Positions 1 to 64,000 of a stretch of 64,000 nucleotides of DNA are shown piece after piece. The stretch covers positions 16,925,933 through 16,989,932 of the forward strand of contig NC_049979.1 of NCBI RefSeq assembly GCF_000003815.2. The letters are read 5' to 3'. Within the stretch, counting starts at the first letter, position 1. The number at the start of each line of letters is the position of its first letter. The translations under genes were made by a program, and so were the position numbers. Below the pieces are notes generated by a model. The model searched no databases. It worked only from the letters and a program-made list of their open reading frames with translations, and had not been told where the DNA came from. The stretch comes from Branchiostoma floridae. Taxonomy: Eukaryota > Chordata > Leptocardii > Amphioxiformes > Branchiostomatidae.

Positions 1-1315
1 ATATCAATTGTAACTTTAAGTCGTTAGAATTTTATTTCATTTTTTCTTCGTTTTGTTCATATTTTTGTCCTCTTATTGATAAGCATACATATGTTGTTTA
101 AATAGTAGTGCCTTTGATAACAGAATACATGTAAAAGGGTTTGACTAAAACTAAATTAACACGTTGAAATTGTAATGTAAATCATCATCAAGATAAGCAC
201 CAAAACCTCGACCCTCTCTGGCTATAATGACGTCACGAGACCTGTCCCCATGCCATCAGGTTGCCATGGCGACTGTAACAAATGACGGTTCTTGTGAGAG
301 GAAATTCGCACCATCTCCTGCCTCCCGCTGCCAAGGAGCGCGCAACCGCGAGCAGCGGAGGCTGTGTTAGGGGCGCTTGTTTAACTTTCTAATAAGAGTA
401 CAGGCAAATTACGGAGCAGACGGAAATCAAATCGTGTTTGCTGTTGTAAATTTATCAGTAGTTACTTTTCCTGGCCTCGGATATATGTATGAACAAAACC
501 GGTGGTAAGGAACAGAGTAGAAGACCTTTTGGCGGTCAGCCTATTGTAATTACATATACTCCAGTTGTAACAAAATGCTGGAAAGGGTTTTTGAAAACCC
601 CTCCAAACAGCCCGTAGCTATGGGCCTGATCACCTGCAGACTGCGTACACTGCAGCGCGCTAACTCGTCTCCAGGAAACAATCACCGCCCTGTAATTACC
701 CAAACTGCGCCTGATTGTTCCGAGTAGAACATTTTATTAAATAATTCATCCGGTGGCCGTGCAGCAGCCAGGGAGGCTATCATCGCAGCTTGAAGCCGGG
801 GAAGGCGCCGGGACATTCAATCCACGTGCAGACGTTTCTTTTTTGTTTGGAATAGTATCGGCAGGGTGCTTTGTCCAGATCCTATACTGTTATAGCGTAG
901 TTGGCCGAATTGCTAGAAACGTCATTACACATGGACATATTAGCTAAAAAAAAGAAATGGATTCCTGTATGAAGACTGGTTACGTACATCCAACCCCTTA
1001 AATCCAGCATAAGGGGACTTCAATAACGCGAAATTCAGCATATCGGGACGTAACTAACACAAAAACGAGTCCAGCGCTTGAAATCACTGGGTCTTGCACA
1101 CATGATTTCGTTTTGTCCAAGCTTTCTCAATAAAAAAGTTAGTGAAAATTTTGTTTTGTGTGACGTTGTTGCGAATAAGATGAAAGATCGCTTTGATTAT
1201 CGCGTTGCTAGGTAACGAGGAGTGTTGTCGTGCGAGAGAAATTTTCTCCGTGTTCGTCGTTCGTCTTGAATTATGAAACATACACAACAAATGTGTTTTC
1301 TGTGTATTGTTGCAG
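1..1315 (+). other. Intron of Erg-A upstream of the ETS exon
   Basis: This stretch lies directly 5' of the ETS exon on the same strand and ends in a pyrimidine-rich tract plus cag at 1313-1315, a normal splice acceptor. I found no earlier PNT-domain or linker exon here, so the 5' half of Erg-A must lie upstream of the window. The GC-richer part (about 200-360 and 600-860) could hold intronic control sequence, but I can name no specific site. Open frames here are short and unlike any family I know. Confidence 0.7.
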
Positions 1316-1836
1316 GTTCAGGCCAGATCCAGCTGTGGCAGTTCCTCCTGGAGCTCTTGTCTGACGCCGCCAACGCCAACTGCATCACCTGGGAGGGAAC
1401 CAACGGCGAGTTCAAGATGACGGACCCTGACGAGGTGGCGCGGCGCTGGGGGGAGCGCAAGAGCAAACCCAACATGAACTACGACAAGCTCAGCCGCGCA
1501 CTGCGCTACTACTACGACAAGAACATCATGACCAAAGTGCACGGCAAGAGGTACGCCTACAAGTTTGACTTCCACGGACTGGCCCAGGCCGTGCAGGCGG
1601 CTAACGGTGCCGCGCCATCCCCCTACAAGTTCCAGTCGGACCTGGCCTACCTGTCCGGGTACGCACATGCGCCCAAGCTCAACTTCGTGGGAGGGCCCAT
1701 CCCGTCGTCCTCTGCGAACCTGTTCGCGTCGCCATCTTCCTACTGGTCCTCCACAGCAGCGGCCAACATCTACCAGAACTACGGCAACGGCATGGCCTCA
1801 CACCCCGGCCACACGCTCACGTCATACTACTCGTAG
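1316..1836 (+). CDS. ERG: ERG/FLI1-like ETS transcription factor (Erg-A), last coding exon, 5' partial
   Basis: This is the terminal exon of a nuclear sequence-specific transcription factor of the ERG/FLI1 subfamily, which in animals controls endothelial, blood and mesodermal programmes. It starts in phase 1 after a cag acceptor (gGT-TCA-GGC, residues [15 protein letters not shown]). The first 90 or so residues are a complete ETS domain: the [11 protein letters not shown] helix, the [10 protein letters not shown] turn and the recognition helix with the DNA-contacting RALRYYYDK. It ends with [15 protein letters not shown], the form typical of ERG and FLI1 rather than ETS1/2, ELK or GABPA. A short Ala/Ser/Tyr-rich tail ends in TSYYS, comparable to the conserved SYY or TYY C-terminus of ERG/FLI1. 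The ORF is open further 5' to 1273, but that part is intron. PNT and linker exons are not in the window. The paralogue on the opposite strand is at 14269-14780. Confidence 0.95.
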
Positions 1837-3060
1837 TAATACTGTAACTTAAAAACAGGACTCTAAAGACATGCCACAAATACCCAGTTTTACTGGATTA
1901 AGATTAATATTAAGATTACTGGAGAAATGTGAGTGATTCAGCCGATGGGCTATGTAATGTGGCTTACTACTTCATACTTCTCCGAAACCACAGTGTTTAA
2001 ATATTATCATGCAGGGACATGAACCATTAATCTCTTTCCTCCTTTTGTCCAGTACCTCTTCAAGATTTGTGTGAAATGATATTGTGAGACATGGATCAAT
2101 CATACCGGCTTCAGTCAGCCATTTCTTCTTTCAATAGAAGAATTTTGTCAAAGGAGCCATAACATATATTAAAGAACATACTTCCAAGGCTTTAAGATTG
2201 CTGGGAAGGTTAACATAAAGAAAAGTACATTCCATGCAGTTGTTATAATTGTAAAGTCATTGCAGCATTGATGGTGAAATTGTTGTTGTTGTTGTTGTGA
2301 CTCGGGGCAGATTGAAGTGTTTTGCCCGTTTGTTTTCAGGGAGCCGGAGCTCTCGGTGTGCTCCATGTATTTTATATTGTTGACATTATATTTGTCTTTT
2401 TATCTTTTCCTCAAGATTAGTGCGTTTTCCTTCCATTCTCTTGCCAGGACCGGGAGATGCTGTGCATTATGTGATCCGGTCGTTTTATTATAAATTCCAC
2501 GTGCTTCAATCCTCGTAGCTTTATTATATATATAGGCGTGTAAGATGTTTCAGTTTACCATATTTTAAAAATCAGTTTTTATGTATAGTGTAGTAGCTAC
2601 TTAATCTTATCGTATCTATTCTATCAAGAGAAATCGATATTTATGCATGTTTATGACGAACAAGACGACATGTATTTTTGTACAGATATGAAGGCGAAAG
2701 GTGTTTGTATCACATGTCGACAAAACGAATAAAACGTGTACATAACTTAGAAATGGCTTTGCATTTTTAGTTTTGATGTGAATGGTTAGATATCGGAGTG
2801 AAGCAGACAGTGCAGATTTAAAAGTGTACGGTCTGCAAGTAAACAACACCTACCCTTTGCAAACTTTCTGATTCAGAAAGGCGCAAGCCATTTGCTGTAT
2901 ATACAAGTTTGTAGTTTTACTTGATAAATGATGCAAATAGTTGTGCCATCGATAATGGGTTGTCGGATGAATGGATTGACGAATGGAGGATGGATGAATT
3001 GAAGGATGATAATTCATAAGATAGAAGTAGTTTTACAATAAATATTAGTCTAGTAGTTGC
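1837..3060 (+). other. Probable 3'UTR of Erg-A
   Basis: No supported CDS follows the TAG at 1834-1836. Candidate polyadenylation hexamers AATAAA are seen at 2728-2733 and 3037-3042, so a 3'UTR of about 0.9-1.2 kb is likely. A short (TTG)n tract lies at about 2280-2298. The UTR end is an inference; transcript data would fix it. Confidence 0.5.
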
Positions 3061-5150
3061 AAGCAGAAGTTAACGTAATGGTAGCCTGTAGTAACGTTTC
3101 CCTTCATAGATAGGGTATGTTAAGCAGACCAGTCTCAGAATGACAGTACCTTATGCACCTAAGATTGTAGACACGGGAAGTATACTGTAAGATCAACCAG
3201 TCTCCGCCGGTACAGAGCAGCAGCACGTCTACACCAGGACGAGTAAAACTGACGTTATGTCAATCAACTGACACACTTCTTATTGGGCACCGCTATATTC
3301 CATATTGGTCTTATTCTATACACTAAGTTCTTCCAAGATTTATATCAGTCCTGAAAATCTTGGTGGTTTCTCCTTACTTTAAACCAGCACATTTTTATGC
3401 TATGAAACGATTACAACTGAAGTGATACTATTGTTTCTTGAGAAATTTGAGGAGGAAGCTTGTTTCTACAACAGATAGAAAAGCTATCGAGCCACAAGTT
3501 TTTAACTTAAACCTTGACGTTTCACCGGCCCAGGTATTTTCACAAGATACCAAATATTATGTTGGTAGCATTTTTGATTCAATCACTCATGAATGCTTTA
3601 TGAAACAGGCCGTTTACAAAACCTATCTTGTTGGTAGAGTGACTTTTGTATTGTGTGTGTGGACAGTATAGTGGACAGGAGACATGGTTCTGTTGGAGAA
3701 ACTGATTGAATTGGTTTTTGTTGCGTCTAAAAATCACAAAAATGCCTCGCCTTCCAAAAGATAGACTCTGTGCCAAACTTTGCACCATGTTCAGACGATC
3801 AGAATAATTATCACATACTGAGGCAGCTGGATCTGATGATAATCATCTGGATCTTCCAATATGGCGGACAAACTACGCCTGGATATGTATGACTTTAAAT
3901 TTGTCTGTGGCGCCAGTAAAACGAGAGTAAACTTCCTCTCACCTAATCCCAACACTTAATCATCGTCCAAGCGTTTATTATATTTGCTGTTTATTATCTG
4001 CGGGACTTGTGGCCAGAGCAGCGCTGGTTTCCATATTGCACCTGACGGGGTAGTATATCTCTTCCGCCCAACCTGCTCGTCAATCATCGGACTTCCGTGA
4101 ATGAAGTCGGCTTATCGGGGCGATGCAGGGGCAGGCCCCCTATGGCGATAGCATACAAGAGCGTGGCTCCTCAATTTTCCCCCGTCAATAGATGGTGTGA
4201 TGGTGTTTTTTCCACGCGCTGTAAAATTGGAGATTTGCAGAGCACGACCCCGAGCACGATCGAATCTCGGGCCAGCACTAAATGAAAGTGCCCTGAAATC
4301 ACAAGGTTTAGAGCCAACAATTGCGGGGATGAAATATGAAGTAGTTACCGACGCCTGTATGTATGTACGCGCGCCCTGCACATAAGGCAGGGCGATGATG
4401 ACGGACCGGAGTTTGACGCGTGTTTAGAACATGATCGATGGCGTGCTGACGGAACAACGCTGATTTTTCTCTAAATACCCGTCCGATGAATGGACGGGAT
4501 GAAATATGACCCACTCAACGCACAAATCGGCTGTATGATTTTCTCGCCATGAAAGCTGATTTAAGTTAATGAGTATAGACTGCAATTCTGAGAACTCCGG
4601 CTTCGGACTGATGGATAGTGGACATCAATTTTGCAACTTCTCAGGAGTGATTTTTACTCGTGCGGAGAACCCCCTTACGTGTGACCTGATATATTTTCAA
4701 CCAATTGTATTGAAGCTGATACAGCTTTAAAATGATTGAAATTTTATGGAACTAAAATTTGAATAAATTAGCCAAAACATTTAAGGTGCAATGTGACAAA
4801 AAGTTATTCTCAGCTTAAGTGTGTGTTACTGTCCTTGGTACTGAATTGGTCCCATCCAGACGATATTGTTGTCTCGCGTCCAATAGGGTCACTGTTACAA
4901 GTCTTTTGATACAGATAGTCAGGTTAATGTTGTGTGACTGGCATATTAAATTTTGAGACTTTTATTTCATTTTTTTCATGTATCTAAAGACATCCCTGCG
5001 TTTCCAGGCTTTAGTGAAACTGTCTAGATACTATAGTCGACACCCGTGCACTGCCTCGTTGTACATGAATAAAAGCAGAAATGTTACGTTCTCGTGAACC
5101 TTGCCTACAGGGTCGGACATGAACACGATAGTCGGTGTGCTCTCACCAGG
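3061..5150. other. Intergenic, nothing assignable
   Basis: Only short overlapping ORFs on both strands (for example near 3438-3671 and 4097-4514), with no domain, splice logic or codon bias that I trust. No RNA gene was seen. Confidence 0.6.
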
Positions 5151-5159
5151 GGTGCCTTA

Positions 5160-5330
5160 TCACAGCAACACCCCTTCAGCGCCGAGGAGAAATCGGTTCT
5201 TTCCGGTCATGACATCCGCCATTTTCTTTCCCAAGAAGCGTGTTGAGGCCATGACCTCTCTCCACAAGAGGATGTCAGAGGTCACGATCTGCGGACCCAG
5301 GTTGGCCTGCTGGGTGTGTTCCAAGTCTAT
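5160..5330 (-). pseudogene. Orphan exon-like fragment
   Basis: Read on the minus strand, this stretch is open for 57 codons and ends in TGA at 5160-5162. It has a natural-looking amphipathic composition (it includes ILLWREVMASTRFLG and ends LLGAEGVLL). There is no start codon and only a weak acceptor-like ag near 5330. I do not recognise the family. It may be a gene relic or a chance frame; it is unrelated to the neighbouring ETS genes. Confidence 0.25.
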
Positions 5331-5689
5331 TCTTTATTCCGGTTGTTAAGACCTTGCTTTGACGCCCTTTCCGATATGTGTTCCTGAACGGATGAAGACC
5401 ATTTGAGTGCGGAGTCCCGCTACATCCGCCCACAGCGCCCATAGCTCTGCGTAGAAAGGATAGCACGTGGACTTATAGGAAGAAAAGATGATGGCCTTAG
5501 TTTTGATTTATTTACATATTTTATTGGTAAATGTATCCCGTTTAGATTTGACTGAACATCCTAGACCTTATGCATTTTTAAAGGTATCTGCTCAATCTGT
5601 CCCGTATGTGCATGCGATGTTTGACCAGAATTCCTGTAACATCTATTCCATAGGGCCTAGGGGTAATGAAACATACGCAGGTACCCCGT

Positions 5690-6790
5690 CCCTAACCCTG
5701 TCCTGTCCTCGGTGCTGAATTCATGTCACCTAACAGTGCAGCTGCAGTTTTATCCCCAACCCTGTCCTGTCCTTTGTGCTGAATACCTGTCACATAACAG
5801 TGCAGAACTACTACAGTCCTATCCCAACCCTGTCCTGTCCTTGGTGCTGAATACTTGTCACATAACAGTACTACTACAGTTCCATCGCAACCCTATCCTG
5901 TCTTTGGTGCTGAATACCTGTCACATAACAGTACTACTACAGTTCCGTCGCAATCCTGTCCTGTCCATGGTGCTGCATACTTGTCACATAGCACTACTAC
6001 TGCAGTCCCGTCCCAACCCTGTACTTGGTACTGAATAATTGTCAGGTAACACTACTACTACAGTCCCGTCCCAGCCCTGCTCTGTCCTGGCTAAATACCT
6101 GTCACATAACAGTACTACTACAGTTCCATCCCCAACCCTGTCCTGTCCTTGGTGCTGAATACTTGTCACATAGCACTACTACTGCAGTCCCGTCCCAACC
6201 CTGTACTTGGTACTGAATAATTGTCACGTAACACTACTACTACAGTCCCGTCCCAGCCCTGCTCTGTCCTTGCTAAATACCTGTCACATAACAGTACTAC
6301 TACAGTTCCATCCCCAACCCTGTCCTGTCCTTGGTGCTGACTACTTGTCACATAACGCTACTACTGCAGTCCCGTCTCAATCCTGCTCTGTCCTTGCTAA
6401 ATACTTGTCACATAACAGTACTACTACAGTTCCATCGCAACCCTATCCTGTCCTTGGTGCTGAATACTTGTCACATAACACTACTACTACAGTCCCGTCT
6501 CAACCCTGCTCTGTCCTTGGTGAATACCTGTCACACAACAGTACTACTACAGTCCCGTCTCAACCCTGCTCTGTCCTTGCTAAATACCTGTCACATAACA
6601 GTACTACTACAGTTCCGTCGCAATCCTGTCCTGTCCATGGTGCTGAATACTTGTCACATAACACTACTACTACAGTCCCGTCTCAACCCTGCTCTGTCCT
6701 TGCTAAATACCTGTCACATAACAGTACTACTACAGTCCCGTCCCAACCCTGTCCTGTTCTTGGTGCTGAATACCAGTACTGTTGTAGTAT
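5690..6790. repeat. Minisatellite, 17 complete copies of a 58-68 bp unit
   Basis: A tandem array whose units carry the core cctgtcacataacagtact followed by tactacagtcccgtcc and a C/T-rich linker. I counted 17 occurrences of the gtcac-type core, at spacings of 58-68 bp, plus a truncated end near 6770. Variant units (nacagta versus nacactact, tgctgaat versus gctaaat) alternate. A higher-order period of about 182 bp (three units) is seen around 6025-6351, where consecutive blocks are nearly identical. Because many units are near multiples of three, long ORFs appear in several frames (for example 6207-6800). I regard those as by-products of periodicity. Confidence 0.93.
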
Positions 6791-6859
6791 TGGTGAATAA
6801 TCGTAAGGATCACAAGGGATGTAAATGGCGAGACTGTATGTCCAAAACTCCTCTTTAAG

Positions 6860-7588
6860 AAGAAAGCCGTGTAGCCGGCGGTAAAATATACCGCTAAGTC
6901 CTTGACGTGGGATGGATTGATGCAGTCTGCGAGACTTTACTTTATGTAGGTAAAAGGTGTATCAGGAAGATAAGAATCACGCTCTAACCATGTGGGCAAT
7001 TAAAACTTTGCGCCGATATCATTGACGACTTTGCTGAAGCCCATCAGCACTTAAACGAAATGAAGAACTCGAAAAGAATATGAGTTCCTATTTCCGGCTG
7101 ACGATTCATACGAAGCGAGGCGGCGGTATGTAATAACTTGTACGTACGAAGTTATCTTAGGTACTTAAGCCTTTCACAACAGCAGTAGTTTTCTGTTGTT
7201 GTTTGCTTGAGTATCCATTCTATTTAAGCTAGGAATACTGGTACATGAACAGGGTTTCATGTGGATCTAAACAAATCCCTTGTCTACCAGATTCACGGGC
7301 CTCGTTCTTAATTACCTCTGCGGCAGTCCATGATCGCGCCATTATATTCAACGTAATATTACCAATTCAATTAATCATTGCCGGAGAGTAGTGTTTGAGA
7401 CGAATTTCTCTCTAGACCAGTACGTGGTCTGGAATTACAATAAGTCACCCATCAAAGTCAATGCTGCAAAAAGGTGTTATCAGTTTCATTTACGTTTTCA
7501 TATCATGTTTATTCATCGGTGCATTTAGTATCTAGTTAAGGTAAGTTTTTATGTGATGCCTGAGTGATCCTCTATATGCTATAGATGG
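6860..7588. other. Intergenic, nothing assignable
   Basis: No coding exon, RNA gene or repeat could be supported here. Confidence 0.6.
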
Positions 7589-7987
7589 ATGGACAGTTAT
7601 GGAGATCGATATAATCTCGAAGTTTCGGAAATTTCTGTCAATCCAGTACACAATCCACACATGGCATTGAAAGACCGTGACTCCATTCGTTTAGTCATTA
7701 GCCTCAGCTCTAAAGTGTGCAGCACAGCATATGATAATATGTCATCTCTAAAACTTTCTGCGGAAGTTGGTGATAAATCCCTGATAATGCCCATGCTGAA
7801 GCAGGACCGCTGGAGAGAGTATACTGGAAATGACAGGTGCAATTATGGAAGCAGTGGCGGAAAGGATAACGATGGGTTTAAGTCCTTCCTTCTTAAAACT
7901 TGTGATAGACAGAAGTATTCCCTCCTCATCTCAGACTCTGGAACTTTTACCCCCGGCCGATTGTTCTTCGTCTGTCTCGCCCAGTAA
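7589..7987 (+). CDS. Hypothetical ORF, 132 aa
   Basis: An ATG-initiated ORF of 132 codons, longer than most chance ORFs here. Composition is ordinary, with no signal peptide, membrane segment or motif I know. The minus strand is also open over 7597-7842, which weakens the case. It could be a relic of a mobile element read in antisense. It has no visible splice partners and no close polyadenylation signal. Confidence 0.25.
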   Translation: MDSYGDRYNLEVSEISVNPVHNPHMALKDRDSIRLVISLSSKVCSTAYDNMSSLKLSAEVGDKSLIMPMLKQDRWREYTGNDRCNYGSSGGKDNDGFKSFLLKTCDRQKYSLLISDSGTFTPGRLFFVCLAQ

Positions 7988-8599
7988 ATTGCACTTTATG
8001 CGTCGGCTAAGTGGTAATTAATAAAGCTTCCAAAGTACTCGGCGCACGTTGGCTCCACACAGCCGCTTATTAGCAAAATCGATGTCTTAAAAGCGTCTTT
8101 ATTTTAGCAATTCATAATGGGGTGGTTAGTTACCGCGGTCCGACGGGATTGATTACGGGAGAATGGGCTAATCCGCAGATTTATGTGACGTGGCGAAGTG
8201 CTCAGTGCGGTGACGTATGGCAATCAGGGATTTACAGAAACAGGTCACTGGGGTCAAGTCAGTCCCTGTCTAAACTCCTGCCAGAAGACGTCCTTTTCAA
8301 AACCGTGCGAGAAACAACGAGATCAAGTAGATTAAATCAACATTAAATGTACCACAAGTTCGACTACTCTTAATACACGTCTGATTGTAATATGCCCTTG
8401 TGCTACTGTATTTCAGTAGCACTTTGTTCACCAGTCTGTTGAGGTACTTTATCTTGCGTTGTCATAATATAAATATATATAGATAAACGTGCGCCTTTAA
8501 AAATAGAATAGTTTGCCGCAGGTTGCACCACATTCATTAAGAGTCTTATAATAGATGTAGTCAGAAGTTTGAAGCGTTTTCCCGAACCCTTGTAGAGTC

Positions 8600-9530
8600 T
8601 GACGCAGAACGACTCGCGGCAATCCGCGCAGGCCACCGTGAGGTCGGGCCTGTGATCCTTTAACGCCGTAATCTCAGGCGGGATCAGGAGGATGAGACGC
8701 CGGGCGGTAGTGACGACCATTTGGTCAATGAGCTTTTCCCCTGCACCTATCCTGTCTTAGCCCACGGAGTCTTAAGGAAGACAGACGCGGTAGTTATCCT
8801 TGGGAAGCCTTATCGCCCATCTCATCACGCCGATGGATCCCGGCAGTGAAACACATGGTCCCCCGGCCCGCTGTGGCTGCGGGCGGCGAGATAAGAACCA
8901 CATGACATTTTTCAACACTAAAACGACATTTTTCGACACCTCCGCCCCGTGTCCCCCATTTACCCTAATACGGGGCCATTTCCTCCTCTGAGCCAAGAAG
9001 CCCAGAGCCGACGCCATCCCGCCACAAAAATACCCGATTAACTCCTGCCGTTTCCGAGGGAATTATTTCAAAATTTCCCCTCGGCAAATGTCTCCGTTGA
9101 TAGAGGGGGATGCGATTTTCACGCGGAATCGTTTTGGACGTCGGTAAGCTCTATTAAAGTTCAGGCGTTGCTAAGTGCCTTAACTTCCTTTGTGCCGAGA
9201 ACGAGCAGGATAATTGATTGGTCAAAGATGTTTAGCGCGCTTTATTGGTTGGTTAACAGGTGGCTGACGCATGCGCCCTTTGGAGAATGTTGTCTGATGG
9301 ATGATGCCCTGTATGCCTCATCTCCCCGAGGAAGAGCTCATTTAAGTCTTATTTAAAACTGGCAAAATGTCATATACTAAAGGCTAATTATGAGTTGTGA
9401 AACCACTGGGATCCATTGTTCCGTGTTTCCCAGAGATAAGCCACTTTTCTATTAAAGCCTTCCGCGGTGCCATTCATGTGGCTGTCGGCGCATTACTTCA
9501 ATTTCCTCTGCGGATGCAGATAACACACGC
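8600..9530. promoter_or_regulatory. Candidate cis-regulatory block with GATA and TTCC motifs
   Basis: A non-coding stretch between the two ERG-like genes, GC-richer than its flanks. Visible motifs include GATA sites (gagataagaacc near 8888, agagataagcc at 9432) and several TTTCC/GGAA cores of ETS type (near 8980, 9052, 9502). Vertebrate Fli1 and Erg blood/endothelial enhancers are known to combine GATA and ETS sites, so this is a reasonable place for a control element. A 26-bp part (9432-9457) recurs at 20224-20249 with three mismatches. Function is inference. Confidence 0.4.
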
Positions 9531-12070
9531 GCTAAGGGGAGCGTGAAAAACGAACGCAACGACCAGAAAGTGCCGCGTACTTCTAATACTTTAGCTTCTG
9601 GCGAAGGTACACTAGATATAGTTCAGCGGTGTTCTGAGCGGTGTGTAGATGCAAGGTTTTATCATTACATCTCAACAGACCTACCTGTACCTGTATCTAC
9701 TACAGGAACCCATCCCCACGATATCACCCTCGAATTTTACCTATATAAAGACGATCGCAATGATAATGATTGATCTACAGATATTTCTGGATAATTGTCC
9801 ATATTCCATATATTTGGATTTTTCTTGCATGAGACACAAACATGCGTGCTTCCTATACGGTAAATATGAATAAAAGAAAACGCCGATGTTATACAAAATT
9901 TAGGTAAGCTGAACAGCGAACTTGTAGAAATAAATCACTGTAGAGTTATTTAAAGCCAAAGGTCTGTTTAACTATATTGCACCGTTCTTACTTTAAGGTT
10001 CTCGGAAGGTTTCTTGGCGATGTTTTACATTTCTCTGCTGTGGTTATTAATAGTTTCATAAACCGCACGTACCCTGTATTGGTCCCCGCCGACATCATAA
10101 GGCTTATAAATTAGACTTGCAAGCTGAGAAAATTTATTAACGTCTCATAATATCCGTCAAGGGCTCCCGACTGTACGATGTATTCAGTCTCTGTACCTCA
10201 TCCCCACCGAGAAAATACCCCCAAGGCATCAAGCTTTTTATTTCCTTTGTTATCGCACAATAAACGCGGTCGGACGGGCAGGAGAGCCCCTTTCATAAAG
10301 TGCGCTTCAACGGGCTTCCATCAGGTCTCCAGCGTTTCGGGGGCGTCTGTACACGTCAAAACAATCTGCAGGGAAATCTCTTTTCCCCAACAGTTTTCCT
10401 GCGATAACATTGTTAAAACCGCCTTTCCGGTAGCTGACTTTAATTAGCGTGTAGAAGTGGAGAGGAGAAATCTCGATGCGCCACAGCTCCTTCTGTCTTT
10501 GCAGACCTGTCAATGGAGACGGCAGGCTGAACATGCTGGGGAGCGGAAACTGCACTTGACTTCGGCATTATCCCCCGCTCACACCCACAGCATTAACAGT
10601 CCGGTGCACATAACTTATTATCTACTTACTGAAATAAAGTAAACTCACCATCTGAATGTCGTCCCGAATAGACAACTTCAGAACTTTCTTTGACTCGGAT
10701 GGTAACCTGAGTTAACTGTTCAACTGCCCGATAAAATTTCCCTGAACTTGGCTTTGTACGTCATTTTTTCATGACAAGACACCGCAATTTCAAGGTTGAA
10801 TGTTAGCCATGTCTGAACTCACAGGGAGAGACAAAGACAGACTGTTCTGAGAGAGAACTAAGCTACAGAATAAAAAAAAAATATCAACAATGATCTCAAA
10901 ATCAAGAGATGTTTACAAATGGCCAACCACATCACAATCACTGTCACAGGGATAATACGTTGACCAACATGACAGTTTGCATCATTTCGTGATATCGGCC
11001 GCTTATGAGGTACGGTCATTACAGATGTCTATTTTATCATGGTAAAAGAATGTTGGTGGTGTGATCACCAAATCTTATTTCGAATCAAAAATTAATAATT
11101 GGACCTGCAGACAAATCACCAGAAATAAAGTGGCGGTAATAGAAATTGTTCAAATTACTGTTTAAATGCAATAAGATTAAACTCCGCCCTTCACCTTGGG
11201 TGCCAGTAGAAACGAGGAAGAGAAGCAAAAAAAGTATATGACAGAAAGTTGTATAATTTATGTCCCAAATATTGTGAAGTGTCCTGGTCCTTGTCTGCGA
11301 TCGCGTATCGTCGAGGCGACAGGGATAAGTTCTTTTCATTTCCCAAATGATTTAAACCACCGTTTATGAATCATCGTTAATAATGGATAAAAACCAGGTT
11401 GAGAGAGGAGATAGCGTGAGCGCCGCCATGAAAGTCAGAATGAACGAGGGAAATTCCATATGCTGCGATCGCTCGTATTGACAACGGTGAAATGTATGGT
11501 TGGCGGGACGGGAGAAGGACAGCGGCACACATTAATCCCACCATTACTGCTACATTCATGGCCCAAATCATTTGCATCAAATATGGTTTAAGAGGATTAT
11601 GCAAAGTCATTAAGTTTAATGAGCCCCCGTACTCTGTAAAAACTGACTTAATGCGCTATTTGATGGTAACTTTTCTTTGTGATATCTTTGACACGTTTAG
11701 AGTTAGTCCGCCCGTAGCTGATGTTACATTATAAAGAAAGCATATGTTAAGTAAATTGTCCGCATATCTGCATAATTGGGCCTTCGGTACGTACGTAGTA
11801 GGCATTCTGGTGACATTGAATATGACACAATCTGAACGGCATTTTAATCTAATAGCATAAAGGATAAAGGTCAAAGTTGAACCGTTGTCTTAAGTGGATG
11901 TCAATAGTCGCCAAGTTCATGAGAATTGCAGTTTGACTAACCGTGGAAGTGAAATATAGTTTTACCGGCCGAGTCAGCTGCACTCGCGTGAGCGCTAGCA
12001 GTTGCACGTCAACTAACATGTTTTCTGTGGGCAGCAGAATTGATGGCAGCCATATATTGTTCATTTAATC
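9531..12070. other. Intergenic, nothing assignable
   Basis: Short ORFs on both strands without support. No repeat family or RNA gene recognised. Confidence 0.55.
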
Positions 12071-12545
12071 GAGAGGATCCGTTGCAAAAGGCGCAGTGAA
12101 TGCTCCCTTTGTGTCACATATATCTTCCATCTCTTTCCGCGGCCCGCGATGGGCATTAAGATAAGCGCCGTTTGGCCGCTCGGTTAACGTCCGTCAGCAG
12201 AATCCATCATGGCAGGGGAACAAGTGCGCTGTATCTTCCCGCCGAAGACATCTCGTGCGATTGGATCGCGGCCCTCTCGCAGAGGGTATGATTATCGGAA
12301 AACGATTAGGACAGACGGATCGGCCCGGCGGTGACAGGAGTCAGGGCATCCATCTGTATTACACGTCCGTTTGGATGTTGTGCGGAGGAAGAGCCCGTTT
12401 GTCACGCCAGCCGGTTATTGATGTAGAGGAGGGACGGGGGGCCCCGGCGGGGCGCTTGTCAGGTCCCTCCCCAGGTCGTGGCCGGGGTCACGGCGGCGGC
12501 CCGACCTGCCGTAACGCCGGAAAATTGAGACGATAACGGCGGAAG
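12070..12545. promoter_or_regulatory. GC-rich candidate regulatory block
   Basis: A GC-rich island in AT-richer surroundings, with a GATA core (attaagataagcg near 12156) and the GC-rich segment 12430-12520. An open frame crosses it (12255-12536, +), but its composition follows the GC content and it has no splice sites or homology that I see. I read it as regulatory or a CpG-rich island downstream of Erg-B. Confidence 0.3.
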
Positions 12546-12872
12546 GTACCCAGAGGAGTCGTAAAGACAGGAGATGTAGCACTGTGATCACAGAACCTGG
12601 GCTGGGCGCTTCGATCAGAGTTAAGTCTCACGGAAATCTGAATGATACTGTAATATCTATTTGGAGTGACTTTCATATTTCGACTCACTTTTTTCGCCGG
12701 TAAGACACAAACCTTGCAACAAGCACGACAGGTTAGAGTGTAAATACATTTTTTATGGATCCAGTGTAGGTATTCATTGACTCGCAGGTAGACTAGCAGT
12801 GTCGATGTGGTAATATCATCTATAAACAGAATCTTGATAAACAGAAGATAACTGTTGCAGTATAGTCGTGAT

Positions 12873-14268
12873 TTTATTCTAATGATGTTGCAAGAAGGTG
12901 GTCGAACTTTTTATAGTTTTTAGCCACACTATGCGCTTAAGCTTTTTTTCGCAACAAATATCTAAGGTCACGCCATAGGACGCAAACTGCCATAATACAT
13001 CTGCACTTTTGTAATGTAGCTTTGCATGCATGTTTTGCATACCATAATACCACAAAAGGACGATGCTATTATATGAATCGGACCAAGTATACATTATACA
13101 TGACAAAATTACTACTTTTGCTTAACCTGACGATTGTCTTTTAAGATACGAATGGTGCAATACTGTTTACTGTTGAACCATGAAGTCGTACGTAGAACTA
13201 AAAATTTGGATATTTTAACCGGGGAATCTGTTTTTAGTGCACCGATGTTCACGTCCACAAATGTCACAAGCCACAACAAATGAAGAACAGTAGTCAAGTT
13301 TACTTTTCGCGAATCATCGACATTTTCTTGCTACCAATTATGTTGTTTTCGTTCAGAATAATTCACTCTTTTTTTACTATTCATGTTCATGAATTCTTTA
13401 GTTGTCTTTAGGCACGTAGTCATTTGTTCCTGGTCCATGGTGTCTTCTATCATATGATTTACTAACCTACGTATAACGTCTTTCGTGAGACCAAAAAATT
13501 GACTGCTGAAACCTAAATAAAGAATGTCTGCACAAGGTTTAGTGTTCAATATATGTATAATGACGGGTCAACAGAACAGGAAAATCATTGACAAGGACAT
13601 GTTGCAACAGAATAGACTTGGTAAACATTCTTTTCCCGTAATAGCTATACTTACAGACATACATGGTATTTTACATTGTACTACTGATACTCCGAGTTGT
13701 GTTCTACTAAAGTTACGCTTTTACGTCCTTAAAGAAATTGAGCCAATGCATCTTACAAACATAATTTACTTTAAGAGACCTTGTGTATACAGTTTAGAGA
13801 ACGAAATAAGATCCAAGCTCCTACTACAGAAATAAACAATACTCCGGTCTGTCGTAGATTAAAATCTTTGATTCTCACCCACATCCCCATGCTCGTTCTT
13901 TTTACAACTTGGTCCCACAAATAGAAAGAATTATATTTCTGAACTTTTGAAGTTACACTTCTCAGACTTCTAAGTATACAGTCAACTTTTGACTTTGTCA
14001 ACATGTTTTCACGGCAAACATGACCTTCGAGCCTCACGATTATACACCCTTATGGGCGTTGGCATGCGCAATGCCTTTCTACACCACCTGAAAGAAAACA
14101 ATCCAGGTCAGCCCGTAATGTGCCGTCATGTTTATGAATCAGTGTTTCTTCGTACGGTTCTGAAAGGTCCCGCTTTCGATCACTACGTTTGGACTATAGA
14201 TCTCGTGAGATTGTGGTTATCACGTGGTTCTCATTTCTGGGGAGATTATACAAAAGAAAGCGAATGTT
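12873..14268 (-). other. Probable 3'UTR of Erg-B
   Basis: Downstream (minus-strand sense) of the Erg-B stop at 14269-14271. The first clear minus-strand AATAAA is at 12873-12878, giving a 3'UTR of about 1.4 kb. A plus-strand ORF of 140 codons (13989-14411) overlaps this UTR and the CDS end in antisense; I treat it as spurious. Confidence 0.45.
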
Positions 14269-14780
14269 TTAAGGGTAATAAGAACTTAGGTGTCCCGGAT
14301 GTGACGTCATGCCATGGTTCTGGTAGATGTTGGCCGCTGCTGTGGAGGACCAGTAGGAAGATGGCGACGCGAACAGGTTCGCAGAGGACGACGGGATATG
14401 TCCCCCCATGAAGTTCAGTTTGGGCCCGTGTGGGTACCCGGGCAGGTAGGACAGTTCTGTGTGGAACTTGTACGGGGAGGCAATACCGCCCGCCGCTGCC
14501 TGGGCAGCCTGGGCCAGTCCGTGGAAGTCAAACTTGTAGGCGTACCTCTTGCCGTGCACTTTGGTCATGATGTTCTTGTCGTAGTAGTAGCGCAGTGCGC
14601 GGCTGAGCTTGTCGTAGTTCATGTTGGGTTTGCTCTTGCGCTCCCCCCAGCGCCGCGCCACCTCGTCAGGGTCCGTCATCTTGAACTCGCCGTTGGTTCC
14701 CTCCCAGGTGATGCAGTTGGCGTTGGCGGCGTCAGACAAGAGCTCCAGGAGGAACTGCCACAGCTGGATCTGGCCTGAAC
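14269..14780 (-). CDS. ERG: ERG/FLI1-like ETS transcription factor (Erg-B), exon 5 of 5: ETS domain and C-terminus
   Basis: Last exon of the second ERG/FLI1-like gene, encoding residues 198-367 of my 367-aa model. It begins in phase 1 after the acceptor ctgccag (14781-14783) with [15 protein letters not shown]. The ETS domain runs from about residue 202 to 288, with [10 protein letters not shown], the helix [12 protein letters not shown] and [13 protein letters not shown]; all key DNA-contact residues are present. The tail is rich in Ala, Ser, Pro and Tyr and ends SSYYP before TAA. The whole CDS (33235-33472, 32500-32700, 31771-31839, 21257-21340, 14269-14780) sums to 1104 nt in frame with only phase-1 introns. 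At 367 aa it is shorter than vertebrate FLI1 (452 aa), chiefly because of a short N-terminus and no visible DPYQILGPTSS-type exon before the ETS exon. The first 277 bp, counting the acceptor cag, match Erg-A exactly. Confidence 0.96.
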
Positions 14781-14783
14781 CTG

Positions 14784-17700
14784 GCAGAAGAGAATTCCGT
14801 TACAGTAGATATTTTTACTAGCTGAGATCCTCTGTGTATCATTTGTAATTAAATCAATTTAGTTCTATTTTGACTAGTATTGAACAACTGAACAGTTATC
14901 CGTACATACAAATGTCCGTCGTTTGTAACGTGACCCCCTGGTACCGCTTTGCCCGGTAATGATGTTACCATAGTTACAGGACAGTTATTAGGGAGGTTTG
15001 AACTATAGGTCAACGACATCAAAAATAATCAACATATACTCCTTGCTTCCAAAATGTGATGTCATATTAAATCGACATACTAATAGACATCCATAGAATT
15101 CGATTTGATTGTTTTTACAGTCAATCGCTTTTTCTCATTTGATATCTGACTGACGACAACCAGTAAGAATGGGTTTCCTATCGAGCACTTGTATGTCATT
15201 GCCTCGTGGCGGGAGGAAGGTGACAGGATGCGAGGCTACCAAGGACGCATGTTTCAGCAGTTCACGTGGAGACGGCTTCCCGCTCCCCCCCGCCACGCGC
15301 GGCGATGACGCACAGCACCGCCTGGTAACAATCAGCCCGATAATGGTAATAGACACATTAATAAATACCCGGTAATTGACTCGTGATTTGTGAGGAAACG
15401 CATAACGAAGTTGGGATATTCCTATTCGAACTGTAGACAGAACCTATTTCCTAACAAGGACAATAGGTTCGTTGCTGAGCGACGAGGCCGTACGTGAAGT
15501 GGCGATTTCGGAGCCTAAAAGCTAGCAACTGAGGCGCCCAACAGAGTCGAAAATCACCTTACAGCCGAATGATGAATAATTGAATCGCTGATGTAGAGAG
15601 AAGAACACACGACAGACGTTTGTCTAAGCACACTCCAAACGCTGAAACTGTTTGGAAATGCGGCATCGGGTTATGTGTTGTGCGGAAACCTTCCACCGAT
15701 GGCGACAAGAGCCCTTGCCCTCTCCGCTCTCAGGAAAAAATGACTGAACGGCCCCAAATCAAGAGCCTTGCTATCAAACAGGGGAATTGAAAAAAGCATC
15801 TTTCAATCAGAAGGCACTTGTTTTCCTCCGGTCTTGGCGGAAGTACTAGATGGAAAATCAGCAAATCAATCTTATAAGTGCAAGGATCAAATTCTCGCTG
15901 GAGGGGACGTGAAGCGCACAGACATGTATTTCAAAGGCTGGTACGGTGAATATGGTTTCCGATGGTAGTGGAGACAATCTTTGAAAACTACACCATCCTT
16001 TGGTGTACATCCGTATTTTGGAAGTACACAATCCTTGATAAACATAGACAGATTAAAAACGTCTCCATTTATGATGGTACAAATGAGGTACCTTTAAGCC
16101 TTCCTCTGTGCCGACAGGTACCTGATAATGCCGAGGATATCACAGTCAATAGCAAACTCCATCTACTTATGGTACGTATCAAGGCAATTCTCTCAGAAAT
16201 GGAAACACTAGACTAACATTAGTAACAAACAAAATCTGTGACCTGAAATCTGGTTGTTGTTATTCTATAAGAACACCATCACGGCATTAACGTTACATAG
16301 TTTGTAGGGATATTTTTACCTCTTCCATGCAAGACCCTTTTCCTTAGTATGGTATTACTTTACGAAGACATGCATTGATGTTTCCTTCTGGCAGGTATGA
16401 TAATGACGTTTTTGTAGTTTCTTGTTATTGGAGGGCTTTGAAACAGAACACCGCGCTTTCAGCACCAAGGCCAGGCCATATGGCAGCTACGAGTAGGGCA
16501 TGCCGGCATAAAGAGTGTTTCAGCAGCACAGAAAGCTATCCAATGCCGTGTAAGCAACCGTTATAACAGTTTTTGTTTCCTGCCGGAGTACACAGGGATA
16601 GTGTTTCAGCACTAGGGACAGAGCACACAAATTACTCCATTTTACCGTTTGTATCATGAAGGAGGTTTCAATCAGATTGTTTTTACCATAAAAAAAGAAT
16701 TCCATTGTGAGTTCATTATCTGATTACTAGCCATCTGATTTATATATAGCACTTGGTTAGTCAGCTGTGGATTATTTCAGACCATATCATCAATTTCTGT
16801 GCATTTCTTACACCCATTTGTAATAACTCCAAAGCTCCTCCAGTCACACACACTAGTGCGAATCCTGTACCCACCAACATTTAGAGGCTGGAAAAATACG
16901 TTTACACCAATATCCGGATGACAAAGACACTATTTCTCCCCCGTTTATTTCATAAGGTACCCCTTATTACCGTTAATCCACAGGACCGGAACTCATAGCC
17001 TGAGGAGGATACACCATATATGGTTAGCTACATCCTCTCCCAGCGTTTTCCTGTTTTTTCTTTTCGTGTGTTTTCACTTTTGCACCGTAACATAAGTCAT
17101 AAGGCACCACGTGTTACATGTTATGTAAGCTCACCCTTGAGTATGGTTAACTGGCTGTAAGAAAGAATAAATGCTCAAATACGTATGTAGTGAATAAATC
17201 TTTTGGCTCCTATACCGAATAACACCCAGCCAATGGTATCGTCAAATCATATCCGATGGAGAAAAATGTCAAGCACTGTTCAGAGAAACAACAAGTCAGG
17301 GGCACAAGTAACATTGCTTGACTTGTGTCCACCTTGATGTGGCTTTGTGGAGAACAAAAAATAACATCCATCCCTTGATTTCGGAGAGTCAAAATGTTAC
17401 ACAAATGATAGGAAATGAAGTTCCTTTCTCTATCAATTATTTGATTCACAAGGCATGTTCAGTTTTTTCACCAAACTTTAAACTCACACATAATAACATT
17501 AATTATTAAAACATTGCACTGCCAAAGGAGCAGTCAGGGGTGTTCAGACATTATTGCCGGGCACGAAAACAATTTGGTCTGGGCGCGTTCACAACCATGG
17601 AGATAAAGGTCAAATAAGGTCCCCGTGTAAAGATTGGAAGGTCAAGACATTCTCAGAAGAGTGCCATTATAGACGTAGAAACGAAATCAAATTTACCATT

Positions 17701-20700
17701 TGAAAAGCGTAGGATAATCACCCACGACCATGCAAATAAAGTAAGAATGACCCAGTCGAGGTGGAGAGAGAGAATGGACACACTGGTGTCAAAACGTTCG
17801 AGCGGCGTTATGGTCAAGTTGCTGACCAAAGAATAGGCTTTAAAACCGTCTTGCCTCGCCGTTTTCATTTTCTGGATGAATTGGCGGTCTCATTTTTAGA
17901 ATGATAATAGGAAATATGCATTCAGGTTTGTGGATTATATCCCAAAACTGAACTGTTCTTGTACAGTTTTAGAGAACAACCAAAAGATAACCGTGCTGTA
18001 CAACTGATGTGCGTGTAAATCTAGATAATGCAAAGCCCTGTGACCCGCGTGGAAAGAGATGGTACGTGGTGTTTTTTTTATTCTTAGGTCCCTTATCTAT
18101 TCAGCATATTTTTATTTTATAGTTGTTACCAATTCTACCACCGTTTGAACCCCGTAGAGGGTTGACTAACGCTACCCATCGATCTGCACAAGTTTATTAA
18201 CCGGTCTCTACCTTTAAAGAATATTGACAATTCAGATAGAACTTCGTATAGTACGTATGTATCTCTATTTCAGAGTCTCTATGACCAGTTTTCTATCCTG
18301 AAAAAATCGTTTTGTGGAGTTTGTTGGGCACTCAGTATTGATGTAATGAAAATGCAATGAATGTATGACAAAATCACGACTATCCATTCTGTTTATTTTG
18401 CTCTCTAGCATGAATTCTGCCTCGCTCATTAGCGTTTCACGTACATGCCCCACTCCAGGACAGATGGCTGGGCACCATGGTTACATGTCTGTTGATATGA
18501 TTACTATAGGAAGCAGTAGTGTACGTACCTTGGCTGCACAGCCGACTGGTGATGGGTGCGAACAGCTGGTACGGATCTGTCACTGTACCGGGAGAGAAAC
18601 AAACAAACGGATCGTTCAAGTTTACTACATTACTCGTGCATCCGCTACCTTTATATGATGAATATATTTACGTCCTGTATAGACCATAACCCCCAACAAG
18701 ACAATTATGCTCGCAGTTTAAAAGCCTTTGTATCTTTCTGATGTATCCCTTTGGAGTGGAATTTATATTTCGTTTCAATTTGAGATGTTTGAGTGTTTCC
18801 TTATGCTTAGGCCTTGCAGTCACCCACCGTAACAACTCTATAGCAGCCAACATAGTAGCTGCCTGTGTAAAGCCCTAGAACTTTCCTATTTACGCAACAT
18901 GTCAATGAAACACAAATTGAGCGGATGGAGAACGTTACGAAACAGAAATATACGGGGATAGATGTGGTCCGCACCTGTTCATATGAACAAAAAAGGATGC
19001 AAACACTCTCTGGGTGAAATAATGAGGAAATGGGAAAAAATTATTTTGATAGAGTTAGCTTCATGATGAGGAATATTGCCAAATCACGAAGCCCGATTTG
19101 GTAATAGTGCATACCATTATACAATGCTGAAAAAAGGATGCTCTCATTACAGTGGAACTGACGTTAAGTAAGGTACGAATGTTGATAGACACTAGTGTGT
19201 AGTATTGCCAAGAATAGTATCAAGTATGAGATGCTAATGTCGAGAAGTATGCGCTTCATTGTTGTTACGAAACACTCGACTTCATTTGCGAAGAAATATG
19301 AAGATTTTATATCAAAGACCCTCAAGTCGGAATCGAATTCTTTGGCATCGAATTCACTAGTGTTTGAAGTCTTAGAAACAAGAACGAAAAAATGCTGCAA
19401 AATCCACATAAAATGATACTTTTCTTACCCCTTTTTTGTCAAAACGAAAATATTGCTTCCTCTGTAATCATATTTGGCTTCAAACGAATAAAAAACGACG
19501 AATATTTTTGAAAAGAAATATATTCTAGATGTCGGTTTATCTCTTCGTCCCCATTTCTTGTCAATAAAATGCACCAACGATTGATCCACAGAAAGTGGTC
19601 ATTAAAGAAAATTTGATGATTGTTTTGTTGATTGTGGTTGTTCCTGGGATCGCCAAACGTCCGCGTTGTGCCCCACAGCACGTCACAGATGTCCAAACGT
19701 GTCGGCCTACCCCTGTTTGGCTGCTATCAGTCTACAACATTAACCCATAGTGCTGCTTCAAGATACAGCTATAGATTTATCGGGGTCGGACGGACCGGAT
19801 TCCTTTATCTTCTGTCAGGAAATGGGCGTTGAGAGAAAGGCCGTGTTCTTTGCCCTCCTCAAGAGCATACATCAGCCCCGACATCCTGCTCAAGTGAAGA
19901 GACCTTCCTGTACGTCTGACATCTACTAATTTGATCAAAGATGAGAGCAGAGGAGGTGAGAAAAAGGCGCGTGTGTGCGTGTGCGTGTGTTACCTTGCAT
20001 GTTCCTTGTCTGTGCATGCACACTGGCTACATCGACTACTGGCTTGGTGACGGAGTGGATAGACGGCGCTGAGAAGTCTGGGTGGATAAATAAGAGAAAA
20101 AAGAAAGGAAGGGAAACGTTAATGTGGAAAATTCTCCCTGACAGATAAGGGTAGGAAAATGTCATATAGCGGTTGCGACTCGCGGCGGTGAGAAAGCGCG
20201 GCACCTATTGTTCCCTGCGCGCTAGAGATAAGCCGTTTTTCTATTGAAGGCGGTTTATGAACGACAGGCACGACTGCTCTGTGCTCGGGCGATAATTGCT
20301 CGTGTGGACTGAGATAAGGCGGAGAGCTACGAGCAGTATTCACTGCCCGGGAAGATAAAGTGTTCAGGGGATGTGCGCGGAAAGCTGAGACAAACATTCG
20401 GCTTTGATGCGGCCAGGAACGGCACGGGGCCGTTGTCTACCTTTCATGTGGGGCCACTTGAACATGACCGAGTCCCGACGACAGTCGGAAATTCCGCCGC
20501 TGACCCTTAGTTCCGCCGCCAAATCGTCGCCTTTCAGGGCGTTTTGTCTCCGTCTTCCCTCTCTATCAAGGACTGCCGGGTAGAAAATACCCACTGTAAA
20601 TGGCGATCGTTTCTTAACTTGGGAAGAGGTTAGTTACTTTTGGCCCTACCGTAAAATTACAGCAGTCTCAAAAGCGCTACTACAGGATATCGGGAACTCA

Positions 20701-21256
20701 TTGGCGCTCCTTACGGCGGGCTGGAGAGATAGCTGGCGGGCAGGAAATACGTGTGACTTCCCAGGTCACGGGCCGGGCAGAATCAGCCACCACGCGATTC
20801 ACGGGCTGTACAGAGGGTACTGTTGCCTCTACAAAATACAGATACTAAATTTGAGGTCATTCAGGGCAGTTGTTTCGCCCTGCCTCTCTGTTCTTTAAGG
20901 GGAATTTTAGGGACTAAAGGTAGAGCTAACTGGTGTATGCGAAAATCGGCCATGCCACAACAAAACAACAAAATGTAACGCACATCATTCTAAGCAAAGA
21001 AACAGAAGAGCTGACACCATGACCTACACAACCTCACGATATTCGTCCGATAGAAATATCAGAATTGGTTCAGAATCGAGCGGGCGTGGTGGAGATTTTC
21101 AAGTAGCGGACTCAAACAACAAAGCGCGACCATGGCCTTTTGTAGGTTCCACTGCAGCTAACGCTATTTTCTATGGATATTTTAACGGTAACCATGATAT
21201 GCATGCTTGCTTGGCAAAGTGAGAGGAAACTGCTACATTGTGTGAGAGATTCTTAC
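14784..21256 (-). other. Erg-B intron 4
   Basis: About 6.5 kb between the linker exon and the ETS exon. I searched the minus strand for the short exon that in vertebrate ERG/FLI1 encodes DPYQILGPTSSRLAN and did not find it. The 20.1-20.6 kb part is GC-richer and carries GATA-type sites. Otherwise no features were seen. Confidence 0.6.
20130..20600. promoter_or_regulatory. Candidate intronic enhancer with repeated GATA cores
   Basis: Inside Erg-B intron 4. GATA cores occur as agagataagcc at 20224 and tgagataaggcgg at about 20309, plus further gat/aaa-type cores. The 26-bp stretch 20224-20249 matches 9432-9457 at 23 of 26 positions. GATA-rich intronic enhancers are known for vertebrate Erg and Fli1; the assignment here is by analogy only. 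Confidence 0.4.
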
Positions 21257-21340
21257 CTTTCTCTGAGGTGGCGGGGCCTGCCTGCGCGTTCCATCCCCCC
21301 GCCGCCTGCCGCTCTCTCATCAGGCACTCGTACGACGGAT
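21257..21340 (-). CDS. ERG: Erg-B exon 4 (linker)
   Basis: An 84-bp exon in minus sense, flanked by acceptor ttcccgtag and donor AAAG|gtaaga. It is phase 1 to phase 1 and encodes residues 170-197, beginning DPSYECLMRERQAAGGW. FLI1 has DPSYDS and ERG has LPYEPPRRSAW at the same place between PNT and ETS domains, so DPSYE is a good family marker. It joins the 31771-31839 exon upstream (N-D junction codon gAT) and the ETS exon downstream (K-G junction codon gGT). The overlapping plus-strand ORF is a shadow. Confidence 0.87.
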
Positions 21341-22005
21341 CTACGGGAAAAACAAGAAAATATCAAACATGAAATGCGTCCTACGTTATAACGAATGAAG
21401 ACATCATCTAAAGTACGTGTGGAGAGGACCGGAGCCCGTAAAGGTTGGGGATTACATACAGCGGTAGCGTGTGCGTCATGTAGGACTAAAGGAAGCAGAG
21501 ATATGGGGATTCTCTCGGGGTAACTGCGCGTCGACGGGGATAAATGAAGCGTAAATTACAAACGTAAATTACATTGCATTAACAGAAAAAAAAACAAGAA
21601 AAACACCAATACGTGTATGTGATATAAACATTAGGTTCTACACATTGTCCCCGAGGCTTGGGAAATAGCCACCTGTCTCCACAGTGGAAACCTTCGGGCG
21701 TAGGGTTAAGCGTGTTCAGAGAAAAAACTAGCGAAGACGGGGTCGCAAAGGGATAAATGATTACAGGACAAAATATCATTTTTACCGGCGAGAAACATCG
21801 GTATACTGAAGGCGCAACGATGGTGACTGTAGCAGTCGGATGACACTGAAGCTTTGAGTAAAGACATCTATGTAGACCTGGGCGGCAGCTGCCCGTGACC
21901 GCTACCCTGTCGTCTGTCTGTCTCGGCTCGCCTGTCTGCGACCTGCTCGTCAGTAGCACAGTTTACTCTACACGACTCCGATCTGCGCCGCGCGGGGTCT
22001 ACCTG

Positions 22006-22260
22006 GCAATATTACATTTCCTCTGTGGATATAAAGAGGCGATGGAGGGGCCCGAGGGCCTTTTTCATTGAGAGGAACTGCAATCGCTGTTGACAATAAC
22101 AGTGAGAGGCGGATTATGCGGCGTGCACGCCGACCAATGGGGTGTCAGTAGGCTAATTATCACGCCCGCCCAGAACACAACATCCGTGTCGGATGGAGGG
22201 GAAGCTGGGGGGGAGATGGGCTCCCTCCCTGGGTCAAGTTAAGTTTCCACACCGCTCAGC
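22006..22260. promoter_or_regulatory. Short GC-rich intronic block with TTTCC motif
   Basis: Inside Erg-B intron 3. Contains atttcctctgtggat at 22016-22030, which matches atttcctctgcggat at 9501-9515 with one difference, each preceded by a similar gc..attac string. Possible ETS-type sites. Function unknown. Confidence 0.3.
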
Positions 22261-23047
22261 ACCGCAGTCACAATTCTGTACAATATGCAACTTTCAGTGA
22301 GCTTTAAATGTCTACATCCCAGCTAGCCATTACATTTATGAACATAACGTGTCACTAAAACATATGTGTATTTGTAAAGATGCCCAACTGATTGGTACTT
22401 ATTTGCCGGTTAGCTAGCTAGTTAGTTACTGTAGTTAGTTAGTTACACATCTGGTGATACAGTTATCAGCCCTCCCTGCGGGCGGCTTCTGTGCGTGAAG
22501 CCTGGTGCACAACTTTCAGACATGTTCCACGGTTCAGCATCGTCCACACAGCCGCGGTCTTGGTGTTCCAAACCTCACAGCTCAAAGTATGAAACCAACA
22601 TGTTAAGGCTTGAATTGACAAATTGCTGTGCCCTGTTAACATAGCATGTCAGTTTAGTACGACAGGTATGTCTTATTGGCCTTATTCACATCCGTTTTTC
22701 TACACCAAGGCTGAGAAAAAGTATGAAGGTTTCGCACGAACCTCCCGATTACAACACACAGCCTGTCCAGACTACACACTTTCTGACAGAGTATTCTGTA
22801 TGAGAAACTATGCCATTGTTATCCTCAACGTGTTCTTGCAATCCTCTAAATTATAGTTGTTCGATTTTTGATTCAGTATCTTTACAGAAACCTTCAGTGG
22901 CATGTATATCATGTATCTAGAAATAAACATTGCGCTGTGGGCAATGTCATAATTCTAAAAGAGATTTTGTACAATTCCATTTGACGAGGTTCAAAGTAGA
23001 GGCGAAAATTATGTACTTATACATCGATACGAGTCTGGCTTCCGTCT

Positions 23048-23785
23048 GTCTAATAGGACGTGAAAATATGATTTTATGAAGAAGCGTCCGTGCTCAAAAT
23101 ATAATCACACCGTATCATATTTACTTGTAATTAAAAGAAAACCCTTCTTAAGTGACCCGTGTAGGTGTAGGTGTAGGTAATTTGAAATATTGATGTGATG
23201 ATCTGTGCAATATGTGCTATATTTCCGTGATTAGTTTGACACATGGCAGAGGATGTCACGTCAATGACCGGGCAATTTGCAGGTTTGGTTTCTTCTCGTC
23301 AATAGACAAGAGAAGATCATATTGTACCCATCCCTTCCGACTAATGTAGTTACAGTCTAAACTATTAGACCTGGTGTGGGTTGACGTCATAAGACAGGAC
23401 ACTGGCGAGTTGGTTCACATTTGTCCAATCGGACGTGCAAATATAATTTCATAAAACATCGCCCCGTGCTTGAAATCTAATCACATCGTATTATATTTAC
23501 TTGTGATTAAAAGAAACCCCTTCTTATGTGACCCGTGTAGGTAGTTTGAAATACTAATGTAATGATCCGTGCAATATGTGCTATATTTCTGTTATTAGAT
23601 CGGCACATGACAGAGGGTGTCACGCCAATGACCGGAGAATTTGCAGGTTTGGTTTCTTCTCGTCAATAGACAAGAGAAGATCATATTGTACCCATCCCTT
23701 CCGACTAATGTAGTTACAGTCTAAACTATTAGACCTGGTGTGGGTTGACGTCATAAGACAGGACACTGGCGAGTTGGTTAACTTT
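23048..23785. repeat. Tandem duplication, two copies of a ~375 bp unit
   Basis: Unit 1 (about 23048-23422) and unit 2 (about 23423-23785) are direct repeats in Erg-B intron 3. The first half of the units has diverged (gtctaataggacgtg versus gtccaatcggacgtg, with a gtgtag expansion in unit 1). The second half, from aatttgcaggtttgg to the end gcgagttggtt, looks identical. It includes an imperfect hairpin around ttctcgtcaatagacaagagaa. No coding content. Confidence 0.92.
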
Positions 23786-26700
23786 TGATGTCGTCGCCAT
23801 GGTAACCAACATGCCAGTGCCTGTAGATCTAACAGTGTTGCCCCATAATGCTGTGCTTAATTAAGTACGGGAGTGTTTTATCCTTAAGTCCCTTTTTACA
23901 TAGAAGTTGTAAGAAGCTGTTGCTTTGTAGATTAACTGTAGGTACGCCTTTATCCTCCCTCACTTACTGCCCGTTACATGGATTTGAGCCAAATCTCTTC
24001 CTTTCGTTAGATACAACTTTTTCTGACACTAAGTAATCCCATCAGACGGAAAGGTAGTCAGGAAGCGATGTGTCAAAGAAAGTTTACTTAAGGCTGCATT
24101 AAAGTTTAGATGGCGCAAGTCATCAATGGCTTAAAGTAATTGCAATCCTTTTTAATTGACGTTATCGTACTTCACGTTTTGAGATATAAAATGTAAAATA
24201 CGTTTAAAAAGTGTGCAATATTACTCATAGTTTGCTACCTCCTGACTATCACATCTATTTCCAAAATCTAACATGTAATAGGTTTAACAAGTTCCTTTCA
24301 TCATTTTTTTACTTTGACATGTGTTTTATGTGTATCTAACTTTCATGTCGCAGTATATCCATGCAGTTAAGTTGGCGTTAATGTGAATAAGCCTATAAAA
24401 GTCTTTTAAAGAGTTTTTAAATCTACGAGTATCTGTATCCATGGAGACCAACTGGACGACGTGACTCGTGTGGTCAGAAAGCCGTTTCTTGTCTCTGTGC
24501 GAGTCGCGGACTCTGGGTACCTGTAATCTCCTCTGCACACAGCCAATCTCCCGAATCATCGCCGCTTCAAACAATTCTCTGTACAAGCACATTAAGTTCT
24601 CCCACCCTGCACATACAGATGATCGAGTGTCACAACAAAGTGATGACGAAAATGGAGTCTCTCTTGATCGGAACGTGTAAACACAAGCCCATTAAACCAC
24701 TTACAGTGCTGTCGACTTAAGCGAAGACCCGCGCACCTGCGTGGGACGACAGAGAATGGGTACTTTGCTGTTACCGCGTGACCGGAGAGACTTCGTCCTT
24801 CCGCCGCTTTTACGGGGGGAAATTTGGGAAAATGTAATCATGTAGTGTGTGGAAGGAAGGGTAGGGAACGTGTTGGGTCAACACTAGCCGACAGCTCTCC
24901 ATCTGGACAGACTTTCCTTTTCGTCTTCGGACGGAGGCCAACATTTCCTCCCCAACAACCCTCGGAAATAGCTTGTCAGGGAGGGGAAATATGTGGAGCA
25001 GGTGGATTTCTGAGTGGGGAGGGGGGCGATTTGTAAGATCAACATAGTAAAGACAGACTTGATTTCTCCGTCTGTTGTTTGTCCGTCTGTTTTCATTACT
25101 GTTATTAATAAAAGTCCTTATTTCACAGTATTGTCAAAACACAAGCTTGTGGCAGGACTTACTCCGTATGTTATAGGGACATATAGATCCCAGAGAGCCT
25201 TGCTCTGATTGTCCCTTGTCTACTATTAAACTCCGGTGGGAAAAGTCGCACAGTTGCGACAACGCGACGGGAACACGTCGTGGGAACATTTAAAACATTT
25301 TACGCTTAGTTAAAATAGAGTGGGGGGAATCAGCGCGAGAGAGCGCGACATTGCGGTAATTACGGGCAATTTTCTCCGTGCTGCAGCGGGAATAAGCACG
25401 TTTAATGCCGCCTATTTGTGCGGCCAGCCCCGGTCGTACCGCCGCGCCCAGGGTGGTAGGGACGCAAACAAGCCTACCCTGCCGGGCGTTAGTGCCGCTG
25501 AACAAGGGGTGCCTTTTCTCAACAAAACACAATTTCTTTGATCTACAGTCTCTCTGCTCAACACAAAGACTCAGGCCTAAACATGATATAATGTGACATG
25601 CAAGGCAGATGACCTCATCATCCATTTTTGGTGGGAAATTATTAATACCTATTTTTTTTTTACCGACGACAGAATTCGCATCTATCATATACTATGATAT
25701 AGTGTTCACCTACGGCAGAAATCTCTACTTCGTGAAAATGTCTCTGACAAAGCAGTCATATCTCTCCATGAAATGCAACAATAATAACCGTAGCGGACGT
25801 GTGAACGAGACCTTGTAAGCAAAATGCTTAAATGTCTAGTAAACGTTACTTGTTAACGTTGTACTCATGCCGAAAATAAGAATTCATATAATGCATGTAC
25901 TTTTGTTTCGCAAAACTATTACCACATGAAAACATGCGTGTGGTTTTGTGTCTTCCGGGCATTTTATCGATGGATACATCGTACAAAGGCCACCTCGTAT
26001 AAGACGATCCGATATGTTTCATGGGGCACTCTCTTACAAAATAGCGCCTCCTAGCGCCAGCGCTTCTCTATAATGATGACGTGGTCTTTTTTCTATCGAA
26101 GCAAAACTCACGAAGGCATCAAGACTAAAAAGGGCAACATATGATTACTCGTGGAAGAAGATAGTGCAAAGTTGAACATGAATACGTCCGTGAAAATGCC
26201 AAATCTTGTAAGGTGGTCTGGGCGTTTTCGGAACAAAAAGACGTCTCAATATGAAAGCAGAACGTGAGAGTAAAAGACCTTCTGAAAATAGTTATTTCTG
26301 CAGTTTGTATTTGTCGTTTCCAAAGCTTTTTATTTCCCCATGTTTGTGAACGTACTCTCCTGTTGCGTAACAACAGGAGTGAAAACATATGCCGACCGTT
26401 TGCGTGATGGCGACGATGTCAACACCACAGATGAATAACTACTCCGAGTCGCCTGCCTCGGAATAAACGCTCCACGCTGTCATTAAAGCAAGAAAATTTA
26501 TTGCTAAGTTCCTGCCCGTAGGCTAATTGTGCAATATTCTTAATAGTGATTGAAGAATACTGTCCCCGCATTGATTTGGGCGCTATCTATATTCCTTCCA
26601 AACACCTAAACAATGAGGAAACTTGGGAAAGAATCGACTATCTTACCGTACAGGGACGACATACTGCCCCAGCTTTTGTTGTTATGTTTAACGGCGACTC

Positions 26701-27937
26701 TTAAGTTAAACCAACGGTAACACCTGGACTGGTTCCGTTCAATTGCTCTTAAATTGTTAAGTCCTTTTGTGAATCCCCCCATTTCCCTCTCCATCCCGGA
26801 GCCGCGCACACTGTCCCCTGAGACCCACTTTAGCTGTCCACTTTGCTTTAATGGCGCAAAGTTTAAGTTCTCTCGCGGGAGCGCGAATATCTATGTTTAA
26901 TGATTTTCCTACATCATACATCATCAGGCGGAAACTGTCAAACGTCATCAGGTTAATGTAGCGCAGTGGATGTTGATAGATCACCGCCACTGATTGAAAT
27001 TTCCCATCCCCACAAGTCTTCTCTCCAGCACTGTCAATGGTACAGTAAACAGATTAGGCAGACACGTCAGTCGGAGGAGAATTATACGGTGTGAACGCGC
27101 TGAAGATACCGGCAGATTGCGCCGTCAGCAGCTTATCAAAACTATCCAAACTTGTAAATTGTGTATGAAATGATGGACGGACCAGGCGGGCGCGGGTATT
27201 AACGCGTGTAATGTGTGCGCGAAAGTTTGCTACAATCAATATCGCTCTGCAAGGGGAGACTCTGTGCTGCTGTTGTACCAAACTTCTGCTCTCAAAAGTG
27301 ATTGACAGCGATGATTGGGTTAATGTTGTTTCAGAAGACAACAACAGAAACAGGGACATTGATAGTCAAAGAGAAGAGTTCATATGGGTCTAGGATTTTC
27401 AGTCCTTCTGAAAAAAATGAAGTTCACTCTGTTTCAAGGACCAGCAATATCTCTCAGTTGGTGCTTTTTGCCTGTAAGAATACTGTTTAGGTGGGTAATG
27501 TCCACGGCATCTAGCTATAGGATGTATTTAAAGAATTTGCGTTTACAGATGTCCATAACATACTAATGACCATCTCCGGACAAGGTGACCTGTCGAGGCG
27601 AGTCGCCCCCCGCAAGTTACCCCCTCATCACTACTCAAATGTAGGTGTTTTCCCGGGCCCACCGGAAGTGCTGTCTGTAGGTCAGGTCAGGTCAGGGAGA
27701 GGTCAGCTGTCCCAGGAGCGGACAGGTAATGTGGGGCGGGTGAAGCACCTGTGTGACCCCCGGGACACAGGTCTCCCGCCACGCACTTTGTTGAGGAAAG
27801 TATTCAGGAAATGTCGTTTGGCTAGGTGCCACTTAAAGGGTCAGGCAGGGTTAGCGGTGTAGCCTGTCCACAGGGTCGGGTTGGGGTAGGACGGGCAATA
27901 AAGGCCAGGAGGTGTTGACTTTTTTTTTAAAAAGACA

Positions 27938-28110
27938 GCTCTCTCTGAGTCTCTCTCTCCAAGGAGATTAAAAAAGACATGTCTTTTCCACCTCCTTGCT
28001 CTCTCTGAGTCTCTCTCTGAGTCTCTCCTTCTATCTCTCTATCTCTCTCACACACTCTCTCTAGCTCTCTCCCTGTATCTTCCTCTCTGATTCTCTCTCT
28101 CTCACTCTCC
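27938..28110. repeat. CT-rich low-complexity tract
   Basis: Simple sequence of ctctct blocks with repeated ctctctgagtctctctct units. An interior inverted repeat (caaggag ... ctccttg around the palindrome aaaagacatgtctttt, about 27960-28001) interrupts it. Lies in Erg-B intron 3. Confidence 0.9.
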
Positions 28111-29228
28111 TATTTCACATTCAAAGTTTCTCTTCTCGCGTCATCATTAATACTCTGACAAGAAGTCCGGACTGGAAGCTATGCACAGACTGGATATTGA
28201 GTCGGAACTAAACTAACGGCCCACCGTGAAAAATGTAAGAGACAAGGTCCCCCTCGGGACGTCACCAGAGATGCTCACGCTGCTTTTCTCCCTGAAATAT
28301 TCCTCGCTATTAGCGGGCAATTTGGCAACACATACGCCATTACCACATAATTGCTTTAAAGCGATTGGACGTGAAAACCACTTCTCACGCACTCAATTGT
28401 TGATTTCCTCCAGTATGTCCCGTCAGCTAGTTATTTCTGTGAAAACTGAACGTCTTTTTTGAGGTGTGACGTCACAAGAACTGAACGTCGTGGTTAACAG
28501 AATGTTACAGTGAACCATAGTTTGTGTATGTATGCTTTGTTTTCCCTGATGAGTCAGAACGTGTTTCCCAACACTCCATACCCACAAAACAAAACAGTCA
28601 GCGAGCGCCAGAAACGCAGATAGGCATCTGCTGACATCGTTTTTACTGGCAGCTATTTTGACGCTAGGAAATTATCGGGCAATTGCAGGACGCCACGTGA
28701 GGGTTGGTAATTTCTCTGGAGCTGGGCCTGAATCATCAGGCTCGTTACCCTCGGGCTCGTTTGTTCCTTCCTGGAAATTTGGGCCCCGTGATAAGGGACT
28801 GTTCTGTGTTCAGGTGAGGTTGGGGTTATTGAATACTCAACTTTCATATCGACAGTAGTCCCGTCATGAAGAAATATATTCTCGGCATGCTAAACGTAAG
28901 AAACAACCACGGTGAACAAACTATCCTGTAGAACATATAATGAACGTTCCCTCGTTAAGTGCGATATCCCTTAAAACATTCTGCAGAGGCGCTTTGAATC
29001 ATAACAGATACATTATCTACAGATATGTTCACAAGTATACGAGCGAACATTGACTGCAATGTATAGTTTGTCTAGTGATCAACAACCACAAGGTTATGAG
29101 TTTGAGTCCGTTGTGTTGGTTCCTTATGTCCGACAAGTATGCGGCCGGCAAAAGTCAGTGTCCGAACAGACTTGAAAGTCACCTGCCGTCCCCTTCTGTT
29201 TCATGAGACATTTGATTTAGGCTAATAA

Positions 29229-29698
29229 CCTCTTTCCACTTGGGCGGCACTCTAACCGCGCTCTCTCTGCGACCTAGCTACAGATCGCTCAACAAATTAT
29301 GTAGAAAAAAACTAACATTTTAATGTTTTGTTGTTGTTGTTGTGTTGTCTTTTACATTTTCATTATATACCCAGTATGAAATCGAAGGTTACACGTATGT
29401 ACACCGTTTAAGGTCGCAGTGAGAGCGCAGCGCAATCGCCTTCTAACAGAAGGGAGGGGGGGGGGCTAAGGCCAAGGCTAATGCAGGTCCCCTTTCCACT
29501 AGATGGCGCTCTCATTGCAACCTACAACGGAAGTGTAATCGTCGATTTCATACTTGGTGGATCATACAAAATGTACAAGTGTGCCTGAAAACACAAACAA
29601 AACACACACAAAGAGTAAAAGGGTTAGTTTTTTTCTACAAAATTGGTTGACTGATCGCAGAGCGAGCACGGCAAGGGCGTCGTCATAGTGGACAGAGG
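29229..29698. mobile_element. Long imperfect palindromic element (MITE-like), 470 bp
   Basis: The two halves are inverted copies. The tract tatgtagaaaaaaactaac near 29300-29316 pairs with gttagtttttttctacaaa near 29623-29640. Likewise agtatgaaatcgaaggtta near 29372 pairs with the tcgatttcatacttgg segment near 29543. Termini read cctctttccact and agtggacagagg. A run of ten G lies at 29456-29465. No ORF. No convincing target-site duplication was found, so the exact ends and superfamily are uncertain. Confidence 0.65.
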
Positions 29699-30413
29699 GT
29701 ATAACGCATTCCGCTATATTCACCATAAGGGTAGGTCTTCAGTGTTAATGGGTCTTATTAACATTTAAGATACCAAACAACGGTTCATATGATCAATTGG
29801 AAGAAATGCCATGTGATACCAAATGGTGATTAGTAGGATTATGTAATTATAGTTTAAAGTAATAAAAGTAGAATAACTGTCCGTCTTCCTTGACAAGGCA
29901 GCTTGCGCCTAACTACCACCGTCCCACCGTGACGCGATGCGGGCCCGGTCACCAGGGGAATATCTGCGGTAGCACCTTGAGAATGGCGGCGATATGTCAA
30001 AGTCGCCTTTAAAGTTTGCTTTCAAAAGTTCTTTATTAATTCCGTCTGCAAACTCCCCAGTATCTGCCACCAGAACCACTGTCATGACAGATAAGGAACA
30101 ATGATGGCTACAAATCCCTTATTGGTAGACTGATGGATGGTGGGGGACAGACTCTTCTTCTTCGAGGGATCTCGAACTGGAGTCAAGACGATTGTCTTGC
30201 TGAAATAAGAACTCGTCCGATGTGTCCTCTGCTGTAGATAACGCGTTAGGCGGGAGGACAGAAGGAAGCTTTTTCTAGAATGCAAAGCCGTGTTTTATTA
30301 ATGTTGATTAGTGAACATCAGATGAGGCCAGACTTATATGATAATGTAAAGTACACGTATTGCCCGGAAAGGGCGTTTTGTGGGCGTTCAGAAGCGCCCT
30401 CAAGTACATGCGT

Positions 30414-30560
30414 TTTTTCTCCTTTTCTTCTCGACTATTTCTTTTCTCTTACTTACTCTCTGTCTTTCTTTCTTCCTCTTCGCAGTTTTCTTTTTTTTCT
30501 TATTCCCTTTCTTTTCCCCTTCTATGGTACTTTTCCATTCTTTCGGTCTTTGCCTTTCCT
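30414..30560. repeat. TC-rich low-complexity tract
   Basis: Polypyrimidine simple sequence on the plus strand in Erg-B intron 3. ORFs through it (30280-30643) encode Phe/Leu/Ser-rich low-complexity strings and are artefacts. Confidence 0.85.
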
Positions 30561-30639
30561 CCTTTCACAAATTCTTAGTGAAACTACAAAATCCATGTCT
30601 CTTTGCTGAATCAGCATGCTGGACATTGTTTATTTGGTC

Positions 30640-30735
30640 ATAGCCGTACGTATTTCAAGGGACAAATTTCAGTTTTCCTCGAAATGAAGTAATAACCACT
30701 TTGAGAAGTGGACCCTTGAAGAAACGTACGGCTAT
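30640..30735. repeat. Short inverted-repeat hairpin, 96 bp
   Basis: Arms atagccgtacgtatttcaag and cttgaagaaacgtacggcta pair with one small internal loop. A second small hairpin (ccactttgagaagtgg) lies inside. The size fits a tiny MITE or a microRNA-type precursor; no target-site duplication was seen. Confidence 0.6.
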
Positions 30736-31770
30736 CCCTTTGGGCAGAGTAGACGGTATCGCACTGATTTCCCATGTGTAACTCCAGTTTCAATGGCGAA
30801 CATCTAATGTCCCCCCTCAGGGTATTGGATAATGGTACTGGAAATTAAGGAACTCAAGTCTTTAATAAACTTCAGTGGATAAGCTTTCAGACTGCCTTAT
30901 TACGCCGCGGATGATGTAATCTCGGCACATATTGTCTTTAGCCATGGCTTGTTCTCCACCTTATTCAATTACGTGAAAGTGATTTTTCGCAAGAATCCTT
31001 TCATGGTAATGTCTGATAAGTAGTACACAATTAGTAAACACCATAATTCTTCTGTAAAACAGGGACTGGGATGTGTAGATATGGAGGCATAGAGAATCTC
31101 AGGGGCCAGTTATTCCAACAATCCCTGTTTAACTAGGCGGAGTTTGTGGTCCAGTTCTGATCTCTCCTTGCGGCTGTGTACTGTTCAATGTCACAGTTAC
31201 GGGATATACATTGTAGGGACACATTCGTTTGTTGTTAACTATTTCATTGAACGGCATTCTCACATGAAATGTGGCTAAATGGTACATGTTTCACGTCTTC
31301 TTCGTCTAGATCTTGCTGCAACATCAATTAATGACGAAGCATTTATTGGTGCCAAAGAACTGACTAACGACGAAACTACCTAAATGGTTCAACCTATGTG
31401 AAATCGTTAGCTTATGTTGTCAAAAGTTTTAAAAAGAAAAGAAAAGAAAACTTGTCAAAAGTTCTTACAAAGAAAAGAAAAGAAAACAATACCGGGAAGT
31501 ACTAGTTGTGTTTGAAATCTGTGTGAACCCAAGTGCCGCAGGTGTATGTCAAGCAGGAGTAACTTCCAAAGTACCATCTAGCGAGAACGAGGTGAAACGC
31601 ATCCATGTTAGTAATGGAGGGCTACTCTCTTGTCGCTTGCTGTGGTAAATGGTTCTTAAGGTCTGCTTGCCCCACAACTGACATATGAGAATAGTATAAT
31701 ATAAAGGGAAAACGCTTCAGAACATACTGAATTGTATGATTCAATGTCCTAAAACGCCAAGCCAACTCAC

Positions 31771-31839
31771 CGTTATGAGGAGGTCTCGGAGACGGTGGTG
31801 TGTATGCAAAACCGTCCAACTGCACAGGTTGGTGCATAG
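31771..31839 (-). CDS. ERG: Erg-B exon 3 (linker after the PNT domain)
   Basis: A 69-bp exon, acceptor cgtccctacag, donor AACG|gtgagt, phase 1 to phase 1. It encodes residues 147-169 (AMHQPVQLDGFAYTPPSPRP then PHN). Position and size match the small 66-bp-class exon that follows the PNT exon in vertebrate FLI1/ERG, but its sequence is not conserved. It is accepted on splice signals and frame continuity. The intron to the PNT exon is only 660 bp and holds two MITE-like elements. Confidence 0.83.
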
Positions 31840-31984
31840 CTGTAGGGACGGGAGCATACAACAATTGTGCGAAATGTATTTATTACTAACCGCTGTAATA
31901 TGCAACAAAGTGAAGACAGTGAAGTTGAATTAGACAAGTTTCCTGGAGATACACACATAACGTTAGCATGCAGAATCCACCAAA

Positions 31985-32277
31985 CTCCATAGGGCTTAGG
32001 TCCCAATTGCACCGGTGCCCGTCAGGGATGTAGCCCCGGCCGTGCCCCGAAGCCCCAAATTTGTCCCGCTGAATTGTCGTATACTGGGGGCACCCATCGT
32101 CGTTCCCCACGGGTAGGTCACGGTTCATTTTAAGTCCGACTTAAATTCAACCCGGTGCCCGGTCGGTCCAACAAATACCCAGGAGCCGCAAGTATCCCAC
32201 GGAGTTACGTAGGGGTCACGCCCGAAAGTGCACAAAAAAAATCCCGTGAACTGTCCGACCACTGGGACCTAAGGCTT
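31985..32277. mobile_element. Inverted-repeat element, likely MITE
   Basis: Left end tagggcttaggtccca (31990-32005) pairs with right end tgggacctaaggctta (about 32263-32278), 14 of 16 positions. The interior is GC-rich with ccggtgcccg motifs. It abuts or overlaps the next inverted-repeat element, so this may be a nested or tandem insertion. Confidence 0.55.
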
Positions 32278-32476
32278 AGGTCACATTTCCAAACCGGGGC
32301 CCGGCCGGGTAGCTTTCGGGAGCGAAAAGAATTATATGAAAGACATCAAAATACACAAAGTGTCAAAATAAGATCCATGGGCATGATATGTGTGTATTTC
32401 TAGGTATACATTTTTATTTTTCGTTTCTTAAAACATCCCGGCCGGGCCCCGATTTGGAAATGTGACCTAAGCCTAA
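32270..32476. mobile_element. MITE with 40-bp terminal inverted repeats
   Basis: Left arm 32270-32309 and right arm 32437-32476 are inverted copies with 38 of 40 positions paired (aggcttaggtcacatttcc at one end, ggaaatgtgacctaagcct at the other), each followed by a GC-rich cccggccggg core. The spacer of about 127 bp is AT-rich. The right end stops only about 24 bp from the donor end of the PNT exon of Erg-B (32500). No target-site duplication could be fixed because of the neighbouring element. Confidence 0.85.
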
Positions 32477-32499
32477 GCCTAACACACCCTAATACCGAC

Positions 32500-32700
32500 C
32501 TGGTCTGAGGAAGAGCAGGTGTGCGAAGAGCACGTCTCCGTTATGCACGTTGGTCAGCCTGACGAAGTCGTCCCTCTGCAGCCTGCACAGCTCCTTCCCG
32601 TCCATGTCGAACCGGGCCGGCTCCACGCCCTGGAGGTTGTACTCCTTGATGGCCCAGTGGAGCCACTGGCGCACGTGCTCGGGGCTCCACATCATCGGGT
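32500..32700 (-). CDS. ERG: Erg-B exon 2: PNT/SAM pointed domain
   Basis: A 201-bp exon, phase 1 to phase 1, residues 80-146. It starts DPMMWSPEHVRQWLHWAIKE and continues with a GKELC motif, DDFVRLT and a final DVLFAHLLFLRP. This lines up along its whole length with the PNT domain of ERG/FLI1 (DPTLWSTDHVRQWLEW, GKELCKM, DDFQRLT, LLSHLHYLR). The PNT domain is a helical protein-interaction module of ETS factors. The acceptor (ccccacccccag) is strong. The donor CCAG|gtcggt is weak and lies next to a transposon end, yet it is the one that keeps phase with exon 3. Confidence 0.95.
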
Positions 32701-33234
32701 CTGGGGGTGGGGAGAGCGTTACTGATCGATCATGGGACCCACATCTTTTAATGAAGTTATGTAACAATTCCGACGATAAAACCATCTAGGGGAGACAGAC
32801 AAATCTCCATCTTCGTTGATACTTTGAAAATCTTTTTTAAAAACACCACTCAAAAACAGGATCCTCGACATTAATTAACTTCACGTTAATTGACTTTAAT
32901 CGAAGCTTGTAACGAGTTCTTAGAGAGAAGCGTACTTATGTATTGTTACACGCTGTAACACTAGATATGTGTAGACATGGAACTGCAACATATCGGAGAC
33001 CTAACATGATGCTGAACTTCTGTTGATGGCCTAAAATCATGTAGAAGTCTGATGGGCATTGAGGCTCGTTCTTGTAGATAAAATCCTGCTGCTGCTAACA
33101 ACTTCGGGTCATGACTTTCAACACGTTCAGTCGAAGCGCTCTCTCTCTCCATTCAAATATATTACGAAAGGAACACCCCTCCCCCATCATTTTTGCCCAA
33201 AGTATACCCAGAAAGTTTGGAAACGTCGCATCAC

Positions 33235-33472
33235 CTGAAGGAACGACGAGACTCCTTTTCTCCCACCTCACGCCGTTTGTGGAGGAGGATCCATGTGTCC
33301 CGGCGTACCTTGCCGATGCGGTGGTCTGCCCGCTCCGACCCGTCCTGTCCTCCCTGAAGTAGTTCCCGATGAAGTCCTCCAGACTGGTGGCGTACCGGCA
33401 GGAGTACTCCATGAGCACGTCGGAGGCGCTGTATTTCTGGCTGACATCCGGAGCCCACAGGGAACACGACAT
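33235..33472 (-). CDS. ERG: Erg-B exon 1 (coding): N-terminus
   Basis: Begins ATG at 33470-33472 with A at -3 and reads MSCSLWAPDVSQKYSASDVL onward for 79 codons. It ends KRSLVVPS then a phase-1 donor CAG|gtgatg at 33235/33234. ERG has RRVIVPA and FLI1 has the same string exactly before the PNT exon, so KRSLVVPS|DPMMW is the expected junction. The frame has strong G/C third positions. Upstream, the same frame is closed by TGA in the segment after a possible acceptor at 33561, so this ATG is very probably the initiator. The rest of the N-terminus is not obviously similar to vertebrate ERG and is shorter. A competing GT at 33308 would break phase. Confidence 0.85.
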
Positions 33473-34726
33473 GTTACAGATAGCTGGATGTCCACCAAGT
33501 CCACACGCTTGGGCGAGGAGGGTTGCGTCACAGGGGTCAACTTCTCACAAGATTCACGATCTGAAATAGCAGATGTCACAAAGAAGGAATGTTTCTTTAA
33601 CTGAAAAAGTCCTTTTGTCTATAGGTAACAGGTCGTATTACCTAAACCATAGGTGACACTACGTACCATAATGATGGTATCGAGTCTGTTCCACACTACA
33701 GAAGCTTTGGATATATCTCTAAGTGTATGACTTTGTATAAAAGCAATCTCACCGCTTTATAAACCATATAAACCGTGCAACAGTATTTCCCCATGCGTAC
33801 AAGAGGCAACTTTTATTTCCAGGTTGAAAGAAACGATGCCATCATCGGCGTTTTACGTACGCTATAGCAACGTGGTTATTTGGTAAGATAGCCAACGTTT
33901 TTCAACAGCCTACAGAACAACCGATGAACGTACAAAATATATGCCATAAGAGGACACGAAAATACTCGTCTCAGGGGTTATCAATGTGAAACATCAAACC
34001 AGAGTTAACATAATGATTGACCGTCATTGCCGTGTCTGGTCATTTTAACTCCTTCATTCCACCCTGTCGTTAACATGTCTTGGTGCTTAGTTGCGTGGAA
34101 ACATTGAGCTAACTAAATAACTAAATTTGTACGATCCAAAATATAAACAACAACAAACACAACTGAAATCCCTACCGACAGACAGGACCAGGCGAGCTGC
34201 AGTACTCCCACAGGACCACAGTAAGGAGTGTCGGAGCGGCAGTTTCAGGTAGCAGAGTTTTCTTGACTATGTCAGACGTGTAGGGAGGCAGGTGCTGCTT
34301 CCTCTCCCTGTCACACCGACAGGAATATAGGACCTTGCTGAAGGTCAAAGGTTGGTGATCTGTCAAGCGAAGAAATGGGTTTCACAGTCGTCACTATTTT
34401 TTACGTACAGAAGTCGCAATGGATACAATCCTTAAGGAACTGGAAAAGTAAAGGAATAGATCTAGCTGAAATGTAGAATCGACAAAAACTGATGAACCTC
34501 GTTGTCTGAATGAAGTCGATTATCTCTAGCTAGTTTCGTTTTCCAGTGGCTACGCTTTCGTTTGATTTCAGATAACTGATCTTTTCTGTGCCAAGAATAC
34601 TATGGAAAACTTCCGAAAAGTTGACTAAATTTGAAAAACAGTGAAGAATCGGAGAGCCTGACCCAACCTCACAAGTACAAGTTCATCTTCCAGTCACCTC
34701 GATATGAACTTCAGGGGTAGCTATGA
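33473..34726 (-). promoter_or_regulatory. Erg-B 5' flank / 5'UTR region
   Basis: About 1.25 kb between the Erg-B start codon and the stop of gene X, both on the minus strand, so the Erg-B promoter should lie here or start further up. A good acceptor (ctatttcag) at 33561-33569 suggests a spliced 5'UTR. A candidate upstream exon is 34176-34359 (acceptor gcttgacag, donor TCG|gtaggg). That exon is open in one frame (60 codons, then TAG at 34172). A minus-strand AATAAA at 33812-33817 could serve gene X. No TATA box was assigned. Confidence 0.4.
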
Positions 34727-34921
34727 TCAGTAATGAAGAGTGGCAGGTAGTGCGGCCATGTCTCCGGTCGAGTCTAGGAGTTTGTACAAGACCTTCCGGT
34801 CCGGCAAGGGCGCAGAAGGGGCTGCGGACGGCTCCCACTGTATCGTATAACACACAGGGGTTAGCGCCTGGGATAGCCAGGTACAAGGTTCGTACGGATG
34901 TCTTAACGCTTCTAAAAGTTG
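34727..34921 (-). CDS. Gene X exon 6 (last coding exon), unrecognised protein
   Basis: Acceptor ttattcag at 34922, phase 0. Encodes 64 residues starting QLLEALRHPYEPCTWLSQAL and ending in a helical PDRKVLYKLLDSTGD, then ALPATLHY and TGA at 34727-34729. A second frame is also open here (SVRTLYLAIPGANPC), but it does not keep phase with the preceding exon. Joined with 35738-35954, 37346-37439, 42923-43107, 44003-44160 and 46229-46393 it gives 1014 nt, 337 aa. Family unknown. Confidence 0.5.
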   Translation of the reverse strand, partial: QLLEALRHPYEPCTWLSQALTPVCYTIQWEPSAAPSAPLPDRKVLYKLLDSTGDMAALPATLHY

Positions 34922-35737
34922 CTGAATAACTAACAACAGTTTTCACGCAGTTGGCTTTTACATCGACACATACAAAGCAATTTAGCAGATAGTTATTGCT
35001 TGTAGTGACTTTTTATACGTATGAATTTTGTACGTACGAGTACCACGCTGCTTTTACGACGCTGGTAACTATCCTCAACACTGAGAACGTTTCCTGCTAA
35101 CTACTCACAACCACACAACCGCGAGTCTTCATACTTCATCACGACATCGCGTGGCCATCCAGAACGAAACCTGGCTAATAAGCCTGCTGAGAAACTGGTT
35201 GTGCATGTGAGAAACGTCCTGCTCGTGAACTTGAACCTGTCTGTTATTTAAAGCACCCTACAATTAAATTTACAAGTCCCCTCTGCCAAAGAAACCACGA
35301 CAAACGTCTCCAACCCAAAGCGAACGCGGAGCGGGATGTCACTCAACAACCGCGTAGCTGCTAAAACAAACATTGGGAACACGAATGGGAATGTCGGGCG
35401 TCGTAAAATACTGCCAGGTACAAGCTTGGGAAACCGTGGTGCGGCGGTTTGCACGATAGGGTCGGGCGGCACCTGTCGTACCACATCCTGATGGATTGCT
35501 ATCCAAACAAACTCTGATGAAAAACGGACGACTCGGGGCTGTGGCTTGACAGGTGTCCCCGGACTGAATATTCTTAATTGCTATTGCCCGAAAAGGCAGA
35601 TATGACAGAATATTTGAATTGGCGACGTGCCCAAGGTTTTCTTATATTAGATGTGGTGGAAAGACGAATGTCAATGTGTTGACAAGCTACAGGTCAGTCC
35701 TGTCGTTCCTGTGAGGTACGTGACCGTTCACACAAAC

Positions 35738-35954
35738 CTGCAGCCGGCCGGACCGGACGGTCTCATAGCTTTCCTCCCCAACAAGGTTTAACTCCACACT
35801 CGGATCTCCATTATAAGGACCGACAAAAATAACTCCATTTGGGGCATTCCCTTGAAAATGCGTTGAGACAAGACCTTCAAATATTAAAGATCTGTGGTCT
35901 GTTGAAATCAAATTAGCAATCAAAGAGTCAAAAACGTCCGACAAAGGCAGGTTT
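35738..35954 (-). CDS. Gene X exon 5
   Basis: Excellent acceptor (long T-rich tract, then ctctggcag) at 35955. The exon starts in phase 2 with A completing AGA (Arg) and encodes 72 further residues beginning NLPLSDVFDSLIANLISTDH, then GVIFVGPYNGDPSVELNLVG, ending SGRLQ at a CTGCAG|gtttgt donor in phase 0. A GTGAAC donor six bases further is an in-frame alternative. The pattern of hydrophobic strands and acidic turns looks like a folded globular domain, but I cannot name it. Confidence 0.55.
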
Positions 35955-37345
35955 CTGCCAGAGATCAAAAGAAACAGAACAGTCACATGATCATGGATGC
36001 CCATGGAACTGCTTTAAACAAGAATTCATAGCTATCAAAAGTTCATCTACATATGCTACAAGTGTGCTTAGTCCAGTGCTAGTCATTACACTTATTCTGA
36101 CACCTTACGATGATGCACCCCCCAAATGAGCCTTGCTCCTCATGTGGTACTTGCTGTGTGAAATTATCTCACACATAAGTGAACCGCACATTTTCGGGCA
36201 TCTATTGCCTCTGGTCTTTCACGTCACACCAGTTTCCGACACCTTACCAAACGGTACTGAGCAGATTTTGTGCCTGAAACGTTTAACTTTTCGGAGGCAA
36301 GTTTTTGTAATTCAGTGAAGTCTGGAAATATAGAGGATATCTGTCCTAGGTTGCGATGACACTAGTGCGTGCATACAAACACAACAAAAACTCACAATTA
36401 TCTCAATGTCTGTGATCGAGTTTGTAAAATGTGGTCCCTTTGTAGAGATGTTACTGATATGATGTGAACATTTCTTTTGCAAATGATGGCCAGGAGAGCT
36501 GTATATGTGTGATGATTTTAGTGGTCTCTACAACTGCTCTCAGGCACTTGTGGGTACGAGGGAATCCCCTTTTACACTAGATAGATATTAAACTTGAAAG
36601 GGTCTTTGAAATTGGAAATTTTCCTTTTTCATTTGGCATTCATGGATAGACCGATAGATACAGACTACAGCTCCAAAAACCAAATACTATCGCGTCATTT
36701 ACAATTAAAAAAAGACATTGCTATGTTGTGCCAATCATTGTTTTGTAGTGTCATATTTGATTATCTTATTTAGTATGAACAACAAACATTAACACTATTC
36801 ACACGAATGTTCTACGCAAAATTGTGCCTACACGGCTACATATATACACCACACCCTTGCACATTTATACCTTTGCTTGCTCAATAAATAGTTTTCAAAT
36901 TTTAATTTGAGCAAAGTAATTCATCTTAAGCTGACTAGGAGGATAACGGGTGATCATATAGAGCCCCCTTTAATGTACTATGTGGCATTTCATCAAGACT
37001 TAAGCTTTAAAACATTGCCACTAAAAGTACGTAGTGCTAAGGGAAGAGACTTAAAACTCTTCACGGTAACTTTAACAATTGTTCTTTTTTGCCGAAAACC
37101 CATGTTGCTAGGTTCACGTAAATTTAGACTTATCTACATGTTTATAGATGATTCTGTGCAATCCGCAATGCTGTCTAATACGTGTTACCTAACTGTGTTA
37201 CTTATCAGTTTTTGTGTGGAAATATTTGTCGGAACTTCCTATAACAAAAATCGCGTAATAGTGATGACAATCGCATGTATGATACACGGCTTATGACCGT
37301 ATGAACATACCGGTAAGTAATGAAACAAAGTAAGTTGCTTCTTAC

Positions 37346-37439
37346 CTGTAGATCCTAGTGTCTAACACTTCTCCCGGTTGTGTATCCGTACAGACAAATA
37401 CGAAGTACGGAAGAGAGCTTATCTGGGACTGTGCAGTAC
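37346..37439 (-). CDS. Gene X exon 4
   Basis: Strong donor TACAG|gtaagaag at 37346/37345. Encodes SSLPYFVFVCTDTQPGEVLD and then TRIY, with the next residue Arg split across the intron in phase 2. The acceptor is less sure: ag at 37440-37441 gives phase 1 and joins exon 3 in frame; another ag at 37429-37430 gives phase 0. A 31-bp candidate micro-exon at 38372-38402 (donor C|gtgagt) could precede it in another isoform. The overlapping plus-strand ORF (37358-37663) is a shadow. Confidence 0.5.
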
Positions 37440-38776
37440 CTGCCACCAATCTCAGCGCTAACTGTTGGCGTGTCGGTCACTTTGCGTGCATGTCGGAAGT
37501 AGCTATTTTACGGTGTCGCGAGGTGCCTGCTACTACAGTCGACATTAGGAGACGTCCACACTATTTTGAATTTTTGTACATACCACCACGGCACGAAATA
37601 TCACACACGTGCGATACTTTTTGCATACAATATTTGGGTCTGTTGATTGTTCTAGACCTGTAGCCACGAAATTGTCCAGGATTGAGTGTTGGCTTTAGTG
37701 TTGAGATTTACTCAGTTGTTGTAATAAGTACGTGCCACGTGTCGGAAGTACAGAACCCGCCTCTGGACCCACAGGCTGCCGCTACTGAACTTTTGGCCCC
37801 GTTTTGCCTTTCCTGTTCAGCATGTTCTGTCGTTAGCAAAACTAGTATTGGATTTCAGTCTTCTTGGCACGCTTCTACGTACGCCTAAGAACCTCTCACT
37901 ACGCGCACTGATGAAAGAATTCTCTTAACAATCCATGTCGCAGTTTCCCAGCCTCATCTAAGAAGGCATTTTCATAAGAAATGGTTTCCACATAACATAG
38001 TTGCGATAACACGCACCATCAAATTTTCTTTCAAGCCTTTGAGAACAGACACACATCATATTTTCATTCGAAGTTTTGTGATTTTCTCTTTTCTAAATGT
38101 AGAATCTTGTTGTCTACATTGAGGTTTTAAGGTTGGTTTAATTGACATTTTGACCTTTCATTGTTTTCTCATCATTGAATTAAGAAAGAACGGAGTAACG
38201 AATATTGGTAGATGGCCATGAAACAATTCTAAATCTGTTTTTGGGGCCATATGGATGACGTTTTATTGCCCCTAATATTATTTTTTCTTCGAGAAAATAC
38301 AGCATTTGGTACATACCACTGCAATGAAGCTATGTTTTTCATGTGCATAATGATGAAAGCTATCAACTCACGTTTGTACACCTTAATATCTTCTAATGGT
38401 CTCTAATTATTAGAAATGTTTTGTTTCAATTAGATGAAAACAATTGATGAAAAATAATAATTTTCTTCTTCGTGAAGAATGATGCGGCTACCCCACGGCT
38501 AGAGTACACTGAGTCGCGCCTTCTCTAAATGTGCAGGTATTTGACGCCTTGGGCTTTCGACTGAAGTTCCCACAAATGCCATGTACATCGTTTCGAAAGA
38601 TCGGAAATATGATACCAAGGGAACAAAACACACATAAAATCTGATTTTAGCCATTATCATAATTAGTGTATATCTATCTATTTACACTTTTATTTTTCCT
38701 AACATCATGTCCGATAAGCAAACGACCCTAGGATCAACTCATTAACAATATATCACGACATGACAAACATTTTTTT

Positions 38777-38847
38777 TCAAGAATCGCCAATGAGAGTCTG
38801 GTGTTGACAACAGAACGGCATATCAGAACTTTCACTGACGGAAATAG
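38777..38847 (-). CDS. Alternative last exon of gene X
   Basis: Good acceptor (cagtcactcttcag) at 38848. Read in phase 1 from exon 3 it gives PISVSESSDMPFCCQHQTLI then GDS and TGA at 38777-38779. A minus-strand AATAAA follows at 38689-38694. With exons 1-3 this makes a 579-nt, 192-aa product. Either this or the six-exon 337-aa form, or both, may be real. Confidence 0.35.
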
Positions 38848-38902
38848 CTGAAGAGTGACTGGTATATGATTAAATGCAATATTAATGTGCTGTAGAAATA
38901 CC

Positions 38903-39027
38903 ATGACAACGTTCTCTCCAGGCAAGCCCAGACTATCCCATCATGTAGTTACCACCTTGTCAGAAACCATTCGTGGAAGTCTTCAAACTTTATTGGACGA
39001 TGTGTTCGATACAACAACAGAAATCAG
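38903..39027 (+). CDS. Gene Y exon 1, unrecognised protein
   Basis: ATG at 38903 in a good context (ACC before ATG). Encodes MTTFSPGKPRLSHHVVTTLS and then ETIRGSLQTLLDDVFDTTTE, ending ATC-AG at a consensus donor AG|gtaaat, phase 2. It joins exon 2 at 40445 as AG-C (Ser), making 408 nt and 135 aa. Early residues are basic; the middle looks like an amphipathic helix. No signal peptide. Gene Y lies antisense within the third intron of gene X. Confidence 0.5.
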
Positions 39028-39904
39028 GTAAATGTGTGATATCGTGATTTGTGTCCTTTCCGCCACCTTTCTCTCTAAAAGTCGTGACATGAGCGAATAT
39101 TTCACATTCTGATAATACGGACCAATCCCCTGGTCCTACCAGTAGGCGGGTTGGATTCCGGTCCTCTGCTCTTCGTTTCCTTGAGCGTCTTCATCCCGTA
39201 ACGAGAAGGGACAGCACCTTTGAGTTCCCGCCGCAAGGTCGGACCCTGCCCCGCCGATGACCCCCTTCTACACTGTCGTCAGTCTGTAATAATCAGACAA
39301 ATAACGTCGTTTATTAGGAAGCTGATGTGGTTCTTCCTGTGGTGTCGCCAGATAAGATAAGATGCTATCTTAAGATACCTCAATAATGAAGTTAAGATCT
39401 GGCTCTTAAGAGCTAAGTACATCCGAGTATTCCAGACTAGATTGCGGCGTTCAGGGTAAAACCGCTGACTAGAAGTAAACGTAGTACTTCTTAACAAGCT
39501 GCCTCACATTACCGGGCTTATCTACGGTAGTAAATCAGCCAGGAGCAATGTGCAATGAAAGGAAAAAGAGACAGGGAGATTGGAAAATGATAACACAAGT
39601 CGCCCTTTGTCTACCCACTAGTGCATTCTGTTCATGATTTAGATTCTCAAGTATCACTTTGTGTCCCTATAATAAGAAACCTTGGCTCCCTTGTACCGAT
39701 AGTGAAACTACGCAATATCGTTACACATTGGAGATGGGCAGCCGCAAGTACAAAAGTTACACTGAAACACAGGGAACATTGCTATACTGCCCACAGAATA
39801 CTTTACTTGCTGTTTTCTATCTTTTTTTAATCGAAGAATCAAATTGTTTTGGTTTATATCCCAGTAATGAATTAATGAATTGATGTTCGAAATTCTTGAA
39901 CGAT

Positions 39905-39948
39905 TCTAACATGTCTTCGAACTTATTAAAGTTCGAAGACATGTTAGA
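39905..39948. repeat. Perfect 20-bp stem hairpin with 4-nt loop
   Basis: Arms tctaacatgtcttcgaactt and aagttcgaagacatgttaga are exact inverted complements around atta. It lies within the gene Y intron. Such a perfect stem is unlikely by chance in 64 kb. It could be a tiny mobile-element relic, a structured RNA or a recombination scar; flanks do not extend the pairing. Confidence 0.9.
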
Positions 39949-40444
39949 TTTTTATCTTTTGCTCTTGCATTCGCCTTCGATTTTTCTGGCTTTCCAGAGG
40001 AAGTCGTCTAAAAGATAAACAACTTTACATTGTTAGTGTGGTAAAAGGTACAATCTGCAGCAGAATATGTAACTTTCGATTTGTAAAATACTTTGAATTC
40101 CAACTTTTGATCCGCGTCGATTGCACAACGAATAGTTGATCATGATGCGATAATAATAAATGTATTATTTTGTCTTAATCGGCATCAATATTCATCCAAT
40201 CAGAACAGCTCGGAATATAGCCGGGATCGACTATTTCATGCGCTAACTTTCTCACCGAATATCTGTAGATAGCAGCCAGTCTATATTGTATATGTTACAT
40301 ATCTTTGTTTTGACACTGCAGGACTAGACATTACGACCAGCCGGGGCGTTTACGCGGAGTGTTAAGGTCCCACCCTGACAACACGAACCTTATCGTGATC
40401 TGAAGTTGTTTATTTGATATTTTGTTTTTGATCTTGACCATCAG

Positions 40445-40727
40445 CTTCCTTTCCGGAAGTTTCTCCTTCCTTAAACTGCTATTTGAGAGAACATGTTACA
40501 GCGGAAAAATACGACTGGTCGTATATCGTGGGGCTGGGAACATGGTGGGGGCATCGCGACCACAAGTCGTGTCAACGGTGTCTCCGGTCTGTAAGTCACG
40601 TTCACGTTCAAGCTGGTCTAGTGACACTGTTTTAAATCTCACGGATACTCCTTTACGTCAAAGATTATATCAGATAAAAAGTATCTTCAAGGGGATGCAA
40701 TTTGATTCTACAACCTCTCGTCACTGA
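40445..40727 (+). CDS. Gene Y exon 2
   Basis: Acceptor gatcttgaccatcag at 40444 with T-rich tract. Starts in phase 2 and encodes 93 residues plus TGA. A hydrophobic opening (FLSGSFSFLKLLFE) is followed by a basic segment (SGKIRLVVYRGAGN), a Ser/Arg-rich stretch (VCKSRSRSSWSSD) and a final RQRLYQIKSIFKGMQFDST. No conserved domain recognised. Candidate polyadenylation signals are rather far downstream (41393, 41475). Confidence 0.5.
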
Positions 40728-41996
40728 ATATCTGACTCAGCAGTGAGGTTTTGCGACCATACTTTTGATGCAATGAATCACATATTTGTTGTTGATGATT
40801 GGAAATTTCAAAATGGCGGACAGCCGAAGGTCAAAAGGACAGTGTCGTCCATGGACGGTCGGTTAGCTGTCACCTGAGGCGAACAGCAGGGCCTGGCCAT
40901 CAGGAGACGTAAGGAATACCTTCCTGCCTTAATAAGCCACAGGGGTATCAGGGGAATATTTCCATGTTTGGGTAAAGTCAACGGCCGGTCAAGGTTATAC
41001 TAGTTGCAGTGAAAGGCGCCTGGGTTGACGGGTGCTTATATTTGTATGTCTACACTGTTATGAAGCTAATGTTGTGACGTCTGTTACGTTAAAAAGGTTT
41101 TGTGTTTACTAAACTATACAAATGACATGTTACTATTGTTTTGTTTTTAAGCATGATGATTGAGTCTACATTGAAGAGACGTTTTCTTAACCTTTTGTTT
41201 TTCAAAAAAGCATTATGAGATACATGTGACTGGGCTATCATGACTGTCGCCATAGACTGATACATGTACAATTCTAGATGTGGCATTAGGGTTGTTTAGA
41301 GCGTTTGTCATAACAGGGGCAAGCGAATAGATAAATTATAGAAAGTTACTAAAAGATCTGTTATCGCCCTTCAGAGATCTAAGATAGCAAATAAAATTAC
41401 GTTGATGTACATGTTCAAGCTGACTGACTAGGGTTTGAAACTGCTAAAGCACTGAGCGCCTGACAACTTGAGGAATAAAACTTTCACGGTCGGAGATTAC
41501 TCGAAACCTTAACCTAAGGCGAATGATACGAGCCCAACGGCAACGAGCTATCTATCATTAAGCATCATAACCATAGCTTGTCCAGATCGCGAGATATCAA
41601 AACCGGCCGTCTACTGCAGAACCATGGAATGGGGCCCAAAATCTAATCATTTCCTCATTTTGCACACCTACTAATTTCATGAAGCTTCATCCGCAATTTC
41701 TCGATCCATCCACAGCTGCTGTTCGTAATCACAAAAACATGATCTCAAGTATCATTGTCAGACTTCATCGAAATCCCTTAAAGCTTAAAGCTTGCTGTGC
41801 ATGGAAGAAACGTATCATCTGTTGTAGCTACGCCATCTACTGGTAATATTCATATTTGCAGAATCGGAGCCTATGGAAGTTGTGTTTCTGGCAGTTATTC
41901 TATCAGCCAATAGACGCTTTGAAAACATACATATTCACATTATCGTCTGCCTGATGCTCCACTCACCGCCTGTGCGCCCCTTCGTAGTTCCTATCT

Positions 41997-42121
41997 ATTC
42001 TTCATTCATTCATTCATTCATTCATTCATTCATTCATTCATTCATTCATTCATTCATTCATTCATTCATTCATTCATTCATTCATTCATTCATTCAGTCA
42101 GTCAGTCAGTCAGTCAGTCAT
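41997..42121. repeat. Compound microsatellite (TTCA)n(GTCA)n
   Basis: About 24 perfect TTCA copies, then six GTCA copies with no interruption. The ORF crossing it (SFIH repeats) is an artefact. Confidence 0.98.
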
Positions 42122-42922
42122 CCTTTGTTCTATCATTTACTCAGATGAAAGAAACTCGGACACCTGCTGATACAGTGCCGGTATCTGTCGCATGGTGCAT
42201 GTTCAGCCTCCGAGGCAATGTTGCTACTGTTCTGTGAAAAGTAAAGTAAAGTTAGGCAAATTTAGTGTTCGGTGGTGCTACATGGTCATTTCAGCAAAGT
42301 AACAAGCTTAGAGACGATAATTAGTCCATTCGTTTTTCATACATCCAAGATCCAACACAACAGTTGGCATCCTTTAGATACTACAGTACTGTAATTAGTT
42401 TGCATTGCCAACTACAAACAAACAGCTTCACATGCTTGAATTTTTAGCCATGTAGAATGGTAGATGCCAGCCATTGTATTGTAACAAAGTTGTAACAAAG
42501 TTGTCAATGTTATTCCTACCATTTTTTCTGACAATGGCTGCTACTGCAACAGTTGTTCTGAAGATGTATTTATTATCACATCATAGCCCTGTACCCTTAC
42601 CCAACTTCTTAGAATTCAAAAGACAATTGGTGAATAGCTGCCCAGGGTAGAGCAGTATGCAGGAGGGGGGTATTACGGCGTTCAATGCGTATCATCCCCA
42701 GCGATACCATGGGAGGGTAACAGTGATCATCATAAGGATGACAGTGGCTCAGCCATGAAAAGACATCTTCTCTACTTCTCCTCCAAGACAGGTGACAGAC
42801 TCAAAGCAAATCACATGTCACTGCCACTCTATCAGAAACATCGGACAGAGAACAAAACACTAATCAGGAAATGAAACTCTGCTTCTGATTTGGAGCGCAC
42901 GGTCTGGCATTCTAGCTCTTAC

Positions 42923-43107
42923 GACCTGAGAGCGACACACTGATACTCTCAATTTCTACACGTATCTGAAAAGACTTCGTGCAAATGTCAACTTTGAAAT
43001 ATTTACTGAGACATTCAAAGCGGACGTAGAGAGATTTATGAGTGTGTAAATCTTGAATGTCGTTCTGTTGTCGACATTGAGGACTAACTGCATATAATTG
43101 GAAGCCG
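42923..43107 (-). CDS. Gene X exon 3
   Basis: Acceptor acatctccgtctgcag (43108 on) and donor GGTC|gtaaga, phase 2 to phase 1. Encodes GFQLYAVSPQCRQQNDIQDL, then a segment rich in alternating hydrophobics (SLYVRFECLSKYFKVDICTK and IRVEIESISVSLSG) that looks like beta strands. It joins exon 2 via AA-C (Asn). A second minus frame is also open but breaks phase. A plus-strand ORF (43098-43406) overlaps the 5' edge. Confidence 0.55.
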
Positions 43108-44002
43108 CTGCAGACGGAGATGTGCACGGTGTGTTTGTGCCACTTGAGATGACACCGGTGTCGCGGGATGAACGTACACCACGACCTCTTGCCACACGGC
43201 CATACCCATTCCACATGCCGCTAGAAGAACATAATGAGAACAAGGTACTCCGGCACAGGTACACCTACGCACCATCCTGTGTACATGTTTGTAATTATGA
43301 GGATGTAGGGCATGCAAACACCAGAGTGACAAGAGTCTTCACCAAGGACGTGCTGACGTTGGTTCCCAACAACTTGGGTTACAGGTCGTTACAGCGAGTA
43401 CGGTGAAATCTGTAATGATAGAATATAGATAATTCCACATTCCCCTTGAAATAGATTATCTAGAAGGGTGTCACATTACTGTGCCACATGGAATAAGCAC
43501 TTTGGATCCGCCAGGATGATATATCGATATGTCTTTACAGGCTTTACAGAATTTTCATCAACGGCTACTAGAGAGTAAGGGAAGTAGTGGTTAGAAATTA
43601 GAAATTAATGGTTATCTACGATTTCATATTTTAATACATATGATTCTATTGTCGTTTGCCGTCTGAACATGTCGACCGAACCGACAAGACGAGAATGTTA
43701 GTTAGTTAGTTAGTTTCCTATTACAACACAGAGGCGCTAGCATAATCCAAATATTCGTGCCGAAATACACCCGAGACCTCTCCTTTCGTTACCTGTCTTC
43801 TCATGGCCTCATGTCACCCCATTGTGCAAGCCGGATATGTTTATCCGAACGTTTACGCGTTTGAGTAAACTTGCACTTTCAAACCACACTCGACATTAAC
43901 CTGAACGCTCCTGGTCATTAACAGCTACAATCACGGCTCCCATTTCTCGTTATTGTGGTTAATTGTCCCTGGGTATTGTTAAAATGAGCATCTCATGTTT
44001 AC

Positions 44003-44160
44003 TTTCCGCGGCCCTTAGGCTGAGTGCCAGAGAAACCGATGACAAATTGAAAGCAAGCCTCTCCTCCAGTTCTTGTCACGGATAAGTGGACCTGTGAGCA
44101 TGTTGCAGGGCCTGTGATGTTTACAGGGACCTCTGTGGTCCAGGGTAACGTAGGCAACGT
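44003..44160 (-). CDS. Gene X exon 2
   Basis: Acceptor with pyrimidine tract (cttcttctgttgg ... aagcag) at 44161, donor AA|gtaaac at 44003/44002, phase 0 to phase 2. Encodes TLPTLPWTTEVPVNITGPAT, then CSQVHLSVTRTGGEACFQFV. It includes an NIT sequon, which matters only if the protein is secreted. Unknown family. Confidence 0.5.
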
Positions 44161-44689
44161 CTGCTTATGTGCAGTCCAACAGAAGAAGTGTGCACGGTAT
44201 TGTAAACGTAATAGACTCTCCCTTGATAATGGAGGGGCCATTGGGCATCGCCCTACACTGGGAATTGAAATCTTTCAAAACACGTAGTAAACTACGTTTT
44301 CTATTTTCTTGAGTTTTTCACTGATCTATTTCAGTCAACAGCTTTCTCAACAATAAGATTTCCAATAGGATTTGCTTCCCTGTAAAAAGCATTGCAATTT
44401 TACTTTGTTAGGTAAAACATTGGAGAGGAACATGGAGAGAGAGAAAACACAGAGGGGTAGTGTCGTCAGAGGTCATGATGCTCCTTGAACCTAGATTCAC
44501 TGTTGAAGGTGCTTTAAACACATCCAGATGGTCTGTCTACTTTTCAAAATTATGCTTCACACAAATCTTTGTCTGCTTCCTCCCTCAACGACGGTCTGCA
44601 AACCACCTGTTGTTTGTTGATTGCGATGAAGTTTATATTTGAATACTGCAGAACACATGTGAAAGGATGACCAGTACTTGGTATTGGTG

Positions 44690-44765
44690 TAGACTTTTTT
44701 GTTTGTTTATTAAGAAACCTTTTAGCCCTTACGGGCTAATCTTCCAAGGTTCAATCAACATGAAT
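44690..44765 (-). mobile_element. 3' tail of a non-LTR retrotransposon (probable)
   Basis: In minus sense this reads ...ccttggaagatt, then a perfect 7-bp stem-loop (ttagccc gtaa gggctaa, 44722-44739), then aaaggtttcttaataaacaaacaaaaaag. A short stem-loop followed by an AATAAA-containing A-rich repeat is the usual 3' end of CR1/L2-type LINEs, where the reverse transcriptase binds. No coding remnant upstream. Gene X intron 1. Confidence 0.45.
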
Positions 44766-46228
44766 CAACATGACAATCAACATGAATACATATTTTTTTT
44801 TAAATACAACAATCACAGAGTATTTACAATAGAGCACAGTGTCTAGAGGTCAGAGGTAGACTGTAGGCAACCATCCCTCTGCATTGCCCAAGCCTTGGCC
44901 TGACCCGCATGGTAACTTCATCAACTTCTGATGCCGGTTGTAGGCCTTTGGTTACTTGAAGTTAAGTTTGTGTAAGGAGCAGATCCGTGTTCCACAAGTT
45001 TTCTCAGCTTGAGTGTTTTGTCAGAACCAGAAGTGCTACTTTTGATTAAATAGTGCTGCTGGATGGGTCACATCTTCCACATGCTTTCGTTGTCGATGGG
45101 CTGGAACTATTCTTCTTCCACAGCAAAGGCGAAATGTACCTTTGGTGGATGTGGAATCGGAACAGGTTGTTATTTCTTGGAATTATTGAAGAGGTTCATA
45201 CTGGGTTTATATAAAGGACACAACAGCAATTACATTTTGATAGCCTAGCTAGATGTTGTTGAACTAATGATAGGTTCTGAAGATTGGCAGCGCGGCTCCA
45301 TTATGATGTACGCAATTTCGACAACATCGAAGAGCATCGATATCAACCCATGTATTCATCTTGACAAGGAGTTTATCAAACCCTGAGTGAAGAAAAAGTG
45401 ACTGCTGTACTGACCATCCAATGTTGTCACCTTCAGACAACTTTGAGATGAACGCACATTTGTATCACGTGTTGGTTCTTAGGACATACATGTAAATACG
45501 TTGGAATTTGAAAACAATATCTTGTCGTTAATGTTTTTTTTTTGGGGGGGGGCATTTTGAATGGGGCGAGGACAATCCTGGAAGGACAACACGAAGTGAT
45601 GGGGAAGGGCGGAGGCATGCCTTTGGACGCTGCGACTCACCATAGTGCCGTCGCAAAAACGACTCAGTAATGCTCTTTTGATAGGACGGCTGTAAGAATG
45701 TTACTACTACATGACCAACTCAGCCACATGACGGGAATTTAGATTACGGATCAGGGGCAGTAGTTTGAGACGTCTTCATCATGTGCTTAGGATTTGTGCG
45801 ATGCAGGTCAAGGACACCTAGATAAGGAGCTCAGGCCTGCGCCTCGAACAACACAGGCGAGATATTTTGCATTTCATGGGTCAGAGGTCAGCAGCAGGAG
45901 GGCGCGTCCAAAGTCAGAGTCAAAACACGGGACCTGGTGAGGGGCATCAGTTCATCAGAGGTGCCTTATCAGACCCCAGGTTCTGTTACTTTGTTGCGTT
46001 ATTCTGGACCCTGAGGGGAAACCGGAGGTATTTCAAACACCGCCGAGCCGACAGCAGAGGTACACGGGTTTGGTTTGGAGTTCACGAGGTCAGGCAATAT
46101 ATGGTACTCACCGGCCGGATAGGCCGGGCCACTTACATGTTCTTCACTACCACTGGCACCAGTGAAAGGCAAAAAGAAGCATTTTGATCACATGCTACAC
46201 GTAATAAAGCTAGATGTCCTAAATGTAC

Positions 46229-46393
46229 CTGTCTAAAGGCTTGTAGTAAGTGGTTGGCCCTACTCGAAGTTGACCCAAGGGCACAAAATATGTCCTTCAA
46301 CCTCGAGACGACCGTACGGTTCAGTCCAGTCCTTTCTGTCAGCATGAGCATCTTCGCTGGTCGGGGAAACGACGATAAACTCCTGTTTAGCAT
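46229..46393 (-). CDS. Gene X exon 1 (coding)
   Basis: ATG at 46391-46393, G at -3, 55 codons: MLNRSLSSFPRPAKMLMLTE, then RTGLNRTVVSRLKDIFCALG, ending HLLQAFRQ at donor CAG|gtacat, phase 0. An out-of-frame ATG five bases upstream (MEC then stop) could act as a tiny upstream ORF. Basic, without a signal peptide; predicted helical. Whether more 5' coding exons exist is unknown. Confidence 0.5.
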
Positions 46394-49300
46394 TCCATTA
46401 CTAAATGCAATAATTGGCGCCCAATAGCACTAATAACGATATGTACAATGAAAATTCACGTCACTGTTGCTAACTTTGGGCCTTCGATGTACTCTTGTAG
46501 TACAGTTACATCTTTTCAAACACGCCTTATTTACGTACATGGCATGAGAGACATATACATGCCCTGAGGCACATTGGCCACACGTACGTATAAAGACGGC
46601 TGACCCTCTCCAGACCCCCTTATTACCTTACGTTATGAGCACGTACACTCCACATAACACCATCATTCTACCGTAAACAACACACACATCGCTGTGTTCA
46701 CACATAGTTCCTGTCAGCACCCTGTAGTACAGATATATTCCAGGTGAAGATGTGGTGTGTTTTTTGTGTGTAACTCGTGGCTACTGTCTGTCTACTCACC
46801 ATCTCGTCTTTTGATTGACGAAAACCATTACCCTGGGGGAACAGTCTATCATTTTATCTTACCGGAGTTTCACACCCTGCCACCGTCCCAACCTCTCGCC
46901 GGACATCAAACTTTTTTTTTCAGCAGGCCCGGGTCGATGTTTGACAGTAGCGGGATTTAAAACCCACTAAAAGGAAAGGCCGACAGAAAAGAGTCAAAGG
47001 CAAAGAGGTACTCTTTCTTCGGTCTATCCAGCATACATATACTGTAGTAACTCGCCTTTGACTTTTGTTGCACACCTGACTCTACCTCCTCACCCTGCCC
47101 CAGCTGTGGCCGCAGTTTTGACATGTATCTGTACTTAGCTGTACTTTGGTGTCAAATTCTTGTCATAGTAATATGTTATGTTAAGTTCAAGTTCAAGAGC
47201 TGGTTTGCTCGTACTAAGAAAGGTTCACAACTCCATTTCCTGACCGTGTATGTTCCCACGGAAGGATCGGAAGCAACCTGTTGTAGCAATATACATTTTA
47301 CGACCTACCGCAAACGGTTCTGTGGGTTTGCGACCTTTCTGTTTTGTGGCAAGACAGACGGACATGTTCCGAATGCTGAGGTTTACCAGTGCTTTGGGAA
47401 CGGCTGAGAGTTTACCTACATCCCATCCCATCCGTTGCTTGGCAACATAACCTGCGAAAACCCTTGTCTGCAGACAATCACTTTGGACAGCTTACCAATA
47501 AAAGTACGGCACAAGTGTGACAGTAACTGTACCATGGAAAACCTGCACGAGTTACTCAATAACCTAATCCACCCTGCCAACAACCAAGCGACCAACTGAA
47601 AAATTTCAGTTCAAATTAGTTTGGGGTTTGCCAAGAATAATGAAAGGAACCGCTCGACGCGAGAAGACGAGAAATTGCTGTTCGCATGTTGGTTGTCCTG
47701 GAGACACGGTGTTTGGGGAAACATGCTGAAAAAAATAGTAATACAGCTCAACCTCTGTTCTCTAGAATCAGACTTGGACATGCTGACGCTATTCCATCAA
47801 TAGCCCAATAATGAAATCAGCCTGGGTGATCACTATTTCATCCTCCCCCTCCTTTGTCAACTATAGGACATGGAGGAATCGAATCTTTCCGTCGAGGAGA
47901 GGTATCATTAGATATAGGTGTGGTGTCCGACAGTCGTAGTAAACGACGTATACTACTCATAACTAACGGTTTTAGTAATTTGACATAAATCAGTATGAAA
48001 TCAAACTCGTCAAGGAAACCCTAGGCTGCAGTGCAGGTAGTATATACGCCCAGATACAGTTTTGATGAAGACATCGGAATGGCATTTTTGAAAACGGCAG
48101 ATCAAGATTAAATCTGACATACTTTTTTTAAGATAGAACACATGTGGGGTTGCCCCGTACTATGAACCATCTGGACTAGACTAGCTGCTGGTTCTCCTGA
48201 TGCCAATCCTCCAGATCACCGCCCACCCTCCTAACGCGCTGGAAAGGTCACGGCCTTCCGCGGTCCGATCGTTTCATGCCCCATGAAATATCTTGCTTAT
48301 TTGTCACCAGTACTACTGAGCACCCCTACGTCAGCAAGCAGATACAAACCTCGTGCTATTAAAATGACAATTTCATGTATTTGTCCGAAAATCAGGTTGT
48401 AGATAACAAGTTTTGGTGACTGTCTCTCAAGATGGTGAGAGACAGTGCACAGTCAAAGGAATGCCTAATTTTAGGAGGAACGTTCTTAGTCTGAAAAATG
48501 AAATGTGTACTTCAACGTGACTATGGCACCTGAGAACATACTGGGTTGAAAATTAACAATCCCACACCCATGTCCATGTGTTGAATATCGTTGTGTACTG
48601 AGTGGCTAATTCTTTGAAAATTTGATGTAAGATTCTAGAGAAGTAGATCGTGTCAGCGTGGCAACAACGGCTGATGGAAACACTATATTGTAGCGTTGGG
48701 CCAAAGACGTTTAAAGTACGGGGCAACCGTTTATATAATACGTATACAGTACAGAATAGATTTCTAAAAATTCCTCCCAATTTATGGCACTTAAAAAGTT
48801 TCCTCTGCAGTGATGATACAACGGAGACAAACCGACATACTCGCATGATAAATCCTCTTACCCCTCGACAAAACCGATGGAATCACCCTGCAGGACCGTG
48901 TATTTACGTCAACATTGATGATAACATTGAAGATAACATCTCCGTGGGTTATTTCTGGCACCCATTACTGCCTTCATAAATCAGCGCCGCGGTCTCTGTG
49001 CAAAGCCGTCCAACCAAACTAAATCTGTTAACCACACTGAAAAAAGTAGCAATTCCTTTGGAATCCAATCTCCGGCTAGATAATAATCGTCTACATCGAA
49101 CAGTGTGTCGGATTAACTTAGACTAGACCTGCTTTCATGTCCGTAGACAGGTCCCAGCCGTTCCTATTCTGTCCGGGCGCCGCGGAGTCAAGTGGACCGT
49201 GTACTCGGCGTGGAGCAGGTGGTCGGGCTCGAGCTCACGGTATCGTACAACAACGTTAGCTTGGCTGGACTTTCTGCTTTACGTTACACCCGGACTGTGT

Positions 49301-50465
49301 GAAACAAAACACAACCATCTCGTCAGGAACACATGTTGTCACGTTTAGTAACTTTCTCAGACTTGACAGATGACTCGGAGGTTCTGACATCTCTCAAACA
49401 TCACCAAACAAAACGTTTCTCGCATCATACAATGTGTAAATTATCCTCTTTTTAATTGTTTGGATAGAGAACAAAATATACAAGGACTATGCCACTATGC
49501 TCTGTGACAGGATCGGAACGAAAAAAACAATTACAAAAGTATTTGACACGACAGTGAGATCCACAGCTTCGATCGTTTCGCTGGGTTAGATTAATAGTCT
49601 TCGTTTTTGTAGTATTTTGGCCTTCCCTAGTTAGCACGATTACAGTTACTTGTCACTACACAGCACAGACACAAAATTGATAGAAAATAAAGAAATAAGA
49701 ACATGAATAGTTCAAAATATTCTAGTATGCATAATAAACACAGTTGTTTCACCCTAACGCACACGTATAAGGCCAAATGCGCATGTGGCCAAGGCATAAG
49801 ACTGAGGAACTTGAAGTTGATGTATAGTCAAGACGCGAGGTCCAGATGTAACAGTAGAGGGTTGACACTTACACTCTGCCGGTGTGGTCGGCCATTTGTT
49901 TTCCAGGTAAATACGACTTACATCTATTGCCAGACACCGGACAGACGAAATGCAGAAATTACGGCTTAAAATGTGTCAGATTGGTAAGAACTATGTGGGT
50001 ACATACAATCTTAGTTATAGTGTAATAAACTTCCACAAAGGCACAAAATGGCGCGTCTTTTAAAGTTCCTTTACCCTGTCTGACACATGAGGGACCGGTA
50101 CTCTGCCACTACGTGCTTTAGTCAGATACATACTAAGTGGTCCCACTTGCAGCTTTTAACAGCAACTAAACAAAGAACGGTCAACATTTGCTTGCCAAAA
50201 ATAAACTGCGATGTCCGGCCTGGTGGAAGTGAAAGTGGAAAGGTTAATCCAACCTGTCAACAGCACGGAGGCGGCCGCTGGACGTTTGTAAAGGGTCTTG
50301 CATAGTGCATGCCGTCAAGTCTAACCCTCTATTTCTACCGGTGCAGTCCTCTGACAAGCATGCCATCATTGCGTCCTCAACTTTATGTCAGCTCTCTGTT
50401 GGAAAACACGGGTGTAGCAGTTGTGGCAATAAAAACTAGTGCCTCAAGGAAAGATTCCAACCGAA
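46394..50465. other. Intergenic, weak ORFs only
   Basis: Several overlapping ORFs occur, for example 47225-47431 (-) with 47250-47450 (+), and 48674-48979 (+, 102 codons from ATG). None has splice logic or a known motif. A T10G9 homopolymer junction lies at 45534-45552, inside gene X intron 1 territory upstream of exon 2. Confidence 0.45.
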
Positions 50466-50471
50466 TTTATT
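50466..50471 (-). terminator. Polyadenylation signal AATAAA of the coiled-coil gene
   Basis: Minus-strand AATAAA about 30 nt after the TGA of the 50500-51243 CDS; gives a very short 3'UTR. Confidence 0.6.
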
Positions 50472-50499
50472 CCAGTTCTCGACGGACGCCCCTCGTCCT

Positions 50500-51243
50500 T
50501 CAGCGACGCGGATGTGGCGTTACTCCGTTCACGTACCCGTTTCCGTTCTCCTCCATGACGGTCAAATTGGTTTCAAGTTCTCTCATATCCCCATCCTTGT
50601 GTTCGTCTTCTTCCTCGGACATTTTCTTGAGCTTGACCCTCAGACGGAAGACATTTTGCCTGAGCCCGTGTATTGTGTCCACCAGATGGGCGATCTGCGC
50701 GTTCTGTTTAGCTATGACTTCCACGAACTCTTCTCGGTCCTTCTGCAGGGACATGACTTTGTCCTGCAGGTATTTGCGGCCGTTGTGCCGATGTTCCTCG
50801 CTGATGTCTGTTGGTGACAGTGCCTCCGAGAACTGCAGCTCCAGCGTGTTAATCTTCCCTCCCTGGTCCACCACGTTCTGCTGCACGTCCGCCACGTTCT
50901 CCTGAACCTCGTCCAAAGTGTTCTCCATCTTCTCCCACCTGGCCAGGACCATGGTGAGGTCCCGCTGAAGGTTCTGCACGTCTGCGGACAGATGAGACAT
51001 GGCGAAGGAACCGCAGGTCTCGGGTACCCGCATGTCGGGCACGATAACGTTAGGGTCCAGCCCGCCGGCGTCTATCCGCACAGGAACGTTGTTTGGGTCC
51101 AATCCGCCATTGTCCATCCGCACACAATCCTCACAGTCGTAGTTTACCTTGTTCTCACCGGAGCCCTCACGATGGATGACTTTCCCACTCACGACCAAAG
51201 CCGAAGATAAGACCAGCACAATGACGGCTTCCATCGTCGCCAT
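50500..51243 (-). CDS. Secreted coiled-coil protein, 247 aa
   Basis: An uninterrupted CDS whose ATG lies in a near-ideal context (ttaccATGg). Residues 1-20 form a signal peptide (hydrophobic core VIVLVLSSALVVSG). Residues 21-80 are an extended acidic region with two copies of VRxDxGGLDPN (41-51 and 55-65) and three Cys (C37, C40, C77). Residues about 84-140 and 156-235 are long heptad-type amphipathic helices rich in E, K, Q and L, predicted coiled coil, with one NLT sequon (226-228). The C-terminus is Asn/Gly-rich and ends PHPRR. This suggests an oligomeric extracellular protein; the architecture resembles the stalk part of multimeric secreted proteins, but no globular C-terminal domain is present. 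A splice acceptor (cctttgcag) just upstream at 51286 fits a 5'UTR intron. The long plus-strand ORF 50309-50905 is its shadow. Family not recognised. Confidence 0.8.
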   Translation of the reverse strand: MATMEAVIVLVLSSALVVSGKVIHREGSGENKVNYDCEDCVRMDNGGLDPNNVPVRIDAGGLDPNVIVPDMRVPETCGSFAMSHLSADVQNLQRDLTMVLARWEKMENTLDEVQENVADVQQNVVDQGGKINTLELQFSEALSPTDISEEHRHNGRKYLQDKVMSLQKDREEFVEVIAKQNAQIAHLVDTIHGLRQNVFRLRVKLKKMSEEEDEHKDGDMRELETNLTVMEENGNGYVNGVTPHPRR

Positions 51244-51299
51244 GGTAACGGCCCAGGCTCCCTGAGGTTGGGAAGCGTGCAGTACCTGCAAAGGCGGAG

Positions 51300-53970
51300 A
51301 GACAATGTGAGATTACTGAACGGTATTGAGGATACTATACAGAAGACAGACAACGACAGCACTGAGTTACACAAACGAGGTCGACACTCTCCGGGAAAGT
51401 GGACTGTGGGAGGGTAATAGATCCCACATGTTGGCTTTATTTCGGAGACTTGGCTGACGTGGTTATACCGCAGGGTCAAGCCTCCACAGCGCCTGGAGTA
51501 GTAATTGGGTCCGTTCACGGATGGACGAGAATTATCGCGCAGATTTCACAGTTATTACGTACATTAAATACATATTCCATTCAAACTTTAAGAAGACAAA
51601 CAAAGAACAGATCTCTAGAACACATTAAGTCGGAATAAAACCCACAGACCAGTCTGTCTGAACCCAGTTATCGGACAACGTCAAGGCTGACTAGACTTGC
51701 TGCACCACCCGCATCCCCCACCAGGCTGTCCCGTGTTCTGAACCAGGGCGGAAACACACCGGGACCTAAAAATCTAAGAAAAATAGCCCGGGGCCCGGGT
51801 CGACATTCTTCGAACAAATTGTAGACCTAGGGCAAGTGGAGGGATTTGTTTGGACGATAACAGCTGTGCCATCTTGGCGGGAGTAAGGGCACTACAGCTA
51901 TCAACAAACGGCCAGCACAGGGGTTTATGGGACAAGCACCGGGAGCTCAGGCAAGGATGAGCAAAGAAAATATTCAACGTTAGCATGTAAATAAATCATA
52001 ATCACAGGTCGTTTATACACTCTTCATAGGTTGGTTTGGGGGCTGTTCTCAGAAACGTCTTTGTTACGTTAAGCTTTTAGCTTGAAGAAGTCAGGACCAG
52101 TCAGAGCCCTGTTTCTTGTATCAGCACCTCCAACCGACCGACTCGAGACATTTCCGCAATTGGCAAACGCTACCGAGACCGACTAACATAGTAATAATGA
52201 CATTCATTGCTGATTTGCTGAGAACGCTCAGTGGCTGTAAAACCGCTGACTGTACAGACCTACTCAGAGAGATTAGTGGCCCATTAGTGACGGTGATCAC
52301 AAATGCGTCCGACCACTCTGGAGTTCATCCGAATTCTTCAAATATGCCAGTTTTCTCCTCAGAATTCGTCTAAGCGCCTTCAGTGGTCCCAGTCTAAACG
52401 ACGGTTTCTCCCATCTTTCTAATCAGCACTATTTTGTCTGGACATAGTGTTTCTTTCCATCTGCCACTCTTTTTCCCACGTTCGTTAACGTTTTTCTCTT
52501 GACTTACAGAGGGTTGCCAAATCCTGCCGAGATTTATAAGTAGTAGAATTTGTAAGGTATTACTTCTGCCTTTCGTCATCCTGTTTTCATGAAGACAGCA
52601 GCTTTGCCTGATGTTCAACATCTAAGGGACAGTAATTCTCATTGATACTTCCCATATTTATGATCGCAGAGCTATTCAATCATAGTTATCATACATACAG
52701 AAGATTGTTCCTGCTGTTGTCTCATTCATCATCACATCTCGACCCCGTTCTTATTGGCATATAAGCTTAAATGTTATCGGGAAGGTATGCGGTGTCTTCC
52801 GTTTCTTTCCAAGGGTATCACTCAGCCATATGGCGTGTATGCCAGAAGAAATTGTACAAATACCAACAATCTGACGCTGCTAGTTTAATGTATTCCTGTC
52901 TGTGTTTGTTTCCCCAAGGCACACACATTCTAGACTGAGATCTTGCTGGGGCATTTGAAGATAGTAGGAAAACTTGCCGGGGCTTTAGACTTGCTGCCAA
53001 ACTTTGGACCCTCCATTTTAATATCCGGATTTAGAATTTCTCCCGAGCCGTGCAGGTGAACGAGGCGCCGTTTGATGAAGCGAATACAGCAGCGTTCTCA
53101 CACGTCGTAAACGTCAGCATGTGTACACGGGCTCACGTCTGTGTTGTGTCCGCTATGTTCCGCACAGGGGCGCTTACCGTGATTCAGGTGCTCAATTGGC
53201 CATTTATTTGGGTTTCCGTGTGACAGAAATTCTCAAGGCTCCTTGCCGTAGGAACCAAAAGAGTTCAGAAAGGAAATTCAGGAGGTGGATGTGTGAAAAA
53301 TGGTTCGTAGGATAAAATAATGAAGAGAATAGAAAGAGTGAAGTAGAACATCAGGAAATAATCATTTGATATGACTTCAAACATAAATCTACGAAAGGCA
53401 ATGTCAGATATGGGTTCCTACATCTGACATTTTGTATATATAGTTACTGCAGGACACACAAATAGCTGTAGACCACATGTTGCTTGTTCCCACACGTTCG
53501 ATAGTAGCAAAGAGACCACTGAAGATCAGGGAGGAATCCCCACTGGGCTTCTTCTCTCGTCACTAGCGAGCCTTCCCAGACTGCAGACAACACGCCCTCC
53601 CTACTCCGGCAGGTGGCACGGGAAGCACGGTACAACACACGGGCTGCGGTGGCACAGGCCGGATCTCTGAGCGATCTCTGATAAAGCCACTATCGTTTGA
53701 ACTGGCACTCAAGGATGTGGTTCACCACATTAAGCACGAGTAGTCCCTCAGAAGAGTTCATCTGTGATAACTTTAACACCATGTGAGTCACCTTCTGAAC
53801 GTCGGCAGATCGCTATGAAATGGAATATATCCAGGCTGCCCTCTGAGTCAACTTGCATAGCTACGCGCCACTGAGCGCCAAACGATCTGGATTAGCTTGC
53901 CAAAATTAAGGATTATCGCAAGAAAGTGATACGTCAACAATACACTCGCTGAGACGTCTTAGTCACAACT
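51300..53970. other. Non-coding, nothing assignable
   Basis: Probably the 5'UTR intron and upstream region of the coiled-coil gene. No exon, RNA gene or repeat could be supported. Confidence 0.5.
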
Positions 53971-53978
53971 TACATCCC

Positions 53979-54458
53979 TCAACACACTGTGCGCAATGTG
54001 TTATAGTCCTTTGTATCCCTTGAGCTGTAGCGAGTGAACTGCGACAAGAAATTCCGCGAAGAAAGTCCATATGTAGGAGAAGTTTGTGGGCTGAGCATGT
54101 CCACTGGGGCGACGTAAGCCCCTCTGTGTTTCTCTTTGGCCCACTGTTGTTGGATGGAGCTGTCAATCAAAATGACATGGAGACGGAGGTGAGACCCAAA
54201 CATGAAGGTCCCACGCCGTGTAAGAAAACATTTATTGTGGCAGACCAGTTTGACGTTTTCAGGACAGACCACCCATACCATCCGACAATTTTCATTACTG
54301 ATCTTCTGGTCCGGTTTTCGGTAGCATTTGAGTGTGTAAGAACGGGTATTAAACAGCCACTTGTCAGATTAGAAATGCGTAGATGCCACAAATGTGCTGA
54401 CAGAGGTGCTGGTAACGTTTCTATTCCCCAGCAGCTGAACTCGATCCCGGAGCTTTAG
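53979..54458. other. Overlapping ORFs on both strands
   Basis: Minus strand: ATG at 54281, 100 codons (it includes SHLRLHVILIDSSIQQQWAK). Plus strand: open 54084-54458 with an internal ATG (METEVRPKHEGPTPCKKTF). Both have protein-like composition; at most one is real, and I cannot choose. No splice sites of quality were found. Confidence 0.25.
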
Positions 54459-55011
54459 TCTGTCGCACATCTGTCAGACTATGACACGTTTTGGCAACGA
54501 AACGCCACTTTACGGATCACGGGCTAACTTTCCCCGGTAGGGGAATCCTAGGACAGGTGGTGTTTTCCTCATGCGAAAACACACATTCTAAAAATAACAA
54601 TTTGTCATGCGTGTTACACCAAGACATCAGCGCTAAGAAATTACCATACGTAGGAGACATACGTGTATGCGTGGCCCATAGATAATATGGACTGCCGGTA
54701 CGGCCAAAGTTAACAAGAACAAGCCCTACTACATGACTCCAGGACCCGTCCCTCCGTCGCAGGACGGAAATTTGCATGTTGGGATGGACAGGAAAATATA
54801 TTACCCCATTCGTCCAAAAAATCTGAACATGACATCAAGCTGTTGAAAATCTATTTTCATGACCTTAAAATGACACGTTTAACAAGGAAAATCAACAACA
54901 TGGGCTCTAAAACAATGAGTGGGACGGATTTCAAGCTAGCGACAGCCCCGATGCAGACATTCACTAACCTGGGAGCTGTACAGACGCACTATATGGTCCT
55001 GGTTGACAAAT

Positions 55012-55200
55012 TTAGAGGGGTTGATGGTCTGTACACATTGGTTTATACCCTCCAATCCAGGACTCAAACTGCCATGTTCTGTAGTTGACGTTCGACTCCA
55101 GCCTGCCCACGCCGTCCCGACACTGCACGGATTTGGTAACCCCAGAAGGAACAGAATCCCACGTCCATTGTTGTAGACTTTCAGACCCTACCCGCCTCAT
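55012..55200 (-). CDS. Hypothetical short ORF, 62 aa
   Basis: ATG-initiated, Trp/Ser/Gly-rich and protein-like (SLQQWTWDSVPSGVTKSVQC, then WQFESWIGGYKPMC). It could be an exon of an extracellular protein, but start, splice sites and partners are not established. An overlapping plus ORF (54843-55088) competes. Confidence 0.25.
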   Translation of the reverse strand: MRRVGSESLQQWTWDSVPSGVTKSVQCRDGVGRLESNVNYRTWQFESWIGGYKPMCTDHQPL

Positions 55201-55943
55201 TCATGTGTACTGAAAGCCCCAGTCCCTCCCATGTCAGGGTCGGTAACAAAGCCGCTCATTGCTGGATAAACACACTTGTACAAGCACAATAGCTCCGGCC
55301 ATACGAAAGGTCCTAGTCGAGTGCTTTATAGGGTACTAATAAGTCAGTATAAAACGTGACGGGACACAGGTCATGTACTCTGACACCGCTCTACAGCAGA
55401 CCGGTGTGCGGTAGTACGGGTAATCTTCAACAACCTACCTGACAAAACCCGGGAAGACCTTCTCTGCTCTGTGTACCACTTTCAGTACGGCACACGTCAG
55501 TAGTATGACTTCTCTGCACCGCGTCCTTCCTTGCTATAATACAGAAACAGGCAGGAAAGGGGCTTTAAAGTTGAGTGCCCAATTTATAGGACGATTTACG
55601 AGATCACTGGGAAGTTACAAGATTACTGTGGTTAATATGGACTTGAGTTGTGGGCGGAGCCTCAGTCTGAGCTAGTTGTCTCGTCAATGTGTGGACCTCG
55701 GCTCTTGGTCACGTGATGACAATCTTAAGGTCCTTTTCTTTATGTTTCATCCGTGATCGGGAAGACAGGATACTGCCTTCATCCTTCCCTGGATCCAATT
55801 ATGGCTAATCCAACCAAGCCGAGGTCTGCTATCAATGTAGAGTCAGGAAAATGCTGAGTAAAGTAGAAAGAAGTTTGCCCATGATTGCAGGAAAGTCCTT
55901 GGGCGTGGGATTCCAGCAAACTCTATCATCACACTCCTGGGGT

Positions 55944-56343
55944 TTAAAAGGGCAAGGAAGTTGCTAATACCATAAGTCCCTCTGGGTTGGACGGGAAACC
56001 CGACTGGTTAGGAAAGAATTTTTCCGTTGACATTCGTCCTGAAGCGCAAGTAAGGAGGGAGACGAGAGGCATACGTTCTAGCCTCCTTGTGTCTACATTG
56101 ACAGACCTTAAACAATCCTGGCGCCGTGACCGTGGCCCTGGGATGGTAACGACCTGGCGACGTGCCCATGTCTTCAGCAAGGACGCCTCCACCGGCTCTG
56201 GTCGTGAAAACGTTGTCTTATTTTCCTGTAACGCTGAAGATACGAGAGTGACACACGGCTCCACCGTTTTATCAGCTTATCGCGCGGAAATAAATAGAGA
56301 CAGGTGGAGGCAGTCATTTTGTGATGGTACATCAGGCACCTGA
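55944..56343. other. Overlapping ORFs, both strands
   Basis: Minus 55944-56264 (106 codons, GTG or internal ATG) and plus 55987-56343 (118 codons, TTG or internal ATG) overlap. Without splice evidence I cannot support either as a gene. Confidence 0.2.
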
Positions 56344-56989
56344 CAACATGTGACAGGCTTCTAACAGACACAAATGGAAGACCAAGATTACAGATAATGT
56401 GCTGATACTCTTACTTTCTGAGAAACGCCCGGAGGATGAGCTATGCCTGACTTCATGTGATAACATGTTAGATAGTGACTTCTAATTACAGACCATGATT
56501 CATTTGCCAGACAGACGGTCAGCTTTGACGGGACGTTAAGTGGACATCTTATAAGGAGGTATGTTCTCTCATCATTAAATGTCTCCCAAGACACATATTC
56601 CCGCAGGCAGACTACAAACAGCCGGGAGGGTTAATATGCCAGGCTTCCGTCTTTAACGACGGTGGTTCTGTTGCATGGTCTCCTTAATTTGGAAGCGAAT
56701 AGCTCTCCTTGGGAAACAGGAAACCGACGTAAAGACAACGAGATGCCGCGATCCGCGCCTTGAAATACAAGGATCCTCCCGGGTCTCCTGACTACCCAAC
56801 CCGAAGGTCAGATCCGCAAAATCACTTTTAAAGCGCGAAGAAGACAGAGTCACACCACAAATTTAAAGGTCACCATCACTTGGTATATGGGATGCCTTGG
56901 TATATCAGGCAAAGCCACCCGATAGACGACCGGCTTTAAATGTAATGTCGGACAATTGCAGAGCCTTAGATTGAAATAGCAAAGAGTCT

Positions 56990-57457
56990 GTGCGACGACT
57001 ACGCGTATCGCCGAAAATGACACAAACAGTACGACACTATACTAAAGTACCAGATTTACTGTGCTGGGAAAGCCCACAATTCTTTCTTGGCACAAAGTGC
57101 TGCCCTGCTGTGCTTGGGTTTGATCCATGTCCTCTCACCAGACATTGTATCAACTCACGGCGCGAAACGAAAGAGCTCCCGGCTGGTTGTGAGGTGTTCA
57201 TGTGTTCTAACAAAATCTACATCAGCCCGAAGTATTTAGAAAACATACCAGCAAACAGTGAAGCACACGCCAAAGTTATCGCACCAGTTATAATCGCGGC
57301 AGGCCCAGCCAAAGGACGACCCGCCTGCCCTACCGGACGGAAGGTTCCACGCCTGGCGCCCTTCTTGAGCTGTGCTAACAAATATGCTGCTAGCTTTCCG
57401 ACACAGCCCAAGTCTCCTCCGTCATCTCACATTAGCACAGGGAAGCAAAAATACTGA
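56990..57457 (+). CDS. Hypothetical ORF, 147 aa from ATG at 57017
   Basis: One of the longest single-frame ORFs of the right-hand part. Contains several Cys (KCCPAVLGFDPCPLTRHC), an Ala/Ile-rich hydrophobic stretch (KVIAPVIIAAGPAKG) and a Pro/Ser-rich end. No recognisable domain; antisense also partly open. Low confidence. Confidence 0.25.
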   Translation: MRRLRVSPKMTQTVRHYTKVPDLLCWESPQFFLGTKCCPAVLGFDPCPLTRHCINSRRETKELPAGCEVFMCSNKIYISPKYLENIPANSEAHAKVIAPVIIAAGPAKGRPACPTGRKVPRLAPFLSCANKYAASFPTQPKSPPSSHISTGKQKY

Positions 57458-58049
57458 GCAGATGTAGTGTTCTTAATGAAATTCTTTTGAAAACAAGAAA
57501 GAATGCCACTGGGTAGAAACCTGCCTTCGACCGATTATTTCCGACCTCTGTATGTCTCTGACAATTTTCGTCATGCTTCTCTCAAGGAACCTGCGAACGT
57601 GATGTAATATGTTAACTGTCAGAATTATGATAGAGTCAACTAAGTCAAGGATAGAATTGAATAACAACTGGTTGTTAAAATTTCCGAATGACTCTTTAAG
57701 GTATCAAGCATAATTAGTCATGACGAAAAACGGTCCCTGCCTTCCACGGCTTCATTTCAGTAACTACAAACTCATTCATGTTCAAATCACATCTCACAAT
57801 TAAGATGTAGGCTGCTTCTCAGAGCAGTACTGTAGGTATGCGTGAAATAACAATTGTAGGTACAGCTTTAAGTTTGATACGGATTCTATGTGCAAAGTAG
57901 TTGACGAAGTTAACAAAAAAGGAATATTAATGCTTCTGATATGATTATGTCCCTTATGTCATCATACAGTTGGAAACTACAGAAATCACTCAATGATACC
58001 TCACTGTTCTCTTTCAAACGTGTCCTAAACACGTTCAACGAGGCATTTT

Positions 58050-58560
58050 GTGACCTAGTCACCCACCTGAAGGAGATTCTGAGAGCCAGAGAAGTGCCGT
58101 CTTAGGATGCCTTCACTCTCCGACAGCTTAAGCACAGCGCACGGCCGCCCCACATTTCAGCAGCTTATTTCTCATGTCCCATAAGGCCCGAGAACGTGAC
58201 TGGAGCCGCCGCACAACCGCTATCCCAGGACCGCGTTCGGAACCTCTCGGCTAGGCCGACGATTAGCGAGCCGTAGGACACATGGATGAGAGATGTCGCC
58301 TCCTTGGTAGCTATGGAGCGTCTGGCAAGTCGTACTCCGAAGTTTGCCGAGTCGATATGGCATTCGCTCGGCCTGGCTCCCAATCAGGAAAACTGGCAAC
58401 ACGCACTTCACTCATCGAGCGGTGCAATCACAGGGGATAAATTCTGCCGCCTGACAGGTCGGGCCGTGCGACGCCCCTGGGCAAGATCAATTCTCAGCGG
58501 TCAGTCTCAAGGCAACCTGGGGGTGAATCCGGGGACCCCCCCCCCCCCCCCCCGCTATTA
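58050..58560. other. GC-rich block with poly-C tract
   Basis: ORFs are open on both strands (plus 58286-58561; minus 58165-58383 and 58220-58411), which points to composition rather than coding. Ends in a run of 18 C (58536-58553). Possibly a regulatory island. Confidence 0.35.
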
Positions 58561-59907
58561 AAGAATCTGTGAGCCTGAATATGGCATTGGCGAGCTCGGA
58601 AAAGTCGGACTTCGGCCGGGTGTCAGATAAAAGTGGTGACAGTTTCCAGAAAAGACAAGCCATTTGGAGTCAAGTGCAAGTGTATCAAATAAGCTAACTC
58701 TCATTTTCTACTTTTAGAAAGCTGCGGTTGGCCCCCACACGTGAGCACCCTACTTGAGTCGACACGAGATTGGAGGAAAGAAAAACAACCATGCCTTGAG
58801 ACCCGGGATTTAGGACTAAGAGACCGACAGCCCGTTATGTTCAATGCAGCATTCCTGGTGTCTGAATGAAGCCAAATGTCGCTCAGTACAGTGTGCCTAG
58901 CTCAGTGACAGTGGCACGCGAACAACTGTTTCTCCGCGGCTGCAAAGCATTTAAGCTGAAACCTTGCCTACTTACAACTTTTCTCGGGGAGAGAGATATC
59001 TTGCACCAGACCTAGGCCTCTGCGCGGACGTTATACAGATCGTTGATTTGTATAGAAAACATACTACAAGTGGCCAGCATTTTCCAATTACGTCATCACA
59101 ACACACTTGATCGAAATGTATTTAGTCTGTTAGGCCTGTTCGCCTGCTGAGTGAGCAGTACAACACGGAGAGTCAGTAGGATAAAATTCCTTCTTTTCCT
59201 GGGTAGAGTTGTTGTAAATTGGCTGACGGTACTGCTGAAGACTCTCACCTGAAGTGCCGACATTTCCTGACACGTGTTACCGCGCGCCATGTACAGTATC
59301 ACAAAACTGCTCGGATCATTAGAGCTCAGACTAGGCTACGTGGGCGTTGTTGCCATTGCTAGTGCTTAGACCAGAGCTGCTGAAAATACTACACATATCT
59401 GTTCTGTACCGACATTTCATGACCCCTCGGCGGGGGTCAGTCAATCGCGTAATCTCAGACAAGCGGCAAATAAAGATTGCCTGTGGGAAAGTACAGGACA
59501 GGGTTCAATGGAATAATACAGTGTAAGTTTACGTATTGGACCATTGGTGCTGGAGTAGAAGAAGCGTGCGTGTGAGGTTGATTGACTTTGAGATAAGTAG
59601 AAATATACAAGTCGTGGGAGACCATGTCTACACCTAGCAGTAGGTTACAAGTATCAATGTAGGCCTAAACTTGGCCTAAATGGTAAGTGCTTCAACACGA
59701 GATAACACAATCCAACTTCTGCTGGCTCACCTTATAACCGAGCCTCTTTGTCGTGTCTCTAGACATGACATTGAGAATGGTTGCATTAAACTTTGACATA
59801 CTGGAATGATAATAACTATAATCAGCTCAGAAATTGTCAGCAGGGTTGTGTGATGCCAGGGACCTTTGTTAAGAGGAGAACCCCCTGGCCGAGGATATGG
59901 TAATGAC

Positions 59908-60359
59908 TAGGGCTGGGTACCGGTACACCGTACCGGTACAAAACCGGTTTTTCTTATTGTACCGGTCCGGAAAAACCGGACCTGAAAAAAATCGGTGGAC
60001 CGGATGTTGGACCTATTAGAAAATAAACGGATTATATGATCAGGAATTCACGAGTTTGGGGGCTTACCGGTCGAAGAAAATAACGAGAGCGAAGCAGGTA
60101 GGGTTTATAGTAATTTCTACAAAGTTTTCCAGTCAATCGTACAGAGACAGTAAGTCTTGCAGGATTTTAGAACGCCAGTGAGAGTCAAATACTCCACAAA
60201 ACATACTATTTGTAGCGAAATGGACCATTTTTTGAGTATTGTCCTGTCACATGCTCTCACATACTGAATAAGGTCCAGGTTCAGGTCCGGACCTGGACCT
60301 GATCCTTTGGACCTGAACCGGACCTGGACCTGAATTTTCTGTACCGGTACCCAGCCCTA
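59908..60359. mobile_element. hAT-type MITE, 452 bp
   Basis: Terminal inverted repeats tagggctgggtaccggtac and gtaccggtacccagcccta are perfect. The element is flanked by identical 8-bp direct repeats gtaatgac (59900-59907 and 60360-60367). An 8-bp target-site duplication and a TAGGG-type terminus are the signature of hAT transposons. The interior has subterminal accggtacc and ggacctg motifs in both orientations and no transposase ORF, so it is non-autonomous. Confidence 0.95.
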
Positions 60360-60679
60360 GTAATGACGGTTGGAGTGGGAAGACTTCATGCAGTGCGACT
60401 CGGCGGGCAGGAAAAGTGATTATGCTGGCACAAGACCAGGACACGGTCTGTCGACGACATTTGTGTAAGTTTTCCTTTAATGCGACACTCCAGACGGGTC
60501 CAAACGACCTTTCATCCATATTCTTGCAGGAATCTCTTCTAAGTCTGGTTTCCCGAGACGGCGGTGGGACACAAAGTCTTCCGGCCACAGAAACTGGGGT
60601 TCCTCAGCGGCGAGATTACCTGCAGAAGTATCTGACGGTGCCGACTGAATGGTTTGTTTTCGTGCGTGCGAACACTCAC

Positions 60680-61056
60680 CTCAATGTGCTGTTACAAATC
60701 CTCCACAGCCGCCAACAGGAGAGAACTGACGCTTCCACGGGATTTTGTCTTTGACGGAGAATCCTGCCCGCACAGGCACATCTATCAATACCGCGCCCGG
60801 AACCACAACTGCAGGTGATGATCTCAGCTAGCGCGCTCAGCACCAGCTGTAAATGGGTCGGCGGCGCTGATTGGTCTACAGTGACATTGTCTGCCTTCTT
60901 CGCTCCAATCGTTGAGATCGAGACGTCTAGAGGGAGGGACGTGAATCGGACCAGAACAACCCGTGGTAGGTCAAAATGATGGTCATTTTCCCGTGACCCT
61001 GGTGACCTGTGACACAGGAGGACGGAGCAGGGGTGCTTGTAGCCATAACAGGCCAT
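60680..61056 (-). other. Candidate first exon of a minus-strand gene
   Basis: ATG at 61054-61056 opens 125 codons that run into a strong donor TTGAG|gtgagt at 60680/60679. Composition is GC-rich with several Cys, and the frame may equally be untranslated leader. If used, the next exon would lie leftward; the coiled-coil gene at 51.2 kb, which has a 5'UTR acceptor, is one possible partner. A plus-strand ORF with acceptor attcttgcag (60531-60754) overlaps and competes. Confidence 0.3.
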
Positions 61057-61099
61057 GCCGTGGGACTATAAGGGCAGTACAATTGGCGATTCACACTAC

Positions 61100-64000
61100 T
61101 GGTGTGATACGCTTTACAGTAACAGACATTGACTTCAAAGATAGCCGCCCGCACTCTATGACTGATTATATACTCTTATGGGTATCGATAAACTGTTGTG
61201 AATACATGTTCGTGTGTGTGCGTATGGGATAAGTTGCTGTAGATGATCAATGACCCCAAAACGAACCTTGTACTAAACTTTAGATGACCTACTTGGTTTG
61301 TAGCCAGATCTTGGCTCCCTGGCACGATTTATTTTCCATTTTACTGCTTTTTTAATGTCCCCCGTAAGTGTTTAATAGTGATGAGGGTGAATAAACGGGT
61401 AAGATATACATTTTATAGTTGCTTTTACACGTGTCTCCCCCACACTGGTGCACATATATGCCAGTGAACGTTTGTTGAAGCCATTTCCCATAAAAGTGAC
61501 ACTATATAATCCTACTTGGCCGACAAATTAAACTTACTCACCCGAAACACTTCTCATAATCTTTTCAATAAAACGATATTCTTGGCCGTAGTTGACCTCA
61601 GAGATACACCGGGTCAGAGGGAACGGAGGCCAGAGGGATGCAAGAGGTCTTGATCAGTCACCAGTTTCAGTGTTTGTTCCACCAGACAATACCATCACAA
61701 AAGTCTGTCTGTAGCCAGGGGAGACGGAAGAGGACAATACAAAAGCTGACAAGACGGATACAAATATGTCCCCAAAACGACAAGCCTTGTTTGACTAAAA
61801 GAAAACCCTGACTATACAATGTTCTTTCAACCATACTTTGACCATTCACATTGAGGATTACTGGCAAAAGCGTTTCGCTTAACAGCATTGAGAAAAGTCG
61901 TCTACTGTGTAGGTCAGTACGGTTGTGCATTTCAAGTGGCGGTAAATCTTTCTTGCCTTTCGTCGATAAGTATACTTTCTGGCAACTCACTGCACCCCCG
62001 CCACGAGAGCTGTATTTCAGGTCTAACCCATTAGATCTATCTGGAAAACGGATGAAAGCCTAGTAATACCATTGAGATGTTTCATTATCTGTGTCGGATC
62101 GAAGTTGTATTTCCGACATTGGTACTAATGATACACTGAGGTAGGGTCTTTCCGGCTAGCGCTATCTGTGACTTCTCGACACCCACCCGTATCGCACCGT
62201 GAAGTTTGCCAAGATAGACAACCGTATGTCGCTGTGGCAGAGCTGTGTCACTCACTGTTTTCTTAGAGACAAAAGGTGGCGTAAGGATAGGTTCTAGGTG
62301 CGTTAAGTTCGTTCTTGAAATCTACCAGTTACTCCTGTGTAAAACACTTGCTAGCTCGCACCTGGGCTTACACGTGGCGTGCACTGCCAGACCATGGGAC
62401 TCGGTTCTTCTCAGAAGACCTTTAAAGCACACATGTTAGTCTGCAAGGATTTTATGTGACACTATAGCACTGTCCACACATAGTGTGTGGTTAAAGAACG
62501 TGTTACAACGGAAACGAGGGGTTTGTCTTGGAGACTTCGTCTATTACGAGAATTGTTATCTAAGTCTGTTGTGCACGTGCACCACGTGTGGTAAAATTTG
62601 TTAACTCCAAAAAGTTTTTTTAAAGCATGGGTGGCGCTGAATATGGGGTTATAACCTCTAAGCTCTACCATTTTGCTTACATCAAGGTCCCCACTTATTA
62701 TGCATATCTTGGCAAGCCTTCGCCGTTTCTACTGAATTCTATGGCAGTCTGCTACACTGATTTCTTATGAGCTCCGCCCGCTGATGAGCCGCTGACATGA
62801 CCTGTGTCCCTAACCTCTACCAGACTCCTCACGGGACCGCATCCCCAGCGGACAAGCCTACCCCTATATCGAAGCAATTGTTGAAATCCTTTCATATTTC
62901 TGTCAACCGCCGGTTATCGTCTCTTAGCAGGACAGCGCTGATGAGGACCACACAGAAAACACTGGTGAAAGTTTAGCCGTGCCCTGGGACGGATCGACTT
63001 GCCGCGGTGAAAGCATGACACGGTGACGACATTCACGAGTTGGTCGTAGGTGAGGCGGCCGTGATCTTTACGAAACTTGCGGGAAATAAAAAAAAGGTAT
63101 ATCGTTGGAGACCACCCAGGGTTGATCTTTCGCCCAGGCCGGGAATTGTTGACCCCAAGAAATCAGGAGGGGAGAGGAACATACATTAAAGGTCTGTTGA
63201 TTTACACGACGCTAGAGACATGTTCTCGCGAGTATACGCCTCCTGCAGACGGGCCAGTGTGGCACTGAGCCAGCCTGACGGACTGAAATGTGGCCCGCCC
63301 GTTATCCCTCTGTACGTGGATTACAGATGAGACCCTTTAGAATGGGTTGGGCACATCAAAAGGCTAAGAAAGGACCGGCTTTCTGGCAACAACTATAAAT
63401 CATATATGTTCAGCTATGCTAAATCAGATCTACCTGATCTAGCCAGGAGGGTGGGACAGCCTGTATGCACCTGGTCAGGCAGAGACTGGTCCTGGTAAGC
63501 CTGTGCGTGGGGCTGCCAAATTTCTTCTGGAATCATAAACAATTGTAATGGCGACGGAAAGAAAGGATTGCAAGAAGACTAGGTTTAGAGGATATGTTTA
63601 AAGTAAGTGATTGACTAAAGATAACAAAAGTGTTATTTTGCCTCCAGAAGCCAGAATAGTAGTTCCCACTGTTGTGTCGCGAACCTGGCCAATATTGGCC
63701 ACCCGGTGGTTTATCTCATTCTCGTACTTCACGAGGTGTAACACATTAAATATACCGGTAACGCCATACAATGTGATGTTTTCTTAGTTGTTATCCTAGT
63801 TTCTCCCCTTATTTGGTTCGAGGACTTGTCTAGTCAGGGTTCTATGTGATCTCTTCTATGTCGGAGACTGAATCATAGGTACCAGACAGGTAGCCATAGC
63901 AGGATAGAAGTACTAATGCCAAACGTGTTGGAAGTACCGGATAAAACTATCCTATTAAAGTGCTTCTATAATATGAAGGTCTAAAACTTTGAAGTTCATC
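61100..64000. other. Non-coding, nothing assignable
   Basis: Only short ORFs without splice logic. No repeats or RNA genes recognised. Confidence 0.5.

Follow-up and report, generated by a model that had tools for sequence, protein, structure and literature searches.

The Dlx genes of Capitella teleta are linked transcription-factor duplicates in inverted, tail-to-tail orientation, with DNA identity confined to the homeobox region and the rest highly diverged. Gene conversion was inferred there with GENECONV, the main tracts being 150 bp and 31 bp; the longer takes in some intron, and tract GC is reported to be the same as that of the rest (PMC3199776). Amphioxus Pax3/7a and Pax3/7b form a further known case (PMC6010424). 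In amphioxus MRF2a and MRF2b, the first exons group by species and exons 2 and 3 by gene, and the copies flank a segment whose order depends on the assembly. The authors put forward gene conversion as one possible account, yet in their view the intervening genes leave both it and recent duplication 'somewhat compromised' (PMC7530620).

We describe here an amphioxus gene pair, A and B, with the layout of the Capitella duplicates. It lies in and just beside a 64,000-nucleotide stretch of the Branchiostoma floridae genome, hereafter the window. In the open-licence literature on amphioxus ERG/FLI1, ETS genes and conversion, and on conversion between transcription-factor paralogues, as far as the accessible portions of those sources extend, the pair goes unreported beyond the name Erg/Fli1a (PMC11136973).

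The gene pair and its identical blocks

On the exon models, A and B are convergent (tail-to-tail) old paralogues of ERG/FLI1 type with open reading frames. From the PNT exon onward their five predicted exons join in frame, and both are open. The last coding exons, at 1316..1836 (+) in A and 14269..14780 (-) in B, each carry an ETS domain and a tail, and end in the stop codons TAG and TAA, respectively. Both match Pfam Ets (PF00178; E-values of 7.2e-36 and 5.7e-36 for the two copies). Among solved structures gene A matches FLI1 and ERG best and FEV next, with ETS1/ETS2 far lower. Upstream in B lie three linker exons, of 48 nt (18529..18576), 84 nt (19994..20077) and 84 nt (21257..21340), all on the minus strand. 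Their diverged counterparts in A are at C1:16925841-16925888 (just left of the window), C1:16925554-16925634 (81 nt) and C1:16923101-16923184. The 201-nt PNT (Pointed/SAM) exon of B (32500..32700, -) matches Pfam SAM_PNT (PF02198) with an E-value of 3.5e-23; its counterpart is C1:16914238-16914438, which ranks second, at 85% identity, among the 10 matches of a PNT search of the genome. Each gene thus combines, on its predicted exons, a C-terminal ETS domain of ERG/FLI1 type with an N-terminal PNT domain. Rfam and tRNA scans of the whole window gave no matches, and a scan of viral_contigs using the ETS protein likewise yielded no confirmed relative.

A sequence-only reading of the window had claimed base-for-base identity between the two ETS exons, and this is borne out: 1313..1589 (+) and 14507..14783 (-) agree at 277/277 bases. 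This first block comprises the portion of the last exon that encodes the ETS domain, preceded by three bases, the CAG splice acceptor common to both copies, and is embedded in an inverted repeat of 289 nt (99%). The same reading counted 91 complete codons; the first of these borrows its base 1 from the preceding exon. It was also right that the introns beside the block differ. Searched against the genome, the 277-bp block returned six matches, namely the A and B copies at 100% and four others at 71-77%.

Chance is not an explanation for this identity. When the 47 differences over the 510 codon-aligned bases of the ETS exon were shuffled in 200,000 permutations, the longest run was 140; the run of 273 in this exon was reached in 0/200,000, with an analytic bound of 3.6e-15. 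If sites are independent and change at the synonymous rate seen in the remaining aligned coding sequence, the block would show no change with a probability of ~1e-28. Its synonymous differences are 0/59.8.

A second identical block shared by A and B, 203 bp long, lies in the PNT exon, where 32505..32707 (-) equals C1:16914231-16914433 (+). It comprises CCCCCAG of the acceptor and the PNT exon minus its last 5 nt, within which all four differences between the two PNT exons fall; synonymous differences are 0/40.5. Because the PNT exon of A lies outside the window, 11.7 kb to its left, this identity was missed by the sequence-only reading. A third block, of 81 bp, lies in the tail at 1699..1779 (+) in A and 14317..14397 (-) in B, with synonymous differences of 0/22.3. 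The earlier claim that the tails diverge is therefore true of part of the tail, and fails for these 81 bp. Between blocks 1 and 3 the tail of A (1590..1698, +) is diverged, with a pS of 0.53 over 37 codons counted across 1588-1698.

Block edges lie at splice acceptors or within exons. The two at splice acceptors would suit a spliced cDNA, rather than the DNA of the other gene, as the template of conversion. Under that explanation, however, the linker exons between PNT and ETS should not have escaped homogenization, nor introns been kept, nor identical and diverged stretches alternate within the last exon. The blocks also hold intronic bases, seven (PNT) and three (ETS), although these could match by chance. 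We disfavour a cDNA template, and consider it extremely improbable.

Divergence outside the blocks

The sequence-only reading had proposed comparing synonymous divergence inside and outside the identical block. The three blocks together have no synonymous change at ~123 sites, against 59.5/90.2 in the 119 codons of the remaining aligned coding sequence (dS ~1.6, pN 0.22). Introns of A and B are barely alignable: blastn (E<=0.01) of the gene A side against the gene B side gave seven matches, of which two are the larger blocks and three are pieces of linker exons; the other two, 68-70% identical, lie outside exons. Identity thus alternates with near-saturated synonymous divergence, both inside one exon and between exons, and identical tracts are set within clearly diverged paralogues.

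This alternation favours conversion between the copies, as first proposed, over a wholly recent duplication. If the whole gene had duplicated recently and its remainder had evolved very fast, zero divergence in the blocks would be accounted for, but the divergence outside them contradicts this: the introns barely align, dS is ~1.6 and the tails are diverged. The B. lanceolatum gene name 'Erg/Fli1a' also hints at a pair older than that species split (PMC11136973). We regard such a duplication as almost certainly not the explanation. The blocks are also more alike than two alleles would be. With a B. floridae synonymous diversity of 0.0397 (PMC12862219), 4.9 differences are expected between two alleles at 122.6 sites, and none is seen (P ~0.007).

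Could selection on the nucleotides themselves, through splicing signals, codon choice or overlapping enhancers, have produced the blocks without conversion? Structured protein domains contain two of the blocks, and GC3 is high in the blocks as a whole (152/170, compared with 80/113 and 78/114 outside the blocks in A and B). Nevertheless, such selection would need to hold fixed every one of the ~123 synonymous sites, spread over three segments. ETS exons in this genome do change at synonymous sites: four comparisons of the ETS block with other genes' ETS exons give pS values of 0.50-0.63, that for an ETS1/2-like exon being 0.50. Similarly, in a Brachyury-like pair one T-box exon has a 263-bp identical run (synonymous 0/59.7, 86 codons) while the adjoining T-box exons are near-saturated, with pS values of 0.64 and 0.74, their proteins being similar nonetheless. 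Since the ETS1/2-like exon and these Brachyury-like neighbours have diverged, domain constraint does not by itself explain the identity, and codon-level constraint alone is rejected. Nucleotide selection is, in our judgement, highly improbable. GC-biased conversion would lead one to expect the raised GC3 of the blocks, but GC3 was dropped as a diagnostic of it, because the non-homogenized ETS1/2-like exon is equally rich (0.906).

Other transcription-factor pairs in the genome

Three more linked pairs have the same pattern: the Brachyury-like pair, a Pax3/7-like pair and an MRF2a/b-like pair. In the Pax3/7-like pair, synonymous differences are 2/92.2 in the paired box and 2/48.4 in the first homeobox exon, but 53.1/84.4 in four non-domain pieces. 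The MRF2a/b-like copies, inverted in this assembly, are 98.8% identical over 768 bp. In the open-licence literature nothing was found on Brachyury, amphioxus and gene conversion together, and the main text of the Brachyury duplication paper (PMC5363035) has no occurrence of exon, identical, synonymous or orientation.

These comparisons are a small, unsystematic sample, chosen by eye from match tables in five families (ETS, PAX, T-box, MyoD-basic and Forkhead). The count of old linked pairs omits a Forkhead quartet on C14, five MRF cross-pairings and one T-box pairing across two chromosomes. In six comparisons the members of the quartet have domain pS values of 0.03-0.07, and since their adjoining coding sequence is low too they are recent duplicates. 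The remaining linked pairs in the sample, from the Fox, T-box and MRF families, lack the pattern; one of them, a Forkhead pair on C1, falls in between, with a domain pS of 0.30, a 69-bp identical run and 0.50-0.57 in adjoining coding sequence. The non-homogenized Fox and T-box pairs may belong to different, older subfamilies, and so they show that exons can diverge rather than how often pairs of the same age undergo conversion.

The set of pairs bears on whether the identity might be an artefact of assembly or polishing, in which the exons truly differ and consensus building copied one over the other. The B. floridae genome is highly heterozygous (PMC12862219), reads wholly within a block could presumably be misplaced, and a 100-N gap lies in an intron of A (C1:16923484-16923583). 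The ETS block, however, is ~3.7 kb away from that gap, and the PNT block 9 kb. Moreover, four gene pairs of this assembly have the pattern while other linked pairs do not, and similar patterns are reported in several amphioxus species for Pax3/7 (PMC6010424) and MRF2a/b (PMC7530620). We consider an artefact improbable.

Probable conversion, its consequences and comparison with known systems

On the sequence evidence, the PNT exon, the ETS exon and part of the tail have very probably been kept identical by recurrent and recent ectopic gene conversion. This reading rests on one assembled sequence from one genome, and we infer all three of its elements: the conversion mechanism, its recurrence and the homology limit setting the block edges. 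A break in one copy would be repaired from the other wherever enough uninterrupted match persists. Protein-constrained exons would stay similar, and so retain sufficient homology for continued conversion, by which their synonymous sites would be reset. Introns and loosely constrained linkers would have fallen below the homology limit long ago and drifted freely. Allelic conversion tracts in B. floridae average 99 bp, with 90.9% shorter than 200 bp (PMC12500494). Since 277 and 203 bp exceed these typical tracts, several events are suggested, an argument that borrows allelic tract lengths and that offers the only means here of telling few long events from many short ones. Inverted orientation is perhaps unnecessary, the direct-orientation Pax3/7-like pair of this genome having the pattern. 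Nor is selection for sameness required; homology-limited conversion would leave the same trace of identical DNA-binding domains.

Within one gene pair, then, conversion would hold two separate domains identical, below allelic diversity, with linkers and introns near-saturated. Trees built, or duplications dated, on the DNA-binding domains of genes like these would mislead, and probes, guide RNAs and short reads on these exons would leave the copies indistinguishable. Amphioxus is a usual outgroup for vertebrate gene-family history, and ERG/FLI1-, Brachyury-, Pax3/7- and MRF2-like islands affect the dating of lineage-specific duplicates. Locked and diverged exons together make a natural test of the homology length that sustains conversion.

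A broader proposal, possible but rather doubtful, is that linked transcription-factor duplicates are persistently homogenized here at the scale of exons and that inverted identical exons act as inversion switches. If so, each domain exon of an old pair should be either locked close to zero or near-saturated. Were a crossover to take place in the ETS block, the 12.9-kb segment between the copies would be inverted and 3' tails and downstream regulation swapped, so that over evolutionary time genes A and B would lack fixed 3' ends. A published 'flipped' segment between MRF2 first exons fits such a switch, although its authors also allow for assembly error (PMC7530620).

Compared with Capitella Dlx, as described, the blocks of A and B are longer, at 277, 203 and 81 bp, extend to another domain exon (PNT) and contain no changes. 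The amphioxus Pax3/7 copies, whose known pattern recurs in the pair of this genome, differ from A and B in having the same orientation and a few differences within the homogenized exons. MRF2a/b differ in having other MRF genes between the copies and a block that is not identical. The mechanism is not new, and A and B are a strong new case of the phenomenon known from Capitella Dlx and amphioxus Pax3/7 and MRF2.

Two convergent ERG/FLI1-type genes

In a search of its own assembly (G000; 513,431,437 bases in 431 contigs) the window was placed at C1:16925933-16989932. Two ERG/FLI1-type genes, A (+) and B (-), converge here, their stops ending at 1836 and 14269 with 12,432 bp between them. Pfam Ets matches the last exons of both (E = 7.2e-36 and 5.7e-36) and the best solved-structure matches for gene A are FLI1 and ERG, then FEV. 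The PNT exon of gene B lies at 32500-32700 (-) (Pfam SAM_PNT, 3.5e-23); searched against the genome, it had 10 matches, the second-best being its gene A counterpart at C1:16914183-16914440(+), with 85% protein identity over the matched stretch. Three linker exons, each flanked by AG and GT, separate PNT and ETS exons in both genes and have diverged between them, with small indels in two of the three. When the exons predicted from the DNA are joined, the reading frame is unbroken from PNT to stop in both genes. An ETS1/2-like gene with ETS and PNT exons is found about 70-85 kb from the pair, at C1:16841506-16843201 (-), an arrangement reminiscent of vertebrates, in which ERG is linked to ETS2 and FLI1 to ETS1.

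Other features of the window include a minisatellite between the convergent genes (5685-6777, with a 60-63 bp unit repeated about 17 times), a tandemly duplicated 364-bp unit between two gene B exons (23047-23787, 87% alike) and long imperfect palindromes at 29225-29702 (64% self-complementary) and 32269-32477 (71%), the latter adjoining the gene B PNT exon. A 270-residue open frame at 50500-51312 (-), with a hydrophobic stretch near its possible start, has a weak coiled-coil/tropomyosin-like match under the curated cut-off.

Identical blocks in diverged surroundings

The sequence-only reading had claimed that the ETS exons are identical while the introns just outside differ, and both points stand: 1313-1589 (+) and 14507-14783 (-), within the last exons and 12,917 bp apart, agree at 277 of 277 bases, and the 5' introns beyond are unlike. 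Its further claim of diverged tails holds for the other tail codons but not for an 81-bp identical block at 1699-1779 in A (+) and 14317-14397 in B (-). The PNT exons share a block of 203 identical bases, which starts with the CCCCCAG of the acceptor and ends five bases short of the exon end; four of those last five bases differ, and the sequence flanking the block is unlike.

Synonymous differences between A and B were counted by the Nei-Gojobori method, excluding gapped codons and the last two PNT-exon codons. The contrast across block boundaries is marked, with none in the ETS (91 codons, 59.8 sites), PNT (64 codons, 40.5 sites) or tail (27 codons, 22.3 sites) blocks against 59.5 in 90.2 sites in the remaining aligned coding sequence of 119 codons, 52 from the tail and 67 from the linkers (pS 0.66; dS about 1.6, near saturation; pN 0.22). 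When the 47 differences in the last exon were placed randomly, a run of at least 273 arose in none of 200,000 permutations, the longest being 140.

When the two gene sides were compared with blastn (E<=0.01), seven matches resulted: both large blocks, three pieces of linker exons and two stretches outside exons, so that the introns hardly align, yet are not wholly unalignable. One non-exonic stretch (105 columns, 70%) lies in matching introns, at 25294-25394 in B and C1:16920294-16920397 in A, and is possibly an old conserved non-coding element escaping homogenisation; the other (200 columns, 68.5%) overlaps, on the gene B side, a palindromic repeat. One gene A intron contains a 100-N gap; the nearest block is about 3.7 kb away.

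Protein constraint and other linked pairs

Could protein constraint alone cause such identity? When the ETS block is compared with this genome's ETS1/2-like exon, pS is 0.50 and the codon is the same at 34 of 56 unchanged residues (Met and Trp excluded); three more comparisons, with parts of two other ETS genes and partly out of register, give 0.55-0.63. A sharper test is the two-copy Brachyury-like pair, tail-to-tail like the ERG/FLI1 pair, in which one T-box exon (C9:10314195-10314457 (+) and C9:10330517-10330779 (-)) is identical over 263 bp. It has no synonymous differences in 59.7 sites (86 codons), or one in 64.3 when extended to 92 codons, a few bases beyond the exon, while neighbouring T-box exons have pS 0.64 (24 codons) and 0.74 (48 codons), with pN 0.10 and 0.08. 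Constraint would have to lock one T-box exon and leave those adjoining it free, and was rejected.

Gene names here (Pax3/7, Brachyury, MRF2, ETS1/2) were inferred from domain matches together with the literature. Two further pairs are homogenised. The genome's two Pax3/7-type paired boxes belong to genes in the same orientation about 25 kb apart, with synonymous differences of 2/92.2 in the paired box, 2/48.4 in the first homeobox exon, 4.5/14.8 in the second homeobox piece and 53.1/84.4 in four non-domain pieces combined. Four MyoD-type matches cluster on one contig, C19, where the inverted MRF2a/b-like pair, about 55 kb apart, has 1/27.8 in the basic region and 98.8% identity across 768 bp, similarity dropping abruptly on both sides; the five other MRF pairings in the cluster have pS 0.44-0.73. 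No homogenisation is seen in three Forkhead pairs (pS 0.30, 0.51 and 0.45) or in two T-box pairs (0.54 in one, 0.53 and 0.71 in two exons of the other), although partial conversion may have occurred in the Forkhead pair at 0.30, which has an identical run of 69 bp. Omitting those five MRF pairings and a Forkhead quartet, four of nine linked pairs are thus homogenised, which is no rate since pairs were chosen by eye.

The quartet, at C14:16451228-16509301, comprises four genes of very similar DNA, flanks included, two of them being identical over 156 bp outside the domain; it is a recent local expansion, recent throughout. T-box exons at C2:4191037-4191297 and C4:32976966-32977226, with identical protein over 86 codons, 3/57.5 synonymous differences and a 311-bp identical run, are a recent interchromosomal copy or an assembly duplicate.

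Probable gene conversion, its timing and known systems

The most likely origin of the A/B blocks is ectopic gene conversion limited to surviving homology. Conversion requires a closely matching stretch, which protein-constrained exons would retain, and each event would erase synonymous differences and so leave the exon open to further conversion. The introns, the linkers and a large part of the tail would have dropped out of range early, and the block edges, at splice acceptors and inside exons, would mark how far homology survives. The pattern does not need selection to keep both proteins identical, though such selection may still act. The verdict draws on strong internal contrasts within one assembled sequence of one genome, and on similar patterns published for other transcription-factor genes of amphioxus species, such as Pax3/7 (PMC6010424).

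For B. floridae, PMC12862219 gives a synonymous diversity of 0.0397 and, per base and generation, a mutation rate of 5.89e-9. Two alleles of one gene would be expected to show about 4.9 differences at 122.6 synonymous sites, where A and B show none (P about 0.007). Divergence of the blocks has a 95% upper bound of 0.024, which in a crude conversion to time amounts to about 2 million generations since homogenisation; the rest of the coding sequence, near saturation, gives roughly 130 million. Allelic non-crossover tracts in B. floridae average 99 bp, 90.9% being under 200 bp, and are GC-biased in every class except maternal multi-SNP (PMC12500494), so that, if ectopic tracts are alike, the 277- and 203-bp blocks suggest repeated events. 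The name Erg/Fli1a, in use for B. lanceolatum (PMC11136973), hints that the duplication predates the species split.

The sections consulted of the literature on amphioxus ERG/FLI1, ETS genes and gene conversion do not describe the ERG/FLI1 blocks, and those on Brachyury, amphioxus and gene conversion do not mention the single locked Brachyury exon. The first exons of amphioxus MRF2a and MRF2b group by species, exons 2 and 3 by gene (PMC7530620); for these first exons the authors consider conversion possible but 'somewhat compromised' by intervening genes, and the segment between them is flipped between assemblies, for which the authors allow possible error. The closest case is the Capitella teleta Dlx pair, likewise tail-to-tail, whose homeobox region is inferred to have undergone conversion, in a paper that also cites engrailed/invected (PMC3199776).
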